Source: Wenjunlia tyrosinilytica
GTDB lineage: Bacteria > Actinomycetota > Actinomycetes > Streptomycetales > Streptomycetaceae
Direction: 5' to 3'
Assembly (NCBI RefSeq): GCF_014646055.1
Contig: NZ_BMMS01000025.1
Span: 62,001 to 126,000, forward strand
Length of the DNA: 64,000 nt
Every line of letters begins with the position of its first letter. Within the stretch, counting starts at the first letter, position 1. Positions 1 to 64,000 of the stretch are shown one piece after another. The notes under the pieces were generated by a model. The model made no database searches. It saw only the letters and a list, made by a program, of their open reading frames with translations, and was not told the DNA's origin. The position numbers and the translations under genes are program-made.

Positions 1-717
1 GTGCAGTACCTCCAGCTCGTGCTCGGGCTGAGCCCCCTGGAGGCGGGCCTGCGGCTGCTGCCGCTGACGTTCTCCGCGATAGTCGCCGGCCTGGTCGGCT
101 CCAAGCTGCTGCGCCGCCTCGGCCCTCGCACCATGGTCATACTCGGCTTCGCCTCCACCGCGGCCGGTGTCCTTGTGCTCACCCTCATGGGCCAGCACGA
201 CCGCCCGGCGCTGCTGACCTGCTGTTTCCTCGTCCTGGGCTTCGGCATCCAGACCACACTGTTCGCTTCGTACGAGGGCATGCTCAGCGATGCCCCCGCC
301 GGACAGGCGGGCGGAGCCGCGGCCATCGGCGAGACGTCCTACCAGCTCGGCGCCGGGCTCGGTGTCGCGATACTCGGCAGCGTCATGAACGCCGCCTACG
401 CCCCGGCGGTCAGCCGAGCCCCCGGCATCCCGCAGCCCTCCCGAGACTCCGCTCAGCACTCCCTCGGCGAGGCCTACGAGGTCGCCTCCGGTCTCGGCGG
501 GCCGACCGGCGCCACGCTGCGCCAGGCCGCCAGGGCCGCGTTCGTCCACGGCCTGCATGTCACCCTGGTGGTCAGCGCGGGCGTGCTCCTGCTCGGCGCG
601 CTCGCCGCCCTTCGCCTGCCGCGCACCTTCGACGGCTGCGAGCAGCGCGAGGACGGCCAGGAGCGCGTGCTCGCCGAGGGGGAGCGAGTTCTGGCCACCG
701 CCCGCTCGGGCAGCTGA
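1..717 (+). CDS. DHA2-family MFS drug exporter, 3' part only
   Basis: This is the C-terminal 238 residues of a membrane exporter of the 14-helix EmrB/QacA (DHA2) type. The gene begins before the window, so the GTG at base 1 is not its start. Hydrophobic segments cover roughly residues 10-70, 75-90, 110-130 and 185-205. The stretch LSPLEAGLRLLPLTFSAIVA is typical of the helix 9-10 region of this family, and GGAAAIGETSYQLGAGLGVA is typical of the later motif C-like helix. The last 30 residues are charged and cytoplasmic. The substrate cannot be told from this part. It is not obviously coupled to the downstream dehydrogenase, which starts 123 bp later. Confidence 0.85.
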   Translation: MQYLQLVLGLSPLEAGLRLLPLTFSAIVAGLVGSKLLRRLGPRTMVILGFASTAAGVLVLTLMGQHDRPALLTCCFLVLGFGIQTTLFASYEGMLSDAPAGQAGGAAAIGETSYQLGAGLGVAILGSVMNAAYAPAVSRAPGIPQPSRDSAQHSLGEAYEVASGLGGPTGATLRQAARAAFVHGLHVTLVVSAGVLLLGALAALRLPRTFDGCEQREDGQERVLAEGERVLATARSGS

Positions 718-840
718 CGCGACGAACCTCTCACTCGCGCCTGCGGGCTGGACCCGAGGGTGTGTTGGCCGTACCGTCTGCTCGGGACCCGGGTGATCAA
801 TCTCCGGTACGTCCGCCCTGCCCGACAGCGGAGAGCAGCC

Positions 841-2028
841 ATGACCACGAGCCCACCGCCGCCGTTCGACCCTCGTGACCCGCTGGGCCTCGACGACCTG
901 CTCGGCGACGAGGACCGCGCCGTTCGGGAGACCGTGCGCCGCTGGGCGCAGACGCGGGTGGCCCCGAACATCGCCCAGTGGTACGAGAGCGGCGAGCTCC
1001 CCGAGGTCCGTGAACTCGCCCGCGAGCTCGGCTCCATCGGCGCCCTGGGCATGCAGCTCGAGGGCTACGGATGCGCGGGCGCCAGTGCTGTCCAGTACGG
1101 GCTGGCCTGCCTGGAGCTCGAGGCCGCCGACTCGGGTATCCGCTCCCTGGTCTCGGTGCAGGGCTCGCTCGCGATGTACGCCGTCCACCGCTTCGGCTCG
1201 GAGGAGCAGAAGCAGCAGTGGCTGCCGTCGATGGCCTCGGGCGAGACCATCGGATGCTTCGGCCTCACCGAGCCCGACCACGGCTCCGACCCGGCCGGAA
1301 TGCGCACCCGCGCCAAGCGGGACGGCTCCGACTGGATCCTCACCGGCCGCAAGATGTGGATCACCAATGGCTCCGTGGCCGGTGTGGCCGTCGTCTGGGC
1401 CCGCACCGAGGAGGGCATCCGGGGCTTCGTCGTCCCGACCGGCTCCCCGGGCTTCTCCGCGCCCGAGATCAAGCACAAGTGGAGCCTGCGCGCGTCGGTC
1501 ACCAGCGAACTCGTGCTGGACGACGTCCGGCTGCCCGAGGACGCGGTGCTCCCCGGCGTCGTCGGGCTTCGCGGCCCGCTCAGCTGCCTCAGCCATGCCC
1601 GCTACGGCATCGTGTGGGGCTCGATGGGCGCCGCCAGGTCGTGCTTCGAGGCGGCGCTGGAGTACTCCACCACCCGGGAGCAGTTCGGCAGGCCCATCGG
1701 CGGCTTCCAGCTGACGCAGGCCAAGCTCGCCGACATGGCCGTCGAGCTGCACAAGGGCATCCTGCTCGCCCACCACCTCGGCAGCCGTATGGACGCGGGA
1801 AGGCTGCGCCCCGAGCAGATCAGCTTCGGCAAGCTCAACAACGTCCGTGAGGCCATCGAGATCTGCCGGACCGCCAGGACGATCCTGGGGGCCAATGGCA
1901 TCTCGCTGGAGTACCCGGTGATGCGCCATGCCACGAATCTGGAGTCGGTGCTCACGTACGAGGGCACCGCGGAGATGCACCAACTCGTTCTCGGCAAGGC
2001 GCTCACCGGGCTCGACGCGTTCCGCTAG
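841..2028 (+). CDS. Acyl-CoA dehydrogenase, glutaryl-CoA dehydrogenase type
   Basis: FAD-dependent dehydrogenase of 395 residues, the usual length for the family. GLTEPDHGSDPAGM is the flavin/substrate loop. TYEGTAEMHQLVLGKALTG near the C-terminus carries the catalytic Glu of the glutaryl-CoA dehydrogenase subgroup. REQFGRPIGGFQLTQAKLADM is the family signature helix. In that subgroup the enzyme oxidises and decarboxylates glutaryl-CoA to crotonyl-CoA in lysine and tryptophan breakdown. The ATG at 841 is preferred over an upstream in-frame start because GGAGAG lies just before it and homology begins at DPLGLDDLL. Exact substrate is inferred from subgroup features, so a related short-chain dehydrogenase remains possible. 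Confidence 0.88.
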   Translation: MTTSPPPPFDPRDPLGLDDLLGDEDRAVRETVRRWAQTRVAPNIAQWYESGELPEVRELARELGSIGALGMQLEGYGCAGASAVQYGLACLELEAADSGIRSLVSVQGSLAMYAVHRFGSEEQKQQWLPSMASGETIGCFGLTEPDHGSDPAGMRTRAKRDGSDWILTGRKMWITNGSVAGVAVVWARTEEGIRGFVVPTGSPGFSAPEIKHKWSLRASVTSELVLDDVRLPEDAVLPGVVGLRGPLSCLSHARYGIVWGSMGAARSCFEAALEYSTTREQFGRPIGGFQLTQAKLADMAVELHKGILLAHHLGSRMDAGRLRPEQISFGKLNNVREAIEICRTARTILGANGISLEYPVMRHATNLESVLTYEGTAEMHQLVLGKALTGLDAFR

Positions 2029-2038
2029 GCGCGGTGGC

Positions 2039-2068
2039 GGCCGCGCCGGTCGGCCGAGCGGCGCGGCC
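2039..2068. terminator. Hairpin between two converging genes
   Basis: GGCCGCGCC (2039-2047) pairs perfectly with GGCGCGGCC (2060-2068) across a 12-nt loop. It lies between the ends of the acyl-CoA dehydrogenase and the SepF-like gene and could serve both. A second small stem (CCGGCC/GGCCGG) follows at 2091-2107. No T-run is present, as is common in Streptomyces. Confidence 0.5.
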
Positions 2069-2108
2069 GGGGGATCGATCGGAGGCGTGACCGGCCGTCC
2101 GGGCCGGA

Positions 2109-2549
2109 TCAGCTCTGGTTGAAGAACCCCCGGTCGCTGGTCCTCGCGGCGGCGCTGCTGTCCATCACGCGGTACGCCGCCGGGGTCAGCAGGAAGACCC
2201 GGCTGGCCACACGCTCGATGGAGCCGCGCAGCCCGAAGGCCAGACCCGCGGCGAAGTCCACGACGCGCTTGGCGTCCGCGGGGTCCAGCGCCGTCAGGTT
2301 CATGATCACCGGGATGCCGTCGCGGAAGTGCTCGCCGATGCCGCGCGCGTCCCGGAAGCCGTCCGGGGTCACGGTGGCGATCCGCCGCCCGTTCTCCTGG
2401 GCGCTGTCCGAGGCCACCCGGATCCGGGGGTCGGTCACCCAGGAGTCACCGGGCTCCGGACCCTCGGCGTACTCGTCGTCGTAGTACCGCTCGTCATCGC
2501 CGTCTTCAACGAGTCCCAGCCAGGCACTCGCCCTACGCACCGAACCCAT
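2109..2549 (-). CDS. SepF-like cell-division protein
   Basis: A 146-residue protein with the SepF layout: a short N-terminal amphipathic start ([17 protein letters not shown]), an acidic spacer, and the C-terminal SepF fold (about residues 60-135). That fold contains [38 protein letters not shown] and ends in VFLLTP. SepF proteins bind membrane and FtsZ at the division septum. Streptomyces carry several paralogues. The position beside a glutaryl-CoA-dehydrogenase-like gene matches, from memory, the SflA (SCO1749) type rather than the SepF of the dcw cluster. That paralogue assignment is inference from context. Confidence 0.85.
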
Positions 2550-3018
2550 GGACGCCTCCTCTCACGCGCGGTCGAGCTGTCCGCTACCCCTATCGTCGTC
2601 CATGATGTGGAGATCGCGCCAAGCGGATAGTAGTAGCGGCGGGGTTTCGTGACAGTACTGGTGCACTCGGTGCCCTGGATACTGGCGTGCAATCAGTCTT
2701 TCGATGACACACCGAAGGTGACGGGCAGGAAGTACGTTTTACGTGTGATCGCACGAAGTCCTCACCGCAATTCCTCCCCGAGAAAAGCGAGTTGACCTTC
2801 TCGCGGGTCTCGCACGACCGCTCGGCGGGTCGCCCCGACCCCCCTCCCGTGTGCCGGAAGGGGGTGTGCCGGGCGGCGGATCTCGGCCGATGAGGAGATG
2901 TCCGTCACGTTGGACGCCCAGGGGTGAATGTGACGGCATCCGGACGTAGCGAGGTGTCCTCGGAGCCCTCGCCAGGTGCCGTGAGGCATCTGCGGGTACG
3001 GCCACGTGGCCCAAGGGT
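2550..3018. other. Intergenic region, 469 bp, no gene seen
   Basis: This holds the leader of the SepF-like gene and the region downstream of the permease (both on the minus strand). No ORF here has plausible protein content. An inverted repeat CCGTCAC (2902-2908) / GTGACGG (2930-2936), with 21 nt between, could be a weak terminator for the permease or an operator. The perfect 12-bp palindrome GGCCACGTGGCC sits at 3000-3011, just past the permease stop. Confidence 0.4.
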
Positions 3019-4527
3019 TCACTCCTGCAACTCCAGCTCCCGCTCCAGGGCGGCCAGTTCCTCGGCCGATCCCTGCACCTTGGGGCCGGTGAACCACTTC
3101 CTGGCCGACACCGCCCACCACACCCCGGCGAAACCGAGGACGACGAGCACGGCCAACGGGGTGTAGTTGAAGTTCGCCGCCTTCACCGGGCTCGCCGTCG
3201 GCAGCATGAACAGCACGCTGATGAAGCAGACCCAGGCCACCGCCACGATGCCGATGGGGCGGCTCCACCGGCCCAGGTGCCAGGGGCCGCGCTCGAAGCG
3301 GTCGCCCTGGCGCAGCCGCAGGAAGGTGGGGAGCACATAGGCGATGTAGAGGCCGATGACGGCGATGGAGGTCACGGCGGTGTAGGCCGTCACGTTCCAC
3401 AGGTAGGGCAGGCCCAGCAGGAACGCTCCGCCCGCGGCCAGCCAGATCGCGTTGGTGGGCGTGCGGGTACGCGGATTGACGCGGTGCCAGAAGGAGGAGA
3501 GCGGCAGCGCCCCGTCACGGGAGAACGCGTAGATCATGCGCGAGTTCGCCGTCACGGACGACATCCCGCAGAACAGCTGCGCGCCGATGGCTATCAGGAG
3601 GAGCAGCTTGCCGGTGGTCACGCCCGCGGAGTCGATGAAGATCTGCACCGGCGGCACCCCGGTCGTCGAGGCGAGTTCCTTGTCGTAGTCCTGGATCGCG
3701 AAGGTCAGGCCGATCAGCAGGATCCAGCCGGCGGCCAGGGAGACGACGATGGACGCCACGATCCCTTTGGGACCGGAGCGGGCGGCGTCGTGCGTCTCCT
3801 CCGTCATATGGGCGGAGGCGTCGTAACCGGTGAAGGTGTACTGGGCGAGGAGCAGGCCCAGCAGGGCGACATAGAAGGTGGAGCCCCAGCCGGTGTTGTT
3901 GACGAAGTGGGTGAAGACGAAGTCCGCCGAGCGGTGGTGCGCGGGTTTGACCGCGAGCACGCCCACGATGACGAGCACGCCGACGACGTGCCACCAGACG
4001 CTGATGTCGCCCAGCAGGGCGACCAGCCGCACACCGAACTGGTTCAGCAGAGCGTGCAGCAGCAGGACGCAGCCGAAGACGAGAACCGTGTGGCCGGGGG
4101 TGGCCGAGAAGCCCCACTGGAGGTCGAGGAAGGCATTGATGAACGTGGCCGCGCCGAAGTCGATGCCCGCGGTGACGGCGACCTGGCCGAGGAAGTTGAA
4201 CCACCCGGTGAACCAGCTCCACGCCGGCCCGTTGCGCGGCGCCAGCTTGGCCGACCAGTAGTACAGGCCCCCGGCGGTGGGGAAGCTCGAGCAGACCTCC
4301 GCCATCGCCAGGCCCACGAAGAGGGTCATCAGACCGACGATCGGCCAGCCCCAGCTGATCATGGCGGGGCCGCCGGCGTTCATCCCGGTGCCGTACAGGG
4401 TCAGGCACCCGGACAGGACCGAGATGATGGTGAACGAGACCGCGAAGTTGGAGAAGGCCGACATACGTCTGCGCAGCTCCTGCGCGTACCCGAGCTCGTG
4501 GAGCCGCTGCTCGTCCTGGGTCGACAA
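3019..4527 (-). CDS. APC-superfamily amino-acid permease
   Basis: Integral membrane transporter of about 502 residues with roughly 12 hydrophobic segments. The N-terminal FSNFAVSFTIISVLSGCLTLYG followed by GGPAMISWGWPIVGLMTLFVGLAMAEVCSSFPTAGGLYYW is the hallmark first-helix region of the amino acid/choline/GABA permease subfamily. TGYDASAHMTEETHDAA is the conserved loop with the acidic residues. It imports an amino acid, amine or related compound, and specificity is not deducible. The reading frame is open to 4593, but a TTG at 4527 has a strong GGAGG six bases upstream and starts STQDEQRLHELGY, a natural cytoplasmic start. I therefore prefer it to the ATG at 4593. Confidence 0.87.
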   Translation of the reverse strand: MSTQDEQRLHELGYAQELRRRMSAFSNFAVSFTIISVLSGCLTLYGTGMNAGGPAMISWGWPIVGLMTLFVGLAMAEVCSSFPTAGGLYYWSAKLAPRNGPAWSWFTGWFNFLGQVAVTAGIDFGAATFINAFLDLQWGFSATPGHTVLVFGCVLLLHALLNQFGVRLVALLGDISVWWHVVGVLVIVGVLAVKPAHHRSADFVFTHFVNNTGWGSTFYVALLGLLLAQYTFTGYDASAHMTEETHDAARSGPKGIVASIVVSLAAGWILLIGLTFAIQDYDKELASTTGVPPVQIFIDSAGVTTGKLLLLIAIGAQLFCGMSSVTANSRMIYAFSRDGALPLSSFWHRVNPRTRTPTNAIWLAAGGAFLLGLPYLWNVTAYTAVTSIAVIGLYIAYVLPTFLRLRQGDRFERGPWHLGRWSRPIGIVAVAWVCFISVLFMLPTASPVKAANFNYTPLAVLVVLGFAGVWWAVSARKWFTGPKVQGSAEELAALERELELQE

Positions 4528-4680
4528 ACGCCACCTCCGTGGGAGTTGCAGAGCAGAGTGGGCCAATGGTGGCGGTTGTTGTCCGATCTGCACAGGGGGT
4601 GGGTGCTGTGAAGTTTTGGCCAGTGGTTACCATGGCGGGCTGATCGCGGAAGAGCGTGGAACGCGCGAGACACAGGGGGA

Positions 4681-5916
4681 GTGTTGTTCGGGATCATTCG
4701 GCCGTGCCGCCACCGTCTGCCGGAGAAGCTCGCCACCGCGTGGATGGCCCACTTGTGCGGCCTCTGCCTGGCGCTTCGTGACGACCACGGCCAGATGGCA
4801 CGTGTCGTCACCAACTACGACGGTCTGATCATCTCGGTGCTGGCGGAGGCACAGGCCCCGCCTTCGACGGACAGCCGCCGTGCGGCGGGGCCCTGCCCGC
4901 TGCGCGGGATGCGCTCCCACGAGGTGGCGCGCGGCGAGGGCGCCCGCCTCGCCGCGGCGGTCTCGCTGGTCCTGGCCTCGGCCAAGGTGCGTGACCATGT
5001 GGCCGACCGGGACGGGCTGCTCGCCCGCAGGCCCGTCGCCGCGGCGGCCCGCCGGGTGGCCGCGCGCTGGGATCGCAAGGGAGCGGCCACCGGGGCCGAT
5101 GTCGGCTTCGACACCGCGGTGCTGGTCGAGGCGGTGCGGCGGCAGCCCGAGATCGAGGCCGCGGGCGGCACCCTGCTGGAGGTGACCGAGCCGACCGAGA
5201 CGGCGACGTCGGCGGCGTTCGGGCACACCGCCGTGCTCGCCGGCCGCCCCGGCAATGTCACCGCGCTGGAGGAGGCGGGACGGCTCTTCGGGCGGCTCGC
5301 CCACCTGCTGGACGCGGTGGAGGACCTGGAGGAGGACGCCAGGACGGGCGCCTGGAATCCGCTGGCCGGGACCGGCACCGGCCTCGCCGAGGCCAGAAGG
5401 CTGTGCGACGACGCGCTGCACGGCATCGAACTCGCCCTTCGGGACGTGGAGTTCACCGACGGCAAGCTTGCGCACGTCCTGCTCGTGCACGAGTTGCGCC
5501 GCTCGGTGGACCGGGCGTTCGGGACGACGGGGCACGCGTGCACGGCGACCCGGGGTGCCACGGGAGCCGGGGGCGTCAAGGCTGCCTTCGGGCCGCCGCA
5601 GGCACCGCATCCGCCGGGCGCGCCCCACCCGCCGGGCAATCCCTATGGACCGGGCGCGCCGCCGCCCGAGCCGCCCCACCGCGGAGGCCGCAGGCGCGGG
5701 CTCGTGGCCGGCTGCGCGGTGTGGGCCGGGCTCTGCCTGACCTGCCAGGTGTGCTGTTCGGGGGAGTTCCACGATCCCTGGACCGGTGAGAAGCGCGAGG
5801 GCCTGTGCCACAAGTGCGACTGCGACTGCGACGGCTGTTGCGATGGGTGCGACTGCTGCGATGGGTGCTGCGATGGATGCGACTGCTGCGACTGCGGATG
5901 CGACTGCGGCTGCTGA
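4681..5916 (+). CDS. DUF5685-like protein with Cys/Asp-rich tail
   Basis: 411 residues. The first 280 form an alpha-helical domain that opens with LFGIIRPCRHRLPEKLATAWMAHLCGLCLALRDDHG, a Cys/His-rich beginning I associate with the actinobacterial DUF5685 family (name from memory). Function is unknown. A Pro/His/Gly linker follows (about residues 300-340), then a hydrophobic stretch LVAGCAVWAGLCLTCQVCC, then a 35-residue tail built almost only of Cys, Asp and Gly with repeats of the CDGCCDGCDCC type. The tail could bind metals or form disulfides. The GTG at 4681 and the TTG at 4684 are both possible starts, and GGGGGA lies immediately upstream. Confidence 0.75.
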   Translation: MLFGIIRPCRHRLPEKLATAWMAHLCGLCLALRDDHGQMARVVTNYDGLIISVLAEAQAPPSTDSRRAAGPCPLRGMRSHEVARGEGARLAAAVSLVLASAKVRDHVADRDGLLARRPVAAAARRVAARWDRKGAATGADVGFDTAVLVEAVRRQPEIEAAGGTLLEVTEPTETATSAAFGHTAVLAGRPGNVTALEEAGRLFGRLAHLLDAVEDLEEDARTGAWNPLAGTGTGLAEARRLCDDALHGIELALRDVEFTDGKLAHVLLVHELRRSVDRAFGTTGHACTATRGATGAGGVKAAFGPPQAPHPPGAPHPPGNPYGPGAPPPEPPHRGGRRRGLVAGCAVWAGLCLTCQVCCSGEFHDPWTGEKREGLCHKCDCDCDGCCDGCDCCDGCCDGCDCCDCGCDCGC

Positions 5917-5934
5917 ACGGCGGGTCGGCCCCGG

Positions 5935-6447
5935 TCAGGGAGTGCCGTTCCGCCCGTCCCTCCCGACCAGGGCCTTCTCGAACGGCAGCGGGCCGATCGT
6001 CTCCGGATCCGCCGTCAGGTCGAACAGGGGCGAGTAGCCCTCCGCCAGGTACAGCCCCCTGGCCTCGGGCTGGCGCGGGCCCGTCGTCAGATACATCCGC
6101 CGGTAGCCGTACGCCCTCGCCTCGTCCTCCAACGCCCGCAGCGCCCGGCGGGCCAGCCCCCTGCGGCGGTGCGCGGAGGACGTCCACATCCGCTTGACCT
6201 CGGCGGTCTCCTCGTCGTAGCGGCGGAACGCGCCACCCGCCACCGGCCCGCCGTTCTCCAGCAGGAGCAGGAACGCCCCCGCGGGCGGGGCGAACTCCTC
6301 GGGCGGGTAGCGGTACACCTCCTCGTTGGGGCCGTACCGCTCGTTGTACTCGCGGTGCAGCTCCTCGACCAGCGGGCGGGCCGCGGGATCGGCGATGGAG
6401 GTGCGGTACACCTCGATACCCGCCGGCGTCACCACCTCGAAGCCCAT
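5935..6447 (-). CDS. GNAT-family N-acetyltransferase
   Basis: 170 residues with the GNAT fold. GAFLLLLENGGPVAGGAFRRYDEETAEVKRMWTSSAHRRRGLARRALRALEDEARAYGY contains the acetyl-CoA-binding signature RRRGLARR, and GRPLYLAEGY-like RGLYLAEGYSPL is the usual C-terminal strand. It transfers an acetyl group to an unknown amine. The frame is open further upstream, but homology starts at MGFEVVTPAG. The ATG at 6447 lies 7 bp past the stop of the SsuD-like gene and follows GAGCGGGGG. The two genes are therefore probably co-transcribed. It converges with the DUF5685-like gene with only 18 bp between. Confidence 0.85.
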   Translation of the reverse strand: MGFEVVTPAGIEVYRTSIADPAARPLVEELHREYNERYGPNEEVYRYPPEEFAPPAGAFLLLLENGGPVAGGAFRRYDEETAEVKRMWTSSAHRRRGLARRALRALEDEARAYGYRRMYLTTGPRQPEARGLYLAEGYSPLFDLTADPETIGPLPFEKALVGRDGRNGTP

Positions 6448-6454
6448 CCCCCGC

Positions 6455-7561
6455 TCACCCGTCCGTGCGCTGCCGCTCGGCGTCGCGCTTGGCGACCTCC
6501 TCGCGCACCAGCGGGATGACATGGCGTCCGAAGTCGATGGCGTCGTCGAGCAGGTCGTAGCCGCGGGCGGACAGGATGTCCACGCCGAGGTCGTAGTAGT
6601 CGAGCAGCGCCCGCGCCACCGTCTCCGGGGTGCCGACCAGGGCGGTGGAGTTGCCCGCGCCACCGGTCTCGGCGGCCGTCGGCGTCCACAGCGCGCGGTC
6701 GTGCCGCTCACCCTCGGCGGCCACGGCCAGCAGGCGCTGCGAACCGGCGTTCTCCGGGTTGCCCGTGTGATGGCGGATCAGCGCAGTGCCATCGGCCTTG
6801 CGGGCGCGGATCCTCGCCAGGGTGCGGTGCGCCTTCTCCCACGCCAGCTCCTCCGTCGGCGCGATGATCGGCCGGAACGCCACCTGGATCCTGGGGACAT
6901 CGGTGCGCCCGGCCGCCTTCGCCGCCGCCTTCACCGACTCGATCTGCTCGGCGGTCTGCGCCAGGGGCTCGCCCCACAGGCAGTAGATGTCGGCCTCGGC
7001 CCCACCGGCCGCGTAGGCGGCGGGGGACGAGCCGCCGAACGACACCCGCGGGCGCGGCTGCTGCACCGGGAAGGTATCGCTGACGAAGTCCTCGAACCGG
7101 TAGTGCTCGCCCTCGTGGTCGAACGGCTCGTGCGTGGTCCAGATCTTCTTCACGACCGAGATGTACTCACGGGTGCGTGAGTACCGCTCGTCCTTGGTGA
7201 GGAAGTCGCCCTCGCGCGCTTGTTCGTGGTCGTTCCCGCCGGTGATGAAGTGCACGGTCAGCCGCCCGTCGCTGATCCGGTCCAGCGTGGCGAACGTCTT
7301 GGCGGCGAAGGTCGGGTAGGAGACATTGGGCCGGTGCGCCAGCAGGATCTGGAGCCGGTCCAGATGCGAGGCGATGTAGGCGGCGGCCGGGGCGGGGTCG
7401 GGCGACCCGGAGCCGTAGGCGAACAGCACCCGGTCCCACCCGTAGTCCTCGTGGGCGCGGGCGAGCCGCAAGGTGTACTCCTTGTCGAACGACGCCCCGG
7501 AGCGGGGGCCCGTCTCGGAGCCGTCATTCGTCGCGGCAATACCGAGGAACTCGACAGGCAT
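6455..7561 (-). CDS. SsuD-like FMNH2-dependent monooxygenase
   Basis: A luciferase-like monooxygenase of 368 residues. DRISDGRLTVHFITGGND followed by LTKDERYSRTREYISVVKKIW, PRVSFGGSSPAAYAAGGAEADIYCLWGEP and GGAGNSTALVGTPETVARAL match alkanesulfonate monooxygenase SsuD nearly block by block. SsuD uses reduced FMN from a partner reductase to cleave C-S bonds and free sulfite. A sulfonate, sulfone or another substrate is possible here, because no sulfonate transporter or reductase is adjacent. Start at the ATG 7561 (MPVEFLGIAA), preceded by AGAAAGG. It heads a two-gene unit with the acetyltransferase and is divergent from an FAD protein. Confidence 0.85.
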   Translation of the reverse strand: MPVEFLGIAATNDGSETGPRSGASFDKEYTLRLARAHEDYGWDRVLFAYGSGSPDPAPAAAYIASHLDRLQILLAHRPNVSYPTFAAKTFATLDRISDGRLTVHFITGGNDHEQAREGDFLTKDERYSRTREYISVVKKIWTTHEPFDHEGEHYRFEDFVSDTFPVQQPRPRVSFGGSSPAAYAAGGAEADIYCLWGEPLAQTAEQIESVKAAAKAAGRTDVPRIQVAFRPIIAPTEELAWEKAHRTLARIRARKADGTALIRHHTGNPENAGSQRLLAVAAEGERHDRALWTPTAAETGGAGNSTALVGTPETVARALLDYYDLGVDILSARGYDLLDDAIDFGRHVIPLVREEVAKRDAERQRTDG

Positions 7562-7948
7562 GGCTGTGTGCCTTTCTCGAAACACTGGAAACAAGGCCGG
7601 AACACGGAAACACCGGTCCGGAACCCGGTCGGACGCATGGGGCCGAAACACGCGTCCTGGAAGAGAACGCCGTGCGGCAAGGGCAAACGCGTGAAGGCGG
7701 GGCGAATCAAGGAGAAGGCAGCTCGAATGCCCGTGGAATACGCCCCCGTGGACGGAATGCCGTCAGGAGGGGCGGGGACGTCGTCGCACGGCGGCTACCG
7801 GGTCAGCGGCAACACGAGCACGACCACACACGACCGAAGTCGATGTGGTCGCGGGTGACCAGCCGTTGCGGACGCATACGAACAGTTGAACAGCGAACCG
7901 CGGTCGCGTCAACCGCGAGGTGTTCCACCGCCCGCATTCTGGACGGGC

Positions 7949-7979
7949 TTGACAACGGACGTCGTTGACGCTTTAGCTT
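7949..7979 (+). promoter_or_regulatory. Candidate promoter with overlapping palindrome
   Basis: TTGACA (7949-7954) stands 17 bp before TTTAGC (7972-7977), upstream of the FAD/NAD(P)-binding gene. Directly inside is the inverted repeat CAACG-GACGT-CGTTG (7953-7967), placed so that a bound repressor would cover the -35 box. The rest of the 552-bp divergent intergenic region (7562-8113) shows no gene. Confidence 0.4.
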
Positions 7980-8113
7980 CGAACAGGGTGGCGCCGAGGC
8001 GGTTGCCACCCGGTCGCGTTGAGGGGCGCGGCAGCGCGTGAGGGCGAATTGCTCGAATTCCCGACTCTTCCCGTCATCCGCCATGCGTCGCGCCCCACGA
8101 CGGAGCCCTCTCC

Positions 8114-10357
8114 ATGACCGCGCACCCGCGCCCTTCCTTTTCCCCGACCGTGTCTTCCCCGACCGTGTCTTCCCCGACCGTGTCTTCCCCGGCCGGGCCT
8201 TCCCCGGCCGCCCCATCCCCGAACGCGTCCGCGACGCTCGTCGTCGTCGGCGCGGGCCCCCGGGCCACCGGCCTGCTGGAGCGGATCGCGGCCAACGCCC
8301 CCGAGCTGTCCGGCGGACGTCGTCTGCACATCCACCTCGTCGACCCGTACCCGCCGGGAGCCGGCCGGGTCTGGCGGCTCGAGCAGTCGCCGCTGCTGCG
8401 GATGAACTCGATGGCGGAGGACGTCACGATGTTCACCGACGAGTCCGTGGTGTGCGACGGCCCCATCCGGCACGGGCCCTCGCTGGCGCAGTGGGCCGAG
8501 CGCGTTCGCTCCGGCGAACTGCGCGTCCCCCTCGAGCCCGACCTCGAGGACGAGTTGGCCGGGCTGAGCGGCTCGACGTTCCCCACCCGCCGGTTGCAGA
8601 GCGCCTATCTGACCTGGGTCTTCCAGCACACCGCCGACTCCCTGCCGCCCAACATCACCGTCGAGGTCCACCGCAAGCACGCCGTGCGGATCACCGGGCC
8701 GCGCCGCGGCACGCAGTCCGTCTGGCTCGACGGCGAGCCGGTGCCGCTGACCGCGGACGTGGCCGTCCTCGCCCTCGGCCACCTCGACGCCCTGCCGGAC
8801 CGACAGGAGCGGGTGCTCGCCGCCTTCGCCCGCGACCACGGACTGACCTATCTGCCGCCGGAGTTCTCCGCCGACAGCGACCTGTCCGGCATCAGGCCCG
8901 GCGAGGCCGTCCTCATGCGCGGCTTCGGCCTGGCCTTCGTCGACCTGATGGTCCTGCTGACCGAGGGCCGCGGCGGGACCTACACGGAGGGTCCGCGCGG
9001 AACTCTGCGGTACCACCCCTGCGGTCAGGAGCCCGTGCTGTACGTCGGCTCCCGGCGCGGAGTCCCCTACCACTCCAAGATCGGATATCCGCTCACCGGC
9101 GAACGCCCGCCCCTGCCGCGATTCTTCGGCCCCGACGCCGTCGACGCGCTGCTGGCCCGGCCAGGACGCCTCGACTTCCAGCGCGACATCTGGCCCCTGA
9201 TCGCGAAGGAGATCGGATACGGCTACTACCACCGGCTGTTCACCGCCCACCCGGAGCGGACAACGGTCAACTGGCCGCAGTTCGAGGAGAAGTACGCGGC
9301 CGTCGACCACGGCAGCGCCGAACTGCAGGCCCTCGTTGCCGCGAGCATTCCGGACCGCGCCGACCGGCTCGACCTGGAGGCCCTGGACCGGCCGCTGGAA
9401 GGGCTGCGCTTCGGCGGGCCGGAAGCGCTCCAGGACTATGTGCGCTCCTACATCGGGCTGGACATCGCCCGTCGAGCGGACCCCCGCCACAGCGCCGACC
9501 TCGGCGCCTTCCTCGCCCTGCTGTCGGCGTACGGCAATCTGCCGCGGCTGATCGCGTCCGGCGCGATAGCCCCCCGCTCCCGGCTGCGCGACATCGACGG
9601 GTGGTGGCACGGGTTCTTCAGCTACCTGGCCTCCGGTCCGCCCGGGCCACGCCTCGAACAGATGCTGGCGCTCTCGCGCGCGGGCATCGTCAACTTCGTC
9701 GGCGCCGACATGCGGATCACCACCGACCACGAACGGGGCGTCTTCCGGGCGGGGAGCGCCGGCCTGCCCGGCGAGGTCGAGGCGACCGCGCTCATAGAGT
9801 CGCGGCTGCCCGCGGCCACCGTCAGCCGGACCCGCGACAGGCTGCTGCGCCGACTCCACGAGGACGGCGCGGGCGGGGAGGAGGTGCTGCGCGACGGCGA
9901 ACGGAACATTCGCACAGGGCTGCTGACGGTCTCGGCCGAGGACGCCCGGGTCCTCGACGGACAGGGCAGAGCGCACCCGCGCCGCTTCGCGCTCGGGGCG
10001 CACACCAACGCCCGCTCGTTCGCCGCCTTCGCCCGGCCGGGCACCAATGCCCCGGCCTTCCGCCAGAACGACTCCACGGCCCGCGCGCTGCTGCGCCTGC
10101 TCGGCGAGATCGCCGAGCAGGCGTCCGAGTCCCTGTCCGGGACCCTGTCCGAGCCTCAGTCGGGGTCCCTGTCCGAGTCTCGGCCCGGGTCCATGTCCGG
10201 GTCCCTGTCGGGCCGTATGTCCGAGTCCGCGTCCGAGGGCTTGGCCCGCCCCGTGTCCGAGTCCGGGTCCGAGTCCGTGTCCGAGCGCTTGGTCGAGCCC
10301 GCGTGCGCCCCCACCGCCGCCGCCCCGGACGACCGGAAGGAGGCCACGTGGGCCTGA
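8114..10357 (+). CDS. FAD/NAD(P)-binding protein (NAD_binding_9 type)
   Basis: 747 residues. A dinucleotide-binding motif VVVGAGPRATGLLERIAAN opens the fold at about residue 43, followed by HLVDPYPPGAGRVW. FALGAHTNARSFAAFARPGTNAPAFRQND near residue 640 closes it. These match the large actinobacterial FAD-NAD(P)-binding family of unknown reaction, often seen beside flavin monooxygenases, here the divergent SsuD-like gene. A shared pathway is inference. The protein is unusual at both ends: residues 10-39 are encoded by six 15-bp repeats (SPTVS-like), and about the last 70 residues are Ser/Gly/Glu-rich and encoded by degenerate 6-12 bp repeats. ATG 8114 follows CGGAG at 8101-8105. Confidence 0.82.
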   Translation: MTAHPRPSFSPTVSSPTVSSPTVSSPAGPSPAAPSPNASATLVVVGAGPRATGLLERIAANAPELSGGRRLHIHLVDPYPPGAGRVWRLEQSPLLRMNSMAEDVTMFTDESVVCDGPIRHGPSLAQWAERVRSGELRVPLEPDLEDELAGLSGSTFPTRRLQSAYLTWVFQHTADSLPPNITVEVHRKHAVRITGPRRGTQSVWLDGEPVPLTADVAVLALGHLDALPDRQERVLAAFARDHGLTYLPPEFSADSDLSGIRPGEAVLMRGFGLAFVDLMVLLTEGRGGTYTEGPRGTLRYHPCGQEPVLYVGSRRGVPYHSKIGYPLTGERPPLPRFFGPDAVDALLARPGRLDFQRDIWPLIAKEIGYGYYHRLFTAHPERTTVNWPQFEEKYAAVDHGSAELQALVAASIPDRADRLDLEALDRPLEGLRFGGPEALQDYVRSYIGLDIARRADPRHSADLGAFLALLSAYGNLPRLIASGAIAPRSRLRDIDGWWHGFFSYLASGPPGPRLEQMLALSRAGIVNFVGADMRITTDHERGVFRAGSAGLPGEVEATALIESRLPAATVSRTRDRLLRRLHEDGAGGEEVLRDGERNIRTGLLTVSAEDARVLDGQGRAHPRRFALGAHTNARSFAAFARPGTNAPAFRQNDSTARALLRLLGEIAEQASESLSGTLSEPQSGSLSESRPGSMSGSLSGRMSESASEGLARPVSESGSESVSERLVEPACAPTAAAPDDRKEATWA
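8141..8230 (+). repeat. Six 15-bp coding repeats
   Basis: Three perfect copies of TCCCCGACCGTGTCT (8141-8155, 8156-8170, 8171-8185) are followed by three diverged copies to 8230. Each unit is in frame and encodes five residues, giving a Ser/Pro-rich N-terminal extension on the FAD/NAD(P)-binding protein. Confidence 0.9.
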
Positions 10358-10533
10358 CCGCCGATCCGCCCCCGCGTTCGCGGCGCACGTCATGCGCCCC
10401 CACGCCCCCTCCCAGAGCCCGGCCATGGGCCTCCCGGGGCCGGTGGAGCGGGGAGGGGAACATTCGCGGAAGAGGTGGTTCCTGCGGCGGGCAGCGTCCC
10501 AGCAGGTCAGAAGGTGTCCTGCTGGGAGGCTAG
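10348..10533 (+). CDS. Possible small ORF, 61 codons, unrecognised
   Basis: An AAGGAGG sequence at the end of the FAD gene is followed by GTG at 10348, which would start a 61-residue Arg/Pro-rich peptide (MGLTADPPPRSRRTSC...). The ribosome-binding site and the overlap with the upstream stop are convincing, but the peptide composition is like random GC-rich DNA. It may be the remnant of a downstream operon gene. Low confidence. Confidence 0.2.
   Translation: MGLTADPPPRSRRTSCAPTPPPRARPWASRGRWSGEGNIRGRGGSCGGQRPSRSEGVLLGG
10497..10527 (+). terminator. Hairpin downstream of the FAD gene
   Basis: TCCCAGCAGG (10497-10506) pairs perfectly with CCTGCTGGGA (10518-10527) across 11 nt. It lies between the FAD/NAD(P)-binding gene and the protease gene. 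The remaining bases to 10701 are protease leader sequence with no gene seen. Confidence 0.5.
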
Positions 10534-10701
10534 CTACGCGGGTTGCGCGCGCGGCCTGAATGCCCCCTTGTGCAGCGCCCCGTGCTGTCTGAATACTTCC
10601 CTCGACTCTTTGTCAGGGGCACGTCGAAACTGGCGGTGTCCGGGCATCGGGCTGCCAGGTCGGCCCACCCATCGGTCGGCCTTTCCTCACCGGAGGTTTG
10701 A

Positions 10702-11772
10702 GTGAAGATCAGACGCTCCATTGCCACCCGCGCCATTCCTCGACACGCCCGGCTGATCGCCGCGGCCTCGGGCCTGATCGCGGTGAGCGCCTTCGTGGTT
10801 CCCACGGCGAGCGCCGCGACCGACGCCAAGGCCGCGTCCCCCGATCAGGCCGCCACTGTCGCGTCCAGGCTCGGCGCGGACAGCACGGCCGGCAGCTACT
10901 TCGACTCGGCGGCCAAGAAGATGGTCGTCAACGTCACCAGTGGCTCCGCCGCCTCCCAGGTTCGCGCGGCCGGCGCGATCCCGAGAACCGTCAAGCACAG
11001 CTCCGCCGACCTGGCCAAGGCCGGCTCGGCGATCCAGAAGTCCGCGAACATCGCGGGCACCGCCTGGGGTGTGGACGTCAAGACCAACACCCTGCGCGTC
11101 TCGGCGGACTCCAGGGTCACCCGTGCGCAGATGGCCAAGCTGCACAAGGTCGCCGCACGATTCGGCGGCGCGGTCACCGTTGACCGCGTGTCCGGCAGGT
11201 TCAGCAAGCTCCTGTCCGGCGGCGACCCGATCTACGCCGACGCCGGCTGGCGCTGCTCCGTCGGCTTCAACGTCCGCAGCGGCAGCACGTACTACTTCCT
11301 GACCGCGGGCCACTGCACCGAGGGCTTCCCGAACTGGTACACCAACTCGTCGCTGACCACGTACATCGGTCCGACGGCGGGCTCCAGCTTCCCGGGCAAC
11401 GACTACGGCATCGTCCGGTACGCCAACACCGCGATCTCGCACCCCGGCACCGTCGGCAGTGTGGACATCACCGGTGCGGGCAACGCCTTCGTCGGCCAGT
11501 CGGTGACGCGCCGCGGCAGCACCACGGGCATCCACAGCGGCACCGTGACCGCCTTGAACCAGACCGTGAACTACGGAGGCGGCGACATCGTCTCGGGCCT
11601 GATCCGCACCACCGTGTGCGCCGAGCCCGGCGACAGCGGTGGGTCGCTGTACTCCGGCAGCACCGCCATCGGTCTGACCTCCGGTGGCTCCGGCAATTGC
11701 AGCTCCGGGGGAACGACCTTCTTCCAGCCGGTCACCGAAGCGCTCTCCGCCTATGGCGTGAGCGTGTACTGA
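10702..11772 (+). CDS. Secreted streptogrisin-type S1 serine protease
   Basis: 356 residues: signal peptide (about 1-38, ending PTASA), alpha-lytic-type propeptide (to about residue 170), and a chymotrypsin-fold catalytic domain. The triad is visible as His in TAGHC, Asp in GNDYGIVRY and Ser in GDSGGS. The mature N-terminus is probably near [15 protein letters not shown], with conserved disulfide Cys around it. This is the family of S. griseus proteases A/B, which are exported, self-processed and degrade extracellular protein. GTG 10702 has GGAGG nearby. The last eight codons including the stop are duplicated immediately downstream (see repeat). A dead relative lies at 13093-13304. Confidence 0.92.
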
Positions 11773-11796
11773 GCCTATGGCGTGAGCGTGTACTGA
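11749..11796 (+). repeat. 24-bp tandem duplication across a stop codon
   Basis: The 24 bases that encode the last residues and stop of the streptogrisin gene (beginning GCCTATGGCGTGAGC and ending TACTGA, 11749-11772) are repeated perfectly and immediately at 11773-11796, outside the gene. Confidence 0.9.
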
Positions 11797-11900
11797 CCGC
11801 GCCCGCGGTCCCTCGTTCGGTGTCGGCCGGGCTCCGGCCGAGGGACCGCCACCGATCCACAACCGATCCCCCCACGTGATCCACATTCCGCGGGGAAAGG

Positions 11901-11939
11901 AGGTGCCCCGGACGCCAAGCAGCGGCGTCCGGGGCACCT
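11901..11939 (+). terminator. Strong hairpin after the protease gene
   Basis: A 16-bp perfect stem: AGGTGCCCCGGACGCC (11901-11916) pairs with GGCGTCCGGGGCACCT (11924-11939) around a 7-nt loop. It separates the protease from the SPFH gene. Confidence 0.85.
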
Positions 11940-12045
11940 TCGCGCCTGTTCGGCGAGAGGTACCGTGGAAAACGAGCCCCGGTGGATCCCCCTGCTGGGG
12001 CGGCTGGTGCGGTAGAGCCTGGTATGGAGAGCAGGGGGTGCCCCG

Positions 12046-13011
12046 ATGCTCATCGAGATCTTGGCAGGGGTGCTGGCGGGCGGCCTGGTGGCATTCGCGG
12101 CGAGCGCCCGGGTGGTACAGCAGTACGAAAGAGGCGTGGTGCTACGCCTGGGGCGGCTGAGGGGCCGGGTGAGAGGCCCCGGCTTTACGACGGTCATCCC
12201 GTTCGTCGACCGCATCCGCAAGGTCAATATGCAGATCGTGACGATGCCGATCCCCGCCCAGGAGGGCATCACCCGCGACAATGTCACCGTCCGGGTGGAC
12301 GCGGTCGTCTACTTCAAGGTCGTGGACCCGGCGGACGCGGTGATCAGGGTGGAGGACTACCGCTTCGCGGTGTCGCAGATGGCGCAGACCTCGCTGCGTT
12401 CGATCATCGGCAAGAGCGACCTGGACGATCTGCTCTCCAACCGGGAGAAGCTCAACCAGGGTCTCGAGCTGATGATCGAAAGCCCCGCGGTGGGCTGGGG
12501 AGTGCAGGTCGACCGAGTGGAGATCAAGGACGTCTCGCTGCCGGAGACGATGAAGCGCTCGATGGCCCGCCAGTCCGAGGCGGAGCGGGAGCGCCGGGCC
12601 CGGATCATCAACGCGGACGCGGAGCTCCAGGCGTCCCACAAGCTGTCGGAGGCCGCGGCGGTCATGGCCGAGACCCCGGCCGCGCTCCAGTTGCGGCTGC
12701 TCCAGACGGTGGTGGCGGTCGCGGCGGAGAAGAACTCCACGCTGGTGCTGCCGTTCCCCGTCGAGCTGCTGCGCTTCCTCGAGCGAGCGGCGCAGAACGA
12801 CCCGTCGTCCGTGCCCTCGTCCTCCTCCGCTTCTTCCTCGTCCTCGTCGCCGTCCTCGTCGCCCTCCGCGGCTGCGCCTTCGTCCGCGGCTGGGCCCCAT
12901 GAGGTGCCGCCCTCCGTTCCGAAGGCCCCCGTCGAGCCCCCGCCTGTCCCGCCCGGGATCACGTCGCCGGAGCCGTCGCCTCAGTCGAAAGACGGCGAAC
13001 TGTCCGATTGA
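12046..13011 (+). CDS. SPFH/band 7 (stomatin/slipin) membrane protein
   Basis: 321 residues. One N-terminal membrane segment (about 2-22) is followed by the SPFH domain: QQYERGVVLRLGRLRGRVRGPGFTTVIPFVDRIRKVNMQ, then AQEGITRDNVTVRVDAVVYFKVVDP and the helical RIINADAELQASHKLSEAAAVMAETPAALQLRLLQT. This matches bacterial slipins, which form oligomers in membrane microdomains. Slipins often pair with an NfeD protease partner, and none is adjacent here. The C-terminal 60 residues are a low-complexity Ser run followed by a Pro-rich tail, encoded by TCC/TCG repeats. Start ATG 12046 with a G-rich site upstream. Confidence 0.9.
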   Translation: MLIEILAGVLAGGLVAFAASARVVQQYERGVVLRLGRLRGRVRGPGFTTVIPFVDRIRKVNMQIVTMPIPAQEGITRDNVTVRVDAVVYFKVVDPADAVIRVEDYRFAVSQMAQTSLRSIIGKSDLDDLLSNREKLNQGLELMIESPAVGWGVQVDRVEIKDVSLPETMKRSMARQSEAERERRARIINADAELQASHKLSEAAAVMAETPAALQLRLLQTVVAVAAEKNSTLVLPFPVELLRFLERAAQNDPSSVPSSSSASSSSSSPSSSPSAAAPSSAAGPHEVPPSVPKAPVEPPPVPPGITSPEPSPQSKDGELSD

Positions 13012-13092
13012 GCGGGGTCAATGGGGTGTGTGACTCCTTGTGCATGTTCCTCAACAGACCACCTGAGCGAGGTAAGCCTCTGCGGCGCGGGT

Positions 13093-13304
13093 ACGCAGCC
13101 GATCGCCTCGGCCGGTGACGCCACGGTCGGCCGGGCGGTCAAGCGCGGCGGCGGCACCACGCAGGTGCAGGACGGCACCGTGACGGGTCTGAACGTGACC
13201 GTGAAACTACTCCGGTGGCAGCGGCGACTGCGTCGGGCGGTGGGGAGACCTTCTTCCAGCCGGTGACCGAGGCGCTGAGCGCCGAGGGTGCCCAGATCGG
13301 CTGA
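13093..13304 (+). pseudogene. Remnant of a streptogrisin-type protease
   Basis: Translated pieces align with the C-terminal part of the intact protease at 10702-11772. One frame reads AGDATVGRAVKRGGGTTQVQDGTVTGLNVTVK. After a deletion and a frameshift another reads [21 protein letters not shown] and then stops at 13304. The block that carries the catalytic GDSGG serine is missing, as is everything N-terminal. It is therefore a non-functional fragment of a second protease gene. Confidence 0.75.
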
Positions 13305-13359
13305 GCGCACTTCGCCGGCCACAGCCCGGGTCGCTTCACAGGCACTCCCCACAGGGCCG

Positions 13360-13396
13360 ACGGGCCCGGACGCACCCCCATGGTGCCCGGGCCCGT
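13360..13396. terminator. Hairpin between protease remnant and HPr gene
   Basis: ACGGGCCCGG (13360-13369) and CGCACC (13371-13376) pair with GGTGC and CCGGGCCCGT (to 13396), with a 2-nt bulge and a CCCAT loop. It would end transcription of the minus-strand PTS genes that finish at 13485. Confidence 0.55.
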
Positions 13397-13484
13397 CCTG
13401 TTGCGTGCTGGTGTTCCGCGTTGTCCGGCCCGCGACGCGTTGTCCTGCCCGCGCGGCGGTGGCGGGCCATTCGGCGGTGGCGGC

Positions 13485-13853
13485 CTATTCGGCGGTGGCG
13501 AGGATCTCGGCCAGGGCGGCGGCCGCATCGTCGGCGTCCTCGCCGCTGGCCCGGATCGTCACGGTTGTCCCGGCCACGGCGCCGAGGCCCATCACGGCCA
13601 GGATCCCGGCCGGGTTGACCGTGCGGCCGGCGTGCTCGAGCTCGACGGAGCTGCTGAAGCGGGCCGCGGCTTGCGCCAGACGGCCGGCCGGGCGCGCGTG
13701 CAGATGGGCGGGCAGGACCACGGCGATCGTGCGGGAGTCCGCGGTGGTGGCGGAGCCCACAGGGGCAGGGGCAGGGGCAGGGGCAGGGCCGGCGACAGCT
13801 GTGCCGGGGCCGGCGATGTCGGTGCTGGTGGCGGTGTCAGAGCTTGAGGGCAT
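13485..13853 (-). CDS. HPr-family PTS phosphocarrier
   Basis: 122 residues. The HPr domain covers residues 41-122 with the phosphorylatable His52 in LHARPAG, followed by VNPAGILAVMGLGAVAGTTVTIRASG. HPr passes phosphate from enzyme I to PTS IIA-type proteins, here most likely DhaM, whose gene it overlaps by 17 bp. The first 40 residues are an extra Ala/Pro/Gly arm partly encoded by a GGGGCA hexanucleotide repeat (about 13760-13790), which normal 88-residue HPr lacks. ATG 13853 follows GGAGG with a 6-nt spacer. The cognate enzyme I gene nearby is broken (16667-17370). Confidence 0.85.
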   Translation of the reverse strand: MPSSSDTATSTDIAGPGTAVAGPAPAPAPAPVGSATTADSRTIAVVLPAHLHARPAGRLAQAAARFSSSVELEHAGRTVNPAGILAVMGLGAVAGTTVTIRASGEDADDAAAALAEILATAE

Positions 13854-14229
13854 GCCGGGCCTCCTTGGCGGCGTCGGCGACCGTCTTGAGGTCCGCTCCG
13901 GTCGACGCGGTGACGACGGCCGCGACCGCGCCTTCGACGAAGGGCGCGTCGATGATCAGCACATCGGAGCGGGGATGGTCCTCAAGGACGGTACGGGTGG
14001 TGAGTACGGCGCTGCCGAGGTCGGGCAGGACGATCACGCCGCCGCCCCGGTCGGCCTTGGAGATGGCTTGCAGCACGAGGTTGTAGCTGGTGCCGATGCG
14101 GCCGTCGTCGGTGCCTCCGGCGACGGTCACCGGAACGCTGTCCGAGCCGATCTGCCCCACCAACTGGCAGAGACCGGCAGCGAGATCGGCGCTGTGTGAC
14201 ACGAGTACGATGCCGACAGGTCTGGTCAT
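13837..14229 (-). CDS. dhaM: DhaM, IIA-type subunit of PTS dihydroxyacetone kinase
   Basis: 130 residues of the mannose-type IIA fold. VGIVLVSHSADLAAGL carries the phospho-accepting His12. GGVIVLPDLGSAVLTTRT and APFVEGAVAAVVTASTGADL are typical DhaM blocks. DhaM relays phosphate from HPr to the ADP bound in DhaL, which then phosphorylates dihydroxyacetone on DhaK. The frame opens at a TTG (14235), but ATG 14229 gives the normal start MTRPVGIV. It is divergent from the iclR-type gene with 57 bp between and overlaps the HPr gene. Confidence 0.9.
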   Translation of the reverse strand: MTRPVGIVLVSHSADLAAGLCQLVGQIGSDSVPVTVAGGTDDGRIGTSYNLVLQAISKADRGGGVIVLPDLGSAVLTTRTVLEDHPRSDVLIIDAPFVEGAVAAVVTASTGADLKTVADAAKEARHALKL

Positions 14230-14257
14230 GAACAAGGATATTAGATCTAGGAACGCC

Positions 14258-14273
14258 GTTCATCAATACCGAA
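14258..14273. promoter_or_regulatory. Putative IclR operator, copy 1
   Basis: GTTCATCAATACCGAA between dhaM and the iclR-type gene matches GTTCATTAATGATGAA at 15192-15207 in 12 of 16 positions (GTTCAT-AAT---GAA). It overlaps the GAACG-C-CGTTC palindrome at 14251-14261. Placement suggests autoregulation by the adjacent IclR protein. Confidence 0.5.
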
Positions 14274-14286
14274 TGCAGGAGTATTT

Positions 14287-15063
14287 ATGGTTCAGTCGGT
14301 GCAGCGCGCGGTCCAGATCCTCCGGGAGCTCTCGACCTCGGGCCCCCGCCTCGGTGTGACCGAGCTGGCCGACCGCCTCGGTGTGGCCAAGCCCACCGTG
14401 CACGCTTTGCTGCGCACCCTCGAGGGGGAGGGGCTGGTCGTCCAGGACCGCGAGAGTGCCAAGTACCAGCTCGGACCGGCCCTCGTCGGGCTGGGCAACG
14501 CCTACCTCGACACCCAGGAGCTGCGCACCCGCTCGCTGACCTGGGCGGACCTGCTGGCCACGCGGGCCGGCGAGGCGGTGTGGGTCGGCGTGCTCACCGG
14601 CGACCACGTCCTCGTGGTGCACCACGCCTTCCGTCCGGAGGGCGCGGTGCAGATCCTCGAGGTCGGCGCCAGTATCCCGTGGAGCACCTGCGCCCTCGGC
14701 AAGGCCGTGGCCGCGTTCGCCCCGGAGGCCGAGCGCCGGCGGCTGCTCGCCGGCGACCTCGCGGTATTGACCGGTGCGAGCATCACCGACGCCGCCGTCC
14801 TGAACAGCCAGCTCGAACAGGTCCGCGGGACCGGCTACGCGCTGGAGGACCAGGAGTCGGCCCTGGGCGACGCGGGTATCGCCGCCCCCGTCTTCGGCCG
14901 CTCCGGTGAGGTCGTGGGCGCCATCGGCGTCGTCGGGCCGGTGGAGCGCCTTCTCGCCGAGTCCGCCCGCCAGGACATCGCGGTGGCGGTCCGTGAGACG
15001 GCCCGCAATCTCTCCCGCGATCTGGGAGCTCCTCGGGGCGGCGCCCGGGGAGCGGGTGTCTGA
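14287..15063 (+). CDS. IclR-family transcriptional regulator
   Basis: 258 residues with an N-terminal winged helix-turn-helix (about residues 1-65: VQRAVQILRELSTSGPRLGVTELADRLGVAKPTVHALLRTLEGEGLV) and a C-terminal effector-binding GAF-like IclR domain (about 75-245). It resembles the glycerol-operon regulator GylR in kind. It sits between dhaM and the glpF/dhaK remnant, with a shared operator motif on both sides, so it probably controls glycerol or dihydroxyacetone genes. ATG 14287 follows CAGGAG. The effector is not known, and glycerol-3-phosphate or dihydroxyacetone are guesses. Confidence 0.9.
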   Translation: MVQSVQRAVQILRELSTSGPRLGVTELADRLGVAKPTVHALLRTLEGEGLVVQDRESAKYQLGPALVGLGNAYLDTQELRTRSLTWADLLATRAGEAVWVGVLTGDHVLVVHHAFRPEGAVQILEVGASIPWSTCALGKAVAAFAPEAERRRLLAGDLAVLTGASITDAAVLNSQLEQVRGTGYALEDQESALGDAGIAAPVFGRSGEVVGAIGVVGPVERLLAESARQDIAVAVRETARNLSRDLGAPRGGARGAGV

Positions 15064-15153
15064 CCCCCCTCGGGCGGGTGGGTCCACCGGTCATGCCCGG
15101 ATCCGCGTACGGGATTTGCGCGAGGTGAGTGCCTGCTGTCCGTGCGGAACCTC

Positions 15154-15182
15154 TTGACAGGGCCGAAACGCGGGCATAGCTT
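15154..15182 (+). promoter_or_regulatory. Promoter of the glpF'-dhaK'-dhaL unit
   Basis: TTGACA (15154-15159) and TAGCTT (15177-15182) are separated by 17 bp, a good match to Streptomyces housekeeping promoters. The operator at 15190-15210 begins 8 bp after the -10 box, over the expected start point. Confidence 0.6.
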
Positions 15183-15189
15183 CCGACCA

Positions 15190-15210
15190 ATGTTCATTAA
15201 TGATGAACAT
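15190..15210. promoter_or_regulatory. IclR operator, copy 2 (palindrome)
   Basis: Perfect inverted repeat ATGTTCAT (15190-15197) / ATGAACAT (15203-15210) with a 5-bp spacer, immediately downstream of the promoter. The core is shared with the site in front of the iclR-type gene. Confidence 0.6.
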
Positions 15211-15335
15211 CGTACCCGGTATATCCGGCACCCGAGTCGGCCGTCGGGCAGCCTCCCTGACCGAACCCGGCGGCCGACTCCCCCTTCACAACCGCCGTAG
15301 CGCGGAGGAGGTGAGACGCCCAACCGCCAACCTGG

Positions 15336-15716
15336 GTGCTGGGCGCGGTCATGGAAGAGAGCACATATCCCCAAAATCTGCTCGCCGCCGTGTTCGCCGT
15401 CATCATCCCCGTGGCGGCCGCCACCGGAGCGTCCATCAACCCGGTACGCAGCGTCGGCCCCATGCCCGTCGCCGAGCTGTTCGGCGGGACCGCCCACTGG
15501 GGCAAGCTGCCCGTCCACCTCGCCGCCGAGTGTGTCGGCGCGGTCGCCGCCGCGCTCGCGGGCAAGGGAGTGCGCATCGCCCGCAGCCTGGTCGGCAACT
15601 ACATCACCAGCCTCGACATGGCCGGTGTTTCCATCACTGTGTGCAAGACCGATGCCGCCATGCTGGCCCTGTGGGACGCCCCCGTGAACACCCCGGCCCT
15701 GCGCTGGGGCATGTGA
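15336..15716 (+). pseudogene. In-frame fusion of truncated MIP channel and DhaK tail
   Basis: The 126-residue reading frame is a chimera. Residues about 15-75 ([31 protein letters not shown]...[12 protein letters not shown]) are the C-terminal part of a MIP/glycerol-facilitator protein, including the second NPA-type motif (NPVR). Residues about 86-126 ([18 protein letters not shown]...[15 protein letters not shown]) are the extreme C-terminus of dihydroxyacetone kinase DhaK. The N-terminal two thirds of the channel and nearly all of DhaK, including its substrate-binding His, are gone. It probably arose by one deletion between glpF and dhaK. GGAGGAGG at 15303-15310 remains upstream without a matching start. 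The product is unlikely to work as either protein. Confidence 0.75.
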
Positions 15717-15904
15717 GAACCGGTGGAGGCAGCCGACGCCTCGCCTCGCCCGCCACCGCCTCGCCCGCCACCGGCTCGGCCGTCACCACCCCGGCCGCAG
15801 ACACCCCGGCCGTCACTGCCCCGGCCGCCTCCGCCGACCCCCCATCCACCCATCCGCCCGCCTCCCCCCGTTTCCGACCAGCGCCATCCCATGAAGGAGA
15901 CCCC

Positions 15905-16531
15905 GTGGACATCGCCCTTGCCCGCGCCTGGGTGCAGGCCATCGCCGTTGCCGTCGACGAGCAGAAGGACTACCTCACCCAACTGGACTCGGCCATCGGT
16001 GACGCCGACCACGGCAGCAATATGCACCGAGGGTTCACGGCCGCCGTCGCCGCCGTCGCCGCGCTGGAGCCGGCCTCCGTCGGGGATGTGCTCACCAAGA
16101 CCGGCACCACCCTCGTCTCCAGCGTCGGCGGCGCCTCCGGCCCCTTGTACGGCAGCGTCTTCCGCTCCATGGGAAAGGCGCTGGACGCCCCCACCGCGGA
16201 CCCGGAACAGTTCGTCGCCGCTCTCGCGGCCGGGCTGGAGAGCGTCAAGAGGCTCGGCGCCGCGACACCCGGCGACAAGACGATGATCGACGCCTACACC
16301 CCCGCACTCGCCGCCTTCCAGCGAAGCGTCGGGGCGGCCTCCGACTTCGGTGCCGCCGCCGAGGCGGCCGCCGACGCCGCGGAGACCGGGATGCGGGAGA
16401 CCACGCCGATGCAGGCCCGCAAGGGCCGCGCCTCCTATCTCGGCGCGCGCAGCGTCGGCCACCAGGACCCCGGTGCCACGTCCACCGCGCTGATCTTCCG
16501 CACGCTCGCCGAGACGGTGAACGCCCGGTGA
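15905..16531 (+). CDS. dhaL: DhaL, ADP-binding subunit of dihydroxyacetone kinase
   Basis: 208 residues, full length for DhaL. Nucleotide and metal-binding signatures are intact: SAIGDADHGSNMHRGF supplies the Mg-binding aspartates, followed by SSVGGASGPLYGSVF, ATPGDKTMIDA and the C-terminal KGRASYLGARSVGHQDPGATSTALIF. In the PTS pathway DhaL-ADP is rephosphorylated by DhaM and donates to dihydroxyacetone on DhaK. The adjacent DhaK is a remnant, so this DhaL needs a DhaK encoded elsewhere or is idle. The GTG 15905 start follows GAAGGAGA, and the long open frame upstream is a shadow. Confidence 0.92.
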   Translation: MDIALARAWVQAIAVAVDEQKDYLTQLDSAIGDADHGSNMHRGFTAAVAAVAALEPASVGDVLTKTGTTLVSSVGGASGPLYGSVFRSMGKALDAPTADPEQFVAALAAGLESVKRLGAATPGDKTMIDAYTPALAAFQRSVGAASDFGAAAEAAADAAETGMRETTPMQARKGRASYLGARSVGHQDPGATSTALIFRTLAETVNAR

Positions 16532-16666
16532 GCCGCGAACCGGCCAGTCCCCGCGTGAGCGGGGCGAGGACGAACCGGCCGACATCATGGGCGTCAATGT
16601 CTGCATCGCCTACGGTCGGAATCTGAAGGCCCGGGCCGTCGAAGGGGCGCGGCGGCGCGGCTTTCC

Positions 16667-17370
16667 GTGGACGCCTACGCGGGCGCCATCGCGGCGCTCG
16701 GCGACCCCACCCTCGCCGAACGCGCCGCGGACATCCCCCAGGTCGGCCGACGTGCCCTGGTCCAACGGAACGGTGACCCCCTTCCGGCCCCCGATGAGCC
16801 CCTTGCCCTTGTACTGACCGCAGGGAATCGGCGCGGCCGACCTGCTCGACCCCGGCCGCACCGTCGTCGCGGCCCTCCCCGCACCGTCCCGCGCGCCAAT
16901 GCCGCGCCCTCCCCGCCGACCGAGCGCCCTCTCCGCCCCCCTTCCCGCTGGGGTGCAGGCTTCTCCCCGCTGGGCGCAGCCGCCTTCTCCCTGCCCGGGC
17001 GTAGCCCTCCCTCGTCGCCCGGTGCGGTCTTTCCGCCCGGTCGCAGCCGCTCTTTCCCCGCGCCGTCTCCGTCGGCCGAGCCGTCCTGTTCGGCCCCTTT
17101 CCCGCCGGGCGCAGCCGCCTTCTCCCCGCCCAGGCGCAGCGCTCCCTTGCCGCCAACGCGGGCGGCGTAGGCCTCCCGAGGACCGAGCCGCCCTTGCTCA
17201 ACGCCCGCGCGGGGCCACTGGCGCACAGCACCCCGCACCCGTCGGTCCGGTCCCGCGCGCTCACCGACCGGACCGTCGGCGTCCGCACGCTGGACTTCGC
17301 CGACGGCAATCTCCCGCCCTTCCTCGCCGGGGGCGGGAAGGCGAGCGGCTCGGCCGCGGCCCGCCCCTGA
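16667..17370 (+). pseudogene. Shattered PTS enzyme I (PEP-protein phosphotransferase)
   Basis: Fragments in different frames resemble enzyme I. AYAGAIAALGDPTLAERAADIPQVGRRAL starts at 16667, IGAADLLDPGRTVVAAL lies near 16833, and VGVRTLDFADGNLPPFLAGGGKA ends near 17370, the last resembling the VRTLD-G-DK-PPFL block of the PEP-binding barrel. Between and beyond them lie frameshifts and GC-rich repeats. Location after dhaL and near dhaM and HPr supports a former DHA-specific enzyme I. Boundaries are approximate. The 5' bases 16532-16666 show nothing I can assign. Confidence 0.55.
16941..17065 (+). repeat. 125-bp direct repeat, copy A
   Basis: This block begins CTTCCCGCTGGGGTGCAGGC and recurs with no indels and only a few substitutions 504 bp downstream. 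Inside it are shorter repeated motifs such as GGCGCAGCCGCC. It interrupts the enzyme I remnant. Confidence 0.85.
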
Positions 17371-17444
17371 CGCCGACCCAACCCAACCCGTCCGCCGGCC
17401 AGCTCCGAGCCCTCTCCGCCGGCCGAGTCCTCCTCTCCGCCCCT

Positions 17445-17569
17445 CTTCCCGCTGGGGTGCAGGCTTCTCCCCGCTGGGCGCAGCCGCCTTCTCCCTGCCC
17501 GGGTGTAGCCCTCCCTCGTCGCCCGGTGCAGTCCTTCCGCCCAGGCGCAGCCGCCCTTTCCCCGCGCCG
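17445..17569 (+). repeat. 125-bp direct repeat, copy B
   Basis: Second copy of the block at 16941-17065 with the same length. The two copies bracket the VRTLDF... piece of the enzyme I remnant. The similarity continues weakly for about 20 bp upstream. Confidence 0.85.
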
Positions 17570-17640
17570 CTCCGCCGGGCGCGCAGCCCCCTTTTCGGGC
17601 TGCCTCGCGCGGTCCTCCCCCCGGCCCAGTGCTAACGTGT

Positions 17641-17656
17641 TCGTACGGATGTTCGA
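17641..17656 (+). promoter_or_regulatory. LexA (SOS) box upstream of dnaE2
   Basis: TCGTACGGATGTTCGA fits the actinobacterial SOS consensus TCGAAC-N4-GTTCGA with one mismatch. A TATGCT -10 candidate follows at 17665-17670. The position fits SOS control of the dnaE2-imuB-like pair. Confidence 0.7.
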
Positions 17657-17728
17657 GAAGTGTTTATGCTGGTAGGGAAGGTAATCGGGCGAAATGGCTG
17701 GGGGGTGTCGGGACGGGAGGCGTGGTGC

Positions 17729-20700
17729 ATGTCGGGCTTTACGCATCTTCATGTCGCCTCCGGTTTCTCACTCCGGTACGGGGCCTCCCACCCGGAGCAG
17801 CTGGTGGAGCGTGCCGTCGAACGGGGGCTGGGGGCCCTCGCGCTGACCGATCGGGACGGGGTCGCCGGGGCCGTCCGGTTCACCAAGGCGTGCCGGGAGG
17901 CCGGGGTGCGGCCGCTGCTCGGGGTGGAGCTCGCCGTCGCCCCGTTCAAGGCGGCCGCCGCCACCGCTCCTCGTCGGCGTACCCCCGTCAAGGGCGGAGC
18001 CTTCATCGACGAGAGCCGGCCGCGCGTCGTACTGCTCGCCCGGGACGACGACGGCTGGGCAGCGCTGTGCCGCCTTGTCGGGGCCGCCCACTCCGGTGGC
18101 GCCCCGCGTCCCGTGCTGAGCTGGGAGGACCTGCGGCGCCACGCGACCGGCGGCCTGACCGTACTGCTGGGCCCGGACTCCGAACCCGTCCGTGCGCTGG
18201 CGGCCGGCCGCCAGACCCTCGCCGAGGAGCTGCTCGCTCCCTGGCGCGAGGTGTTCGAGGACGCCCTGCGCCTCGAGGCCGTCCACCACGGCCGCACGGG
18301 CACGGATCCCGGTTCGCTGCGCCTGGCCGCCCGCACCACCGGGTTCGCGGCTCAGCACGGCCTGCCCGCCGTGCTGGCCAACGCTGTCCGCTACGCCGAC
18401 TCCGACCAGGGACCCGTCGCCGATGTGCTCGACGCCGCCCGCAGGCTCGTTCCCATCGACCGCCGACGGCTCGACACCGGTGAGCGCTGGCTGAAGGGCC
18501 CGTCCGAGATGGCGTGGATCGCCGAACGCGTCGCCGAGGGCGCGGGCCAGGACCACGGGGGAGCGGCCCGGCTGCTCGACGCGACCGAGCGCACCGCCGA
18601 GGAGTGCGCGGCGCAGCTGCGCCTGGGCAAGCCCTACTTCCCGGAGCCCGAACTCGTCGGGGCCGACCGCCGTACGGCGGTCAGGGTGCTTCGCTCGCGC
18701 TGCACCGCCGAGGTGCTCCGGCGCCGCCTGGACGGGGACCGCGAGATCTGGAACCGCCTGGACGACGAGCTCGGGGTCATCGGGGACCTCGGCTACGCCA
18801 CGTACTTCCTCACCGTCGCCCGGGTGGTGGACGACGTGCGTGCCATGGGTATCCGGGTCGCCGCCCGGGGCTCCGGCGCGGGCTCGCTGGTCAACCACCT
18901 GCTCGGCATCGCCAACGCCAATCCGGTCGAGCACGGCCTTCTCATGGAGCGGTTCCTCTCCCGCAAGCGCAAGGCGCTGCCGGACATCGACATCGATGTG
19001 GAGTCCGCCCGGCGGCTCGAGGTGTACCGGAAGATCTTCGAACGGTTCGGGGAGGAGCGCGTGGCGACCGTCGCCATGCCCGAGACCTACCGGGTGCGGC
19101 ACGCCATCCGCGACGTGGGGGCGGCGCTGAGCCTGGATCCCGAGGAGGTCGGACGACTCGCAAAATCGTTTCCTCACATCCGTGCCCGGGACGCCGGGGC
19201 GGCCCTGGCCGAGCTGCCGGAGCTGAGGGACGTGGCCGCCCGCAAGGACCGCTACGGGCGGCTGTGGGAGCTGGTCGAACGCCTCGACGCGCTGCCGCGG
19301 GGCATCGCCATGCACCCGTGCGGCGTCCTGCTCTCCGACGCCTCCCTCCTGCGCCGCACCCCCGTCGTCCCCAGCGGTGAGGGCTTCCCCATGTCCCAGT
19401 TCGACAAGGACGACGTGGAGGACCTGGGCCTGCTCAAACTCGACGTGCTCGGGGTCCGTATGCAGTCCGCGATGGCCCACGCCACCGCCGAGGTCGAACG
19501 GGAGACGGGCGAGCGCGTCGAACTCGACGCACTGGCCCCGACCGACCCCGACACCTACCGGCTGATCCGCACCTCCGAGACGCTCGGGTGCTTCCAGATC
19601 GAGTCACCGGGCCAGCGCGACCTCATCGGGCGGCTTCAGCCGAGCACCTTCCACGACCTCGTCGTTGACATCTCGCTCTTCCGCCCGGGCCCGGTGGCGG
19701 CCGACATGGTCCGCCCCTTCATCGAGTCCCGCCACGGCCGCCGCCCCGTCCGCTACCCCCACGCCGACCTGAAGAAGTACCTCGAGGAGACCTACGGCGT
19801 CGTGGTCTTCCACGAGCAGATCATCCACATCATCCACGAGCTCACCGGCTGCGGCCGGGACGTCGCCGACCACGTCCGCCGTGCCCTGTCCAGCCCCACC
19901 CTGCAGGGCCAGGCCCAGGAGTGGTTCCGGCGCAATGCCTCCCGCGGCTACGGCAAGGACGTCGTCGACCACGCCTGGGAGATCCTCGAGGCCTTCGGCT
20001 CCTACGGCTTCTGCAAGGCCCACGCCGTCGCGTTCGCCGTCCCCACCTACCAGTCCGCCTGGCTCAAGACCCACCACCCGGCCGCCTTCTACGCCGGGGT
20101 GCTCACCCATGACCCCGGGATGTACCCGAAGCGGGTGCTCCTCGCCGACGCCCGCCGCCACGGCGTCCTCATCCTCCCGCTGGACATCAACCGCTCCCAC
20201 GCCGACTACCGCGTCGAACGCCTCGACGGCGGAGGGCTCGGCCTTCGCCTGGCCCTGTCCGAGGTGCAGGGGATCAGCGAGAACGAGGTCGCCCGCATCG
20301 TCGCCGGGCAGCCGTACTCCTCCCTCCAGGACTTCTGGCAACGCGCCCGCCCCCACCGCCCGCCCGCCGAACGCCTGGTGGAGGTCGGCGCCCTCGACCC
20401 CCTCTCCGGGCGCCTGACCCGCCGCGACCTGCTCCTGCAGATCGCCGAACTCCACCACCGCCAGGCCGCCGCCGCGAACTCCGGTCAACTGCCCATCGAC
20501 GCCGAGCGGCCCGAACCTCCCGAGCCCAGCGGACTGCCCGAGATGACCGACGCCGAACGGCTCAGCGCCGAGCTGTCCGTCCTCGGCATGGACGCCTCCC
20601 GCCACCTCATGGGGGACCACTACGCCCTGCTCAAGGAGCTGGGCGCGGTCTCGGCCCGCCGTCTGCGCGAGGTGCCCCACGGCGAACAGGTGCTGGTGGC

Positions 20701-21139
20701 CGGGGCCAAGGCCGCCACCCAGACTCCGCCCATCCGCTCCGGCAAGCGGGTCATCTTCACCACGCTCGACGACGGAACGGGCCTGGTGGACTGCGCGTTC
20801 TTCGACGACAGCCACGCCGCCTGCGCGCACACCGTCTTCCACTCCTGGCTCCTGCTGATCCGCGGCACCGTGCAACGGCGCGGCCCGCGCAGCCTCAGCG
20901 TGGTCGGCGCCATGTGCTGGAACCTCAACGAGCTGGCCGCGGCCCACCGCGAGGGCGGCCTGCCCGCGGTGCGCGAACTGCTTGCCAGGCCGGTCGAGGA
21001 CACCGCCCCCGTCCCCGAACGCACCATCTCGATGCCCACCGGCTTTGAGATGCACCCCTGGGCCGACCTGCGGCCCGCGGGCGAGGGCGCGGCAGGCGGA
21101 CGCAAGCTCTGGCACTCGAGTCCAGGAAGCGCGGGGTGA
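17729..21139 (+). CDS. dnaE2: Error-prone DNA polymerase DnaE2
   Basis: C-family polymerase of 1136 residues. A PHP domain opens it (FTHLHVASGFSLRYGASHPEQLVERA), then the palm with catalytic aspartates in LPDIDIDVES (about residue 415). The thumb/fingers follow (CFQIESPGQRDLIGRLQP, FHEQIIHIIHELTGC), then an OB fold near residue 1000. Length and the truncated PHP/C-terminus fit DnaE2 rather than the replicative DnaE1. DnaE2 performs translesion synthesis in SOS mutagenesis with ImuB. ATG 17729 follows GGGAGG by 8 nt. The stop overlaps the start of the next gene by 4 bp (GTGA), and no imuA-like gene is adjacent. Confidence 0.93.
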   Translation: MSGFTHLHVASGFSLRYGASHPEQLVERAVERGLGALALTDRDGVAGAVRFTKACREAGVRPLLGVELAVAPFKAAAATAPRRRTPVKGGAFIDESRPRVVLLARDDDGWAALCRLVGAAHSGGAPRPVLSWEDLRRHATGGLTVLLGPDSEPVRALAAGRQTLAEELLAPWREVFEDALRLEAVHHGRTGTDPGSLRLAARTTGFAAQHGLPAVLANAVRYADSDQGPVADVLDAARRLVPIDRRRLDTGERWLKGPSEMAWIAERVAEGAGQDHGGAARLLDATERTAEECAAQLRLGKPYFPEPELVGADRRTAVRVLRSRCTAEVLRRRLDGDREIWNRLDDELGVIGDLGYATYFLTVARVVDDVRAMGIRVAARGSGAGSLVNHLLGIANANPVEHGLLMERFLSRKRKALPDIDIDVESARRLEVYRKIFERFGEERVATVAMPETYRVRHAIRDVGAALSLDPEEVGRLAKSFPHIRARDAGAALAELPELRDVAARKDRYGRLWELVERLDALPRGIAMHPCGVLLSDASLLRRTPVVPSGEGFPMSQFDKDDVEDLGLLKLDVLGVRMQSAMAHATAEVERETGERVELDALAPTDPDTYRLIRTSETLGCFQIESPGQRDLIGRLQPSTFHDLVVDISLFRPGPVAADMVRPFIESRHGRRPVRYPHADLKKYLEETYGVVVFHEQIIHIIHELTGCGRDVADHVRRALSSPTLQGQAQEWFRRNASRGYGKDVVDHAWEILEAFGSYGFCKAHAVAFAVPTYQSAWLKTHHPAAFYAGVLTHDPGMYPKRVLLADARRHGVLILPLDINRSHADYRVERLDGGGLGLRLALSEVQGISENEVARIVAGQPYSSLQDFWQRARPHRPPAERLVEVGALDPLSGRLTRRDLLLQIAELHHRQAAAANSGQLPIDAERPEPPEPSGLPEMTDAERLSAELSVLGMDASRHLMGDHYALLKELGAVSARRLREVPHGEQVLVAGAKAATQTPPIRSGKRVIFTTLDDGTGLVDCAFFDDSHAACAHTVFHSWLLLIRGTVQRRGPRSLSVVGAMCWNLNELAAAHREGGLPAVRELLARPVEDTAPVPERTISMPTGFEMHPWADLRPAGEGAAGGRKLWHSSPGSAG

Positions 21140-22131
21140 GCGGTATGACCATCCTCCATGTCCATCTGCACACCACCCCCGAGGAGTACCCCAAGCTCCT
21201 GGACCTGCTCGGCGGCATCACCCCGGTCGTCGAGGCACTGCCTCCCGACGCAGCCCTCCTCGACGTGCGCGGCGCCGTCCGCTACTTCGGCCGCGGCCCG
21301 AGGGAGCTGGCCGACCTCATCCGGGTCCGCGCCCTCGCCCTGCACGGTGTCACCTGCACCATCGGCGTGGCCTCCAACCGCCTGCTCGCCACCATGGCCG
21401 CGCAGAGCGGGCCCTCCGACGCGGTCCGGGCCGTCGACGACACCCCCGAGGCCGTCACCGCGTTCCTGCGGCCGAAGTCCCCCGGGGCGCTGCCGGGGGT
21501 CGGCCCGGCAACGGTGAAGGCACTGGTCCGCCACGGCCTGCACACCATCGGGGACGTCGCCGACACCCCGCTCACCACGCTCCAGCGCCTCTTCGGCGGA
21601 GCCGGGGGACGCAGGCTGCACGACCACGCCCGGGGCATCGACCCCAGGCCGGTCACCCCCAACGCCCCGGCCAAGTCCATGACGGCCGAGCGGGACTTCC
21701 CCCTCGACACCATCGACGGGGACACCGTGCGCAGGGAACTGCTCGCCATGTCCGTCGAGCTCGGAGCCCGGCTGCGCGCCACCTCCCAGGTGGCACACAC
21801 GGTCGTGCTCACCGTCCGCTACGCCGACCGCTCCACCACGACCCGCTCCCGTACCCCGCGCGATCCGACCAACAGCACCGCGGCGCTCACGACGTGCGTC
21901 TACGGCATCCATGAGTCGCTGGGGCTGCAAAGGGCCAGGCTGCGCGGGCTCGTCATGCGGGCCGAGGGGCTCACCGCGGCCGAATCGACCCCGAGGCAGC
22001 TGTCGTTGGACCCCGAGGACGAGCGGATCCGCCGTCTCGAGGCGGCCGCCGACCGGGCCGCCGCCCGTTTCGCCGCGGGAGCGGTCACGCCCGCCGCACT
22101 GCTGCGGCGGCCGCCGAAGAACGCCGCCTAG
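21136..22131 (+). CDS. ImuB-like Y-family polymerase lacking catalytic acids
   Basis: 331 residues. The palm, fingers and thumb of a Y-family polymerase are recognisable: LPGVGPATVKALVRHGLHTIGDVADT is the helix-hairpin-helix thumb, and KSMTAERDFPLDTIDGDTVRREL leads into the little-finger domain. The metal-binding sites of active DinB are absent. LHVHLHTTPEEY replaces the HVDMDAFFASVE-type start, and AALLDVRGAVRYFG replaces the SIDEAYLD-type motif. This suggests a non-catalytic adaptor like mycobacterial ImuB that brings DnaE2 to the beta clamp. Translation is coupled to dnaE2 (GTGA overlap at 21136), and ATG 21145 is an alternative start. Confidence 0.8.
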   Translation: MSGMTILHVHLHTTPEEYPKLLDLLGGITPVVEALPPDAALLDVRGAVRYFGRGPRELADLIRVRALALHGVTCTIGVASNRLLATMAAQSGPSDAVRAVDDTPEAVTAFLRPKSPGALPGVGPATVKALVRHGLHTIGDVADTPLTTLQRLFGGAGGRRLHDHARGIDPRPVTPNAPAKSMTAERDFPLDTIDGDTVRRELLAMSVELGARLRATSQVAHTVVLTVRYADRSTTTRSRTPRDPTNSTAALTTCVYGIHESLGLQRARLRGLVMRAEGLTAAESTPRQLSLDPEDERIRRLEAAADRAAARFAAGAVTPAALLRRPPKNAA

Positions 22132-22132
22132 C

Positions 22133-22162
22133 CGCCGACGGCCGCGGCCCCGGCCGTCGGCG
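22133..22162 (+). terminator. Hairpin after the ImuB-like gene
   Basis: A 12-bp perfect stem: CGCCGACGGCCG (22133-22144) pairs with CGGCCGTCGGCG (22151-22162), loop 6 nt, starting 2 bp after the stop codon. Confidence 0.8.
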
Positions 22163-22191
22163 TGGGCGTGGGCGTGGGCGCGGGCATGGAC

Positions 22192-22243
22192 GGGCCCGTC
22201 CGCGGAACGCGACACGCGCGCCCGGCGAACCGCGGACGGGCCC
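22192..22243 (-). terminator. Hairpin after the AA10 enzyme gene
   Basis: GGGCCCGTCCGCGG (22192-22205) pairs with CCGCGGACGGGCCC (22230-22243), a 14-bp perfect stem with a 24-nt loop, 10 bp beyond the minus-strand stop at 22254. Confidence 0.6.
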
Positions 22244-22253
22244 CGGTCGTCCG

Positions 22254-23294
22254 TCACCTGCCGCCGGCGGCTCCACGGCGGCGGGACAGGACGAGGGCGG
22301 TGGAGCCCAGCACGACGAACGTCGCACCGGCGACGGCCAGCGGCAGGGAGCTGCTGCTGCCGCCGCCGGTTTGGGCGAGGTTCCCGTCGCTGACCGGGGT
22401 GGCCGACTCGCCGTTGGGCACCGGGGCGTTGGCCGCGTTCTTGTCCGCCTCGGCCCCGGCCGGGGCCTTCTTCGCCTGCGCGGTGCGCGCGTCCTTGCCG
22501 TCACCACCGGTGCCGTGCCCCCCGGTGTTGTGGCCGCCGGTGCCGTGGCTGCCGGCGCCGTCTCCGCCATGGCCGGCGTGGTCGACCGTGGACCGGCTCG
22601 CGCCCTGCTCCATCTGCGTCGTCGTCGGCGCGGACGCCTGGGGCGCGGGAGCGCCGGAGCTCTTGCCGAACACGACGTCGGAGCACGAGTAGAACGCCTC
22701 GGGGCTGTCGGAGCGCTGCCAGATCGCGTAGATCAGGTGGCGGCCGCTCTTCTTCGGCATGGTGCCGCCGAAGACGTAGGCGCCGTTCTTCAGTTGAGGG
22801 TTGGTGACGGAGGCGAACGGCTTCGCCGTCAGATCCGACCACTTCAGCGGCTTCGACGGGTTGTAGCCGTCCTTGGTGATGTAGAGGTCGAACGTCCCCT
22901 TGTGCGGCGCGGTCGCCTTGTAGCTGAAGGTGAACGAGCCCGCCTTGACCTTGGTGGCGGGCCAGTCGGCGCGCGGGAGGTCGAGCCCCTTGTACTTGTC
23001 GCGGTTGGCCGAGCAGAGCTTGCCGTCCGGGATGAGCTTCTTGTGCTGCGCGGCCGCGTTGGCGATGTTGACCTCGTTCCAGTCGTACAGCGGCTGGGTC
23101 CCGCCCGCGGCGACCAGCGCGCGGCAGGCCGCCGACCGGGGATGCTCGGGGCCCTCGGCGAAGCACCCCGCGATCCGGCTCACCGGGTTCTGCATCGAGC
23201 CGTGCGCGTACGCGGGCGAGGCGGCGAGAACGGTGAGCATCAGCGGGGTGCCGACGACGACGGCGGCAGCGGCGATCTTGCGGCGTGCGGTCAT
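22254..23294 (-). CDS. Cell-wall-anchored AA10 lytic polysaccharide monooxygenase
   Basis: 346 residues. A signal peptide ends at AYA, so the mature protein starts with His (HGSMQNPVSR), the first half of the copper-binding histidine brace. The second His is in SGRHLIYAIWQ. The AA10 domain runs to about residue 205 (SPEAFYSCSDVVF). A Gly/His/Ser-rich linker follows, then LAQTG, a hydrophobic segment and RRR, the layout of Streptomyces class E sortase substrates (LAxTG). It oxidatively cleaves chitin or cellulose while tethered to the cell surface rather than secreted free. ATG 23294 follows AAGGAGAT. Confidence 0.9.
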   Translation of the reverse strand: MTARRKIAAAAVVVGTPLMLTVLAASPAYAHGSMQNPVSRIAGCFAEGPEHPRSAACRALVAAGGTQPLYDWNEVNIANAAAQHKKLIPDGKLCSANRDKYKGLDLPRADWPATKVKAGSFTFSYKATAPHKGTFDLYITKDGYNPSKPLKWSDLTAKPFASVTNPQLKNGAYVFGGTMPKKSGRHLIYAIWQRSDSPEAFYSCSDVVFGKSSGAPAPQASAPTTTQMEQGASRSTVDHAGHGGDGAGSHGTGGHNTGGHGTGGDGKDARTAQAKKAPAGAEADKNAANAPVPNGESATPVSDGNLAQTGGGSSSSLPLAVAGATFVVLGSTALVLSRRRGAAGGR

Positions 23295-23467
23295 GTGGGA
23301 TCTCCTTGACACGTCGTCCTGCGGCTGGCTGCGAGTGGCGAGCGCCACGCTAGCCCCGCCGGTAAGGTCGAATCGCCTGCTCAACGACGGTGGGCCGATC
23401 CTTATGGCGCGGTTAAGGAAGGCATCGGGACCGGTTAAGGCCCAGGCCGGTGGCTACCATCGCGAGC

Positions 23468-25033
23468 GTGCCGCGATCACGTGAACTCATCGAGGCCGCC
23501 ATCGACCCGGGCTCCTGGCGGAGCTGGGACGAACCGGTCGGCGAACTGCCCGAGGACCCCGACTACCGCGCCGAGATCCTGCGCGCCCGCGAGGCCACCG
23601 GGCTGGACGAGTCGGTGGTCACCGGGGAGGGAACGATCAGGGGACGCCGAGTGGCCGTCATCGCCTGCGAGTTCGCGTTCCTCGCCGGGTCGATCGGTGT
23701 CGCCGCGGGGGAGCGCCTGGTGCGCGCGGTGGAGCGGGCCACGAGCGAGCGGCTGCCGCTGCTGGCCTCGCCCGCCTCCGGAGGCACCCGGATGCAGGAG
23801 GGCGCGATCGCCTTCCTGCAGATGGTCAAGGTGGCCGCCGCCATCACCGACCACAAGGCCGAGGGCCTGCCGTACCTGGTCTACCTGCGCCACCCGACGA
23901 CGGGCGGGGTGCTGGCGTCGTGGGGATCGCTCGGGCATGTGACCGCCGCCGAACCGGGCGCGCTCATCGGCTTCCTGGGGCCCCGGGTGCACCAGGCGCT
24001 GTACGGGGAGGAGTTCCCGCCGGGCGTCCAGCTCGCGGAGAACCTGCTCGAGCACGGGCTCGTGGACGCCGTCCTGCCCCAGGACCAGTTGCACGCGGTC
24101 GCCGCCGACGCCCTCGATGTGCTGTGCGGGGAGTTGAACGGGAAGCCGCTGCCGGTGCCTTCCGACGGCGAGTCGGCGCCGACGGCCGTTTCGGCGCGAC
24201 CGCGACCGCGGCCCGGTGCTGATGCGGACACGGATGAGGGCGGTGCTGGTGCCGATGGCGGCGCGGGCGCGGACGCGGGCGCCGAGCCACCGACCGCCGA
24301 GGAGTCCATCCGGCGGTCCCGGCGCGAGGACCGCCCCCGGCTGCGCGCGCTTCTCAAGGCGGCGGCCGGCGGTGTCATCCCGCTCAGCGGTACGGGCGCG
24401 GGGGAGCACGACCCCGCGCTCATGCTGGCCCTCGCCCGTTTCGGTACCGTGCCCTGCGTCGTGCTCGGCCACGACAGCGGGCAACTGGGCCCGGCGGGAC
24501 TGCGGGTGGCCCGCCGGGGAATGCGGATCGCGGCCGAGCTGAACCTCCCCCTGGTCTCCGTCATCGACACCGGTGGCGCCGCGCTGTCCAAGGAGGCCGA
24601 GGAGGGCGGGCTCGCGGGTGAGATCGCCCGCTGCCTCGCGGACCTGGTCACCCTGACCGCGCCGACCGTGTGCCTGCTCCTCGGACAGGGCGCGGGCGGT
24701 GGGGCGCTGGCCCTCGTACCGGCCGACCGCGTGATCGCCGCCCGCCATGCCTGGCTCTCCCCGCTGCCGCCCGAGGGCGCCTCGGCCATCCTCTACCGGA
24801 CGACCGGGCGCGCGGCCGAGGTCGCCCAGCGCCAAGGGGTGCGCTCGGCGGACCTGCTGGCCCACCGCATCGTGGACCGCATCGTCGAGGAGCGGCCCGA
24901 CGCCGCCGACCGGCCGGACGAATTCCTCGCCCGGCTCGGCCGTGTGCTCGAGACCGAACTCGCGTCGCTGCGCGAGCAGGACCCGCGCGAGCGCCTGGCC
25001 GCCCGGCGGCGTCGCTACCGCGAGCTCAGGTAG
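23468..25033 (+). CDS. Fused acyl-CoA carboxyltransferase (alpha + beta halves)
   Basis: 521 residues with two crotonase-like carboxyltransferase halves. The first (about 20-225) has LLASPASGGTRMQEGAIAFLQM and YLVYLRHPTTGGVLASWGSLGHV. The second (about 285-515) has VSVIDTGGAALSKEAEEGGLAGEIARCL and LLLGQGAGGGALAL. It moves CO2 from carboxybiotin to an acyl-CoA, probably acetyl-CoA. The biotin carboxylase and carrier are not here. An Ala/Asp-rich linker of about 40 residues joins the halves. The frame opens at GTG 23450, but TACCAT (23455-23460) sits 7 bp before GTG 23468, the layout of a leaderless Streptomyces transcript, so I choose 23468. Confidence 0.85.
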   Translation: MPRSRELIEAAIDPGSWRSWDEPVGELPEDPDYRAEILRAREATGLDESVVTGEGTIRGRRVAVIACEFAFLAGSIGVAAGERLVRAVERATSERLPLLASPASGGTRMQEGAIAFLQMVKVAAAITDHKAEGLPYLVYLRHPTTGGVLASWGSLGHVTAAEPGALIGFLGPRVHQALYGEEFPPGVQLAENLLEHGLVDAVLPQDQLHAVAADALDVLCGELNGKPLPVPSDGESAPTAVSARPRPRPGADADTDEGGAGADGGAGADAGAEPPTAEESIRRSRREDRPRLRALLKAAAGGVIPLSGTGAGEHDPALMLALARFGTVPCVVLGHDSGQLGPAGLRVARRGMRIAAELNLPLVSVIDTGGAALSKEAEEGGLAGEIARCLADLVTLTAPTVCLLLGQGAGGGALALVPADRVIAARHAWLSPLPPEGASAILYRTTGRAAEVAQRQGVRSADLLAHRIVDRIVEERPDAADRPDEFLARLGRVLETELASLREQDPRERLAARRRRYRELR

Positions 25034-25057
25034 CGCCGTTCCCTTCGGCGGACGGGG

Positions 25058-26179
25058 CTACAGGTAGAGCCCGTCGGCGGCGGACGCCTGCGACGGCAGA
25101 AGCGGTGAGCCGCCCCGGCGCAGCGCGTACAGCTCCGCGAGGGTGCTTCCCTCCGCGCCCACGCCCTCGCCGTGGCCGAGCCAGGACACCGCCTCGGCGC
25201 GGGTGAGCGGGCTGACCTCGATCCGCGACAGGCAGCGGCCGGGGCGGACGACGGCCGGATGCAGGCGCTCCAACTCCTCGTTGGTGGTGATGCCGACCAG
25301 GACATTGCGGCCCTGGCCGAGCAGCCCGTCGGTCAGGTTGAGCAGGCGGGAGAGTGCCTGGCCGGTGGCGTGCTTGGCCTCGCCCCGGATCAACTCGTCG
25401 CAGTCCTCCAGCAGAAGGAGCCGCCAGCGCTGCTCGCCATGGCTGTCCTCCTCGCCGATGGCGATGTCCATGAGGTAGCCGGGGTCGTTGAACAGGCGCT
25501 CGGGGTCGAGGACGCAGTCCACCTGGCACCAGTCCTTCCAGGACCGGGCGAGGGTGCGCAGCGCCGAGGTCTTGCCCGTGCCGGGCGGGCCGTGCAGCAG
25601 GATCAGCCGCCCGGTGATGTCGTCCGGGGTCACCTTCATCAGCTTGTCCATGCTGTCGGCCACCTTGGCCGAGTAGTTGCCGCGGATCTCCGGCCAGGTG
25701 GCGGCGGCGATCGTCCGTGTCGTGCGGTAGGGGCCACGGCGGGCGGAGAGGTACCAAAAGCCCATGGTGACGCTCTCCGGCTCGGGCTCCGGCTCGTCGG
25801 CGGCCCCTTCGAGCGCCTGCTCGAGGACCTCCTTGGCGAGCTCGTCGGTGACGGCGGTGACGGTCACCTCCCCGCCGACCCGCCACCGCGAGGCCTCCAG
25901 AGTCCAGCCCGGACCCTCGGCGAGGACCGCCGAGCGGTCCTTGTCACGGGCCGAACGCAGCACGGTGGCGTCCGGCGGCAGGAGCGTCGCCTCCTTCTTC
26001 ACCTTCTCCAGCGAGGCGGAGTGCGAGAACGGCTGGTCGCCCGACGCGAAGCGGCCGAGCAGCAGGGCGTCCACGACGTCGTACGGCGAATCGCCGTCGT
26101 CGAGGTAGACGCGCAGCGGAACGGATTCCTCGGGCGCGGACACATGGAGCCCTCGCGGCTCAGGCTGCACAGCGGACAT
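25058..26179 (-). CDS. AAA-family ATPase, DUF5925-like
   Basis: 373 residues. The first 170 are a domain I link to the actinobacterial DUF5925 family (name from memory). The second half is a single AAA module: Walker A HGPPGTGKTSALRTL near residue 205, Walker B LLLLEDCDEL, sensor 1 GITTNEE, and an arginine-finger candidate in HPAVVRPGR. A role as a chaperone-like remodelling ATPase is probable, but the client is unknown. ATG 26179 (MSAVQPEPRG) is chosen because a GGGGCG sequence precedes it. An earlier ATG at 26188 lacks one. It ends 24 bp from the converging carboxyltransferase gene. Confidence 0.8.
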   Translation of the reverse strand: MSAVQPEPRGLHVSAPEESVPLRVYLDDGDSPYDVVDALLLGRFASGDQPFSHSASLEKVKKEATLLPPDATVLRSARDKDRSAVLAEGPGWTLEASRWRVGGEVTVTAVTDELAKEVLEQALEGAADEPEPEPESVTMGFWYLSARRGPYRTTRTIAAATWPEIRGNYSAKVADSMDKLMKVTPDDITGRLILLHGPPGTGKTSALRTLARSWKDWCQVDCVLDPERLFNDPGYLMDIAIGEEDSHGEQRWRLLLLEDCDELIRGEAKHATGQALSRLLNLTDGLLGQGRNVLVGITTNEELERLHPAVVRPGRCLSRIEVSPLTRAEAVSWLGHGEGVGAEGSTLAELYALRRGGSPLLPSQASAADGLYL

Positions 26180-26205
26180 GCGCCCCATGATCGGGCACAA
26201 CCGCC

Positions 26206-26682
26206 TCAGCCCGCATTCCTTTTCCCCGCATGGACGATTGACGCCGGCTCCGGGCCCTTCCCGCAAACGCTCCTCTCCACGGCCGCGCTCCTGTCCCCGG
26301 ACGCGCTCCGCTCACGCGGCAGCGCACGGACCGCGGGCAGCAGGTACAGCGCCGCGCTGACCGCGGCCACGGCGACCACCGCGGCGCGCACCGACCACAG
26401 TTGGGTCACCAGGAGCACCTGAGCCACCGACACATTGACCAGGATTCCCGCGGCGGTGGCCAGGACCACCCGGCTGAGCGGGTCGAAGCGGCGCAGCGCC
26501 GCGGCGGCCGCTGCCCCCGGCGCGGTGAGGAGGAAGAACAGGATCAGCGGTGGCCTCAAGGGCTCGGCGAGGTCCAGGAGCACGAGCAGTGCCCCCGCCC
26601 CCGCGGTCCCCGCGGCCGCTCCGGTGAGTGCTACAGCCGGTTCCGTTCCCGCGCGAAAGGTGAGTCTGATGAAGGTCTGCAT
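26206..26682 (-). CDS. Small membrane protein, unrecognised
   Basis: 158 residues with about four hydrophobic segments (LTGAAAGTAGAGALLVLLDL; LILFFLLTAPGAAAAAAL; VVLATAAGILVNVSVAQVLLV; AAVVAVAAVSAALYLLPAV) and a basic, Ser-rich cytoplasmic tail. No family is recognised. It lies 26 bp upstream of the AAA ATPase gene on the same strand, so the two may be co-transcribed. Confidence 0.6.
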   Translation of the reverse strand: MQTFIRLTFRAGTEPAVALTGAAAGTAGAGALLVLLDLAEPLRPPLILFFLLTAPGAAAAAALRRFDPLSRVVLATAAGILVNVSVAQVLLVTQLWSVRAAVVAVAAVSAALYLLPAVRALPRERSASGDRSAAVERSVCGKGPEPASIVHAGKRNAG

Positions 26683-27036
26683 GGCGACATGGCCCCCCGA
26701 TTCGCCTCAAGCCAGACTTCAATGTGACGCAGGGGCCAGGAGCCGTCAACAACGTGGTGCCGCCGCGCGCCGGTGATGGCCGGTGCGCGGCGGCTGTGTG
26801 GCGTGAAGCCGAGGGTGCGCGGAGCCGGCCCGGCGGCGGGGGCGGACGTGGTCGACGCCTGGTCGACGCCTGGCGTAGGTGCATGTCATATGCGAGACAT
26901 GGTGTCGCAATAAAAATTCCCAACAAAATCAGGCAAGTTGGGTCGGTTACGCGCGTAAATCTTGGCATGAACACTTCCGCCAACGCCTGGTCGCTGCTAC
27001 CAACAGAGGTGGTACACGACCAAGTTGGAGGAACCC
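26683..27036. other. Divergent intergenic region, no gene seen
   Basis: This 354-bp region carries the promoters of the small membrane protein gene and the lipase gene. An AT-rich patch (CAATAAAAATTCC near 26909) is unusual for this DNA. A near-perfect inverted repeat around TGCGAGACA-TGG-TGTCGCA (26891-26910) could be an operator for the lipase. Confidence 0.35.
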
Positions 27037-27837
27037 ATGAGGTTGTCCCGTTTCGTGTCCGCCGCTGCCGCGCTCGTCACGGGCGCGGTTCTTACTGCGA
27101 CAGGTGCCAACCCGGCCGGTGCGGCCGGCGCCAACTACGTCGCCCTGGGCGACTCCTACTCCGCGGGAGTCGGTGCGGGCAGCTACACCGGTGAGAGCGG
27201 GGACTGCCTGCGCAGCACCAAGGCGTACCCGCAGCTCTGGGCCAACTCCCACGGCCCGTCATCGTTCGCGTTCACCGCCTGCTCCGGGGCGAGGACGAGC
27301 GATGTGCTCAACAACCAGCTCGGCCCGCTCAATTCGGCGACGACGCTGGTCAGCGTCAGCATCGGCGGTAACGACGCAGGATTCACGGACGTCATGACGA
27401 CGTGTGTGATCAGCTCCGAGAGCACGTGTCTGTCCCGTATCAACGAGGCGCGGAACTTCGTCAACACCCAGCTCCCGGCCAAGCTCGACCAGACCTACGC
27501 GGCGATCAGGTCCAAGGCTCCTTCGGCCCGCGTGGTCGTCCTGGGCTACCCGCGCCTCTACAAGCTCAACGGCTCCTGCATCGTGGGGCTGAGCGAGACC
27601 AAGAGGACGGCCATCAACAACGCGGCCGACCTGCTGGACTCCGTCGTCAGCCAGCGCGCCTCCGCCGCCGGGTTCAGCTTCGGCGACGTACGCGGCACCT
27701 TCACCGGCCACGAGATCTGCTCGAACTCCGAGTGGCTGCACAGCGTGGAATGGTTCAACATCACCGAGTCCTACCACCCCATGGCCTCGGGCCAGTCCGG
27801 CGGCTACCTGCCGGTCTTCTCCGCGGCCGCGGGCTGA
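27037..27837 (+). CDS. Secreted SGNH-family lipase/esterase
   Basis: 266 residues. A signal peptide of about 30 residues ends GANPAGA. The SGNH blocks follow in order: GDSYSAG with the nucleophile Ser, the Gly of the oxyanion hole, IGGNDAGF, and SYHPMASG with the catalytic His. Six Cys can form the three disulfides typical of Streptomyces SGNH lipases such as SCO1725 (from memory). It hydrolyses lipid or ester substrates outside the cell. ATG 27037 follows TTGGAGGAA. It is alone on its strand and ends in a hairpin. Confidence 0.92.
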   Translation: MRLSRFVSAAAALVTGAVLTATGANPAGAAGANYVALGDSYSAGVGAGSYTGESGDCLRSTKAYPQLWANSHGPSSFAFTACSGARTSDVLNNQLGPLNSATTLVSVSIGGNDAGFTDVMTTCVISSESTCLSRINEARNFVNTQLPAKLDQTYAAIRSKAPSARVVVLGYPRLYKLNGSCIVGLSETKRTAINNAADLLDSVVSQRASAAGFSFGDVRGTFTGHEICSNSEWLHSVEWFNITESYHPMASGQSGGYLPVFSAAAG

Positions 27838-27852
27838 CCGACCCGCAGCACG

Positions 27853-27894
27853 GCGAACGCCCCCGGGAGCACTCGCACCTCCTGGGGCGTTCGC
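27853..27894. terminator. Hairpin between lipase and kinase genes
   Basis: GCGAACGCCCC (27853-27863) pairs with GGGGCGTTCGC (27884-27894). The stem continues imperfectly inward through GGAG/CTCC. It serves the lipase and could also stop the converging kinase transcript. Confidence 0.8.
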
Positions 27895-27946
27895 GTGTCC
27901 GGGCGCCGGCACGCCCGGCGCCCTTGTGGACCGCCGGGAGCCGTCC

Positions 27947-29914
27947 TCACGACTCGTCGGCCGCCGCCTCGGACCCGCCGGGGGTGCCGGCCGCCCCCGC
28001 GGTGGTACCGGGTCCCTCGGTACTGGCGGTCTCCGTGCCGCTGGCCGAACCTGAACCGCTGTCGGTCCCCGAGCCCTCGGTGCTGCCGGCCGTGGTGGTC
28101 GAATCCGTGCAGTCGACCGAGTACGGGACATGGTTGGACTGCACCGCCTTGGGGCTTTGCACATCGACCGCGATCCAGTCGTGGTGCAGTTCCCCGGGCA
28201 GGTAGGAGGTCTCCGTGTGCTCCACGGTCTTCTCCTTGGGGTCGGACGCGGCGAATTCCAGGGTCTTCCAGCCGGGGTCGGAACTGCCGCCGTTGCTCGT
28301 GCGCCAGCGGTACTTCACCGTCGCCGGAGTCCGGCTCACCGTGAACGTCGCCCGGAAGTGCGGGGCCTGATCCGCCGGGGGCGGGCAGTACCCCGAGTAC
28401 GAGTCGCGCACGGCGCTCACGTACACCGTGACGTCGACGGGCGTCGTGGGCGGCGAGCTGTGACCGCCGTGCGTACCCGTGGTGGTCGTCCCGTTGTGGG
28501 TTTCCTGCTGCTGGGTGCCGCCGGTGCCGGTCTGTGTCCCCTTGCCGGATCCCTCGGTGCCCGCGCCGGCCGAGGCCGTGCCGTTCCCACCGCCCTTACT
28601 GGTCTTCGGCGCGGGGCTCTTGGTCACGGAGCCGGACGCCGAGGTGTCATTGCCCGAGCCGCCGTTGTGCAGGGTCGCCCAGCCGATGCCGCCACCCGCC
28701 AGCGCCAGGACGACGACGGCGGCGATCACCGCTGCCCGCGCCCCGGTCCGTCCCCGCCGCCCGCCGGAACCACCCGGACCACCGGGCCCGTCGGCCCCAC
28801 CGGCACCGAAGCCACCGCCGGATCCGCCCCCCGGTCCGTCCGTGTCCGTACGGGGGCCGGTCACGGTGGGCAGGTGACCCGGCGTCTGGAACGCCGCCAC
28901 CACGGGAGCCGGGTTGTGGGTCGACGCCTGCGTGGAGCCCGCAGTGGGCGTGTGCGCGGCCGCCGCGGCCGACAGGTGCGTGGACGCCTGCGTCGACTGC
29001 GGCAGATCGCCCTTGACCGTCTGCGCGTAGCCGACCGCCCCCACCGGAGAGCCGGCCGCACTCGGGGTCCCGCCCGCGGCCACCTCCTCCAGCATGGCCT
29101 GGACCCGCTCGGCGCTGGTGCGCGCCTGCGGCTCCTTGCGCAGCAGCCCTTCGAGGACGGGAGCCAGCGGCCCGGCCCGCTCCGGCTCGGGCAGCTCCTC
29201 GTCCACCACGGCCTGAAGTGTGTTCAACGCGGTCGTGCGCCGGAAGGGCGAGCGCCCCTCCACGGCGGAGAACAAGGTGACGCCGAGCGACCACAGATCC
29301 GATTCGGGACCCGGCTTGCGCCCGAGCGCGCGCTCCGGCGCCAGGAATTCCGGCGAACCCACCAACTCGCCCGTACGGGTGATGGCGGAGGAGCCCTCGA
29401 TCACCGCGATCCCGAAGTCGGTGAGCACCACCCGGCCGTCGTTGGCGATCAGCACATTGGCGGGTTTCACATCGCGGTGCAGCACCCCGGCCGCGTGCCC
29501 GGCCCTCAGCGCCGCCAGCACCTTCCCGCACACCTCGGCGGCCCGCCGCGGAGCCATCGGGCCCTCGGCCTCGATCACATCCGCGAGGGAGAGCCCGCGC
29601 ACCAGCTCCATGACGATCCACGGGCGGCCGTCCTCGTTGGCCACGTCGTAGACCGTGATGACGTTGGGATGGTCGACCCGCGCCGCCGCCCGGCCCTCCT
29701 GCTCCAGCCTGGCGTACAGCTTCTCCACCTCGTCGGTCGCGAGGCCGGCGGGTGCCTTGACCTCCTTGACCGCCACTTCCCGGCCCAGGATCTCGTCGGT
29801 GGCGCGCCACACGACACCCATGCCGCCGCGCCCCAGCTCGTCGACCAGCCGATAGCGGCCGGAGACCAGGTCGCCCCGGTCGGGGTCGGTTCTTCTGTTC
29901 GGATTGCTGTTCAT
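27947..29914 (-). CDS. Transmembrane Ser/Thr protein kinase (PknB type)
   Basis: 655 residues. Kinase domain about 17-275: GRGGMGVVW loop, VAVKEVK lysine, HRDVKPANVLI catalytic loop, DFGIAV, and SPEFLAPERA. A Ser/Thr/Ala/Pro-rich juxtamembrane stretch follows. One membrane segment (AAVIAAVVVLALAGGGIGW, near residue 385) comes next, then an extracellular Thr/Gly-rich linker. The final sensor-like domain, with CPPPADQAPHFRATFTVSR, is of unknown ligand and ends in a Ser/Thr/Gly-rich tail. No PASTA repeats are seen, so it is not the cell-wall-sensing PknB orthologue. ATG 29914 is the natural start, preceded by GGGGGA. Confidence 0.9.
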   Translation of the reverse strand: MNSNPNRRTDPDRGDLVSGRYRLVDELGRGGMGVVWRATDEILGREVAVKEVKAPAGLATDEVEKLYARLEQEGRAAARVDHPNVITVYDVANEDGRPWIVMELVRGLSLADVIEAEGPMAPRRAAEVCGKVLAALRAGHAAGVLHRDVKPANVLIANDGRVVLTDFGIAVIEGSSAITRTGELVGSPEFLAPERALGRKPGPESDLWSLGVTLFSAVEGRSPFRRTTALNTLQAVVDEELPEPERAGPLAPVLEGLLRKEPQARTSAERVQAMLEEVAAGGTPSAAGSPVGAVGYAQTVKGDLPQSTQASTHLSAAAAAHTPTAGSTQASTHNPAPVVAAFQTPGHLPTVTGPRTDTDGPGGGSGGGFGAGGADGPGGPGGSGGRRGRTGARAAVIAAVVVLALAGGGIGWATLHNGGSGNDTSASGSVTKSPAPKTSKGGGNGTASAGAGTEGSGKGTQTGTGGTQQQETHNGTTTTGTHGGHSSPPTTPVDVTVYVSAVRDSYSGYCPPPADQAPHFRATFTVSRTPATVKYRWRTSNGGSSDPGWKTLEFAASDPKEKTVEHTETSYLPGELHHDWIAVDVQSPKAVQSNHVPYSVDCTDSTTTAGSTEGSGTDSGSGSASGTETASTEGPGTTAGAAGTPGGSEAAADES

Positions 29915-30174
29915 CGGCGAGTCCCCCTTCGCCCCGGTGGACCACCCCCCGCGGCCGCGCTTGCGATCGCGCTTCCCTGGAGGCGTGACCTGCTGCGAGT
30001 ATGGACCCGGTTCAGCGGAACGTCCCCTGCCGTCCTGTGCTGTTACAGAACAGGGGCGAACCGTCAACAACAGTTGCGTGACGGGGAATACGCCGCATGC
30101 GGCTGCACTTCGAGGCGCGTCAGTGGATAGGCTTACCCTGCCCGCGTGGGCGCCTCGTACGGGTGGGGAGTTAG

Positions 30175-30438
30175 ATGAAGCAGATAGAAACGCGCACCAG
30201 GCCGCGCATTCCGGCGGTGACTTGTGGTGGCAGCGTCTCGGGCGCACGCCTCGACCGCCATCTCGCGGTCCTCGGCGGGCCCGCCCTGTCGGCGGGGGAG
30301 ACCGAGGACGCGGCCGGGCTGATGCTCGACCTGACCTCCCGCAACCCCGAGCGGGCAGCGCCCCGCCGTACCGCGGGTGTCTCGCTCTTCGCTCCGCTCC
30401 GCCGCCTGCGCAGGTCCCTGTTCGGCGGACGCCGCTGA
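30175..30438 (+). CDS. Small conserved-looking hypothetical, 87 residues
   Basis: ATG 30175 follows GGGGAG. The product is basic at both ends with an acidic-hydrophobic middle (LSAGETEDAAGLMLDLTSRN) and ends in RRLRRSLFGGRR. I recognise no family. Codon bias (third-position GC) in this frame favours coding, and the gene is flanked by leader sequence of the divergent kinase and by the DUF1963 gene downstream. It could be a small regulatory or membrane-associated peptide, but this is uncertain. Confidence 0.5.
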   Translation: MKQIETRTRPRIPAVTCGGSVSGARLDRHLAVLGGPALSAGETEDAAGLMLDLTSRNPERAAPRRTAGVSLFAPLRRLRRSLFGGRR

Positions 30439-30642
30439 CCTGGAGCCCCGTATGTTCACATGACGACGGGGGCGTCCCGCCCTCCTTGCCCACGTGACTC
30501 CACTGCCCGGTGCCGGGCGGAGGACGGATGGGCAGGCGGGGTCAAGGCCGCCCCCACCGACCCCTGTGCCGCCCCTCCGCCGGCGTCCCCACCCGTCCCG
30601 GCAGTGGGTCTTCGTTGCCCGTGCACCGTTTCGGAGGGCGAT

Positions 30643-31557
30643 GTGAACCGCACAGCTCCACGGACCGTTCCGCTCCTGCCGTTCCATGTGACCGAGCACT
30701 TCCCCGAGGTCGCCGACCTCGCCAGGCCGACCACCCTGCTCTACCCGCGCGCCGGTGCGCCGAGCGTGCACGACAGCTCCATGGGCGGTCCGCTGCTGTG
30801 GCCCGCCGACGAGCCCTGGCTGTTCTGCGAGGCGGCGGACCACTACAGGCCGCTGCGCCAGCCCGTGGAGACCGTGGGCCCGTTCGGCGTCGCGCTGACC
30901 CCCGTACTCCAGCTCTACGCCCGCGATGTGCCCGACCTGCCGATGCCCGCGGGCACCGATCTCCTCCAGGTCCTGTGGTGCCCCCTCCTCCACCCTCCCC
31001 AGCACGCCCCGCTTCCCGTGCTGCGCTGGCAGCGCACCGGGGACATCGTCATGGGTCCCCTGCTGGAGGAGCCGCCCATGCCGTGGGAGTACGACGAGGA
31101 GTGCGTCCCCCGTCCGTGCTTCGTCCACCCCACCCGGGCGACCGAGTACCCCGGCCGGGACCTTCCCCTGGATCTGCGGGACTCGGTGGAACAGCGCAGC
31201 AAGCAGCTGGAGGACGTTGTCGGCCTGTCCTACTGGGACGCCGCGGTCGCCACGCAGACCAAGGTGGGCGGCTATCCGGGGTGGACCCAGGAGCCCGACT
31301 GGCCGGTGTGCTGCTGCGGGCGGCAGATGGAGCACCTGCTGACGATCCACAGCCGGGAGCCGTCGTTCGGCAACCCCTGGCTGCCGGAGGAGGACCGGCT
31401 CGGAGAGGGGCCGATGTGGCGGCGTCCGGTCTCGCCGGAGGTGGAGTCGAGCATCGGTCCCGGGACGGGGATGAGCCTGGGGGACATGGGCGGGGTGTAC
31501 GTGTTCGTGTGCCCGCAGTGCCCCAGCAGCTACGAGCACCGGTACGACTGCTCGTGA
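30643..31557 (+). CDS. DUF1963 (YwqG-like) family protein
   Basis: 304 residues. GGPLLWPADEPWLFC near the N-terminus, LQVLWCPLLHPP, KVGGYPGWTQEPDWP, and the C-terminal VFVCPQCPSS fit the DUF1963/YwqG family, whose function is unknown. Two clusters of Cys (CCCGRQM about residue 222 and CPQC near the end) could form a metal site, which many members of this family lack. The frame is open to 30460, but GTG 30643 has CGGAGGG five bases upstream and starts where homology does. Its stop codon lies inside an 8-bp tandem repeat. Confidence 0.8.
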   Translation: MNRTAPRTVPLLPFHVTEHFPEVADLARPTTLLYPRAGAPSVHDSSMGGPLLWPADEPWLFCEAADHYRPLRQPVETVGPFGVALTPVLQLYARDVPDLPMPAGTDLLQVLWCPLLHPPQHAPLPVLRWQRTGDIVMGPLLEEPPMPWEYDEECVPRPCFVHPTRATEYPGRDLPLDLRDSVEQRSKQLEDVVGLSYWDAAVATQTKVGGYPGWTQEPDWPVCCCGRQMEHLLTIHSREPSFGNPWLPEEDRLGEGPMWRRPVSPEVESSIGPGTGMSLGDMGGVYVFVCPQCPSSYEHRYDCS

Positions 31558-31600
31558 ACTCGTGAACTCGTGAACTCCTGAAGCCGTGAACCCGTGAAGC
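31553..31600 (+). repeat. Six 8-bp tandem repeats starting at a stop codon
   Basis: CGTGAACT occurs three times perfectly from 31553, then three diverged copies (CCTGAAGC, CGTGAACC, CGTGAAGC). The first unit contains the TGA stop of the DUF1963 gene. More scattered GTGAACC-like units reach about 31645. Confidence 0.9.
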
Positions 31601-31698
31601 CCCGACCTCGCGAGCGCGCGGGACTTGCGAACCCGTGAACCGTCGGCCGAGGGCCTGTGCGCTTGTGAAGCCCCGAGCCCGCTCCGCCGGCACATCGC

Positions 31699-32895
31699 TC
31701 AGCGGGCGACGCCCGACTCCCGCAGTGCCTCGATCTCGCCGGCCTCGAGCCCGAGACCGCGCAGCACGGCCGCCGTGTGCTCCCCGAGCGCGGGCACGGC
31801 GCCCATGACCGGCTCGCTGCCGGGCAGGGAGATCGGCGGCAGGAGCGCGCGCAGCGGGCCGTTCTCGGAGCCGACCTCCCGCCAGCGCTCCCGTGCGCTC
31901 AGCTGGGGATGGGCCGCGAGTTCGGTGACGTCATTGACACGGGCGTTGGCGATCCCCGCGGCGTCGAGGCGGGCGACGGCCTCCTCGGCCGTGAGCGGGG
32001 CAAGGCCCTCGGCGACGAGGGCGTCGACCTTGTCGCGGTTGCGGGTGCGGGCGACATTCGTGGCGAACGACGGGGCATCGGCCGCGTCGGGACGGCCGAG
32101 GACCTGCTCGGCCAGGCGCCGCCACTCACGGTCGTTCTGCACCGACAGCAGCACCTGTCCGCCGTCGGCCGTGCCGTACGCGTTGTAGGGGGCGATCACG
32201 GCGTGCGCGACCCCGGTGCGCTCCGGCGCGGTGCCCGTCCCCATGCCGAGGTGGAGCGGGTGCCCCATCCACTCGGCCAGCGAGTCGAACATGGACACCT
32301 CGACCGGGCCGCCGAGCCCGGTGCTCGCACGGCGCAGCAGGGCCGCCAGGACCCCGGAGAAGGCGTACATCGCCGCGGAGATGTCGGCGGCGGGGATGCC
32401 CGCCTTAACCGGCTGCTCGGGGGTGCCCGTCACCGAGACCAGGCCCGCCTCGCACTGCACCAGCATGTCGTAGGCGCGCTTGTCGCGGTAGGGGCCCTGG
32501 GGGCCGTAGCCGCTGATGTCCACGGCGATCAGGCGCGGGTGGCGGGCGCACAGGCAGGACGCGTCTAGGCGGAGGCGTGCGGCGGCGCCCGGCACCAGAT
32601 TCTGGACGAAGACATCGGCGGACTCGACCAGCCGCTCGAGGACCGCCCGGCCGCGTTCGTCCTTGATGTCGAGCGCCACCGACTCCTTGCCGCGGTTGGC
32701 CCAGACGAAGTGCGAGGCGAGCCCGGCCACGGAGGTGTCGTAGCGGCGGGCGAAGTCGCCGCCGTCGGTCCGCTCCACCTTGATCACGCGGGCGCCGAGG
32801 TCGGCGAGCTGGCGCGTGGCGAAGGGGGCCGAGATCGCCTGCTCGACGGCGACGACGGTGATGCCCTCCAGGGGAAGCGGCAGGCCGGGGCTCAC
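31699..32895 (-). CDS. Family III CoA-transferase (CaiB/BaiF)
   Basis: 398 residues. The N-terminal domain reads PLPLEGITVVAVEQAISAPFATRQLADLGARVIKVER, and the catalytic Asp is expected in PAADISAAMYAF near residue 165. VQNLVPGAAARLRLDASCLCARHPRLIAVDISGYGPQGPYRDKRAYDMLVQ is the family core. It exchanges CoA between carboxylic acids. GTG 32895 overlaps the stop of the upstream paralogue by 4 bp (GTGA), so the two are translated together and may form a heteromeric enzyme or act in one catabolic pathway. Substrate unknown. Confidence 0.9.
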   Translation of the reverse strand: MSPGLPLPLEGITVVAVEQAISAPFATRQLADLGARVIKVERTDGGDFARRYDTSVAGLASHFVWANRGKESVALDIKDERGRAVLERLVESADVFVQNLVPGAAARLRLDASCLCARHPRLIAVDISGYGPQGPYRDKRAYDMLVQCEAGLVSVTGTPEQPVKAGIPAADISAAMYAFSGVLAALLRRASTGLGGPVEVSMFDSLAEWMGHPLHLGMGTGTAPERTGVAHAVIAPYNAYGTADGGQVLLSVQNDREWRRLAEQVLGRPDAADAPSFATNVARTRNRDKVDALVAEGLAPLTAEEAVARLDAAGIANARVNDVTELAAHPQLSARERWREVGSENGPLRALLPPISLPGSEPVMGAVPALGEHTAAVLRGLGLEAGEIEALRESGVAR

Positions 32896-34007
32896 AGTGC
32901 GGCGATCTCCTCGGGGGTCAGTCCGGCCTCGGCCAGGACCTCGGCGGTGTGCTCACCGGGGGCGGGGGCGGCCCTGGGCGGCGGGGCCGGGGTCCCGGCG
33001 AAGCGGGGGGCGGGCATGGGCTGGACGATACCCGTGGGCCCCGGCCGGTAGGTGCCGCGGGCGGTGTTGTGCGGGTGGGCGGCGGCCTCGTTCAGCGACA
33101 GCACGGGCGTCACACAGGCCTGGCTGCCCTCGAAGACGCCGGCCCACTCGTCGCGCGGGCGCGCCGCGAACACCTTCTCCAGCCGCCGGTGCATCACCGG
33201 CCACCGCTGCCGGTCGTTCTGCTCGGCGAAGTCCGGGTCGCCCTCCAGCTCCAGCACCCGCAGCAGGTCGGCCCAGAACCTGGCCTCGATGCAGCCGACG
33301 GCGACATGGCGGCCGTCGGAGCAGCGGTAGACGCGGTAGTAGGGGGCGGCGCCGTCGAGGAAGTTGGTGCCGCGCTCGTCGGTCCACATCCCGTTGGACA
33401 GGAAGCCGAACGCCATGGAGAGCAGCAGTGCCGTCCCGTCGACCATGGCGGCGTCCACCACCTGGCCCTCGCCGCCGGTGCGCGCCCGCAGGATCGCGGA
33501 GACGACGCCGAGGGCGAGCAGCATGCCGCCGCCGCCGAAGTCGGCGACGAGGTTGAGCGGGAAGACCGGATCGCCTCCGGCGGGCCCGAACGTGCCCAGC
33601 GCGCCCGACAGCGCCAGGTAGTTGATGTCGTGGCCGGGCGTCTGGGCCAGTGGGCCGTCCTGGCCCCAGCCCGTCATCCGGGCATAGACGAGGCGGGGAG
33701 CGGCGGCGCGCAGCTCGTCGGGTCCCAGCCCCAGGCGCTCGGCCACACCGGGCCGGAACCCCTCGAGCACCGCGTCGCAGCTCTCCGCGATCCGCCGGGC
33801 CGCCGCCGCGCCCGCGGGGGTCTTCAGATCGATGGCGACGGAGCGGCGGCCGCGGTGCAGGACCGGGTGCGCCAGCGGATTGCGGTCGCCGGGCCGGTCG
33901 ACGCGGATGACATCGGCGCCGAAATCGGACAGCACCATGCCGCAGAACGGCGCCGGGCCGATGCCGCCGAGCTCCAGCACGCGTACGCCGTCGAGGGGGC
34001 CGGCCAT
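32892..34007 (-). CDS. Family III CoA-transferase / alpha-methylacyl-CoA racemase
   Basis: 371 residues, closer to alpha-methylacyl-CoA racemase. It starts MAGPLDGVRVLELGGIGPAPFCGMVLSDFGADVIRVDRPG, continues YARMTGWGQDGPLAQTPGHDINYLALSGAL, and has the conserved Asp in LNLVADFGGGGMLLALG. Racemases of this family invert 2-methylacyl-CoA stereochemistry. Pairing with a paralogue argues for a specific catabolic role, but the substrate cannot be named. ATG 34007 is preferred to the adjacent GTG 34010. The GntR gene lies upstream on the same strand beyond a repeat-rich 229-bp gap. Confidence 0.87.
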   Translation of the reverse strand: MAGPLDGVRVLELGGIGPAPFCGMVLSDFGADVIRVDRPGDRNPLAHPVLHRGRRSVAIDLKTPAGAAAARRIAESCDAVLEGFRPGVAERLGLGPDELRAAAPRLVYARMTGWGQDGPLAQTPGHDINYLALSGALGTFGPAGGDPVFPLNLVADFGGGGMLLALGVVSAILRARTGGEGQVVDAAMVDGTALLLSMAFGFLSNGMWTDERGTNFLDGAAPYYRVYRCSDGRHVAVGCIEARFWADLLRVLELEGDPDFAEQNDRQRWPVMHRRLEKVFAARPRDEWAGVFEGSQACVTPVLSLNEAAAHPHNTARGTYRPGPTGIVQPMPAPRFAGTPAPPPRAAPAPGEHTAEVLAEAGLTPEEIAAL

Positions 34008-34073
34008 CACAGTCCCGGTCCCGGGGCTTGGCCGACGATGGGCTTGTGCACTTCGCTCGTGCCTTTCGTGGAC

Positions 34074-34178
34074 GGTGGACGCCTCGCACGGACGCCTCGC
34101 ACGGGTGGATGCCTCGCACGGGTGGACGCGGTACGGCGAGTGGACGCGGTGCGCGGGCGGACGCGGTGCGGCGAGTGG
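34074..34178. repeat. Degenerate 16-20 bp tandem repeats
   Basis: Units such as GGTGGACGCCTCGCAC and GTGGACGCGGTGCGGCGAG follow one another upstream of the racemase-like gene, in the gap to the GntR gene (34008-34236). No gene is seen in the gap. Confidence 0.75.
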
Positions 34179-34236
34179 GCGGCCCGAAGTTACCCGTGAG
34201 TCATGTGCTTGTACAGATCCTTGTAGGGTTCACCCA

Positions 34237-34989
34237 TCAGGATCCGGCCTCCAGGGTGACGGAGAAGGAGAAGCGGTCCCCCCGGTAGTGGATCCGGGCC
34301 ACGTCCACCACGCGGTCGCGGTGGTCGTAGGTGACACCCGTGTAGTGCAGGATCGGGCTCAGCAGCGGAACGCCCAGCAGGCTCGCCGTCTCCGGATCGG
34401 CCAGACGTGCCTGCACGGTGTCGGTTATCCGGCTGATCCGCACACCGAGCCGGTCACGCAGGACCTTGGTCATCGGCCAGCGTTCCAGGTCGCCGGTCTC
34501 CACGCGCTCGCCCAATTCGGGCACGACGTGGTTCAGCGCCCAGCTCGACGGCTCGCCTCCGTCCCGGCGCAGCCGCCGGAACGATTCCGCCCGCTCCAGC
34601 CCCGGGAAGTGCTCGGCGATCTCGGCCGGTACCGCCACGGTCCCCCGTTCGAGGACCGTGACCTCCTCGCTGGACTGCTGGGCGACGATGGCGTCGATCG
34701 AGCCGAGCAGGCGTATCGGTGCGGTGGGACGGGCCGACGGCTCGATGAAGGTGCCGCGTCTGCGGCGCCGGGTGATCAGCCCCTCCTCCTCGAGGGGCTT
34801 GAGGGCCTGGCGCATGGTGAGCACGCTGACGCCGTAGTGCCGTGCGAGCTCGTCCTCGGTCGGCAGCCGCAGCGGGTCGTCAGGCCGCCGCCCGAGGATG
34901 GAGGCGCGCAGGCTCTGCGACACCTGGTACCACAGGGGAAGCCTGCGGTTCAGGGTCAGCGAATCCGGCTGGTACGTCTGTCCGGTCAT
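34237..34989 (-). CDS. GntR/HutC-family transcriptional regulator
   Basis: 250 residues. Winged helix at about 15-85: PLWYQVSQSLRASILGRRPDDPLRLPTEDELARHYGVSVLTMRQALKPLEEEGLITRRRRRGTFI. It is followed by a UTRA effector domain ending GVTYDHRDRVVDVARIHYRGDRFSF. It lies 26 bp downstream of hmgA on the same strand, so it probably forms an operon with hmgA and may control tyrosine/homogentisate breakdown. It is equally placed to control the two CoA-transferase genes downstream. Confidence 0.9.
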   Translation of the reverse strand: MTGQTYQPDSLTLNRRLPLWYQVSQSLRASILGRRPDDPLRLPTEDELARHYGVSVLTMRQALKPLEEEGLITRRRRRGTFIEPSARPTAPIRLLGSIDAIVAQQSSEEVTVLERGTVAVPAEIAEHFPGLERAESFRRLRRDGGEPSSWALNHVVPELGERVETGDLERWPMTKVLRDRLGVRISRITDTVQARLADPETASLLGVPLLSPILHYTGVTYDHRDRVVDVARIHYRGDRFSFSVTLEAGS

Positions 34990-35015
34990 CGTGCTCCGTG
35001 CTCAACTCATGCCGG

Positions 35016-36365
35016 TCACTGGCGGAAGTGGGTCTCCAGACCCTGCCACACCTCGTCGTAACCGCCCTGGCGGTGGCCGGCGTCCATCGCGTGCCGGGTG
35101 GTGACGACGGGCCATCGGGTCTCGAACATGAAGGCGAGGCCGTCGTCGACCTTCTGCGGCCCGAGCTCGGCGGCGCTGGCCCGGTCGAACGTCTCCCGGT
35201 CGGGGCCGTGCGCGCTCATCATGTTGTGCAGGCTGGCCCCGCCCGGCACGAACCCCTCCGCCTTGGCGTCGTAGGCCCCCTTGATCAGGCCCATGAACTC
35301 GCTCATCACATTGCGGTGGAAGTACGGGGGCCGGAAGGTGTCCTCGCCGACGAGCCAGCGCGGAGCGAAGACCACGAAGTCCACATTGGCCAGCCCGGGA
35401 GTGTCGGTGGGCGAGGTCAGCACGGTGAAGATCGACGGGTCCGGGTGGTCGAAGCTGATCGACCCCATGACGTTGAACCTGGTGAGGTCGTAGACGTAGG
35501 GGACGTGGTTGCCGTGCCAGGCCACCACGTCGAGCGGGGAGTGGTCATGGGCGGCCGCCCACAGGTTGCCGCCGAACTTGTTGACCACCTCCACCTGCCG
35601 CTCGCGCACCTCACGGTCTTCGTACGCGGCGACGGGGGCGAGGAAGTCCCGTGGGTTCGCCAGGCCGTTGGCGCCGATCGGCCCCAGCTCCGGGAGCTGG
35701 AAGGGCTGCCCGTAGTTCTCGCACACATACCCGCGGGCGGGCCCGTCGAGCAGCTCGACGAGGAAGCGCAGCCCACGCGGGATCAGGGCGATGTGGCCGG
35801 GCTCCACCCGCAGCGGCCCCAGCTCCGTGCGCAGCAGCAGCCCTCCCAGCTCCGGGACGACGAGGAGTTCACCGTCGGAGTCGCAGAAGAACCGGTCCTT
35901 CATCGAGCGGTCGGCGCGGTACAGATGGACGCCCATACCGCTGCGCTCGAGCACATTGCCGTTGCCGCCGACGGTGTAGAGGCCGTCCACGAAGTCCGTC
36001 GGCTCCTCGGGCAGCGGCAGGGCGCTCCAGCGCAGGCGGTTGGGGTCGGGCTCGACCTCGGTGAACGGGGCGCTTCGCAGCAGCCCGTTGCCGATCCGGT
36101 GGAACGGCGGGTGGTCGGCCGAGGGGCGCGCCCGGTACAGCCAGGTGCGCCGGTTGGCGTGCCTCGGCTCGGTGAACGCCGACCCGCTGAGCTGCTCGGC
36201 GTACAGCCCGAGCGGGGCCCGCTGCGGTGAGTTGCGCCCGACCGGCAGGGCACCGGGGACGGCCTCGCTCACGTGCTCATTGCCGAAGCCGGGGGAGTAG
36301 GACAGGCCCGCGGCCGTCTTGAGGGCCTGCTCGGACTCTTCTCCGGCTGTGCTGTGGCTGCTCAT
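35016..36365 (-). CDS. hmgA: Homogentisate 1,2-dioxygenase
   Basis: 449 residues, full length. [22 protein letters not shown] carries the active-site base His. [46 protein letters not shown] carries the iron ligands (His, Glu, His). The enzyme opens the ring of homogentisate to maleylacetoacetate in tyrosine and phenylalanine degradation, in the cytoplasm. Downstream steps (maleylacetoacetate isomerase, fumarylacetoacetase) are not in the window. ATG 36365 follows GGGAG. A palindrome over its probable -10 region suggests repression. Confidence 0.96.
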
Positions 36366-36406
36366 TTCGCGGGCTCCCGGTGCCGTGGTTCACATTCCTT
36401 GGCGAT

Positions 36407-36426
36407 TCCTATGCTCGAACATAGGA
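36407..36426. promoter_or_regulatory. Palindromic operator in the hmgA promoter
   Basis: TCCTATG (36407-36413) and CATAGGA (36420-36426) form a perfect inverted repeat with a 6-bp spacer. Read on the minus strand the right arm forms a TAGGAA -10-like element about 40 bp before the hmgA start, so a bound regulator would block RNA polymerase. Confidence 0.55.
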
Positions 36427-36443
36427 TTCCAGGTCACCCGCCG

Positions 36444-37856
36444 TCAATGCCCACCGCCGCGCGAGGCCCAGCGCAGTCCCAGACCGGCCACGGCGGCGGC
36501 CCCGGAGGCGAGGGCGCAGAAGAGGAAGACATCCAGGAAGGCCTGCGGGCCGCCGAGCCCGCGGGCGGCGACGATGGCGGCCATGGCCGCGACGCCGAGT
36601 GCTCCGCCGAGCTGCCGGGCGGTGGTGGTCAGGCCGATGCCGGAGGCGAACTTCCGCGGCGGAACGGAGGCCGCGGCGGCCGTCGACAACGCGGTCATCG
36701 TCGCGCCGAACGCCGTTCCGCCGACCAGGCCCATGGGCAGCCACCGGGTGACGAAGCTCGGCTCGGCGCCCAGCCCCGCCCACATCCAGAGCGCGACGCC
36801 CGCGAACGAGGCCATGCCGAACGCGACCACGTAGGGCAGGTGGTGGGGCTTGGCCCGCCTGCCCACGGCGAGTGCGGCGACGGCCGAGGCCAAGGCTCCC
36901 GGGGTGACCGCGAAGCCCGCGCTCAGGACGGAGTACCCCCACACCGAGGTGAGGAAGAGCGGGCCCGCCAGCATCCAGGCGAACAGCGCGGCGCCGGACA
37001 TCAGCGAGGCGACATTCGCGACGGCGAAGGTGCGGTTGCCCCACAGCGCCGTTTCGACCGCCGGGGCCCCATGGGTGCGCGAGCGCAGCAGCGCCAGCGC
37101 CAGCAGGGCCGCGCCGGTGAGGACGCAGGCGTACGTGCCCGCTGAACTCCAGCCCCAGTCGCTGCCCTTGGTCAGGCCCAGCACCAGGAGGCCGACGCCG
37201 GCGGTCACCGCGCCCGTGCCGGTCAGGTCGGGCAGACGGCCCCCGCCCGTGTGCCGCTCGGGCACCGCCTTGAGCGTGCCCCACAGGAGGACGAGGCCCA
37301 GGGGGATGTTGATGAGGAAGACCGAGCGCCAGTCGAAAGCCTCCACGAGTATTCCGCCGAGGCTCGGGCCCGCGGCCGTCGCCAGGGACCCGGAGGCACC
37401 CCACGCGCCCACCGCAGAGGCCAGCCGCTCGGCCGGGACCTCGGCGAGGAGGAGCCCGAGGGCGGCGGGGATCATGCCCGCGGCCGCCGCTCCCTGCAAG
37501 GCCCTTGAGGCGACGAGGAATTCGATGGTGGGCGCCGCCGCGCACAGGGCGGAGGCGACGGTGAACGCGGATATGGAGATCAGGAAGATCCGGCGGCGGC
37601 CGAGGGTGTCGGCGAGCCGCCCGGCAGTCGTCAGCAGGGCGGCGAACAGGACCGCGTAGCTGCTGACGACCCAGGACAGGTCGGAGACGGCCACGTCGGG
37701 GAAGCTGCGCCGCAGGTCGGGAAAGGCGATGTTCACAACGGTGGTGTCGAGGAACGCCATGAAGGTGGCGCCCGCGGTGATGAGCATGACGGTGGCGGGT
37801 GACGCGGCCCGCCGCGGTGGCGGGGTGGCCGTGGAGAACGGGGTGGTCTGGGTCAT
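36444..37856 (-). CDS. DHA2-family MFS exporter
   Basis: 470 residues with about 14 hydrophobic segments. ITAGATFMAFLDTTVVNIAFPDLRRSF is the DHA2 motif D region, LADTLGRRRIFL the motif A loop, and GAWGASGSLATAAGPSLGGIL the motif C helix. It probably exports a toxic small molecule. The divergent TetR gene and the two operators between them indicate drug- or metabolite-induced expression. ATG 37856 (MTQTTPFSTAT) is used, because the frame upstream crosses the operators. Its stop lies 78 bp from the hmgA start. Confidence 0.92.
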   Translation of the reverse strand: MTQTTPFSTATPPPRRAASPATVMLITAGATFMAFLDTTVVNIAFPDLRRSFPDVAVSDLSWVVSSYAVLFAALLTTAGRLADTLGRRRIFLISISAFTVASALCAAAPTIEFLVASRALQGAAAAGMIPAALGLLLAEVPAERLASAVGAWGASGSLATAAGPSLGGILVEAFDWRSVFLINIPLGLVLLWGTLKAVPERHTGGGRLPDLTGTGAVTAGVGLLVLGLTKGSDWGWSSAGTYACVLTGAALLALALLRSRTHGAPAVETALWGNRTFAVANVASLMSGAALFAWMLAGPLFLTSVWGYSVLSAGFAVTPGALASAVAALAVGRRAKPHHLPYVVAFGMASFAGVALWMWAGLGAEPSFVTRWLPMGLVGGTAFGATMTALSTAAAASVPPRKFASGIGLTTTARQLGGALGVAAMAAIVAARGLGGPQAFLDVFLFCALASGAAAVAGLGLRWASRGGGH

Positions 37857-37929
37857 GTCAGGTCCTCGATAAGGGCGCGGGAGGGCGCCGAGGGAGGGGC
37901 GGCCACGGAGGGACCGTCCGGCAGGAAAA

Positions 37930-37946
37930 ACATACTGACAGTATGT
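37930..37946. promoter_or_regulatory. TetR operator 1
   Basis: ACATACTG-A-CAGTATGT, a perfect 8-bp inverted repeat around one base, in the divergent promoter region between the exporter and the TetR gene. Confidence 0.75.
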
Positions 37947-37951
37947 AAAGT

Positions 37952-37968
37952 ACATACCTGCGGTATGT
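37952..37968. promoter_or_regulatory. TetR operator 2
   Basis: ACATACC-TGC-GGTATGT, a 7-bp perfect inverted repeat of the same length as the first site, centred 22 bp (two helical turns) away. Confidence 0.75.
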
Positions 37969-38043
37969 TAATGTCAAGTGGGACGCTGGAGGATCGCTAG
38001 GGTGGGGGACGCACAGGGGTGCGGGACCCAGGAGGGAGCGCGG

Positions 38044-38649
38044 GTGTCCAGAGTCAGGAGCCGCCAGACGCAGCGTGAGCGGTCGGACGCCACGGTCGAC
38101 GACCTGGTGCGCGCGGCACGCGCGCTGTTCGCCGAGGACGGCTACGCCGCGACCTCGCTCGAGGCCATATGCGACCGGGCCGGAGTGAGCAAGGGCGCGC
38201 TGTACCACCACTTCTCCAGCAAGCGGGACGTCTTCCGTGTCGTCTACGAGCGCGAGCAGGAGCATCTGTCGGAGGTGGTGCGGGGGGCGGCCGCCAAGGA
38301 GGCCGAACGGCCGTGGGAGGCCGTCTTCGAAGGATGCCGGGCCTTCCTGGAGGCGTCGCTCGATCCGCAGGTCCAGCGCATCACGCAGCTGGACGCGCCC
38401 GGCGCGCTCGGCTGGGAGGGGATGCGCGAGCTGTCCGGCAACTGCCTGGAGCTGACCAGGCTGGGAGTGGCCAGGGCGGTCGAGTCCGGCGCCATCCCGG
38501 CACGGCCGGTCGACCCGCTCACCTTCCTGCTCTACGGGGCCCTGGGGGAAAGCGCCTTGGCCATCGCGAGGGCCAAGGACCAGCCCGCGGCGCTGGCGGA
38601 GACGGTCGCCGAGCTGAGAACCCTGTTCGACGCACTGGCGCGGGGTTGA
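38044..38649 (+). CDS. TetR-family repressor of the adjacent exporter
   Basis: 201 residues. The N-terminal HTH covers residues 15-65 (ATVDDLVRAARALFAEDGYAATSLEAICDRAGVSKGALYHHFSSKRDVFRVVY). The rest is a helical ligand-binding domain. The gene is divergent from the DHA2 exporter with tandem palindromes between them, the standard arrangement for a repressor that controls both genes. GTG 38044 follows GGAGGG. The open frame extends upstream to 37978, but that segment has no homology. Its stop codon overlaps the first unit of a 17-bp minisatellite. Confidence 0.9.
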   Translation: MSRVRSRQTQRERSDATVDDLVRAARALFAEDGYAATSLEAICDRAGVSKGALYHHFSSKRDVFRVVYEREQEHLSEVVRGAAAKEAERPWEAVFEGCRAFLEASLDPQVQRITQLDAPGALGWEGMRELSGNCLELTRLGVARAVESGAIPARPVDPLTFLLYGALGESALAIARAKDQPAALAETVAELRTLFDALARG

Positions 38650-38883
38650 GTCGGGCGCGGGGCTGAGTGGGGCGCGGGGGCGAGTGGGGCGCTGGGGTGA
38701 GTGGGGGCGCTGGGCCCAGTCAGGTGCGGGGGCGAGTCAGGGGCTGGGTCGAGTCGGGCGCCGGCCGAGTGGGGCGCTGGGGTGAGTGGGGCGCTGCCGA
38801 GTCGGGTGAGAGGTGTCGAGTCGGGTGAGAGGTGTCGAGTGGGGCGCTGAGGCGAGTCGGGCGCGGGGTCGAGTTGCGGCACC
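38647..38883 (+). repeat. Minisatellite, about 13 units of 15-20 bp
   Basis: GAGTGGGGCGCTGGGGT-like units run from the TGA stop of the TetR gene for about 235 bp. Several are identical (for example two consecutive GAGTCGGGTGAGAGGTGTC units). The whole gap 38650-39055 holds no gene. Confidence 0.9.
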
Positions 38884-39055
38884 TGCCGGAAAGTCGTCGC
38901 GGGGGCGCTAGTCGGCAGCGTGGCGTGGCCCGTCGCCGGGGCGCGGCTCGGTGCCCTTGATGCCCCCTCCTCACGCTCTGTGACCCATTGTCAGACCCAC
39001 CCGCTAACGTCGTGACTGTCAGTGACAGGAGCGATGGTTTGCGGGGGAGGCCGTC

Positions 39056-39793
39056 ATGGCGGCAGTCAAGAGCGGTGCGGCGGAGTTCGTTGGCCGGGCC
39101 GAGGTGCGGGAGCGGTTGGGGCTCGATGAGGGGCAGTTGCGTCTCGCTCTCGAGCTCGGCGAGGTGCGCTGCGGCGCGGACGGGAGCGTGGATCCGGCCG
39201 AGGTGCTCAGGGTCAGGAGCGTGCCGGGCTTTCCCGAGGCCCTGCGCGAGCGGATCGCGGACGTCGGGGCGGTCGCGGGCGCCGAGATCCTCGGGGTGAG
39301 TGCCCACCGCTTCGGGCGGCTGGCGCGGGCCGGACGGTTCCGTCCCGTGCGGTGGTACGTCAATCGGTACCGCGCGGTGGTGTGGCGGTATCTCGCGGCG
39401 GAGCTCCGTGAGTTCGCGGCCGGTCCGCCGCCGCCGACGGGCGGGGTGCCGGAGGGGGACGCCCGGGCGAGGGGCTGGCGGGCCCGCAGGGCCGAGCAGT
39501 TGCTGCGGGACGCCCCCGGGCCCTGGGAGCGCGCCGCCGTCTGGGCCTGCCTGCTCGGCGATGTGGGGCGGGTGGGCGACCAGGTCCCCGTGTCGGCCGA
39601 GGAGGCCGCCCTGCTGGCCCGGTTGGCGCCCTCATTGCGCGGTGGCGGTCCGGGTTGGCCCCTGAGGCCGGAGGTGCTGGAGTCGGTGCTCACCGCCCAG
39701 GGGCCGGACGAGGTGGCCTGGGTCGCGGGGGCGCTGGCCACCGCGCTGATGAGGGCCCGTGCGGCAGCGGAGCCACCGCCCCGGTCACCCTGA
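39056..39793 (+). CDS. Hypothetical protein with excisionase-like N-terminus
   Basis: 245 residues. The first 100 contain two HTH-like helical stretches (VGRAEVRERLGLDEGQLRLALELGEV and GVSAHRFGRLARAGRFRPVRWYVNRYRAVVWRYLAAELREF), reminiscent of MerR/excisionase winged helices. The rest is Ala/Arg-rich and helical. It may be the family catalogued as DUF6397 (from memory, unsure). Start ATG 39056 follows GGGGGAGG. It is alone between a minisatellite and the alpha-galactosidase gene, with no evident partner. DNA binding is possible but not shown. Confidence 0.65.
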   Translation: MAAVKSGAAEFVGRAEVRERLGLDEGQLRLALELGEVRCGADGSVDPAEVLRVRSVPGFPEALRERIADVGAVAGAEILGVSAHRFGRLARAGRFRPVRWYVNRYRAVVWRYLAAELREFAAGPPPPTGGVPEGDARARGWRARRAEQLLRDAPGPWERAAVWACLLGDVGRVGDQVPVSAEEAALLARLAPSLRGGGPGWPLRPEVLESVLTAQGPDEVAWVAGALATALMRARAAAEPPPRSP

Positions 39794-39846
39794 TTCCGGA
39801 ACCCCCAGTAACGAACATGAGTCAACGCCGGATATTGGTCTGGACC

Positions 39847-39930
39847 TTGACAGGCCCTCGCTTCGGCAGTGTTATGTGGTGCGGTCCGTTGGATTTCGTC
39901 TGGTTCTGATCGAATCTGAAGTCGATTCAG
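39847..39930 (+). promoter_or_regulatory. Promoter and palindrome before the alpha-galactosidase gene
   Basis: TTGACA (39847-39852) with TGTTAT (39870-39875) 17 bp later forms a promoter candidate. An inverted repeat CTGAA-GTCGA-TTCAG (39916-39930), which overlaps a second repeat GAATC/GATTC, lies downstream and may be a repressor site for sugar control. Confidence 0.45.
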
Positions 39931-40006
39931 CCGACCACCCGTGGACTCTGGTCTGCCACGTCGCGCGTCGCGGGACCGTGCGTGGCCCTACTCGCAGGAG
40001 TCGCTC

Positions 40007-41698
40007 GTGCAGCAGGAAGGAACCAAACTGAGAACCCGCCTCGCGGGGGTCTGCGCCGCACTGTCCCTTGTCGCGGGAGCGGGCGCCGCCGTGGTCACCG
40101 CGGCAGCCGTCCAGGTCGCGGCCGCGCCGCCCGCCGCGGCCCTCGACAACGGCCTCGCGCTCACCCCGCCCATGGGCTTCAACAACTGGAACTCCACCGC
40201 CTGCCGGGCGGAGTTCAACGAGTCGATGGTCAAGGGCATCGCCGATCTGTTCGTCTCCAAGGGCCTCAAGGCCGCGGGCTACACCTATGTGAACCTCGAC
40301 GACTGCTGGGCCAAGACCTCACGCGACTCCTCCGGGAATCTCGTCCCCGACCCGGTCCGCTTCCCCAACGGCATCAAGGCCGTCGCGGACTATGTGCACT
40401 CCAAGGGCCTGAAGTTCGGCATCTACACCAGCGCCGGCACCAAGACGTGCAACACCGCCGGATTCCCCGGGGGACTGGGCCACGAACAGCAGGACGCCGA
40501 CACCTTCGCCTCCTGGGGCGTCGACTACCTCAAGTACGACAACTGCAACAACCAGGGTGTCGACGCCAAGACCCGCTACCGGAAGATGCGCGACGCGCTG
40601 AAGAACACCGGACGCCCGATCGTCTACAGCATCTGCGAATGGGGCCAGAACAAGCCCTGGGAGTGGGCCCAGGACACCGGCAATCTGTGGCGCACCACCG
40701 GTGACATCAGCGACAACTGGTCCAGCATGGTGGACAAGGTCCACAAGAACCAGGTCCTCGCCCAGTTCGCGGGACCCGGCGCCTGGAACGACCCCGACAT
40801 GCTCGAGGTCGGCAACGGCGGAATGACCGACACCGAGTACCGCAGCCACTTCAGCCTCTGGTCCGTCATGGCCGCCCCGCTGCTGATCGGCTCCGATCTG
40901 CGCAAGGCCTCCACGGCGACGTTCGACATCCTCAGGAACACCGACGTCATCGCGGTCGACCAGGACCCGCTGGGCAAGCAGGGCACCGTGATATCCAGCA
41001 GCGGCGGCAAGGCGGTCTACTCCAAGCCGCTCGCCGGCGGCGACCGCGCGGTCGTGCTGTTCAACGAGAGCACCAGCGCGGCCACGATCAGCACCACCGC
41101 GAGCGCGGTGGGACTGCCCGGCGGCTCCAGCTACACACTGCGCGACCTGTGGACCAAGAGCACCCGCACCACCACGGGCACCATCAGCGCCTCCGTCCCC
41201 GCCCACGGCGTGGTGATGTACCGGGTCTCCAAGACCGGTGGCAACACCCCGCCCCCGAGCGGTACCTCGGCGGTGAGCGACCTGTCGCCCACGAGCGCCA
41301 CCAGCGGCTGGGGCCCTTTCGAAACCGACACCAGCAACGGTGAGAAGCCCGCCGGCGACGGCAGGGCCATCACCATCCAGGGCGTCAAGTACAGCAAGGG
41401 GCTGGGCGTGCACGCGGCCAGCGACATCGGCTACTACCTCGGCGGTGCCTGCTCCACCCTGACCGTCGATGTCGGTGTCGACGACGAGAAGACCACCACG
41501 GGCTCCGTGGTCTTCCAGATATTCCGGGACTCCACCAAAGTCGCGGACAGCGGGCTCCTCACCGTCGACAACGCCGCCAAACGGCTCACCGCGAACCTCT
41601 CGGGAGGCACCACGCTCAGACTCGTCGTCACCGACGGCGGCAACGGCAACAATTCCGACCACGCCGACTGGGCCGACCCCCGGCTGACCTGCGCCTGA
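40007..41698 (+). CDS. Secreted GH27 alpha-galactosidase with NPCBM domain
   Basis: 563 residues. A signal peptide (about 1-45, ending PPAAA) precedes the GH27 barrel: TPPMGFNNWN, nucleophile Asp178 in YLKYDNCN, acid/base Asp236 in TTGDISDNW, and the C-terminal beta domain to about residue 415. An NPCBM/NEW2-type carbohydrate-binding domain (GWGPFETDTSNGEKPAGDGRAITIQGVKYSKGLGVHAASDI) ends the protein. It removes terminal alpha-galactose from plant oligosaccharides and galactomannan outside the cell. GTG 40007 follows GCAGGAG, and this gives a proper signal peptide, unlike the longer open frame from 39941. Confidence 0.93.
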   Translation: MQQEGTKLRTRLAGVCAALSLVAGAGAAVVTAAAVQVAAAPPAAALDNGLALTPPMGFNNWNSTACRAEFNESMVKGIADLFVSKGLKAAGYTYVNLDDCWAKTSRDSSGNLVPDPVRFPNGIKAVADYVHSKGLKFGIYTSAGTKTCNTAGFPGGLGHEQQDADTFASWGVDYLKYDNCNNQGVDAKTRYRKMRDALKNTGRPIVYSICEWGQNKPWEWAQDTGNLWRTTGDISDNWSSMVDKVHKNQVLAQFAGPGAWNDPDMLEVGNGGMTDTEYRSHFSLWSVMAAPLLIGSDLRKASTATFDILRNTDVIAVDQDPLGKQGTVISSSGGKAVYSKPLAGGDRAVVLFNESTSAATISTTASAVGLPGGSSYTLRDLWTKSTRTTTGTISASVPAHGVVMYRVSKTGGNTPPPSGTSAVSDLSPTSATSGWGPFETDTSNGEKPAGDGRAITIQGVKYSKGLGVHAASDIGYYLGGACSTLTVDVGVDDEKTTTGSVVFQIFRDSTKVADSGLLTVDNAAKRLTANLSGGTTLRLVVTDGGNGNNSDHADWADPRLTCA

Positions 41699-41719
41699 CG
41701 GACGTCAAGACCGCCGACT

Positions 41720-41755
41720 CCGGTGCGCGGCCCGCCTGCCCGGGCCGCGCACCGG
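41720..41755 (+). terminator. Strong hairpin after the alpha-galactosidase gene
   Basis: CCGGTGCGCGGCCCG (41720-41734) pairs perfectly with CGGGCCGCGCACCGG (41741-41755), 15 bp with a 6-nt loop. It separates the conserved chromosome from the biosynthetic cluster. Confidence 0.88.
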
Positions 41756-41926
41756 CCAGGTACATCGTCCCGAAGCCGGGCCTCCAGGGACCTGCGGCAA
41801 CGCGTCCGCGAGCGCTCCGATACCGCTCCACCCCTCCTCTAGAGGCCCTCACGATCCTGTACCAGCACCGAAGGGCAGAGCATTCCGCCCGGTGCCGAGC
41901 CGTAGCGGGTAACAGGGGGAGCTGAC

Positions 41927-43717
41927 ATGGCCGCGATGGGGACAGGAACCGCCGGGGTGCTGACCTCGGTCACGGGGCTGTCCGCCCGAGGCACCGCCCG
42001 CGAGCGGGCGGCCGCTCTGGAATCGCGGTTCGGGGACCCCGCCGACCCCGACAACCCGCTGGGCCACGAGGCATTCCTGCGGGCCGACGCACGGGCCGAA
42101 CTGCCCGCCGAGGGAGAGCGGCTGCTCGAGCGGTTCGGGTTGAACGCCGAGTTCGTGCCCCGGTCCCTCGGCGGCCGCCTCGACAGCATCGAGGGGCTGG
42201 TCCAGGCCCTGCGCCCGGTCTTCCGCCGGGACGCGTCCCTCGGCATCGGGTACGGCGTCTCGTCGTTCATGGCCGCGGTCAACGCCTGGTTCGCGGGCAC
42301 GCAGGAACAGCGGCGCTTCACCGCCGACCTGTTGCTCGGCGGCGGCCGCATGACGGTCGCCTACCAGGAGATCGCGCACGGCAATGACTTCGTGCGCAAT
42401 GAGTTCCACGCGCGTCGCGGCGGCTCGGGCTTCCTCCTCGACGGCGACAAGCACGTCATCAACAATGTCGAGCGCGCCGAAGCCCTCATGCTGTACGCGC
42501 GAACCGACAAGGCGAAGGGCAGCCGCAGCCATTCGGTTCTGCTGGTCGACAAGGAGCTCGCCCCCGCCGGGCACACCGTCTACCTGCCCCGGCGCATCAC
42601 CAACGGCTGCCGGGGGCTGCAGTTCGGCGGTGTCCAGTACGCGGGGCTGCCGGTGCCCGCCTCGGCCGTGGTGGGAGGCGTCGGACAGGGAGTCGAGCTG
42701 AGCCTGCGCTCGTTCAAGGTCACCCGCAGCGCGCTGCCGTCCATGGTCCTCGCGCTCGTCGACACCTGCCTGCGCACCGCCGTCGGCTTCGCCGGCCGGC
42801 AGAGCCGCGACACGGGCACCGGCATGGACACCCGCAGCTCCCGCTCGGTCCTTGCCGCCGCCTTCGCCGACATCCTGCTCTGCGACAGCCTCGCCCTCGC
42901 CGCGACCCGCTCCGCCAGCCTCCTGCCCAGGCAGAGCAGCGGTGTCTACGCGGCGGCCGTGAAGTACCTGCTGCCGAAGATCCTCACCGAGACCGTCTAC
43001 GACCTGTCGATCATCCTGGGCTCGGCCCTGTACGACAAGGACGGCCCGTACGGGATCTTCCAGAAGCACGTGCGCGACCTGCCGGTCATCACCCTCGGCC
43101 ACGCCGGCACCGCCGCCTGCCAGGCCACGATCATCCCTCAGATGCCGCTGCTGGCACGGGCGGCGTGGTTCCAGGGCGCGCCCGCGCCCGGCGAGCTGTT
43201 CGAGGCCGACGGCCGGCTGCCCCCGCTCAATCTGGAACAGCTGCGGCCCCACGCCGGCCACGACCCCGTCGCCGCCTCCCTGGTGGCCGCCGTCGAGGAC
43301 GACCCCGAGCGCGGCGACGACGGTGAGGACGTCATCCACCGGCTCGCCCAGGGGTTCCTCGCCGAGCTGCGGAGCCTGCGCGACCTCTGCCTGGAGCTGC
43401 GCACCACCGACCCCGCGTGGCTGGCGGGCCCGGAGACGTCGGCGCTGGCCGACCGGTATGTGCACGTCCTCGCCGCCGCCAGTGTCGTGGGCGTGTGGCG
43501 GCAGGAGCGCCGGGTACGGCCCGGCGGCTTCCTCGCCGACCCCGCCTGGGCGGTGACCGCGCTTTCGCGTACAGCAGGACGGCTCGGCGGGCTCCCCGGA
43601 CTCACGGAGCTCCCCGAACCGCCCGCCCACTTCGAGGACCTCATGGTCTCCGAAGTCCTCTCGAGGTTCGGCGAGCCCCGCAGCTACGACCTCTACAACA
43701 GCCCGCTGTCCGGCTGA
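41927..43717 (+). CDS. Acyl-CoA dehydrogenase-like enzyme of the PKS cluster
   Basis: 596 residues, much longer than the usual 380-400. The central dehydrogenase core is visible: FRRDASLGIGYGVSSFMAAVNAWFAGTQEQRRF, TVAYQEIAHGNDF in place of the usual A-TEP loop, and GFLLDGDKHVINNVERAEALMLYARTD. The helical C-domain has FKVTRSALPSMVLALVDTCLRTAVGFAGRQ. About 200 extra C-terminal residues lack an assignment. It heads the operon with the KS-AT-ACP-like protein and the PPTase, so it may oxidise an acyl chain on CoA or on that protein's carrier domain. Start ATG 41927 follows a GGGGGAG-type site. Confidence 0.82.
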   Translation: MAAMGTGTAGVLTSVTGLSARGTARERAAALESRFGDPADPDNPLGHEAFLRADARAELPAEGERLLERFGLNAEFVPRSLGGRLDSIEGLVQALRPVFRRDASLGIGYGVSSFMAAVNAWFAGTQEQRRFTADLLLGGGRMTVAYQEIAHGNDFVRNEFHARRGGSGFLLDGDKHVINNVERAEALMLYARTDKAKGSRSHSVLLVDKELAPAGHTVYLPRRITNGCRGLQFGGVQYAGLPVPASAVVGGVGQGVELSLRSFKVTRSALPSMVLALVDTCLRTAVGFAGRQSRDTGTGMDTRSSRSVLAAAFADILLCDSLALAATRSASLLPRQSSGVYAAAVKYLLPKILTETVYDLSIILGSALYDKDGPYGIFQKHVRDLPVITLGHAGTAACQATIIPQMPLLARAAWFQGAPAPGELFEADGRLPPLNLEQLRPHAGHDPVAASLVAAVEDDPERGDDGEDVIHRLAQGFLAELRSLRDLCLELRTTDPAWLAGPETSALADRYVHVLAAASVVGVWRQERRVRPGGFLADPAWAVTALSRTAGRLGGLPGLTELPEPPAHFEDLMVSEVLSRFGEPRSYDLYNSPLSG

Positions 43718-43811
43718 CCGCCCCGCTGAGCAGGCGAAGCGGCCGGTGCACGGACGGTTCGATCCCCGTTCGGTCAAGACCGGTACGGGAGGACGAGAGA
43801 AGGAGTCACCC

Positions 43812-46334
43812 ATGCGCACTGTCGGCTCTGCCAACCGGGCCGGCCTCCGCCTGGCCCCGGCAGCGGATGTGCAGCAGGCCGGTACCTTCCCCAGATCAGG
43901 CCTGTCCGGGGTCTCCGCCGGGGCGGCGGGAGGCATAGCGGTGGTCGGGGTCGACCGCTTCCCATGGGGGAGCAGCGACCAGGACCCGGCGCCGCGGCCC
44001 TTCGGGGCGGGCGGCGCCGAGGCTTTCGACTGCGACTTCTTCTCCCTCTCGCCCCGCGACGCGGGGCAACTGGACCCCCGCCAGCGGGTCCTGCTGCAAT
44101 GCGCCTGGCGGGCGCTGGAGGACGCGGCGATCGCACCCCGGCGGCGTTCGATCGCCGGGACGGGGGTGTTCGTGGAGGCGACGGAAGGGCTTGCGGCGGC
44201 CGGTGACTGGGCGGCCGCGGAGGCCGGACTCGGCGCGGTGGCCCAGTGGATCTCCTACCAACTGGGCCTGAACGGGCCGTCCCTGGACGTGCGGACCGAC
44301 GGCGAGGCCGCCCCGGTCGCCCTGCTCCTCGCCTGCGACGTGCTCGCGGGGCGTGAGTGCGATCTGGCCCTGGTGGCGGGCGCCCGGCTCTCCGAGCTGC
44401 GCACCGCCGACGGCGGCCGGTCCCGGCAGGCGCCCGGCGCCGCGGTGCTCGCCCTGTGCCGCCTCGACGACGCGCTCGCCGACCGCAGGCCCGTCTACGC
44501 CGTGCTGCGCGACAGCACCGACGACCCTTCGGACGAGCCGTGCGGGGGAGTGGTCGACGTGGCGGACTCGGCGCTGGCCCTGTACGGCGGCGGACCCTGG
44601 CGGCTGCCCGCGGGGTCCCTCGCCCCGCTGGACCTCCAGGAGCCGCCCTCGCCGCTGCCCCCGCCGACGACCGACGCCGGGATGGGGGTGTTCACCTTCT
44701 CCGCGGACACCGCGCAGGCACTGAGCCGCAATCTCGCCGAGCACGCCGAGGCCATCGGCGAGGCCATCGGCGAGGCGGCGGGACAGGCGGGCGTCACCGG
44801 CTCGCGGGCGCGCACGGCCCGGCTGTGCTGGACCAGCAACGAGGTCAAGACCGATCTGCCGTACCGCTTCGCCCTGGCCGCCGGGGACCTCGCCGAGCTC
44901 GCGGACGGCCTGCGGCGGGCGGCGCTCGACCCCGCGGTGGAGGCCTCGCTGTCCGGTGTGCCCGAGCAGAGCCCCGCCGTCGCCTACGTCCTGCCGGGCG
45001 AGGGCAGCGAGTACCCCGGAATGACCGCCCGCCTGTACCGGGGCGCGCCGCTGTACCGCAGGGCGCTGGACGAGGCGGACGAGGCCCTGCGCCCCTACTT
45101 CGAGCACCGGGTGCGCGATCTGCTGCTGCGGCACGACACCCGCGTGCACCGGCCGTCGTTCGCGCAGCCCGCCCTGTTCGCGGTGGAGTACGCGCTCGGT
45201 CGCGCGCTGTCCGAACTCGGTGTCGAGCCGGGCATGCTGGTCGGTTACGGATGCGGTGAGTTCGCCGCCGCGTGCCTGGCCGGAGTGCTGGACGTGGAGA
45301 CGGCGGCGCGGCTGGTCAGTGTGCGCGGCAGGCTCGTCGAGGAGCTGCCGCCGGGCGGCCTCCTGGAGGTCTTCACCACGCTGGAGGAGACGGCGGGGCT
45401 GATCCGCGACGAGCCCGAGGTCTACCTCGCAGCCGTCGAGGGGCCCTGCCGAGTGGTGCTGTCCGCGGCCCCCGAGGTGCTGGCGCGCGTCGGCGAGCGG
45501 ATGCGGCTGCAAGGCGTCCACACCAGGGCCCGGGCGGTCGAACACGCCTACCACTCCCCGCTGATGGCGCCCATCATGCGCGAGTGGAGGCGTGCTCTGG
45601 AAGGCGCCGCGTTCGCGCCCGCCCTGATACCCGTCGTCTCGACGGTTCGCGGGCGGCTGCTGGGACGCGACCGCATGGACACCGACTACTGGCTGCAGCA
45701 CGCCATCGCGCCGGTCCGCTTCGCCGAGGCGGCCGAGGCCCTGCTGGCGGAGCGGCCCACCCATGTGCTGGAACTCGGGCCGGGCTCCCGACTTGCCCAG
45801 CACATAAGGGAGATCCCCTCCGCGCGAGGGGTCGGGGTGCGGCCGGTGTGCTCGGACTCCGAGGCCGCCGACGGCGGTCTCGCCGAACTGGCCGCGGCCC
45901 TCTACCGCGATGGGCACAACCTCTCCTGGGAGGCCCTGTACCCGCTGGAGCACCGGGCGTTCGCGCGGCTGCGGCCCTACCGCTTCTCCGCCGAGCGGCA
46001 GTTCGGGCCCGGCACGGGAGCCGACGGCACCGCGGGCGCCCTGCCGGACGAGGCGGTACCACGCGGCACCGCCACCGGGGACAGCTTCGTGGCGGCCGTG
46101 GTGGACGCGGTGGCCCGTGTCTGCGACTGCCTGCCCGGTGAAGTGACGACCGACGCACGCCTTTACGACGACCTGGGATTCGACTCGGTGATGTACATGG
46201 ACCTCGTGGGCGAGCTGGAACGCAGAATCCCGCAGGTCGGCTCGCTCGTCCTGCAGGAGATGATGCCCAGCCTGGAGAGCGTCGAGGCGCTCGCCGGGTA
46301 CCTGCGCCACGTTGCCGGCCGGGTGGCGGCATGA
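43812..46334 (+). CDS. KS-AT-ACP protein with dead KS and AT active sites
   Basis: 840 residues in PKS order. The KS part (about 35-250) keeps the first half of the fold (LSPRDAGQLDPRQRVLLQCAWRALEDA). It has LDVRTDGEAAPVALLLACD where the active-site Cys motif should be and lacks the second half with both catalytic His residues. The AT part (about 395-720) has GYGCGE instead of GHSxGE, so the nucleophile Ser is Gly480 followed by Cys481. AEHAYHSPL-like HAYHSPLM remains. The ACP (about 757-840) is intact, with Ser792 in DDLGFDSVMYM. It probably acts as a carrier/scaffold. ATG 43812 follows GAAGGAGT. The stop overlaps the PPTase start (ATGA). Confidence 0.85.
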   Translation: MRTVGSANRAGLRLAPAADVQQAGTFPRSGLSGVSAGAAGGIAVVGVDRFPWGSSDQDPAPRPFGAGGAEAFDCDFFSLSPRDAGQLDPRQRVLLQCAWRALEDAAIAPRRRSIAGTGVFVEATEGLAAAGDWAAAEAGLGAVAQWISYQLGLNGPSLDVRTDGEAAPVALLLACDVLAGRECDLALVAGARLSELRTADGGRSRQAPGAAVLALCRLDDALADRRPVYAVLRDSTDDPSDEPCGGVVDVADSALALYGGGPWRLPAGSLAPLDLQEPPSPLPPPTTDAGMGVFTFSADTAQALSRNLAEHAEAIGEAIGEAAGQAGVTGSRARTARLCWTSNEVKTDLPYRFALAAGDLAELADGLRRAALDPAVEASLSGVPEQSPAVAYVLPGEGSEYPGMTARLYRGAPLYRRALDEADEALRPYFEHRVRDLLLRHDTRVHRPSFAQPALFAVEYALGRALSELGVEPGMLVGYGCGEFAAACLAGVLDVETAARLVSVRGRLVEELPPGGLLEVFTTLEETAGLIRDEPEVYLAAVEGPCRVVLSAAPEVLARVGERMRLQGVHTRARAVEHAYHSPLMAPIMREWRRALEGAAFAPALIPVVSTVRGRLLGRDRMDTDYWLQHAIAPVRFAEAAEALLAERPTHVLELGPGSRLAQHIREIPSARGVGVRPVCSDSEAADGGLAELAAALYRDGHNLSWEALYPLEHRAFARLRPYRFSAERQFGPGTGADGTAGALPDEAVPRGTATGDSFVAAVVDAVARVCDCLPGEVTTDARLYDDLGFDSVMYMDLVGELERRIPQVGSLVLQEMMPSLESVEALAGYLRHVAGRVAA

Positions 46335-47266
46335 CCGACATGTGGCTCGCCGACGAGCGGGCCCGCGCCCGGCGGGGCGGCCCGCAGCCGCTCTTCCCCG
46401 GCACGCAGTGGCACTCCCCGACGGGGCCGCAGGTGGCGGAGCCGATCCATGTGCGCGGCCCCGCGGGCCCGTGGGACCAGGTCCGGGCGGATCTGGACAC
46501 CCTCGGATGGGCCGTGGTGCACGCCCGCATAGGGGAGTGGCTGCCGGAGAACCCCGACAGCCCCTCGGTGCGGCGCGTCCTGGGCCGTGACTGGGCCCGC
46601 TACGAGAAGATGCGGCACCCGAAGATCAAGGCGAGGTTCGCGGCGACGCGCTCCCTGCTCAAGCACGCCGCGGGGGTGGCGATCGACGCGCCCCCGCACA
46701 GTGTGGAGCTGGGCTACAGCGCGTTCGGCCGGCCCTATCTGCGCGGCTTCGACCAGGTGGACATCAGCCTCAGCCACACCGGTGACTTCCTGCTGGTGGG
46801 ACTCACCACGCGGGGACTGATCGGCGTGGACGCGGAGGCGATCGACCGCCAGCTGCTGAGGGGCGGTACGGAGCAGCACATCTGCACCCCGTACGAGATC
46901 AAGATGCTGGAGCGGGTGCCGGCAGCCCGTAGGAACCGCAGTGCCGTGCGGCTGTGGACGCTCAAGGAGGCGTACAGCAAGGCGATCGGGCAGGGGCTGC
47001 GGTTCAAGTTCACGGAGTTCGGCTTCGGCGAGGACGGCGCGCCGGTGCGGGTCCAGCGCCCGGACGGAACGCCGGGAACCGGTGACGAGTGGACGTTCGC
47101 CACGTTCCACCCGGGCATGCGCCACTGTGCCAGCGTCGCCGTCTTCGACGCGGGCTTCGGCGCTCCCGACGACACCGCGGCCGCCACGATGCTCGACGCG
47201 GGTCTGGTCCACGCGGTGAACGAAATGGTGGCTGAAGCCTGCCAGTCGGGCGAAGCCGCCGCCTGA
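46331..47266 (+). CDS. Sfp-type 4'-phosphopantetheinyl transferase
   Basis: 311 residues, larger than the usual 230-270 because of an N-terminal extension. Signature blocks: VDISLSHTGDFLLVGLTTRGLIGVDAEAID (Mg/CoA-binding GVDAE) and LWTLKEAYSKAIGQGL. It attaches the phosphopantetheine arm from CoA to carrier domains, here presumably those of the KS-AT-ACP protein, the lone carrier and both PKSs. The start codon overlaps the preceding stop (ATGA), so it is translationally coupled to the first carrier it would modify. Confidence 0.92.
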   Translation: MTDMWLADERARARRGGPQPLFPGTQWHSPTGPQVAEPIHVRGPAGPWDQVRADLDTLGWAVVHARIGEWLPENPDSPSVRRVLGRDWARYEKMRHPKIKARFAATRSLLKHAAGVAIDAPPHSVELGYSAFGRPYLRGFDQVDISLSHTGDFLLVGLTTRGLIGVDAEAIDRQLLRGGTEQHICTPYEIKMLERVPAARRNRSAVRLWTLKEAYSKAIGQGLRFKFTEFGFGEDGAPVRVQRPDGTPGTGDEWTFATFHPGMRHCASVAVFDAGFGAPDDTAAATMLDAGLVHAVNEMVAEACQSGEAAA

Positions 47267-47290
47267 GACCGGCGGGGCGGAGCCCCGAGA

Positions 47291-47320
47291 GGGCGGGAGG
47301 GGCGAGAGAACCTCCCGCCC
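47291..47320 (+). terminator. Hairpin after the PPTase gene
   Basis: GGGCGGGAGG (47291-47300) pairs perfectly with CCTCCCGCCC (47311-47320) over a 10-nt loop. Confidence 0.75.
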
Positions 47321-47446
47321 TTCGCCGTGCCTGCCGACCCCCCGTCGCCATGCCTGTCTGTCCCATTGCCGCGCCTGGCGGCCCCTTCGCCACGCCTGGC
47401 GGTCCCCTTCGCCATGGCTGTCTGCCCCTTTGCCACGCCTTTGGGC
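47321..47446. repeat. Degenerate 20-24 bp tandem repeats
   Basis: About six units of the type TTCGCCACGCCTGGCGGTCCCC and TTGCCGCGCCTGGCGGCCCC fill most of the gap between the converging PPTase and halogenase genes. No gene is seen in 47267-47586. Confidence 0.65.
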
Positions 47447-47511
47447 GCGGACCTGCCCGCGAGCGACGGCGTCCGTGAACGCCGGAGGCGGCCCGCTCCC
47501 AACCCGTCATT

Positions 47512-47565
47512 CCCCGGACAGTGTTGTGCCCCGGCCTTTGGGCCGGGGCACAAATCTGTCCGGGG
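47512..47565. terminator. Long two-part hairpin between converging genes
   Basis: Outer stem CCCCGGACAG (47512-47521) / CTGTCCGGGG (47556-47565) and inner stem TTGTGCCCCGGCC (47524-47536) / GGCCGGGGCACAA (47541-47553) with a TTTG loop and one 2x2 mismatch: 23 bp in all. It lies 21 bp from the halogenase stop. Confidence 0.85.
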
Positions 47566-47586
47566 CTCAGCCGGCAGCGTCGGCTG

Positions 47587-48930
47587 CTAGAAGCTGGGCT
47601 TGGCCGACGGGGCCTTCAGGTCGCCCAGGTACGGGTGCCACAGGTGCGTCGGGTCCTCCTCGACCGCCTTGACGATGTCCCGCATGGCGGCGAGGGCCTT
47701 GGGCTCCTCGTCGTCGTACACGTCGCCCTGGAGCATCTTCAGGACGTCGAGGCGGTAGCGGTCGTCCTGGACGAACGCGGTGAACAGGATGTTGAGCCGG
47801 TAGTAGATCGAGATGAACTCGTACCAGTTGCTCACACCCCGGCGCAGCTTCTTCTCGTAGGTCGCGAAGCGCTCCTTCTTGAAGTCGCCCGCCTCCGCCG
47901 CCGCGATGATGTCCGCGGAGGCGATCCGGGCGCTGTTGAGCGCGACGCTGACACCGCTGGAGAAGATCGGGTCCACGAAGCGGGCGGCGTCGCCGATGAG
48001 GACGAACTTGTCGCCCGCCACCTGGGACATGCCGTAGCTGTAGTCGCCCTCGGTCTTGAAGCCCTTGACCTGGTCGGCGTTCTTCAGCACGTCCATCAGC
48101 TCGGGACGGCTCGCCACCGTGTCCCAGAAGTACTTCTCACGGTCACCCGCGTACTGCTGGAAGCGGGACTTCTGGCTCACCACACCGATCGATGTGATGG
48201 TCTCGGTGATCGGGATCTGCCAGACCCAGGTGTCGGAGACGGGCAGGAAGTGGATGAAGATGTAGTCCGCCTGGTCCTTGTTGACCGCCAGGGCCTTGCG
48301 GTCCAGGCCGTCGAACCACGTGTGCACCGCGTACTGGTTGAACACCGGGTCCGGGATCTTGAACTTGAGCTGGTTGCCGAGCTTGGTCTGCCGACCGCTC
48401 GCGTCCACGACCATGCGCACGGGGAAGTCGACCTGGTGGCTGCCGACCTTCGCCTGGATCACCGGGTTCTCGCCGCTGAAGTCGACGTTGGAGACGCGCA
48501 CGCCCTGGAAGATCTTGGCGCCGAGCTCCTCGGCGTGCTTGAGCAGGATCGCGTCGAACTTCGAACGGTCGACGTGGAACGTGTAGTCGCGGTCCACGCC
48601 CTCCTGGTCGCGCTCGCTGAAGAGGATCTCAGCGGCGCGGAAGTCGTGCGTCAGGCCGCGGAACCCGTTGTGGTCGATATTGCGGTCCTCCGCCGAGGTC
48701 CACGCGGCACCGAACTTCTTGGGGAAGTTCGCCGCCTCGATCTTGTCCATGGCTCCGATCTCGAGCAGGACAGGAGTTGTCGCCGGAACGAGGGACTCTC
48801 CCACGTGGTCCCGCGGAAACGTGTCGCCCTCGAACAGGACGACCGACAGGCCCGCTTTGGCCAGGTAGGAAGCAGCGGTCGAGCCCGCAGGGCCTCCGCC
48901 GATGATGCCGATGTCGAACTCTGCGTCCAC
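47587..48930 (-). CDS. Flavin-dependent halogenase
   Basis: 447 residues. The FAD-binding GGGPAGSTAASYLAKAG is at the N-terminus, and FPRDHVGESLVPATTPVLLEIG follows. The halogenase fingerprint W-x-W-x-I-P appears as WVWQIPI near residue 225, and VLIGDAARFVDPIFSSGVSVAL is the second flavin motif. Such enzymes make hypohalous acid from FADH2, O2 and chloride or bromide and halogenate electron-rich rings or enolisable positions, often on carrier-bound substrates. The adjacent lone carrier supports that. An FAD reductase is not seen. GTG 48930 follows GGAGAG. The frame upstream to 49035 lacks homology and overlaps the carrier gene. Confidence 0.9.
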   Translation of the reverse strand: MDAEFDIGIIGGGPAGSTAASYLAKAGLSVVLFEGDTFPRDHVGESLVPATTPVLLEIGAMDKIEAANFPKKFGAAWTSAEDRNIDHNGFRGLTHDFRAAEILFSERDQEGVDRDYTFHVDRSKFDAILLKHAEELGAKIFQGVRVSNVDFSGENPVIQAKVGSHQVDFPVRMVVDASGRQTKLGNQLKFKIPDPVFNQYAVHTWFDGLDRKALAVNKDQADYIFIHFLPVSDTWVWQIPITETITSIGVVSQKSRFQQYAGDREKYFWDTVASRPELMDVLKNADQVKGFKTEGDYSYGMSQVAGDKFVLIGDAARFVDPIFSSGVSVALNSARIASADIIAAAEAGDFKKERFATYEKKLRRGVSNWYEFISIYYRLNILFTAFVQDDRYRLDVLKMLQGDVYDDEEPKALAAMRDIVKAVEEDPTHLWHPYLGDLKAPSAKPSF

Positions 48931-49009
48931 GACGCTCTCCACTTCTGGACGGTTGGGACTGCTGGTGCTGTTCGGTGCTTCGGGCTGGACTGTGGCGGGG
49001 CCCAGTGGG

Positions 49010-49282
49010 TCAGGCAGGCTGGAGGGACAGCTCATAGACCATGTCCGTGATGGTCTCGACGCTGTAGAAGTGCCGGCCGGTGATGTGGGTCGGGGGGATG
49101 GTCACCCCGAGTTCGGTCCTGATGTACGTCAGCAGGATGGACGTGTTCATGGAGTTGAGCACGCCCCACTCCAGCAGCGGGGTGTCCGGCTTCAGTTCGG
49201 AGATCTCGCTGTCGTCGAGGAACTGCTCCTGGATGTACGCGTTGAGCTTGGTGTAGATCTCGTCGCGGCTGGTGGCCGTCAC
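49010..49282 (-). CDS. Free-standing acyl carrier protein
   Basis: 90 residues. The carrier four-helix pattern is clear, with the phosphopantetheine site in LLEWGVLNSMNTSILLTYI, where NSM replaces the usual DSL/DSM. It ends HITGRHFYSVETITDMVYEL. It lies directly upstream of the halogenase gene on the same strand (79 bp between its stop and the chosen halogenase start) and probably holds the substrate that is halogenated. GTG 49282 follows GGGGAGGA. It could also be a peptidyl-type carrier loaded by an enzyme encoded outside the window. Confidence 0.85.
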   Translation of the reverse strand: MTATSRDEIYTKLNAYIQEQFLDDSEISELKPDTPLLEWGVLNSMNTSILLTYIRTELGVTIPPTHITGRHFYSVETITDMVYELSLQPA

Positions 49283-49615
49283 GGGTCCTCCCCGGGTGTC
49301 GATTTCGTCCTCCGCCGGTGGACTGCCCGGCTGCTGGGGTGATGCTGGGAGGGCGCACTGGAGACACGCTCGGCTATCGCTCAGGCCAGGGGTGGCCCGC
49401 GGGGGTCCAGTTTGGCTCTACTATTTCGCCAGGTGCTGAGTTGATTCTCGGAGAGGCGATACCGCAGGCCACGGCAGTGGTCCGTGCGGCGGGGGCCCGG
49501 CGGAGGATGTCCGGTCCATGGCCCGGGGAACGCGCGGGTCTCCCGTTTCCGTGCCTGTCGCGACGTATCGTTGGCATCGGTAATCGGAGGAACGTGCTGT
49601 GTGGAGGTGGGTGCC

Positions 49616-50311
49616 GTGACTGCTCCTGGTCGTGCGGAGGCGCGGGCGTGGGTGGGCGACGCCGAGGAGGACGGTGGTGCTCCGATGCGCACGGCTCGCA
49701 AGCGCACCGGGCGCAGGCCCGGCAACACCGAGAGCCGGCAGGCCATCCTGACCGCGGCGCGGGCGAAGTTCGCGCTGTACGGCTACGAGGGCGCCTCCAT
49801 CCGTTCGATCGCGCAGGAGGCGGGGGTGGACACGGCGCTGATCCACCACTTCTTCCTGTCGAAGGAAGGACTCTTCGCGGCGTCCATCCACGACGCCATC
49901 GAACCGGAGCGGATGGTCGAGCAGGTCCTCGGCAAACGCCGGGCCACACGAGGCCTGGGGGAGCGGCTGGCCCGCTACTTCATGGGCCTGTGGGAGGCGC
50001 CTGAGACGCGCGACAAGATGCGGAGCATCCTGCGGTCCGCGCTCTCGCACGACAGGGCGCAGAAGATGCTGCGGGACTTCGTGGCGGTGGAGGTGCTGGG
50101 CCCGATCGCCGGAAGCACGGGCAAGTCGCACCCGGAGGTGCGCGCCGCGCTGGCGGCCTCGCAGCTCATCGGCCTGGCGCTGACCCGGTACATCGTCGAG
50201 CTGGGGCCGATAGCGTCCCTGGACGCCGAGCAGGTGGTGGCGTGTGTGGCGCCGACGCTCCAGCGGTACCTGGTCGGCCCGCTGCCCGAGTCCCTCACCG
50301 AGGACGACTGA
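49616..50311 (+). CDS. TetR-family regulator of the PKS cluster
   Basis: 231 residues. HTH at about residues 35-85: TESRQAILTAARAKFALYGYEGASIRSIAQEAGVDTALIHHFFLSKEGLFAASI. It is followed by a helical domain of the TetR C-terminal type found in many Streptomyces regulators. GTG 49616 has GGAGG with an 8-nt spacer. ATG 49685 is an alternative that would remove 23 Ala/Gly-rich residues but has a distant site. It is divergent from the carrier-halogenase genes and likely controls them or the divergent thioesterase/PKS promoter at 51481-51639. Confidence 0.85.
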   Translation: MTAPGRAEARAWVGDAEEDGGAPMRTARKRTGRRPGNTESRQAILTAARAKFALYGYEGASIRSIAQEAGVDTALIHHFFLSKEGLFAASIHDAIEPERMVEQVLGKRRATRGLGERLARYFMGLWEAPETRDKMRSILRSALSHDRAQKMLRDFVAVEVLGPIAGSTGKSHPEVRAALAASQLIGLALTRYIVELGPIASLDAEQVVACVAPTLQRYLVGPLPESLTEDD

Positions 50312-50370
50312 CCGGCGGACGGGACGGCCGACCGGACCGGCAGGACGGCTGACCCGGCGGCAGGACGGCT
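50309..50370 (+). repeat. About three 20-bp tandem repeats after a stop codon
   Basis: Units of the type GACCCGGCGGCAGGACGGCT begin at the TGA of the TetR gene and repeat three times with small changes. Confidence 0.65.
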
Positions 50371-50410
50371 GACCGGGAGGCTGCACCCAGGTCGGGCCGC
50401 GGGGCCCCGC

Positions 50411-50550
50411 GAAGAAACGGGAACGGTTCGCGAAGAAGCGGGAACGGGCCGGGCAGAACGCGGAACGGCCGGGCAGAACGCGGAACGGCCGGGGAGAACG
50501 CGGAACGGCCGGGGAGAACGGGGAACGGCCGGGAAGAACACGGAACGGGC
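50411..50550. repeat. Seven 20-bp tandem repeats
   Basis: GGGCAGAACGCGGAACGGCC is repeated perfectly at 50451-50470 and 50471-50490 and with one to a few changes in five other consecutive 20-bp units. It lies between converging genes. No gene is seen in 50312-50613. Confidence 0.92.
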
Positions 50551-50584
50551 GCGGCGGGCCGGAGACGGCCCGCCGCGCCCGTTC
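50543..50584. terminator. Strong bidirectional hairpin
   Basis: GAACGGGCGCGGCGGGCC (50543-50560) pairs perfectly with GGCCCGCCGCGCCCGTTC (50567-50584), 18 bp with a 6-nt loop, between the TetR gene and the converging thioesterase gene. Confidence 0.88.
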
Positions 50585-50613
50585 GCTCCTTTCGGCGCTC
50601 CGGCTCGCGGATG

Positions 50614-51480
50614 TCACTCCCTCGAGGAAGCGACCACCCGCCGTGCCCGCAGGTCCGCGGCGCGCGCGGGCTCCGCCACCGAGCCCGCACCCGCCGTCCC
50701 CGAGCCCGCCGCCCCCGAGCCCGCCGCCGCTGGGGCCGCCGCGACCAGGCGCGAGAGCCGGGACGTCAGCGCCTCGCGGAAGTCGGGTTCCTCGAGGAAG
50801 AAGTGGCCACCCGGGATCAGGGCGAGTTCGAAGGCGCGTGAGGTCTCCCGTTCCCACGCGACGAGCCCAGCCGGGTCGGTCAAGGAGTCCCGGCGGCCGC
50901 CGAAGGCGACCAGGGGGACGTCGAGCGGCGGTCCCGCCGGGCGGGTGTAGGTCTCCACGATCTCCAGGTCCGCGCGCAGCGCCGGAAGGTACATGCGCAG
51001 CAGCTCCGGCTGGTCGAGCAGCGCCTGCGGCATCCCGCCGTAACGGTTCAGCGCCGTGATGAAGGCGTCGTCCGGCAGCTTGTGGATCGGCCGGTGGGAC
51101 AGCGGCTCGCCGGGTCCATTGCGGCCGGAGACCAGCAGAGCGGCGGGCGGCAGTCCGAGCTGGTCCAGGCGCCGTGCGAGCTCGTAGGCCAGCACGGCCC
51201 CGAAGCTGTGGCCGAAGAGCGCGAACCTCTCGCCGCGGTGCGGGCGCATGGTGCGCACGAGTTCGGCGGCCAGGAGATCGGCGCGGCGCATCAGCGGCTC
51301 GCGGATGCGTGCGCCGTGGCCCGGCAGTTCCAGCGGTGTCACCGTCACCGACGGCGGAACGATCGCGTTCCACCGGCTGTACGGCATCGCGCTGCCCCCG
51401 GCGTGCGCCAGGCAGTACAGCGTCAGCTTCTCCCCGTCGGCGCCCGGCTCACCGGGCTCGCGGGGCGTGGGTGGATTCAA
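50614..51480 (-). CDS. Type II thioesterase (editing hydrolase)
   Basis: 288 residues, alpha/beta hydrolase of the external thioesterase class. LYCLAHAGGSAMPYSRWN starts the fold, the nucleophile Ser is in ALFGHSFGAVLAYELARRL, the Asp is expected in FGGRRDSLTD, and the His is in IPGGHFFLEEPD. It removes wrong acyl groups from carrier domains. With several carriers whose ATs look dead, it may be important. Residues after 240 are an Ala/Gly-rich extra tail. TTG 51480 follows GGAGGG, and no better start exists in frame. It is divergent from the first large PKS gene. Confidence 0.9.
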   Translation of the reverse strand: MNPPTPREPGEPGADGEKLTLYCLAHAGGSAMPYSRWNAIVPPSVTVTPLELPGHGARIREPLMRRADLLAAELVRTMRPHRGERFALFGHSFGAVLAYELARRLDQLGLPPAALLVSGRNGPGEPLSHRPIHKLPDDAFITALNRYGGMPQALLDQPELLRMYLPALRADLEIVETYTRPAGPPLDVPLVAFGGRRDSLTDPAGLVAWERETSRAFELALIPGGHFFLEEPDFREALTSRLSRLVAAAPAAAGSGAAGSGTAGAGSVAEPARAADLRARRVVASSRE

Positions 51481-51597
51481 GAGCCCTCCCTGTAAACGTC
51501 GCGGGTGCGGGGACGGGGCCGCTCTCAAGTCTCGCGCAAGCGGCCTGGGCAACCTTTGCCAGCGCACTCGTCGTACCTCTGATGTTAACCCACAGAA

Positions 51598-51610
51598 GTC
51601 ACTAAGTGAC
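51598..51610. promoter_or_regulatory. Palindrome in the thioesterase/PKS divergent promoter
   Basis: GTCACT-A-AGTGAC is a perfect inverted repeat 30 bp before the PKS start codon, in an AT-richer stretch (TTATTTTTT follows). It is a candidate site for the cluster TetR protein. Confidence 0.45.
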
Positions 51611-51639
51611 GACTTATTTTTTCGGACGGGGGGAGTTCA

Positions 51640-54600
51640 ATGTCTGAGCCGACAGCGCGGCGCGAGGCCGGAAAGAGCCGCCAGTCAGGACCCGGGGGAA
51701 TCCCCGCACCCCGTCAGGACGACATCGCTGTCGTCGGCGTCGGATGCCGCTTCCCCGGCGGCGTCCGCGATGTCGACACCTTCTGGGACGTCCTTCTCGA
51801 GGGCCGGGACATCGTGGCGCCGGTCCCGTCGGACCGCTGGGACGAGAGCTTCTTCCACGACGACCCCAAGAACCCCGGCACCACGTACTGCCGCGAGGGC
51901 GGCTTCCTCACCGACATCGACCGCTTCGACGCGGAGTTCTTCGGCATCTCGCCCCGCGAGGCCCGGGAGATGGACCCCCAGCAGCGGCTCCTGCTCGAGG
52001 TCTCCTGGCAGGCCATGGAGGACGCCGGGGTGCCGAGGGAGCGCTGGCACGGCAGCCGCACCAGCGTCCACATGGGCATCCTGGGCTCCGACTACCTTCT
52101 CCTGCACACCAAGGCCGCGGGCACCGAGACGATCGACCCCTACTTCGCCAGCGGCAAGGAGTTCAGCTTCGCCGCCGGGCGCATCGCCTACACCTTCGGG
52201 CTGCACGGCCCCACGATGTCGGTGAACACCGCGTGCTCCTCCTCCCTCGTCGCCGTGCACCTGGCCTGCCAGAGCCTGCGCAGCGGCGAGGCCGACACCG
52301 CCCTGGCCGGCGGTGTCAACGCGATCATCACTCCCGAGCTCACCGTGTTCATGGGCAAGGTGCAGGCGCTGTCGCCCACCGGCCGCTGCAAGCCGTTCGA
52401 CGCCCGCGCCGACGGGATCGTGCGCGGTGAGGGGTGCGGTGTCGTCGTCCTCAAGCGGTACGCCGACGCCCTGCGCGACAACGACCAGGTCTACGGCGTC
52501 ATCCGCGGCACCGCGGTCAACCAGGACGGGCACAGCGCCGGCCTGACCGCTCCCAACGCCCTTGCGCAGCAGGCCCTGCTGCGCACCGCGCTGGAGTCCG
52601 CCGGACTCGGCCACGAGATGCCCTCGTACGTAGAGGCGCACGGAACCGGTACCCCGCTCGGCGACCCACTGGAGATCTCCGCCCTCACCGAGGTCATCGG
52701 CAGGCACCGCCCCGAGGACCGCCGCCTGATCGTCGGCTCGCACAAGGCGAACTTCGGCCACATGGACTCCGCGGCCGGTATCGCGGGCCTGCTCAAGACC
52801 CTGATGGTGCTGCGCCACCGCACCGTCCCGCCGCAGATCCACCACAAGCACCCCTCGCCGCTGGTCGACTGGGAGCGCTCGGGGATCACCGTCCCCACCG
52901 TGCCCACCCCGCTGCCCACGGTGGACGGCCACGCGGTCAACGGGGTCAGCGCGTTCGGTCTGTCCGGCACCAACGCCCATGTCCTGGTCTCCACTCCGCC
53001 CGAGCCCTCCACCCGCAAACGCGCCAAGGCACAGCGGCAGCCCGCCCCGCGGACGCTGCTCGTCTCCGCGTCCAGCGCCGAGGGCCTGGAACAGCTCGCG
53101 GGCGACTACCGGCGGGCGCTCAGCGGATCGCCCTGGACGGGCACCCGCACCGCCTCGCCGGACGCGGTGCTGGCGGCCGCCGCCGTGCGCCGAACCCACC
53201 ACCGGCACCGCCTCGCCGTCGTCGGCGACACCACCGAGGAACTCGCCGAGGCACTGGAGGCCTTCCGCACCGGGGAGCGGCGGGCCGGGGCGATCTCCGG
53301 CGAGGCCGAGGACCGGATCGGCAAGGTGGTCCATGCCTTCTCCGGCCAGGGCTCGCAGTACCCGGGTGTGGCCATGGACCTCTACGGGTCGGAACCTGTC
53401 GTACGCGAGACGCTGGACGAGTGCGACGCGCTCCTGCGCGAGCATGCCGACTGGTCCCTGCTCGACGTCCTGCGGGACGAGGACCCGGCACGCGTCAAGG
53501 CCACCGAGGTGGCCCAGCCCGCGCTCTTCGCCGTCCAGATCGCGCTGTCGCGGTTGTGGCGGTCGTGGGGAGTGGTCCCCGACGCCGTGATCGGCCACAG
53601 CATGGGCGAGGTGGCCGCCGCCGTCGTCGCGCAGGCGCTGACCCTGCCCGAGGCCGCCCGCCTCATCGTGGAGCGGGGCCGTCTGATGCAGCGGGCCACC
53701 GGCTCCGGCCGGATGGTCGCGGTGGAGCTGAGCGCCGCAGAGGTCGTCAAACGTCTCGGCGGGCGCTACCCCGAGGTGAGCGTGGCCACCGTCAACGGCC
53801 CGACATCCGTGGTGATCGCGGGCCCTCCCGCCCCGGTCGAGGGAGCGGTCGGCGAGCTGCGCCGCAGCGGCGCCAACGCGGTGCCGCTGCCCGTGGACTA
53901 CGCCTTCCACCACCCGCTGATGCGCGGCTACGGCGACGAACTCGAGGCGTTCCTGGCCGACCTGACGCCGTCGGCGCCCACCGTGCCGTTCCTTTCCACG
54001 GCCACGCGGGAGGAGACGGCGCCGCCGCTGGACGCGGCCTACTGGGGCCGCAATCTGCGTGATCCCGTCCTGTTCTGGCCGGCCGTGGACCGCCTGCTGA
54101 CCGCGGGAAACGCCGTCTTCGTCGAGATCGGCGCCCACCCCGTGCTCGGACGGCCCGTACAGGCCGCCCTGACCCAGCGGGGCCGACTCGGCCCCGTCGT
54201 CGGCTCGCTGGCCCGCGGCAAGGCGGGTGCGACCACCCTCGCGCAGGCCAGGGCCAAGCTGCACGTGGCCGGAGTGGGCATCGACTGGCAGGGGTTCTTC
54301 CCCCAGCCGGTGAGCCCCGTCGGCCTGCCGCCGCACCGCTGGGCCGACCAGCGCTACTGGCTCTCGGGTGTCGAGCGCGGCCGCCAGACCAACGGGGGAC
54401 TGCTGCGCTCGGACGGACTGCGGGCCGAGGTCCGGCTGTTCGACGCCCGGGGAAGGCTGGTCGGGGAGCTGGCCGGGGCCTCGGTGGTGAGTGACACCGC
54501 CGCGCCCGCCGCCCCCACCGCCGCGCCCGCCGCCCCCGCCCTGGCTGCCCCCGCCCCGGCCGCCGCCGCACCCGTCGTCCCCGCCCCGTCCGCCCCCGCT

Positions 54601-57600
54601 CCGGTCGCCGCACCCGTCGTCCCTGCCACGGCCGCCGCACCTGTGGCCCCCGTGAGCCCCGCCCCCGAGGCGACCGCGCCCGCGGTCCCCGCCGACGGAT
54701 ACCAGCGCGACGAGGTCGCCGCCGCCGTGCAGAGCGCGCTGGCCGTCGTCCTGGGGCACCCCCCGGGCCAACGCCTGCCCCGCCAGCGCGGGTTCTTCGA
54801 GCTGGGCATCGACTCGATCTCCGTCTCCGAGCTCGCCCGCCGGGTGCAGGACGCGCTCGGCTGCCCGCTCGACGGCGCGGACGTCCTGTCCCACGCGAGC
54901 ATCGAGGCGCTGACCGACTACATCCTGACCCTCCAGCCGGAGCCGCCGGCCCAGCCGTCAGCGGTGTCCGGCGCGGTGCCCGCCTCGTTCGCGGGGGCGG
55001 CTGCCGCGCAGCCGCCGACCGGCCCCGAGCCGATCGCGATCGTCGGCATCGGGCTGCGCGTGCCGGGCGGAGCCGACAGTCCCGAGTCGTTCTGGCGCCT
55101 GCTCGAGGACCGTACCGACGCCACGGGCGATGTCCCGCTGGAGCGCTGGGACGCCGCGTCCCTGCTCGCCGACGGCAAGGTCGGAGCGGGCCGGGTGGCC
55201 ACCAAGCGCGGCGCGTTCCTCGACGCGGTGGACGGCTTCGACCACGGCTTCTTCCGGATCTCCCCGCGCGAGGCCCGCAGCATGGACCCGCAGCAGCGGC
55301 TCTTCCTCGAAGTGGCCTGGGAGTCGCTGGAGGACGCGGGTATCGCGGTCGACACACTGCGTGGAGGCCGCACCGGCGTGTTCGTCGGCCTCAACACCAC
55401 GGACTACACGCAGCTGGTGACGCGCAGCCAGAACGACATCGACCTCTATTACGGCACCGGCAACTCCTTCAGCGGCGCCGCGGGACGGCTGTCCTACTTC
55501 CTCGGGGTGCGCGGTCCCAGCATCGCCGTCGACACCGCGTGCTCCTCCTCGCTGACGGCCGTGCACCTGGCCTGCCAGAGCCTGCGGGCGGGGGAGAGCG
55601 AGGTGGCGCTCGCGGGCGGGGCCAATGTGATGTCCACACCGACGGTCTTCCTGGCCATGTCGGCGGCCGGAGCGCTGGCCCCCGACGGCCGCTGCAAGAC
55701 GTTCGACGACTCCGCCGACGGCTACGGCCGCGGCGAGGGCGCGGGTGCACTGGTTCTCAAGACGCTGTCGAGGGCCACTCGCGACGGTGACCGGGTGTAC
55801 GCGGTCATTCGCGGCAGCGCCGTCAATCAGGACGGGGCGAGCGGCGGTCTGACGGTGCCCAGCGGCGAGGCCCAGGAAGAGGTCATCAGGACCGCCCTGG
55901 ACCAGGCCGGCATGGGCCCGGACGACATCGACTACATCGAGGCGCACGGCACCGGCACCCGGCTGGGCGACGCCATAGAACTGCGGGCCCTGGCCGGGGC
56001 GGTGGGACAGCGCAGGCCGTTCGCCAAGCCGTTGCTCGTCGGCTCCGTCAAGACCAACGTGGGCCACCTCGAGGCGGCCGCCGGAGTCACCGGTCTGATC
56101 AAGATCGTGCTGTCGCTGAGGCACGAGGAGATCCCCGCCCATCTGCACGTCTCCCGGCCCACCCGCCAGGTCGCCTGGGACCGGCTGCCGCTGAAGGTCG
56201 TCACCGAGCCCACACCCTGGCCCGTGGGAGAGCGCCCGCGCAGCGCGGGGGTCAGCGCGTTCGGCTTCACCGGCACCAACGCCCATGTCGTGGTGCAGGA
56301 GGCGCCTGCCCCGGCGACGGCCGGGGGACGGCCCGTGCCGGACTCGCGCCCGCTGGTGCTCACCTCCTCCGCGCTGACGCCCGCCGCACTGCGCGCCGCG
56401 GCGGCCAGGCTGCGGGAACGTGTCGCCGGTGCCGACGAGGCCGAACTGGCCGATCTGTGCTGGGTCTCCGGAGCGCGGCGCACCCACCACGAGCACCGGT
56501 TCGCCGTGACCGGCCGCACCCGGGCGGAACTGCTCGACGGCATCGCGTCCGTGGAGCGGGGCGAGAGCGCCGAGGGCGTTCGCGTCGGCACCGCCCGGCC
56601 GGGGGAGTTCCGGCGGCTGGCCGTGATGTACGGCGCCGCCGCACCCGCCCTGCCCTGGGCGCGGCTGCTCGGGGACGCCCCCGCCGACGACGGCCTCTCG
56701 CCCGAGGCCGTACTCGGCGGTGCGGAACGGCTCGCGGCCTTCCGCTCCACCGTCACCGACCTGGACGCCGCACTGCGGGACGCCGTCGGCATCTCCCCGG
56801 TGCGGGCGTGGGAGTCGGGGGAGAGGCCGCGGAGCGGCTCCCTCCACGAGCGCGCCCTGGTCTTCGCCGGGCATCTGGCGGCCACCGCCGTCCGCGCGGC
56901 GATCGGCATCCACCCCGACGCGGTGGTCGGCCACGGCGTCGGCGAACTCGCCGCCGCCCACGCGGCGGGTGAGCTCGAACTCGCCGAGGCGGTGCGGATG
57001 CTGGCCGAGGAGCGGACACCGGGCGACCTCGGCAAGCCGGGAACGCTGCCCCGGTACTCCACCGAGGGCGGCTGGCCGGGCCTGGCGAACCAGCTCGTCG
57101 AGGACGGTATCGAAGCCCTGCTGGACATCGGCAGCGGCAGCCCCTCCGTGGCGATGCTGCGCTCCGCGCTCCAGGCACGCGACGCCGAGGTGCTGGTGCT
57201 CACCGCCCCCGCCGGACAGGCGGGCGCGGCCACTTCCGCGCCGACCGCGGTGGGCGACCTGATGACGGACGCGGCGGCCCTGCATGTGCACGGCTGCCGG
57301 ATCGACTGGGACCTGCTGATCCCCGGCGGGCACCGCCTGGTCTCGCTGCCGGGCTACCCGTGGCAGCGCAAGCGCCACTGGATAGAGCTGCCCAAGGACA
57401 CCTCCGCCCCCGTGGCGCCCCCGAAGCCCGCTCCCGCGCCGTCGGCCGTCGGCCCCCTGCCGTACAGCGGCTCGCTCAGCGGCACCTCCACGAACGGCAG
57501 CCCCACGACCGGCAGCCCCGCCAACGGGAGTCCGGCCCACGGGAGCCCCGCCGACGAGGGTTCGGCCAACGGCAGTGCGGCCCATGCGACCCCGGCCAAC

Positions 57601-58116
57601 GGCAGCGCGTTCGACGAACCCCCGGCCGCCTCGGTGAACGTGAGCCCCGCCGACCCCGACGCGACCCCGCTGGTCGCCGAGCTCACCCCCCTCGGCCCGG
57701 AGGACCGGCGGGAGCGGATGCTCGACGTCATCCTCGCCATGGTGGCCGCGGTACTCGGCGGCGACGACGACATCGGCCCCGACCAGGGCTTCTTCGACCT
57801 GGGCCTGGACTCGGTGCTCGGCGCCGAGCTCAAGCAGCGCGCCGAGGAGGCACTGGGCCGCGAACTGCCCGGCACCGTCATGTTCGAGTGCCCCAACGCC
57901 CGTTCCTTCGCCGACTTCGTCCTCGACGACGTCTTCGGCGAACCCCAGACCGCGCCGGGAGCCGACGAGGCCATCCCGCACGACAGCGCGACACCCGCAC
58001 CCGGGGGCGACCCCGAGGACGGACTGGACGATCTCAGTGACGACGCACTGATGGGACGTCTGCTCTCCGCGCTCTCCAGCTCCGAATCAATGCTGACCGA
58101 GGGAGACCGACCATGA
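51640..58116 (+). CDS. Type I PKS: KS-AT-ACP-KS-(inactive AT)-ACP
   Basis: 2158 residues, two modules, no reductive domains. KS1 (about 27-445) has Cys199 in TACSSS, EAHGTGT and ANFGH. AT1 (about 560-880) has Ser654 in GHSMGE and YAFHHP in place of the HAFH/YASH specificity motif, so malonyl-CoA is likely but not certain. ACP1 Ser1059 is in GIDSIS. KS2 (about 1127-1550) has Cys1301 and is complete. AT2 (about 1660-1915) is shortened and reads GHGVGE, with Gly1766 in place of Ser, so it cannot load ACP2. ACP2 Ser2058 is in GLDSVLG. Low-complexity Ala/Pro and Ser/Asn/Gly linkers precede each ACP. ATG 51640 follows GGGGGGAG. The stop overlaps the next PKS start. Confidence 0.93.
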   Translation: MSEPTARREAGKSRQSGPGGIPAPRQDDIAVVGVGCRFPGGVRDVDTFWDVLLEGRDIVAPVPSDRWDESFFHDDPKNPGTTYCREGGFLTDIDRFDAEFFGISPREAREMDPQQRLLLEVSWQAMEDAGVPRERWHGSRTSVHMGILGSDYLLLHTKAAGTETIDPYFASGKEFSFAAGRIAYTFGLHGPTMSVNTACSSSLVAVHLACQSLRSGEADTALAGGVNAIITPELTVFMGKVQALSPTGRCKPFDARADGIVRGEGCGVVVLKRYADALRDNDQVYGVIRGTAVNQDGHSAGLTAPNALAQQALLRTALESAGLGHEMPSYVEAHGTGTPLGDPLEISALTEVIGRHRPEDRRLIVGSHKANFGHMDSAAGIAGLLKTLMVLRHRTVPPQIHHKHPSPLVDWERSGITVPTVPTPLPTVDGHAVNGVSAFGLSGTNAHVLVSTPPEPSTRKRAKAQRQPAPRTLLVSASSAEGLEQLAGDYRRALSGSPWTGTRTASPDAVLAAAAVRRTHHRHRLAVVGDTTEELAEALEAFRTGERRAGAISGEAEDRIGKVVHAFSGQGSQYPGVAMDLYGSEPVVRETLDECDALLREHADWSLLDVLRDEDPARVKATEVAQPALFAVQIALSRLWRSWGVVPDAVIGHSMGEVAAAVVAQALTLPEAARLIVERGRLMQRATGSGRMVAVELSAAEVVKRLGGRYPEVSVATVNGPTSVVIAGPPAPVEGAVGELRRSGANAVPLPVDYAFHHPLMRGYGDELEAFLADLTPSAPTVPFLSTATREETAPPLDAAYWGRNLRDPVLFWPAVDRLLTAGNAVFVEIGAHPVLGRPVQAALTQRGRLGPVVGSLARGKAGATTLAQARAKLHVAGVGIDWQGFFPQPVSPVGLPPHRWADQRYWLSGVERGRQTNGGLLRSDGLRAEVRLFDARGRLVGELAGASVVSDTAAPAAPTAAPAAPALAAPAPAAAAPVVPAPSAPAPVAAPVVPATAAAPVAPVSPAPEATAPAVPADGYQRDEVAAAVQSALAVVLGHPPGQRLPRQRGFFELGIDSISVSELARRVQDALGCPLDGADVLSHASIEALTDYILTLQPEPPAQPSAVSGAVPASFAGAAAAQPPTGPEPIAIVGIGLRVPGGADSPESFWRLLEDRTDATGDVPLERWDAASLLADGKVGAGRVATKRGAFLDAVDGFDHGFFRISPREARSMDPQQRLFLEVAWESLEDAGIAVDTLRGGRTGVFVGLNTTDYTQLVTRSQNDIDLYYGTGNSFSGAAGRLSYFLGVRGPSIAVDTACSSSLTAVHLACQSLRAGESEVALAGGANVMSTPTVFLAMSAAGALAPDGRCKTFDDSADGYGRGEGAGALVLKTLSRATRDGDRVYAVIRGSAVNQDGASGGLTVPSGEAQEEVIRTALDQAGMGPDDIDYIEAHGTGTRLGDAIELRALAGAVGQRRPFAKPLLVGSVKTNVGHLEAAAGVTGLIKIVLSLRHEEIPAHLHVSRPTRQVAWDRLPLKVVTEPTPWPVGERPRSAGVSAFGFTGTNAHVVVQEAPAPATAGGRPVPDSRPLVLTSSALTPAALRAAAARLRERVAGADEAELADLCWVSGARRTHHEHRFAVTGRTRAELLDGIASVERGESAEGVRVGTARPGEFRRLAVMYGAAAPALPWARLLGDAPADDGLSPEAVLGGAERLAAFRSTVTDLDAALRDAVGISPVRAWESGERPRSGSLHERALVFAGHLAATAVRAAIGIHPDAVVGHGVGELAAAHAAGELELAEAVRMLAEERTPGDLGKPGTLPRYSTEGGWPGLANQLVEDGIEALLDIGSGSPSVAMLRSALQARDAEVLVLTAPAGQAGAATSAPTAVGDLMTDAAALHVHGCRIDWDLLIPGGHRLVSLPGYPWQRKRHWIELPKDTSAPVAPPKPAPAPSAVGPLPYSGSLSGTSTNGSPTTGSPANGSPAHGSPADEGSANGSAAHATPANGSAFDEPPAASVNVSPADPDATPLVAELTPLGPEDRRERMLDVILAMVAAVLGGDDDIGPDQGFFDLGLDSVLGAELKQRAEEALGRELPGTVMFECPNARSFADFVLDDVFGEPQTAPGADEAIPHDSATPAPGGDPEDGLDDLSDDALMGRLLSALSSSESMLTEGDRP

Positions 58117-61100
58117 CGACGACGCAGAGCGGCCCGGTTCAGCATGACTACCGGCCCCAGCTCGTCGAGGCCCTGCGCACCATCGAGCGCCTGCAGGACC
58201 GCCTGAAGAACGCCCGCCCTCAGCCCCTCAACGAGCCCATCGCCATCGTCGGCCTCGGCTGCCGCCTGCCGGGCGGCGCCGACGCCCCCGAGTCCTTCTG
58301 GCGGGTGCTGCGCGGCGGGGTGGACACGACCTCCGAGTTCCCACCCGAGCGCGGTGACGCCTCCGCCCTGTACGACCCCGATCCCGACGCGCCCGGCAAG
58401 GCCTATGTCATGCGCGGCGGATTCCTCGGCAGGGTCGACCGGTTCGAGCCCTCGGTCTTCGGCATATCCCCGCGCGAGGCGCTGGGCATGGACCCCCAGC
58501 AGCGCATCCTCCTCGAGGTCGCGTGGGAGGCGCTGGAGCGCGCCGGATACGCCCCCGACAGCCTCAACGGGAGCTCCACCGGCGTCTTCCTCGGCCTGAG
58601 CACCACCGACTACGCGCGGATGCGGCAGAGCCAGGGCGACATCCGCGACGTGGACGCCTACCAGCTCGTCGGCGAGCCCAGCTTCGCCGCGGGCCGTATC
58701 TCCTACACCCTCGGCCTCCAGGGGCCCTGCAAGGTCGTCGACACCACCTGCTCCTCCTCACTGGTGGCGCTGCACGAGGCCTGCCAGGCGCTGCGTCTCG
58801 GCGAGGCAGACATGGCCCTGGCCGGCGGTGTGAACCTCATGCTCTCGCCGTACGGCTTCGTGATGATGAGCAAGTTCGCGGGGCTGTCGCCCGAGGGCCG
58901 GTGCAAGACGTTCGACGCGAGCGCCGACGGCTACGCCCGCGGTGAGGGCGCCGGGCTCGTGGTGCTCAAGCGCTGGTCCGACGCGGTCCGCGACGGCGAC
59001 AACGTCATCGCCCTGGTCCGCGGCACGGCGGTCAACCACGACGGCCGCAGCAGCGGGCTCACCGTTCCCAACCCGGCCGCGCAGCAGGGCGTCATCAAGG
59101 CCGCCCTCACCCAGGCCGGGATCGCCCCCGGCGACGTCGACTACGTCGAGGCGCACGGCACCGGCACCTCGCTCGGCGACCCGATCGAGCTGCGCGCGCT
59201 GGAGGCGGTCATCGGCCGCAACCGCCCCGAGGGGGCCCCGCTGCTCGTCGGCTCGGTGAAGACCAACATCGGCCACCTGGAGTCGGCGGCCGGTGTCGCG
59301 GGCCTGCTCAAGCTGGTGCTCGCCCTCCAGCACGGCGAGATCCCGCCGCACCTGCACTTCAACGAGCCCAACCCGAACGTCGACTGGAGCAAGCTGCACA
59401 TCGAGGTCACGGCCGAGGGGACCGCCTGGCCCGACGTCGAGGGCCGCCCGCGCATCGGCGCGATCAGCAGCTTCGGCGCCAGCGGAACCAACGCGCACGC
59501 CGTGGTCAGCTCCGTCCCCGAGGCGGGCACCGGGCCCAGCCCCGCCCGGGTCCAGCACCCCCACGGTGTCCTGGTCGCCTCCGCCAACAGCGAGGAGGCG
59601 CTGACCGAGGTGGCCCGCAAGTTCGCCCTCCACCTGCGCCGCGACCCCGACATCACGCTTGCCGACGCCTGCTACACCACCCAGGTCGGACGGGCCCGGC
59701 AGACCCACGGCCTGGCCGTGGCCGGGGACTCGCTCGAGGGCCTCGCCGACGCCCTCGAGGCCCACGCGCGCGGCGAGCGCGACCCGCGCCTGGTGACCGG
59801 CAGGCTCCCGGTGCACAAGCACCGCAAGGTGGCCTGGATGTTCACCGGCCAGGGCTCCCAGTACGCCGGAATGGCGCAGGGCCTCGCCGACGAACCCGCG
59901 TTCCGCGAGCCGTTCGACGAATGCGCGGCACTGTTCGACGCCGCCCTGGACCGTCCGCTCACCTCGGTGGTCTGGCCCGCGGAGGGCACCGAGTCGCCGA
60001 TCGACGACACCCGCTACACCCAGCCCGCCCTCTTCGCCGTCGAGTACGCGCTCGCCCGGATGTGGCAGTCCTGGGGACTGAAGCCGATCGCCCTGCTCGG
60101 GCACAGCATCGGCGAGATCGCCGCGGCCTGCGTGGCCGGGGTCTTCGGCCTCGAGGACGCCGTCCGCCTGGTCACCGCCCGCGCGGCTCTCATGGCGCAG
60201 CTGCCCGCCGGCGGAGTGATGGCCGCGGTCACCTGCGACGAGGCCACGGCACTGGCGGCCATCGCCGATCTGACCGGGACCGTCTCCCTCGCCGCGGTCA
60301 ACGGCCCCGAGAGCGTGGTCGTCTCGGGAGCGAAGGACGACGTCGCCACCGCGGTCGCGCGGCTGAAGGAGCAGGGGGTGCGGGCCCAGAACCTCACCGT
60401 CTCGCACGCCTTCCACTCCCCGCTGCTCGCCCCGATGCTGGAGGAGTTCCGGCAGATCGCGCGGAGCATCAGCTACTCGGCCCCGGCCATCCCGCTCATC
60501 TCCAACGTCACCGGCAGGCCCTGGTCCGCGCAGGACCTGGGCCCCGAGTACTGGGTGCGCCACGCCGCCGGGACCGTCCGCTTCCTCGACGGCCTGGGCA
60601 GCCTCTACGGCGACGGCATCCGCACCTTCCTCGAGGTCGGGCCGCAGCCCGTCCTGCTGGGCCTGGGCAACCGCGCCATCGAGGACCCCGACTGCGCCTG
60701 GATCCCGTCGCTGCGCCGCCCGGTCCGTGCCCGCGGCGGCTCCGGGAAGACGCTGCACGACCGGTCCGCCGTCCGCCAGGCACTGGGCACCCTGCACCTG
60801 CGCGGCACGGCCGTCGACTGGGCCGCCGTCCACAAGGGCGAGCAGCTGCGCCGCGTCCCGCTCCCGGCCACCGTGTGGCGCGGCGAGTCCTACTGGTTCG
60901 AGGAGCGCCGCGACGACGCCGGCGGCGCCTCGGCGCCGGAGCGCCCGGCCGGGATCGACGTCCCCGGCGTGGGACGCCGGCTGCGCAGCGCCGTGCCGAC
61001 GTACGAGGTCTCGCTGGACGACCCCAGCTGGGAGCCGTACATCCGCACCGACCACGAGGGGCGCCGCTACCTGCCCATGGGCGCGCTGGCCAAGGTGGTC

Positions 61101-64000
61101 ATGGACGCCGCCGCCGACGCCCTGGGCGGCCGGTGGGGCTGCGTCGAGGAGCTGTCCATCCACCACCGGTTCCCCCTGGAGCACGAGGGCCGGATCGTGC
61201 ACATCACCGTGCGCGCCGACGCCGACGGCCACGCCGCCTACGAGTGCCACAGCCTCTCCCCGACGGAGGAGGCCGCGGGCGCGCCCTGGCAGCAGCACGG
61301 GCGGGGAGTTCTGCGCCGCCGCGCCGCCGGGCGCCCGCTGTCCGCCGACCTCCAGGTGCACCGCTACGGCGACGCGGTCCGCTACGAGCCCACCTCCCTG
61401 TCCTCGGCGCTGGCCGAGGCCGTCACCGGTGCCCACCGCGGCGGCGGAGGCGTCCTGGTGGCCCTGTCCCCGGAGCGGGCCGAGGGAGGCCTGAGCTGGG
61501 TGGAGGTCGTGGACGCCGCCATCGCCGCCCTGTCCTGGGACGCGGGGGTCAACGAGGCCGACTCCTCCGCCGTCGGGTTCGCCCGCAGCGTCCGTGAGCT
61601 GACCTGCGAGGACGCCCACCGCGTCCAGTACGTCAGGGCCACCGCGCACGTCAGCTCCGGCGGCGGCACCTCCGAGGAGATCGTCGGCGAGGTGGAATTC
61701 TTCGCCGAGGACGGCTCCCACCTCGGCGGGGCGAGGGAGTTGAGGGTGGTGGCGGCCAAGGACGTCGCCGCCCCGGACGCCCCCTGGCGCGACCCCGACG
61801 AGCTCCTGCAGCGCGTCGAGTGGCAGACCGTCGAGCCCCCGCCGCCGCCGGGACGCCTGCCGGGGGAGAACTACCTCCTGCTGCCGGACCGCAGCGGTGT
61901 CGCGGAGCGGCTCGCCCGGGAACTGCGCCAGCGCGGCGCACGCGTCCTGGTGGCCCGCGAGGAGGAGACCGGCTCCGCGCCGGCCGTGACCGCCGAGCTG
62001 ATCGCCCGCTGGCGCGACCAGTCCAAGCAGGCCGACACCGCCGACCGCGTGATCGTGCTCACCGGGCTGGACGCCCCCGAGCCGGAGGCGACCGACACCC
62101 GGGCGCTGGAGGAGTACCGCGACCGCACGGAACTGGCCGTCATCGCACTGGTCCAGGCCCTGATCGACCGCCAGGACTGCTCGCGCGCCACTGTCTCCCT
62201 GGTCACCCGCGGCGCGATGCCCGCCATCCCCGAGCAGGGCGTCACCTGCCCGTTCGCCAACACCCTGTGGGGCCTGGGCCGGGTCATCGCCCTGGAGCAC
62301 CCGGAGCACTGGGGCGGCGCGGTCGACCTCGATCCGGCCGGTCCCTCCGGCGACGACATCGGCAGGCTGGCCGCCGCGCTCATCGACGTCAGGGCCGAGG
62401 ACCAGCAGGCCCTGCGCGGCCCCGACCGGTACGCGGCCCGGCTGGTGCCCCACCACCTCGGCGCCGAGGAGCTGCGGCGGGTGCCGGACGTCCGCTCCTC
62501 CGCCGCCTACCTGATCACCGGTGCGTTCGGCGGCATCGGCCAGGAACTCGCCCGCTGGCTCGCACACCAGGGCGCCGGCAAGCTCGTCCTGCTCGGCCGC
62601 ACCCCGCTGCCGCCGCGCGCCGACTGGGACCTGCCCGGACTCCAGGCGTCCGTCCGCGAGCGCATCGCGGTGGTCCGCGGCCTGGAGGCCACCGGAGCGG
62701 TGGTCGACGTGGTCGCCGCCGACGTCTGCGACGTCCACCAGATGCTCCTCGTCATGGAGGACCTGGCCATCGACCGGTACCAGTTGCGCGGCGTCGTCCA
62801 CGCGGCCGGTGTCTCCGTGCCCCAGTTCCTGCGCGACATCCCCGTCGACGACCCTCGCGACTACGACGCCGTGTGGCGCCCGAAGGTCGTCGGCGGCTGG
62901 CTGATGCACCAGCTGACCGAGGGGCTGGACCTGGACTTCTTCCTCGGGTTCTCCTCCATCGCCGCCACCTGGGGCTCCCAGCACCTGTCCAGCTACTCGG
63001 CCTCGAACGCCTTCCTCGACGGCCTCGCGGAGTACCGGCGCACCCTGGGCCAGACCGCGCTGACGGTCAGCTGGGGCCCGTGGGAGCTGGCCTCCAACCT
63101 GTTCGGCGCCGATGTCCTGGAGTTCCTGACCTCCACGGGCCTGCGCACCCTGTCCGCCCCGCAGTGCCTGAAGCTGCTCGGCGCCCTGCTGGCGGGCGAC
63201 GCCCCCCAGGCGGTCGTCTGCGCCGCCGACTGGTCGGTGTACAAGCCGGTCATGGAGGCCAGGATCGAGCGGCCGCTGCTGCGCACCCTGGAGATCGTGG
63301 AGGACTTCGGCGACGAGGCCCCCGCGCCCGTCCTGGACGAACTGGCCGTCGCGGACGGCCCGCAGCGCCGCTCGATCCTCGTCCGGTACCTCCAGGGCGT
63401 CCTCGGCGACGTCCTCGCCGTGAGCGCCGACGCCATCGAGCCCGAGGCCGACGTGATGTCCCACGGCCTGGACTCGCTGATGGTCATGGAGGTGGTCAAG
63501 CACTGCAAGCGGGACCTTCGGGTCAGCATCCGGCCCAACCAGCTCTTCGAACGCTCCACGCTCGAGGACTGGGCCGATCTGCTCCGCGTCGAACTCGGCG
63601 GTGAGGAGGGCGCCTCGGCCGCCGCCGAGCCGGCCGAGGCCGCCATGGCCGATCCCCGCAACATCGCGGGCGACGTCACCCTCGATCCGGACATCCGCCC
63701 CCAGGGCCCGGTGCGGCCCGGCTACACCGAGCCCGACCACGTCCTGCTCACCGGTGCCACCGGCTTCGTCGGCGGCTATCTGCTGGACGAGCTGCTGGCG
63801 AGCACGCGGGCGACCGTCCACCTGCTGGTCAGGTGCGCCGACCCGGCCGAGGGACTGGCCCGGGTGCGGGCCAATGTCGAGCAGTACCTGCCCTGGCGCG
63901 AGGCGGACGAGGACCGCGTCAAGGTGATCCCGGGCGACCTCGAGAAGCCCCTCCTCGGACTGGAGGAGGACGCGTTCGACGCGCTCGGGCACAAGCTCGA
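58113..64000 (+). CDS. Type I PKS: KS-AT-DH-KR-ACP-thioester reductase (3' cut off)
   Basis: 1962 residues visible. The frame is still open at the window edge. A short N-terminal helix (LVEALRTIERLQDRLKNA) may dock with the upstream PKS. KS Cys213 is in TTCSSS. AT Ser665 is in GHSIGE, with SHAFHS indicating malonyl-CoA. A DH-like double hotdog (about 955-1225) has His in TDHEGRRYLP and Asp in VVDAAIAAL. KR (about 1460-1660) has TGAFGGIG and Tyr1628. It lacks the LDD motif and has Trp eight residues before Tyr, so A-type stereochemistry is predicted. ACP Ser1788 is in HGLDSLM. A thioester-reductase domain starts near residue 1880 (LLTGATGFVGGYLL) and would release the chain as aldehyde or alcohol. 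ATGA overlap couples it to the preceding PKS. Confidence 0.93.
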   Translation, partial: MTTTQSGPVQHDYRPQLVEALRTIERLQDRLKNARPQPLNEPIAIVGLGCRLPGGADAPESFWRVLRGGVDTTSEFPPERGDASALYDPDPDAPGKAYVMRGGFLGRVDRFEPSVFGISPREALGMDPQQRILLEVAWEALERAGYAPDSLNGSSTGVFLGLSTTDYARMRQSQGDIRDVDAYQLVGEPSFAAGRISYTLGLQGPCKVVDTTCSSSLVALHEACQALRLGEADMALAGGVNLMLSPYGFVMMSKFAGLSPEGRCKTFDASADGYARGEGAGLVVLKRWSDAVRDGDNVIALVRGTAVNHDGRSSGLTVPNPAAQQGVIKAALTQAGIAPGDVDYVEAHGTGTSLGDPIELRALEAVIGRNRPEGAPLLVGSVKTNIGHLESAAGVAGLLKLVLALQHGEIPPHLHFNEPNPNVDWSKLHIEVTAEGTAWPDVEGRPRIGAISSFGASGTNAHAVVSSVPEAGTGPSPARVQHPHGVLVASANSEEALTEVARKFALHLRRDPDITLADACYTTQVGRARQTHGLAVAGDSLEGLADALEAHARGERDPRLVTGRLPVHKHRKVAWMFTGQGSQYAGMAQGLADEPAFREPFDECAALFDAALDRPLTSVVWPAEGTESPIDDTRYTQPALFAVEYALARMWQSWGLKPIALLGHSIGEIAAACVAGVFGLEDAVRLVTARAALMAQLPAGGVMAAVTCDEATALAAIADLTGTVSLAAVNGPESVVVSGAKDDVATAVARLKEQGVRAQNLTVSHAFHSPLLAPMLEEFRQIARSISYSAPAIPLISNVTGRPWSAQDLGPEYWVRHAAGTVRFLDGLGSLYGDGIRTFLEVGPQPVLLGLGNRAIEDPDCAWIPSLRRPVRARGGSGKTLHDRSAVRQALGTLHLRGTAVDWAAVHKGEQLRRVPLPATVWRGESYWFEERRDDAGGASAPERPAGIDVPGVGRRLRSAVPTYEVSLDDPSWEPYIRTDHEGRRYLPMGALAKVVMDAAADALGGRWGCVEELSIHHRFPLEHEGRIVHITVRADADGHAAYECHSLSPTEEAAGAPWQQHGRGVLRRRAAGRPLSADLQVHRYGDAVRYEPTSLSSALAEAVTGAHRGGGGVLVALSPERAEGGLSWVEVVDAAIAALSWDAGVNEADSSAVGFARSVRELTCEDAHRVQYVRATAHVSSGGGTSEEIVGEVEFFAEDGSHLGGARELRVVAAKDVAAPDAPWRDPDELLQRVEWQTVEPPPPPGRLPGENYLLLPDRSGVAERLARELRQRGARVLVAREEETGSAPAVTAELIARWRDQSKQADTADRVIVLTGLDAPEPEATDTRALEEYRDRTELAVIALVQALIDRQDCSRATVSLVTRGAMPAIPEQGVTCPFANTLWGLGRVIALEHPEHWGGAVDLDPAGPSGDDIGRLAAALIDVRAEDQQALRGPDRYAARLVPHHLGAEELRRVPDVRSSAAYLITGAFGGIGQELARWLAHQGAGKLVLLGRTPLPPRADWDLPGLQASVRERIAVVRGLEATGAVVDVVAADVCDVHQMLLVMEDLAIDRYQLRGVVHAAGVSVPQFLRDIPVDDPRDYDAVWRPKVVGGWLMHQLTEGLDLDFFLGFSSIAATWGSQHLSSYSASNAFLDGLAEYRRTLGQTALTVSWGPWELASNLFGADVLEFLTSTGLRTLSAPQCLKLLGALLAGDAPQAVVCAADWSVYKPVMEARIERPLLRTLEIVEDFGDEAPAPVLDELAVADGPQRRSILVRYLQGVLGDVLAVSADAIEPEADVMSHGLDSLMVMEVVKHCKRDLRVSIRPNQLFERSTLEDWADLLRVELGGEEGASAAAEPAEAAMADPRNIAGDVTLDPDIRPQGPVRPGYTEPDHVLLTGATGFVGGYLLDELLASTRATVHLLVRCADPAEGLARVRANVEQYLPWREADEDRVKVIPGDLEKPLLGLEEDAFDALGHKL

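Follow-up and report, generated by a model that had tools for sequence, protein, structure and literature searches.

Within a pyrrolomycin/pyoluteorin-type gene cluster of Wenjunlia tyrosinilytica lies a gene for an 840-amino-acid KS-AT-ACP-like protein, P0001 (43812-46334, forward strand), which by alignment and domain content belongs to a family of discrete KS-AT-ACP proteins from the Streptomycetaceae and is divergent within it. Judged by their active sites its KS and AT are both dead, and no part but the ACP has a plausible role in the chemistry. Positions given without a contig or locus name refer to the window, the whole stretch of 64,000 nucleotides that was analyzed (positions 62,001 to 126,000 of contig NZ_BMMS01000025.1). 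We favor the reading that P0001 is a reduced synthase that now works only as an acyl carrier, and would give it about an even chance of being right; it is favored over the reading that P0001 is a vestigial passenger. A block consisting of an ACADb-type acyl-CoA dehydrogenase gene, a KS-AT-ACP gene, and a PPTase gene would most likely have entered the pyrrolomycin-type cluster jointly. Deletions and the absence of its Cys and His residues have left the KS broken, and the AT, which retains its fold in the model, has lost its nucleophile. The ACP would receive its phosphopantetheine arm from the coupled PPTase, and the AT shell and KS fragment would serve as a passive scaffold, a condition comparable to that of sister clusters that have a lone ACP.

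Pfam recognizes the KS N-terminal domain of P0001 only in part (residues 68-195, matching positions 67-205 of a 252-position profile) and finds no match to the KS C-terminal domain in the protein. The AT (residues 392-668) scores 154.5 bits against a cut-off of 32.7, and the ACP (PF00550) is placed at residues 762-824. A preliminary description of this DNA had noted that LDVRTDGEAAP replaces the KS Cys motif, that the region with the catalytic His residues of the KS is missing, that the AT motif reads GYGCGE with Gly480 and Cys481, and that the ACP signature is intact, and all four observations held. The three motifs begin at residues 158, 478, and 788 (LGFDSV), respectively. Alignment of P0001 to 30 relatives of the KS-AT-ACP family shows that its KS Cys is gone, together with both KS His motifs and the AT Ser; the AT His (HAYHSPLM) and the phosphopantetheine Ser of the ACP (Ser792) are retained. 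Gly164 occupies the KS Cys column, and 65 conserved KS columns are deleted. Gly480 occupies the AT Ser position, next to Cys481, so that the nucleophile of GHSxGE is absent; the AT positions lost in P0001 include both Gln of GQGxQ, His653, Ser654, and Asn718 (L012 numbering). This alignment at Gly480/Cys481, a check proposed in the preliminary description, recovered no intact KS Cys or AT Ser for P0001.

The second proposed check, structure prediction of the KS and AT halves, separated the two domains. An AlphaFold model built from 31 aligned sequences (mean pLDDT 69.0, pTM 0.50) is patchy in the KS remnant (approximately residues 62-257, 43995-44582, forward strand), where pLDDT in blocks of ten residues is 34-86. 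In the AT (residues 390-680, 44979-45851, forward strand, with the Gly480 codon at 45249-45251) the corresponding range is 81-98, and in the ACP (46077-46331, forward strand, with the Ser792 codon at 46185-46187) it is 57-86. VIA-align superposes the modeled AT on PKS AT structures with Z 42-43 and an rmsd of 2.0-2.2 over 310-328 residues; the AT fold thus looks intact in the model.

The earlier argument that an open reading frame of this length without frameshifts implies selection was only partly sound. Length itself is poor evidence, because the DNA is G+C-rich and an antisense frame of 804 codons (43896-46310, reverse strand) runs open through the P0001 stretch as well. Better evidence comes from codon composition and from the family alignment. 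In six of seven segments the composition by codon position is clearly that of coding DNA (GC2 0.41-0.61, GC3 0.88-0.97), the exception being the first 54 residues, where it is weaker (GC2 0.67, GC3 0.82), and the frame aligns over its full length with the 30 related proteins without a single frameshift. Since the frame aligns end to end in this way, and since the Ser-to-Gly change recurs in two relatives (L002 and L028), sequencing error is an unlikely cause of the changes in P0001.

The best match to P0001 in its own genome is a KS-AT-ACP paralogue on contig C12 (L002; 321.7 bits, 42% identity), followed by a discrete AT on the same contig (234 bits) and by PKS modules at no more than 178 bits. 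Matches to the family at E ≤ 1e-75 occur in at least 42 of 394 sampled genomes of Streptomycetaceae, its own included, a lower bound because scoring was limited to the two best first-look candidates of each genome; these places score 273-382 bits, above the PKS modules of the own genome. The homology runs through linker, AT, and ACP at 40-49% identity. No match exceeded 49% identity among the two candidates scored in each of the 394 sampled and 392 further genomes, and no close orthologue was seen in a scan of genome contigs. Motifs were read at 30 of the 46 other places (29 loci plus the paralogue L002) and at five further places. The KS Cys and the ACP Ser are present in all 35 of these relatives and the AT Ser in 33, with Gly in its place in L002 and L028; L002 also has Tyr for the AT His, and the AT His pattern is unmatched in L205. 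Among the 30 aligned relatives, every one has a complete KS (Cys-His-His), which P0001 lacks, and 28 have the AT Ser. Compared with the 35 relatives read, P0001 alone has a broken KS, and the five matches at E ≤ 1e-105 from the 392 further genomes all carry both the KS Cys and the AT Ser.

Relatives of P0001 occur in a characteristic setting. In 20 kb neighborhoods of 20 of them, ACADb genes were found in all 20, ACADa genes in 17, FAAL genes in 14, and PPTase genes in 16, the FAAL and PPTase gene call being cruder and able to miss genes. Single-example profiles added FkbH (L047, 310.8 bits), FAAL (L047), FabH-like (L041), E2-like acyltransferase (PF00198, L053), and alpha/beta hydrolase (L041) genes nearby. 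A FAAL/ACAD cassette with FkbH-, FabH-, and E2-like genes presumably resembles the tetronate assembly set. P0001 shares with the synthases of these FAAL-ACADa-ACADb cassettes the linker-AT-ACP homology and the ACADb and PPTase neighbors, but differs from them in having neither the KS active-site Cys and His nor the AT Ser, and in its surroundings: only ACADb and PPTase genes flank it, no FAAL gene was seen in its vicinity, ACADa is not next door, and FkbH-, FabH-, and E2-like neighbors are missing. The P0001 system is not a new kind of system. Literature searches on inactive KS and AT with ACP, and on inactive domains with halogenase, gave no match; searches on FAAL/ACAD/KS-AT-ACP, and on tetronate with FAAL/ACAD/FkbH, gave no title on P0001 among the matches listed.

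Decay has been uneven along the protein. Columns with at least 95% conservation among 27 relatives (L002, L003, L028, and L040 lying outside this reference set) were taken as invariant; P0001 keeps 35 of 56 in the N-terminal part of the KS, 61 of 74 in the AT, and 12 of 13 in the ACP, against leave-one-out minima among the 27 of 0.90, 0.92, and 0.86, respectively. By Fisher's test its losses differ for KS versus AT (p = 0.015) and for KS versus ACP (p = 0.049), with p = 0.68 for AT versus ACP, the ACP tests resting on 13 columns. L002 keeps 54 of 56, 64 of 75, and 12 of 13 such columns, that is, an intact KS with AT loss nearly equal to that of P0001. L028 keeps 54 of 56, 71 of 75, and 13 of 13. 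In the AT-ACP tree P0001 sits on a long end branch (1.23 versus a median of 0.28), and relaxed constraint may therefore reach the AT and ACP as well. The tree separates P0001 from L002, with at least three losses of the AT Ser; joining the two as sisters, which would mean fewer losses, is not rejected (AU test, p = 0.151).

These comparisons bear on a suggestion in the preliminary description that the AT is still active and uses Cys481, one place past the lost Ser, as its nucleophile. P0001 does have His581 and Arg505, its predicted AT fold is intact, and L002 shares the motif GxGCGE. A gapless alignment, however, puts Gly at the Ser position and Cys at a position normally held by Val, Ile, or Leu, and a Cys there is found only in P0001 and L002 among the 31 aligned sequences, both of which have Gly for Ser. 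L002, moreover, has lost the catalytic His as well, and P0001 is further changed at Gln571, Gln574, His653, and Asn718 (L012 numbering). L028, with an intact KS, has undergone HS-to-YG (His-to-Tyr and Ser-to-Gly) and Asn-to-Asp changes parallel to those of P0001 without acquiring a Cys. Together with the additional changes in P0001, this parallel points to loss rather than to a new nucleophile, and we consider an AT working through the shifted Cys scarcely credible.

The gene content beside P0001 is that of a pyrrolomycin/pyoluteorin-type cluster. As the preliminary description had stated, P0001 is coupled to a PPTase gene: its stop and the start of an Sfp-type PPTase (PF01648; 46331-47266, forward strand) share ATGA at 46331-46334. 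The right-hand neighbor is a pyrrolyl-PCP halogenase of the Mpy16/PltA type (47587-49035, reverse strand), which a PDB phmmer search places closest to 5buk (752.8 bits; presumably Mpy16), ChlB4, and PltA (5dbj, 656.3 bits). It is followed by a PltL-like peptidyl carrier protein of 90 amino acids (49010-49282, reverse strand; 71.8 bits with PltL in the same kind of search) and a stand-alone thioesterase (PF00975; 50614-51567, reverse strand). Two PKS genes come next. Open reading frame, Pfam, and motif scan give the first (51640-58116, forward strand) two KS-AT-ACP modules, with a short second AT that reads GHGVGE for GHSxGE; motifs give the second (58113-64000, forward strand), which runs past the window end, KS, AT, KR, and ACP and a C-terminal reductase-like LLTGATGFVG. 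The cluster also has a flavin reductase (Pfam), a PltF-like proline ligase (442.7 bits), and a PltE-like dehydrogenase (C25:137835-138881) that scores 401.7 bits with the RedW model, below its cut-off of 650. Downstream lie two more halogenase-like genes by Pfam, of which L009:8745-10406 matches tetracycline 7-halogenase and PltM, and a third related frame (L009:12942-15206) with only a weak family match. In its pyrrolyl halogenase, PltL, PltF, and PltE types, thioesterase, two type I PKS proteins, and PltM-like halogenase the locus resembles the pyr, plt, mcs, and mpy clusters; unlike pyrrolomycin/pyoluteorin clusters it has an ACADb-P0001-PPTase block, and none is mentioned for mcs in section 10 of PMC12670696.

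With PltF-, PltL-, and PltE-like proteins present, the pyrrole starter is plausibly made without P0001 or its dehydrogenase neighbor, and the cargo of P0001 is probably not pyrrole. The idea that these two proteins substitute for PltE and PltL was rejected, a PltL-like carrier and a PltE-like dehydrogenase having been found in the cluster.

The dehydrogenase neighbor (ACADw, 596 amino acids; 41927-43717, forward strand) carries ACAD domains by Pfam, the middle one just under the cut-off, and is of the ACADb type by alignment and tree. In ordinary acyl-CoA dehydrogenases the catalytic Glu lies within YEGT. When 19 ACADa and 30 ACADb proteins are aligned, all 19 ACADa show FDGN, with Asp, at this position, and 29 of the 30 ACADb, ACADw included, show GHAG or GHSG; the remaining one, L132, is too diverged to read. 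At an alternative Glu position, which the PltE-like protein fills with WERAC, ACADb proteins have Thr or Ser. ACADw, as far as its sequence tells, thus lacks a carboxylate where the catalytic one usually lies. In the window cluster only the ACADb type was found and no ACADa gene was seen; ACADa genes are present on C12 of the own genome, so a partnership in trans with ACADw would be possible. Heteromeric acyl-CoA dehydrogenases with one catalytic subunit are known, and PMC8399759 describes the alpha2beta2 enzymes ChsE4/5 and Scd1AB, which resemble the cassettes in being an adjacent ACAD pair with one member lacking the catalytic carboxylate; the window cluster differs from them in having only the noncatalytic type. 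In the preliminary description P0001 was a carrier or scaffold that presents an acyl chain to this dehydrogenase. The carrier part of that proposal is now favored, and the delivery to the dehydrogenase is weakened by the ACADb character of the neighbor and by the lack of any ACADa gene seen in the cluster.

The strongest point for the reduced carrier is what occupies the slot between ACADb and PPTase in sister clusters. Across 70 halogenase loci, one of them (L194) a chance match and several (among them L126, L135, and L162) ending too close to the halogenase to tell, six have an ACADb-like gene next to the halogenase (L125, L128, L129, L130, L131, and L132), to which G361 and the window add two. 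Four of the six have a lone ACP between ACADb and PPTase, and two have nothing detectable. With G361, five sister clusters keep a lone ACP in this slot: those of Streptomyces sp. DI166 (L130 = G322), YS415 (L128), S. cupreus (L129), TRM68416 (L131), and G361. The lone ACPs are ACP-sized matches to the ACP of the P0001 family, and the two of five read as sequence (G322 and L131) contain ...LLREDLGFDSVLIMQLKYRVEQAVPELG..., like the family ACP. Like the window, these clusters have next to the halogenase an ACP of this family flanked by ACADb and PPTase, but they lack a fused KS and AT and have a FAAL and a discrete AT-like gene upstream. This discrete AT is closer to the second PKS of the cluster (31-33%) than to the P0001 family, so the lone-ACP clusters may have an origin other than a KS-AT-ACP protein. 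The eight ACADb proteins of pyrrole clusters do group together, with L132 as a long branch, and this grouping, of moderate support (84/77), favors a single recruitment with later loss. Arranged together, these proteins form a natural series of PKS decay, from intact KS-AT-ACP through a dead AT with intact KS and both domains dead to a lone ACP and to nothing, which illustrates how a multidomain synthase may shrink to its carrier and offers proteins in a testable order with which to study whether and how an ACP still benefits from a dead AT/KS shell. The ACADb/ACP pair also matters for antibiotic clusters, where annotation would read an active dehydrogenase and a PKS.

The vestigial-passenger reading, which we rate as possible though somewhat doubtful, holds that the block moved in, that only the PPTase is still needed, and that P0001 and ACADb are decaying in place; P0001 would persist because the overlap of its stop with the PPTase start makes frameshifts costly. 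Its strongest support comes from W. vitaminophila, presumably the former Actinosporangium vitaminophilum. In this species (DSM 41686, NZ_KB904655.1; L125, G001) ACADb and PPTase genes are separated by 205 bp that contain no coding frame of ACP size, and tblastn and blastn searches of the gap for a P0001 remnant gave nothing better than E 0.049; in S. oceani (L132), too, nothing was detectable between ACADb and PPTase. A pyrrolomycin cluster has been published from W. vitaminophila, going by a title cited in PMC12670696. P0001 is thus not conserved as a pathway gene, and since this species of the same genus keeps ACADb and PPTase without it, a pyrrolomycin cluster can do without P0001. The other FAAL locus of W. 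vitaminophila likewise has neither ACADb nor KS-AT-ACP. The missing carboxylate of ACADw, with no ACADa beside it, also fits decay, as does the identity between the two species, 61% for ACADb versus 77% for the PPTase and 84-85% for the halogenase. The value for ACADb, however, is not unusual, with 59% for the thioesterase, 64% for the first PKS, and 65% for TetR. The cluster PPTase may itself be dispensable, since the own genome has eight other PF01648 places. Coding composition is kept throughout P0001 except at its very start, the AT keeps its modeled fold and most of its invariant columns, and the ACP as a separate gene in five sister clusters looks like selection for the ACP.

A carrier might also deliver its chain in trans to the adjacent PKS, whose module 2 AT appears dead. 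A motif scan found GHSxGE missing from the second AT of the first PKS in eight of 10 clusters (G000, G001, G359, G352, G112, G322, G361, and G116), with G259 and G372 keeping GHSMGE, and according to PMC10142417 armeniaspirol, likewise a dichloropyrrole-started product of three modules, uses a 2-alkylmalonyl extender. The dead second AT occurs, however, also in W. vitaminophila, which has no P0001, and in four clusters with no ACADb/ACP block found beside the halogenase (G359, G352, G112, and G116); P0001, moreover, itself lacks an active AT, and no carboxylase was seen in the window cluster. We give delivery in trans a slim chance. A split system, in which the ACP of P0001 would carry a chain activated by the FAAL of C12, desaturated by a hybrid of C12 ACADa and cluster ACADb, and passed to the PKS with the dead module 2 AT to yield an alkylated pyrrolomycin, seems to us very unlikely.

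P0001 bears a structural likeness to KSQ-AT loading didomains. Over both domains of P0001, GfsA and PikA1 are among the tied top structural matches (Z 43, rmsd approximately 11), and in these didomains, too, the KS Cys is changed. KSQ is a full KS in which Gln replaces Cys; P0001 differs in having Gly164 at the Cys column, large deletions, no KS C-terminal half, and an inactive AT.

On contig C12, the genome of W. tyrosinilytica encodes a KS-AT-ACP paralogue of P0001, the degenerate KS-AT-ACP protein of the window (L010:10184-13369, minus strand). The KS of this paralogue is intact, and alignment shows that its AT has neither the Ser (GHGCGE) nor a catalytic His (HAHYSPL). Elsewhere on C12, a gene at L011:7728-8744 (minus strand) encodes a discrete AT carrying the motif GYSIGE, which is a possible candidate for a trans-acting AT. 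In genome G043, a related KS-AT-ACP protein (L028/L056) retains an intact KS but its AT has lost the Ser, the motif reading GYGVGE; its cassette contains FAAL, ACADa, and ACADb.

At the W. vitaminophila counterpart of L010 (L195; G001:C25:1-20000), an FAAL gene is accompanied by an ACP-like frame and by an ACADa that has diverged (LDGAT). Neither ACADb nor a KS-AT-ACP protein was found at this locus, and the sole ACADb match of this species lies in its pyrrolomycin cluster. Another pair of adjacent ACAD genes is present in the W. tyrosinilytica genome at L196 (G000:C18:138396-141904).

The module 2 AT of the first PKS (window:51640-58116) was compared across pyrrole clusters, drawing on that gene and on loci L103-L120. 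In a motif scan of 10 clusters, GHSxGE was absent from this second AT in eight (W. tyrosinilytica, W. vitaminophila, G359, G352, G112, G322, G361, and G116), and the motif reads GHSMGE in G259 and G372. Among those eight clusters, the last PKS ends with a reductase-like motif in six; the reductase-like end in W. vitaminophila was assigned by full-length alignment, and the end motif was not found in the last PKS of G116.

Three pyrrolyl halogenase matches (L083 in G066, L091 in G137, and L094 in G070) each contain one stop codon (TAG or TGA) within the matched stretch; this stop may precede the true start.
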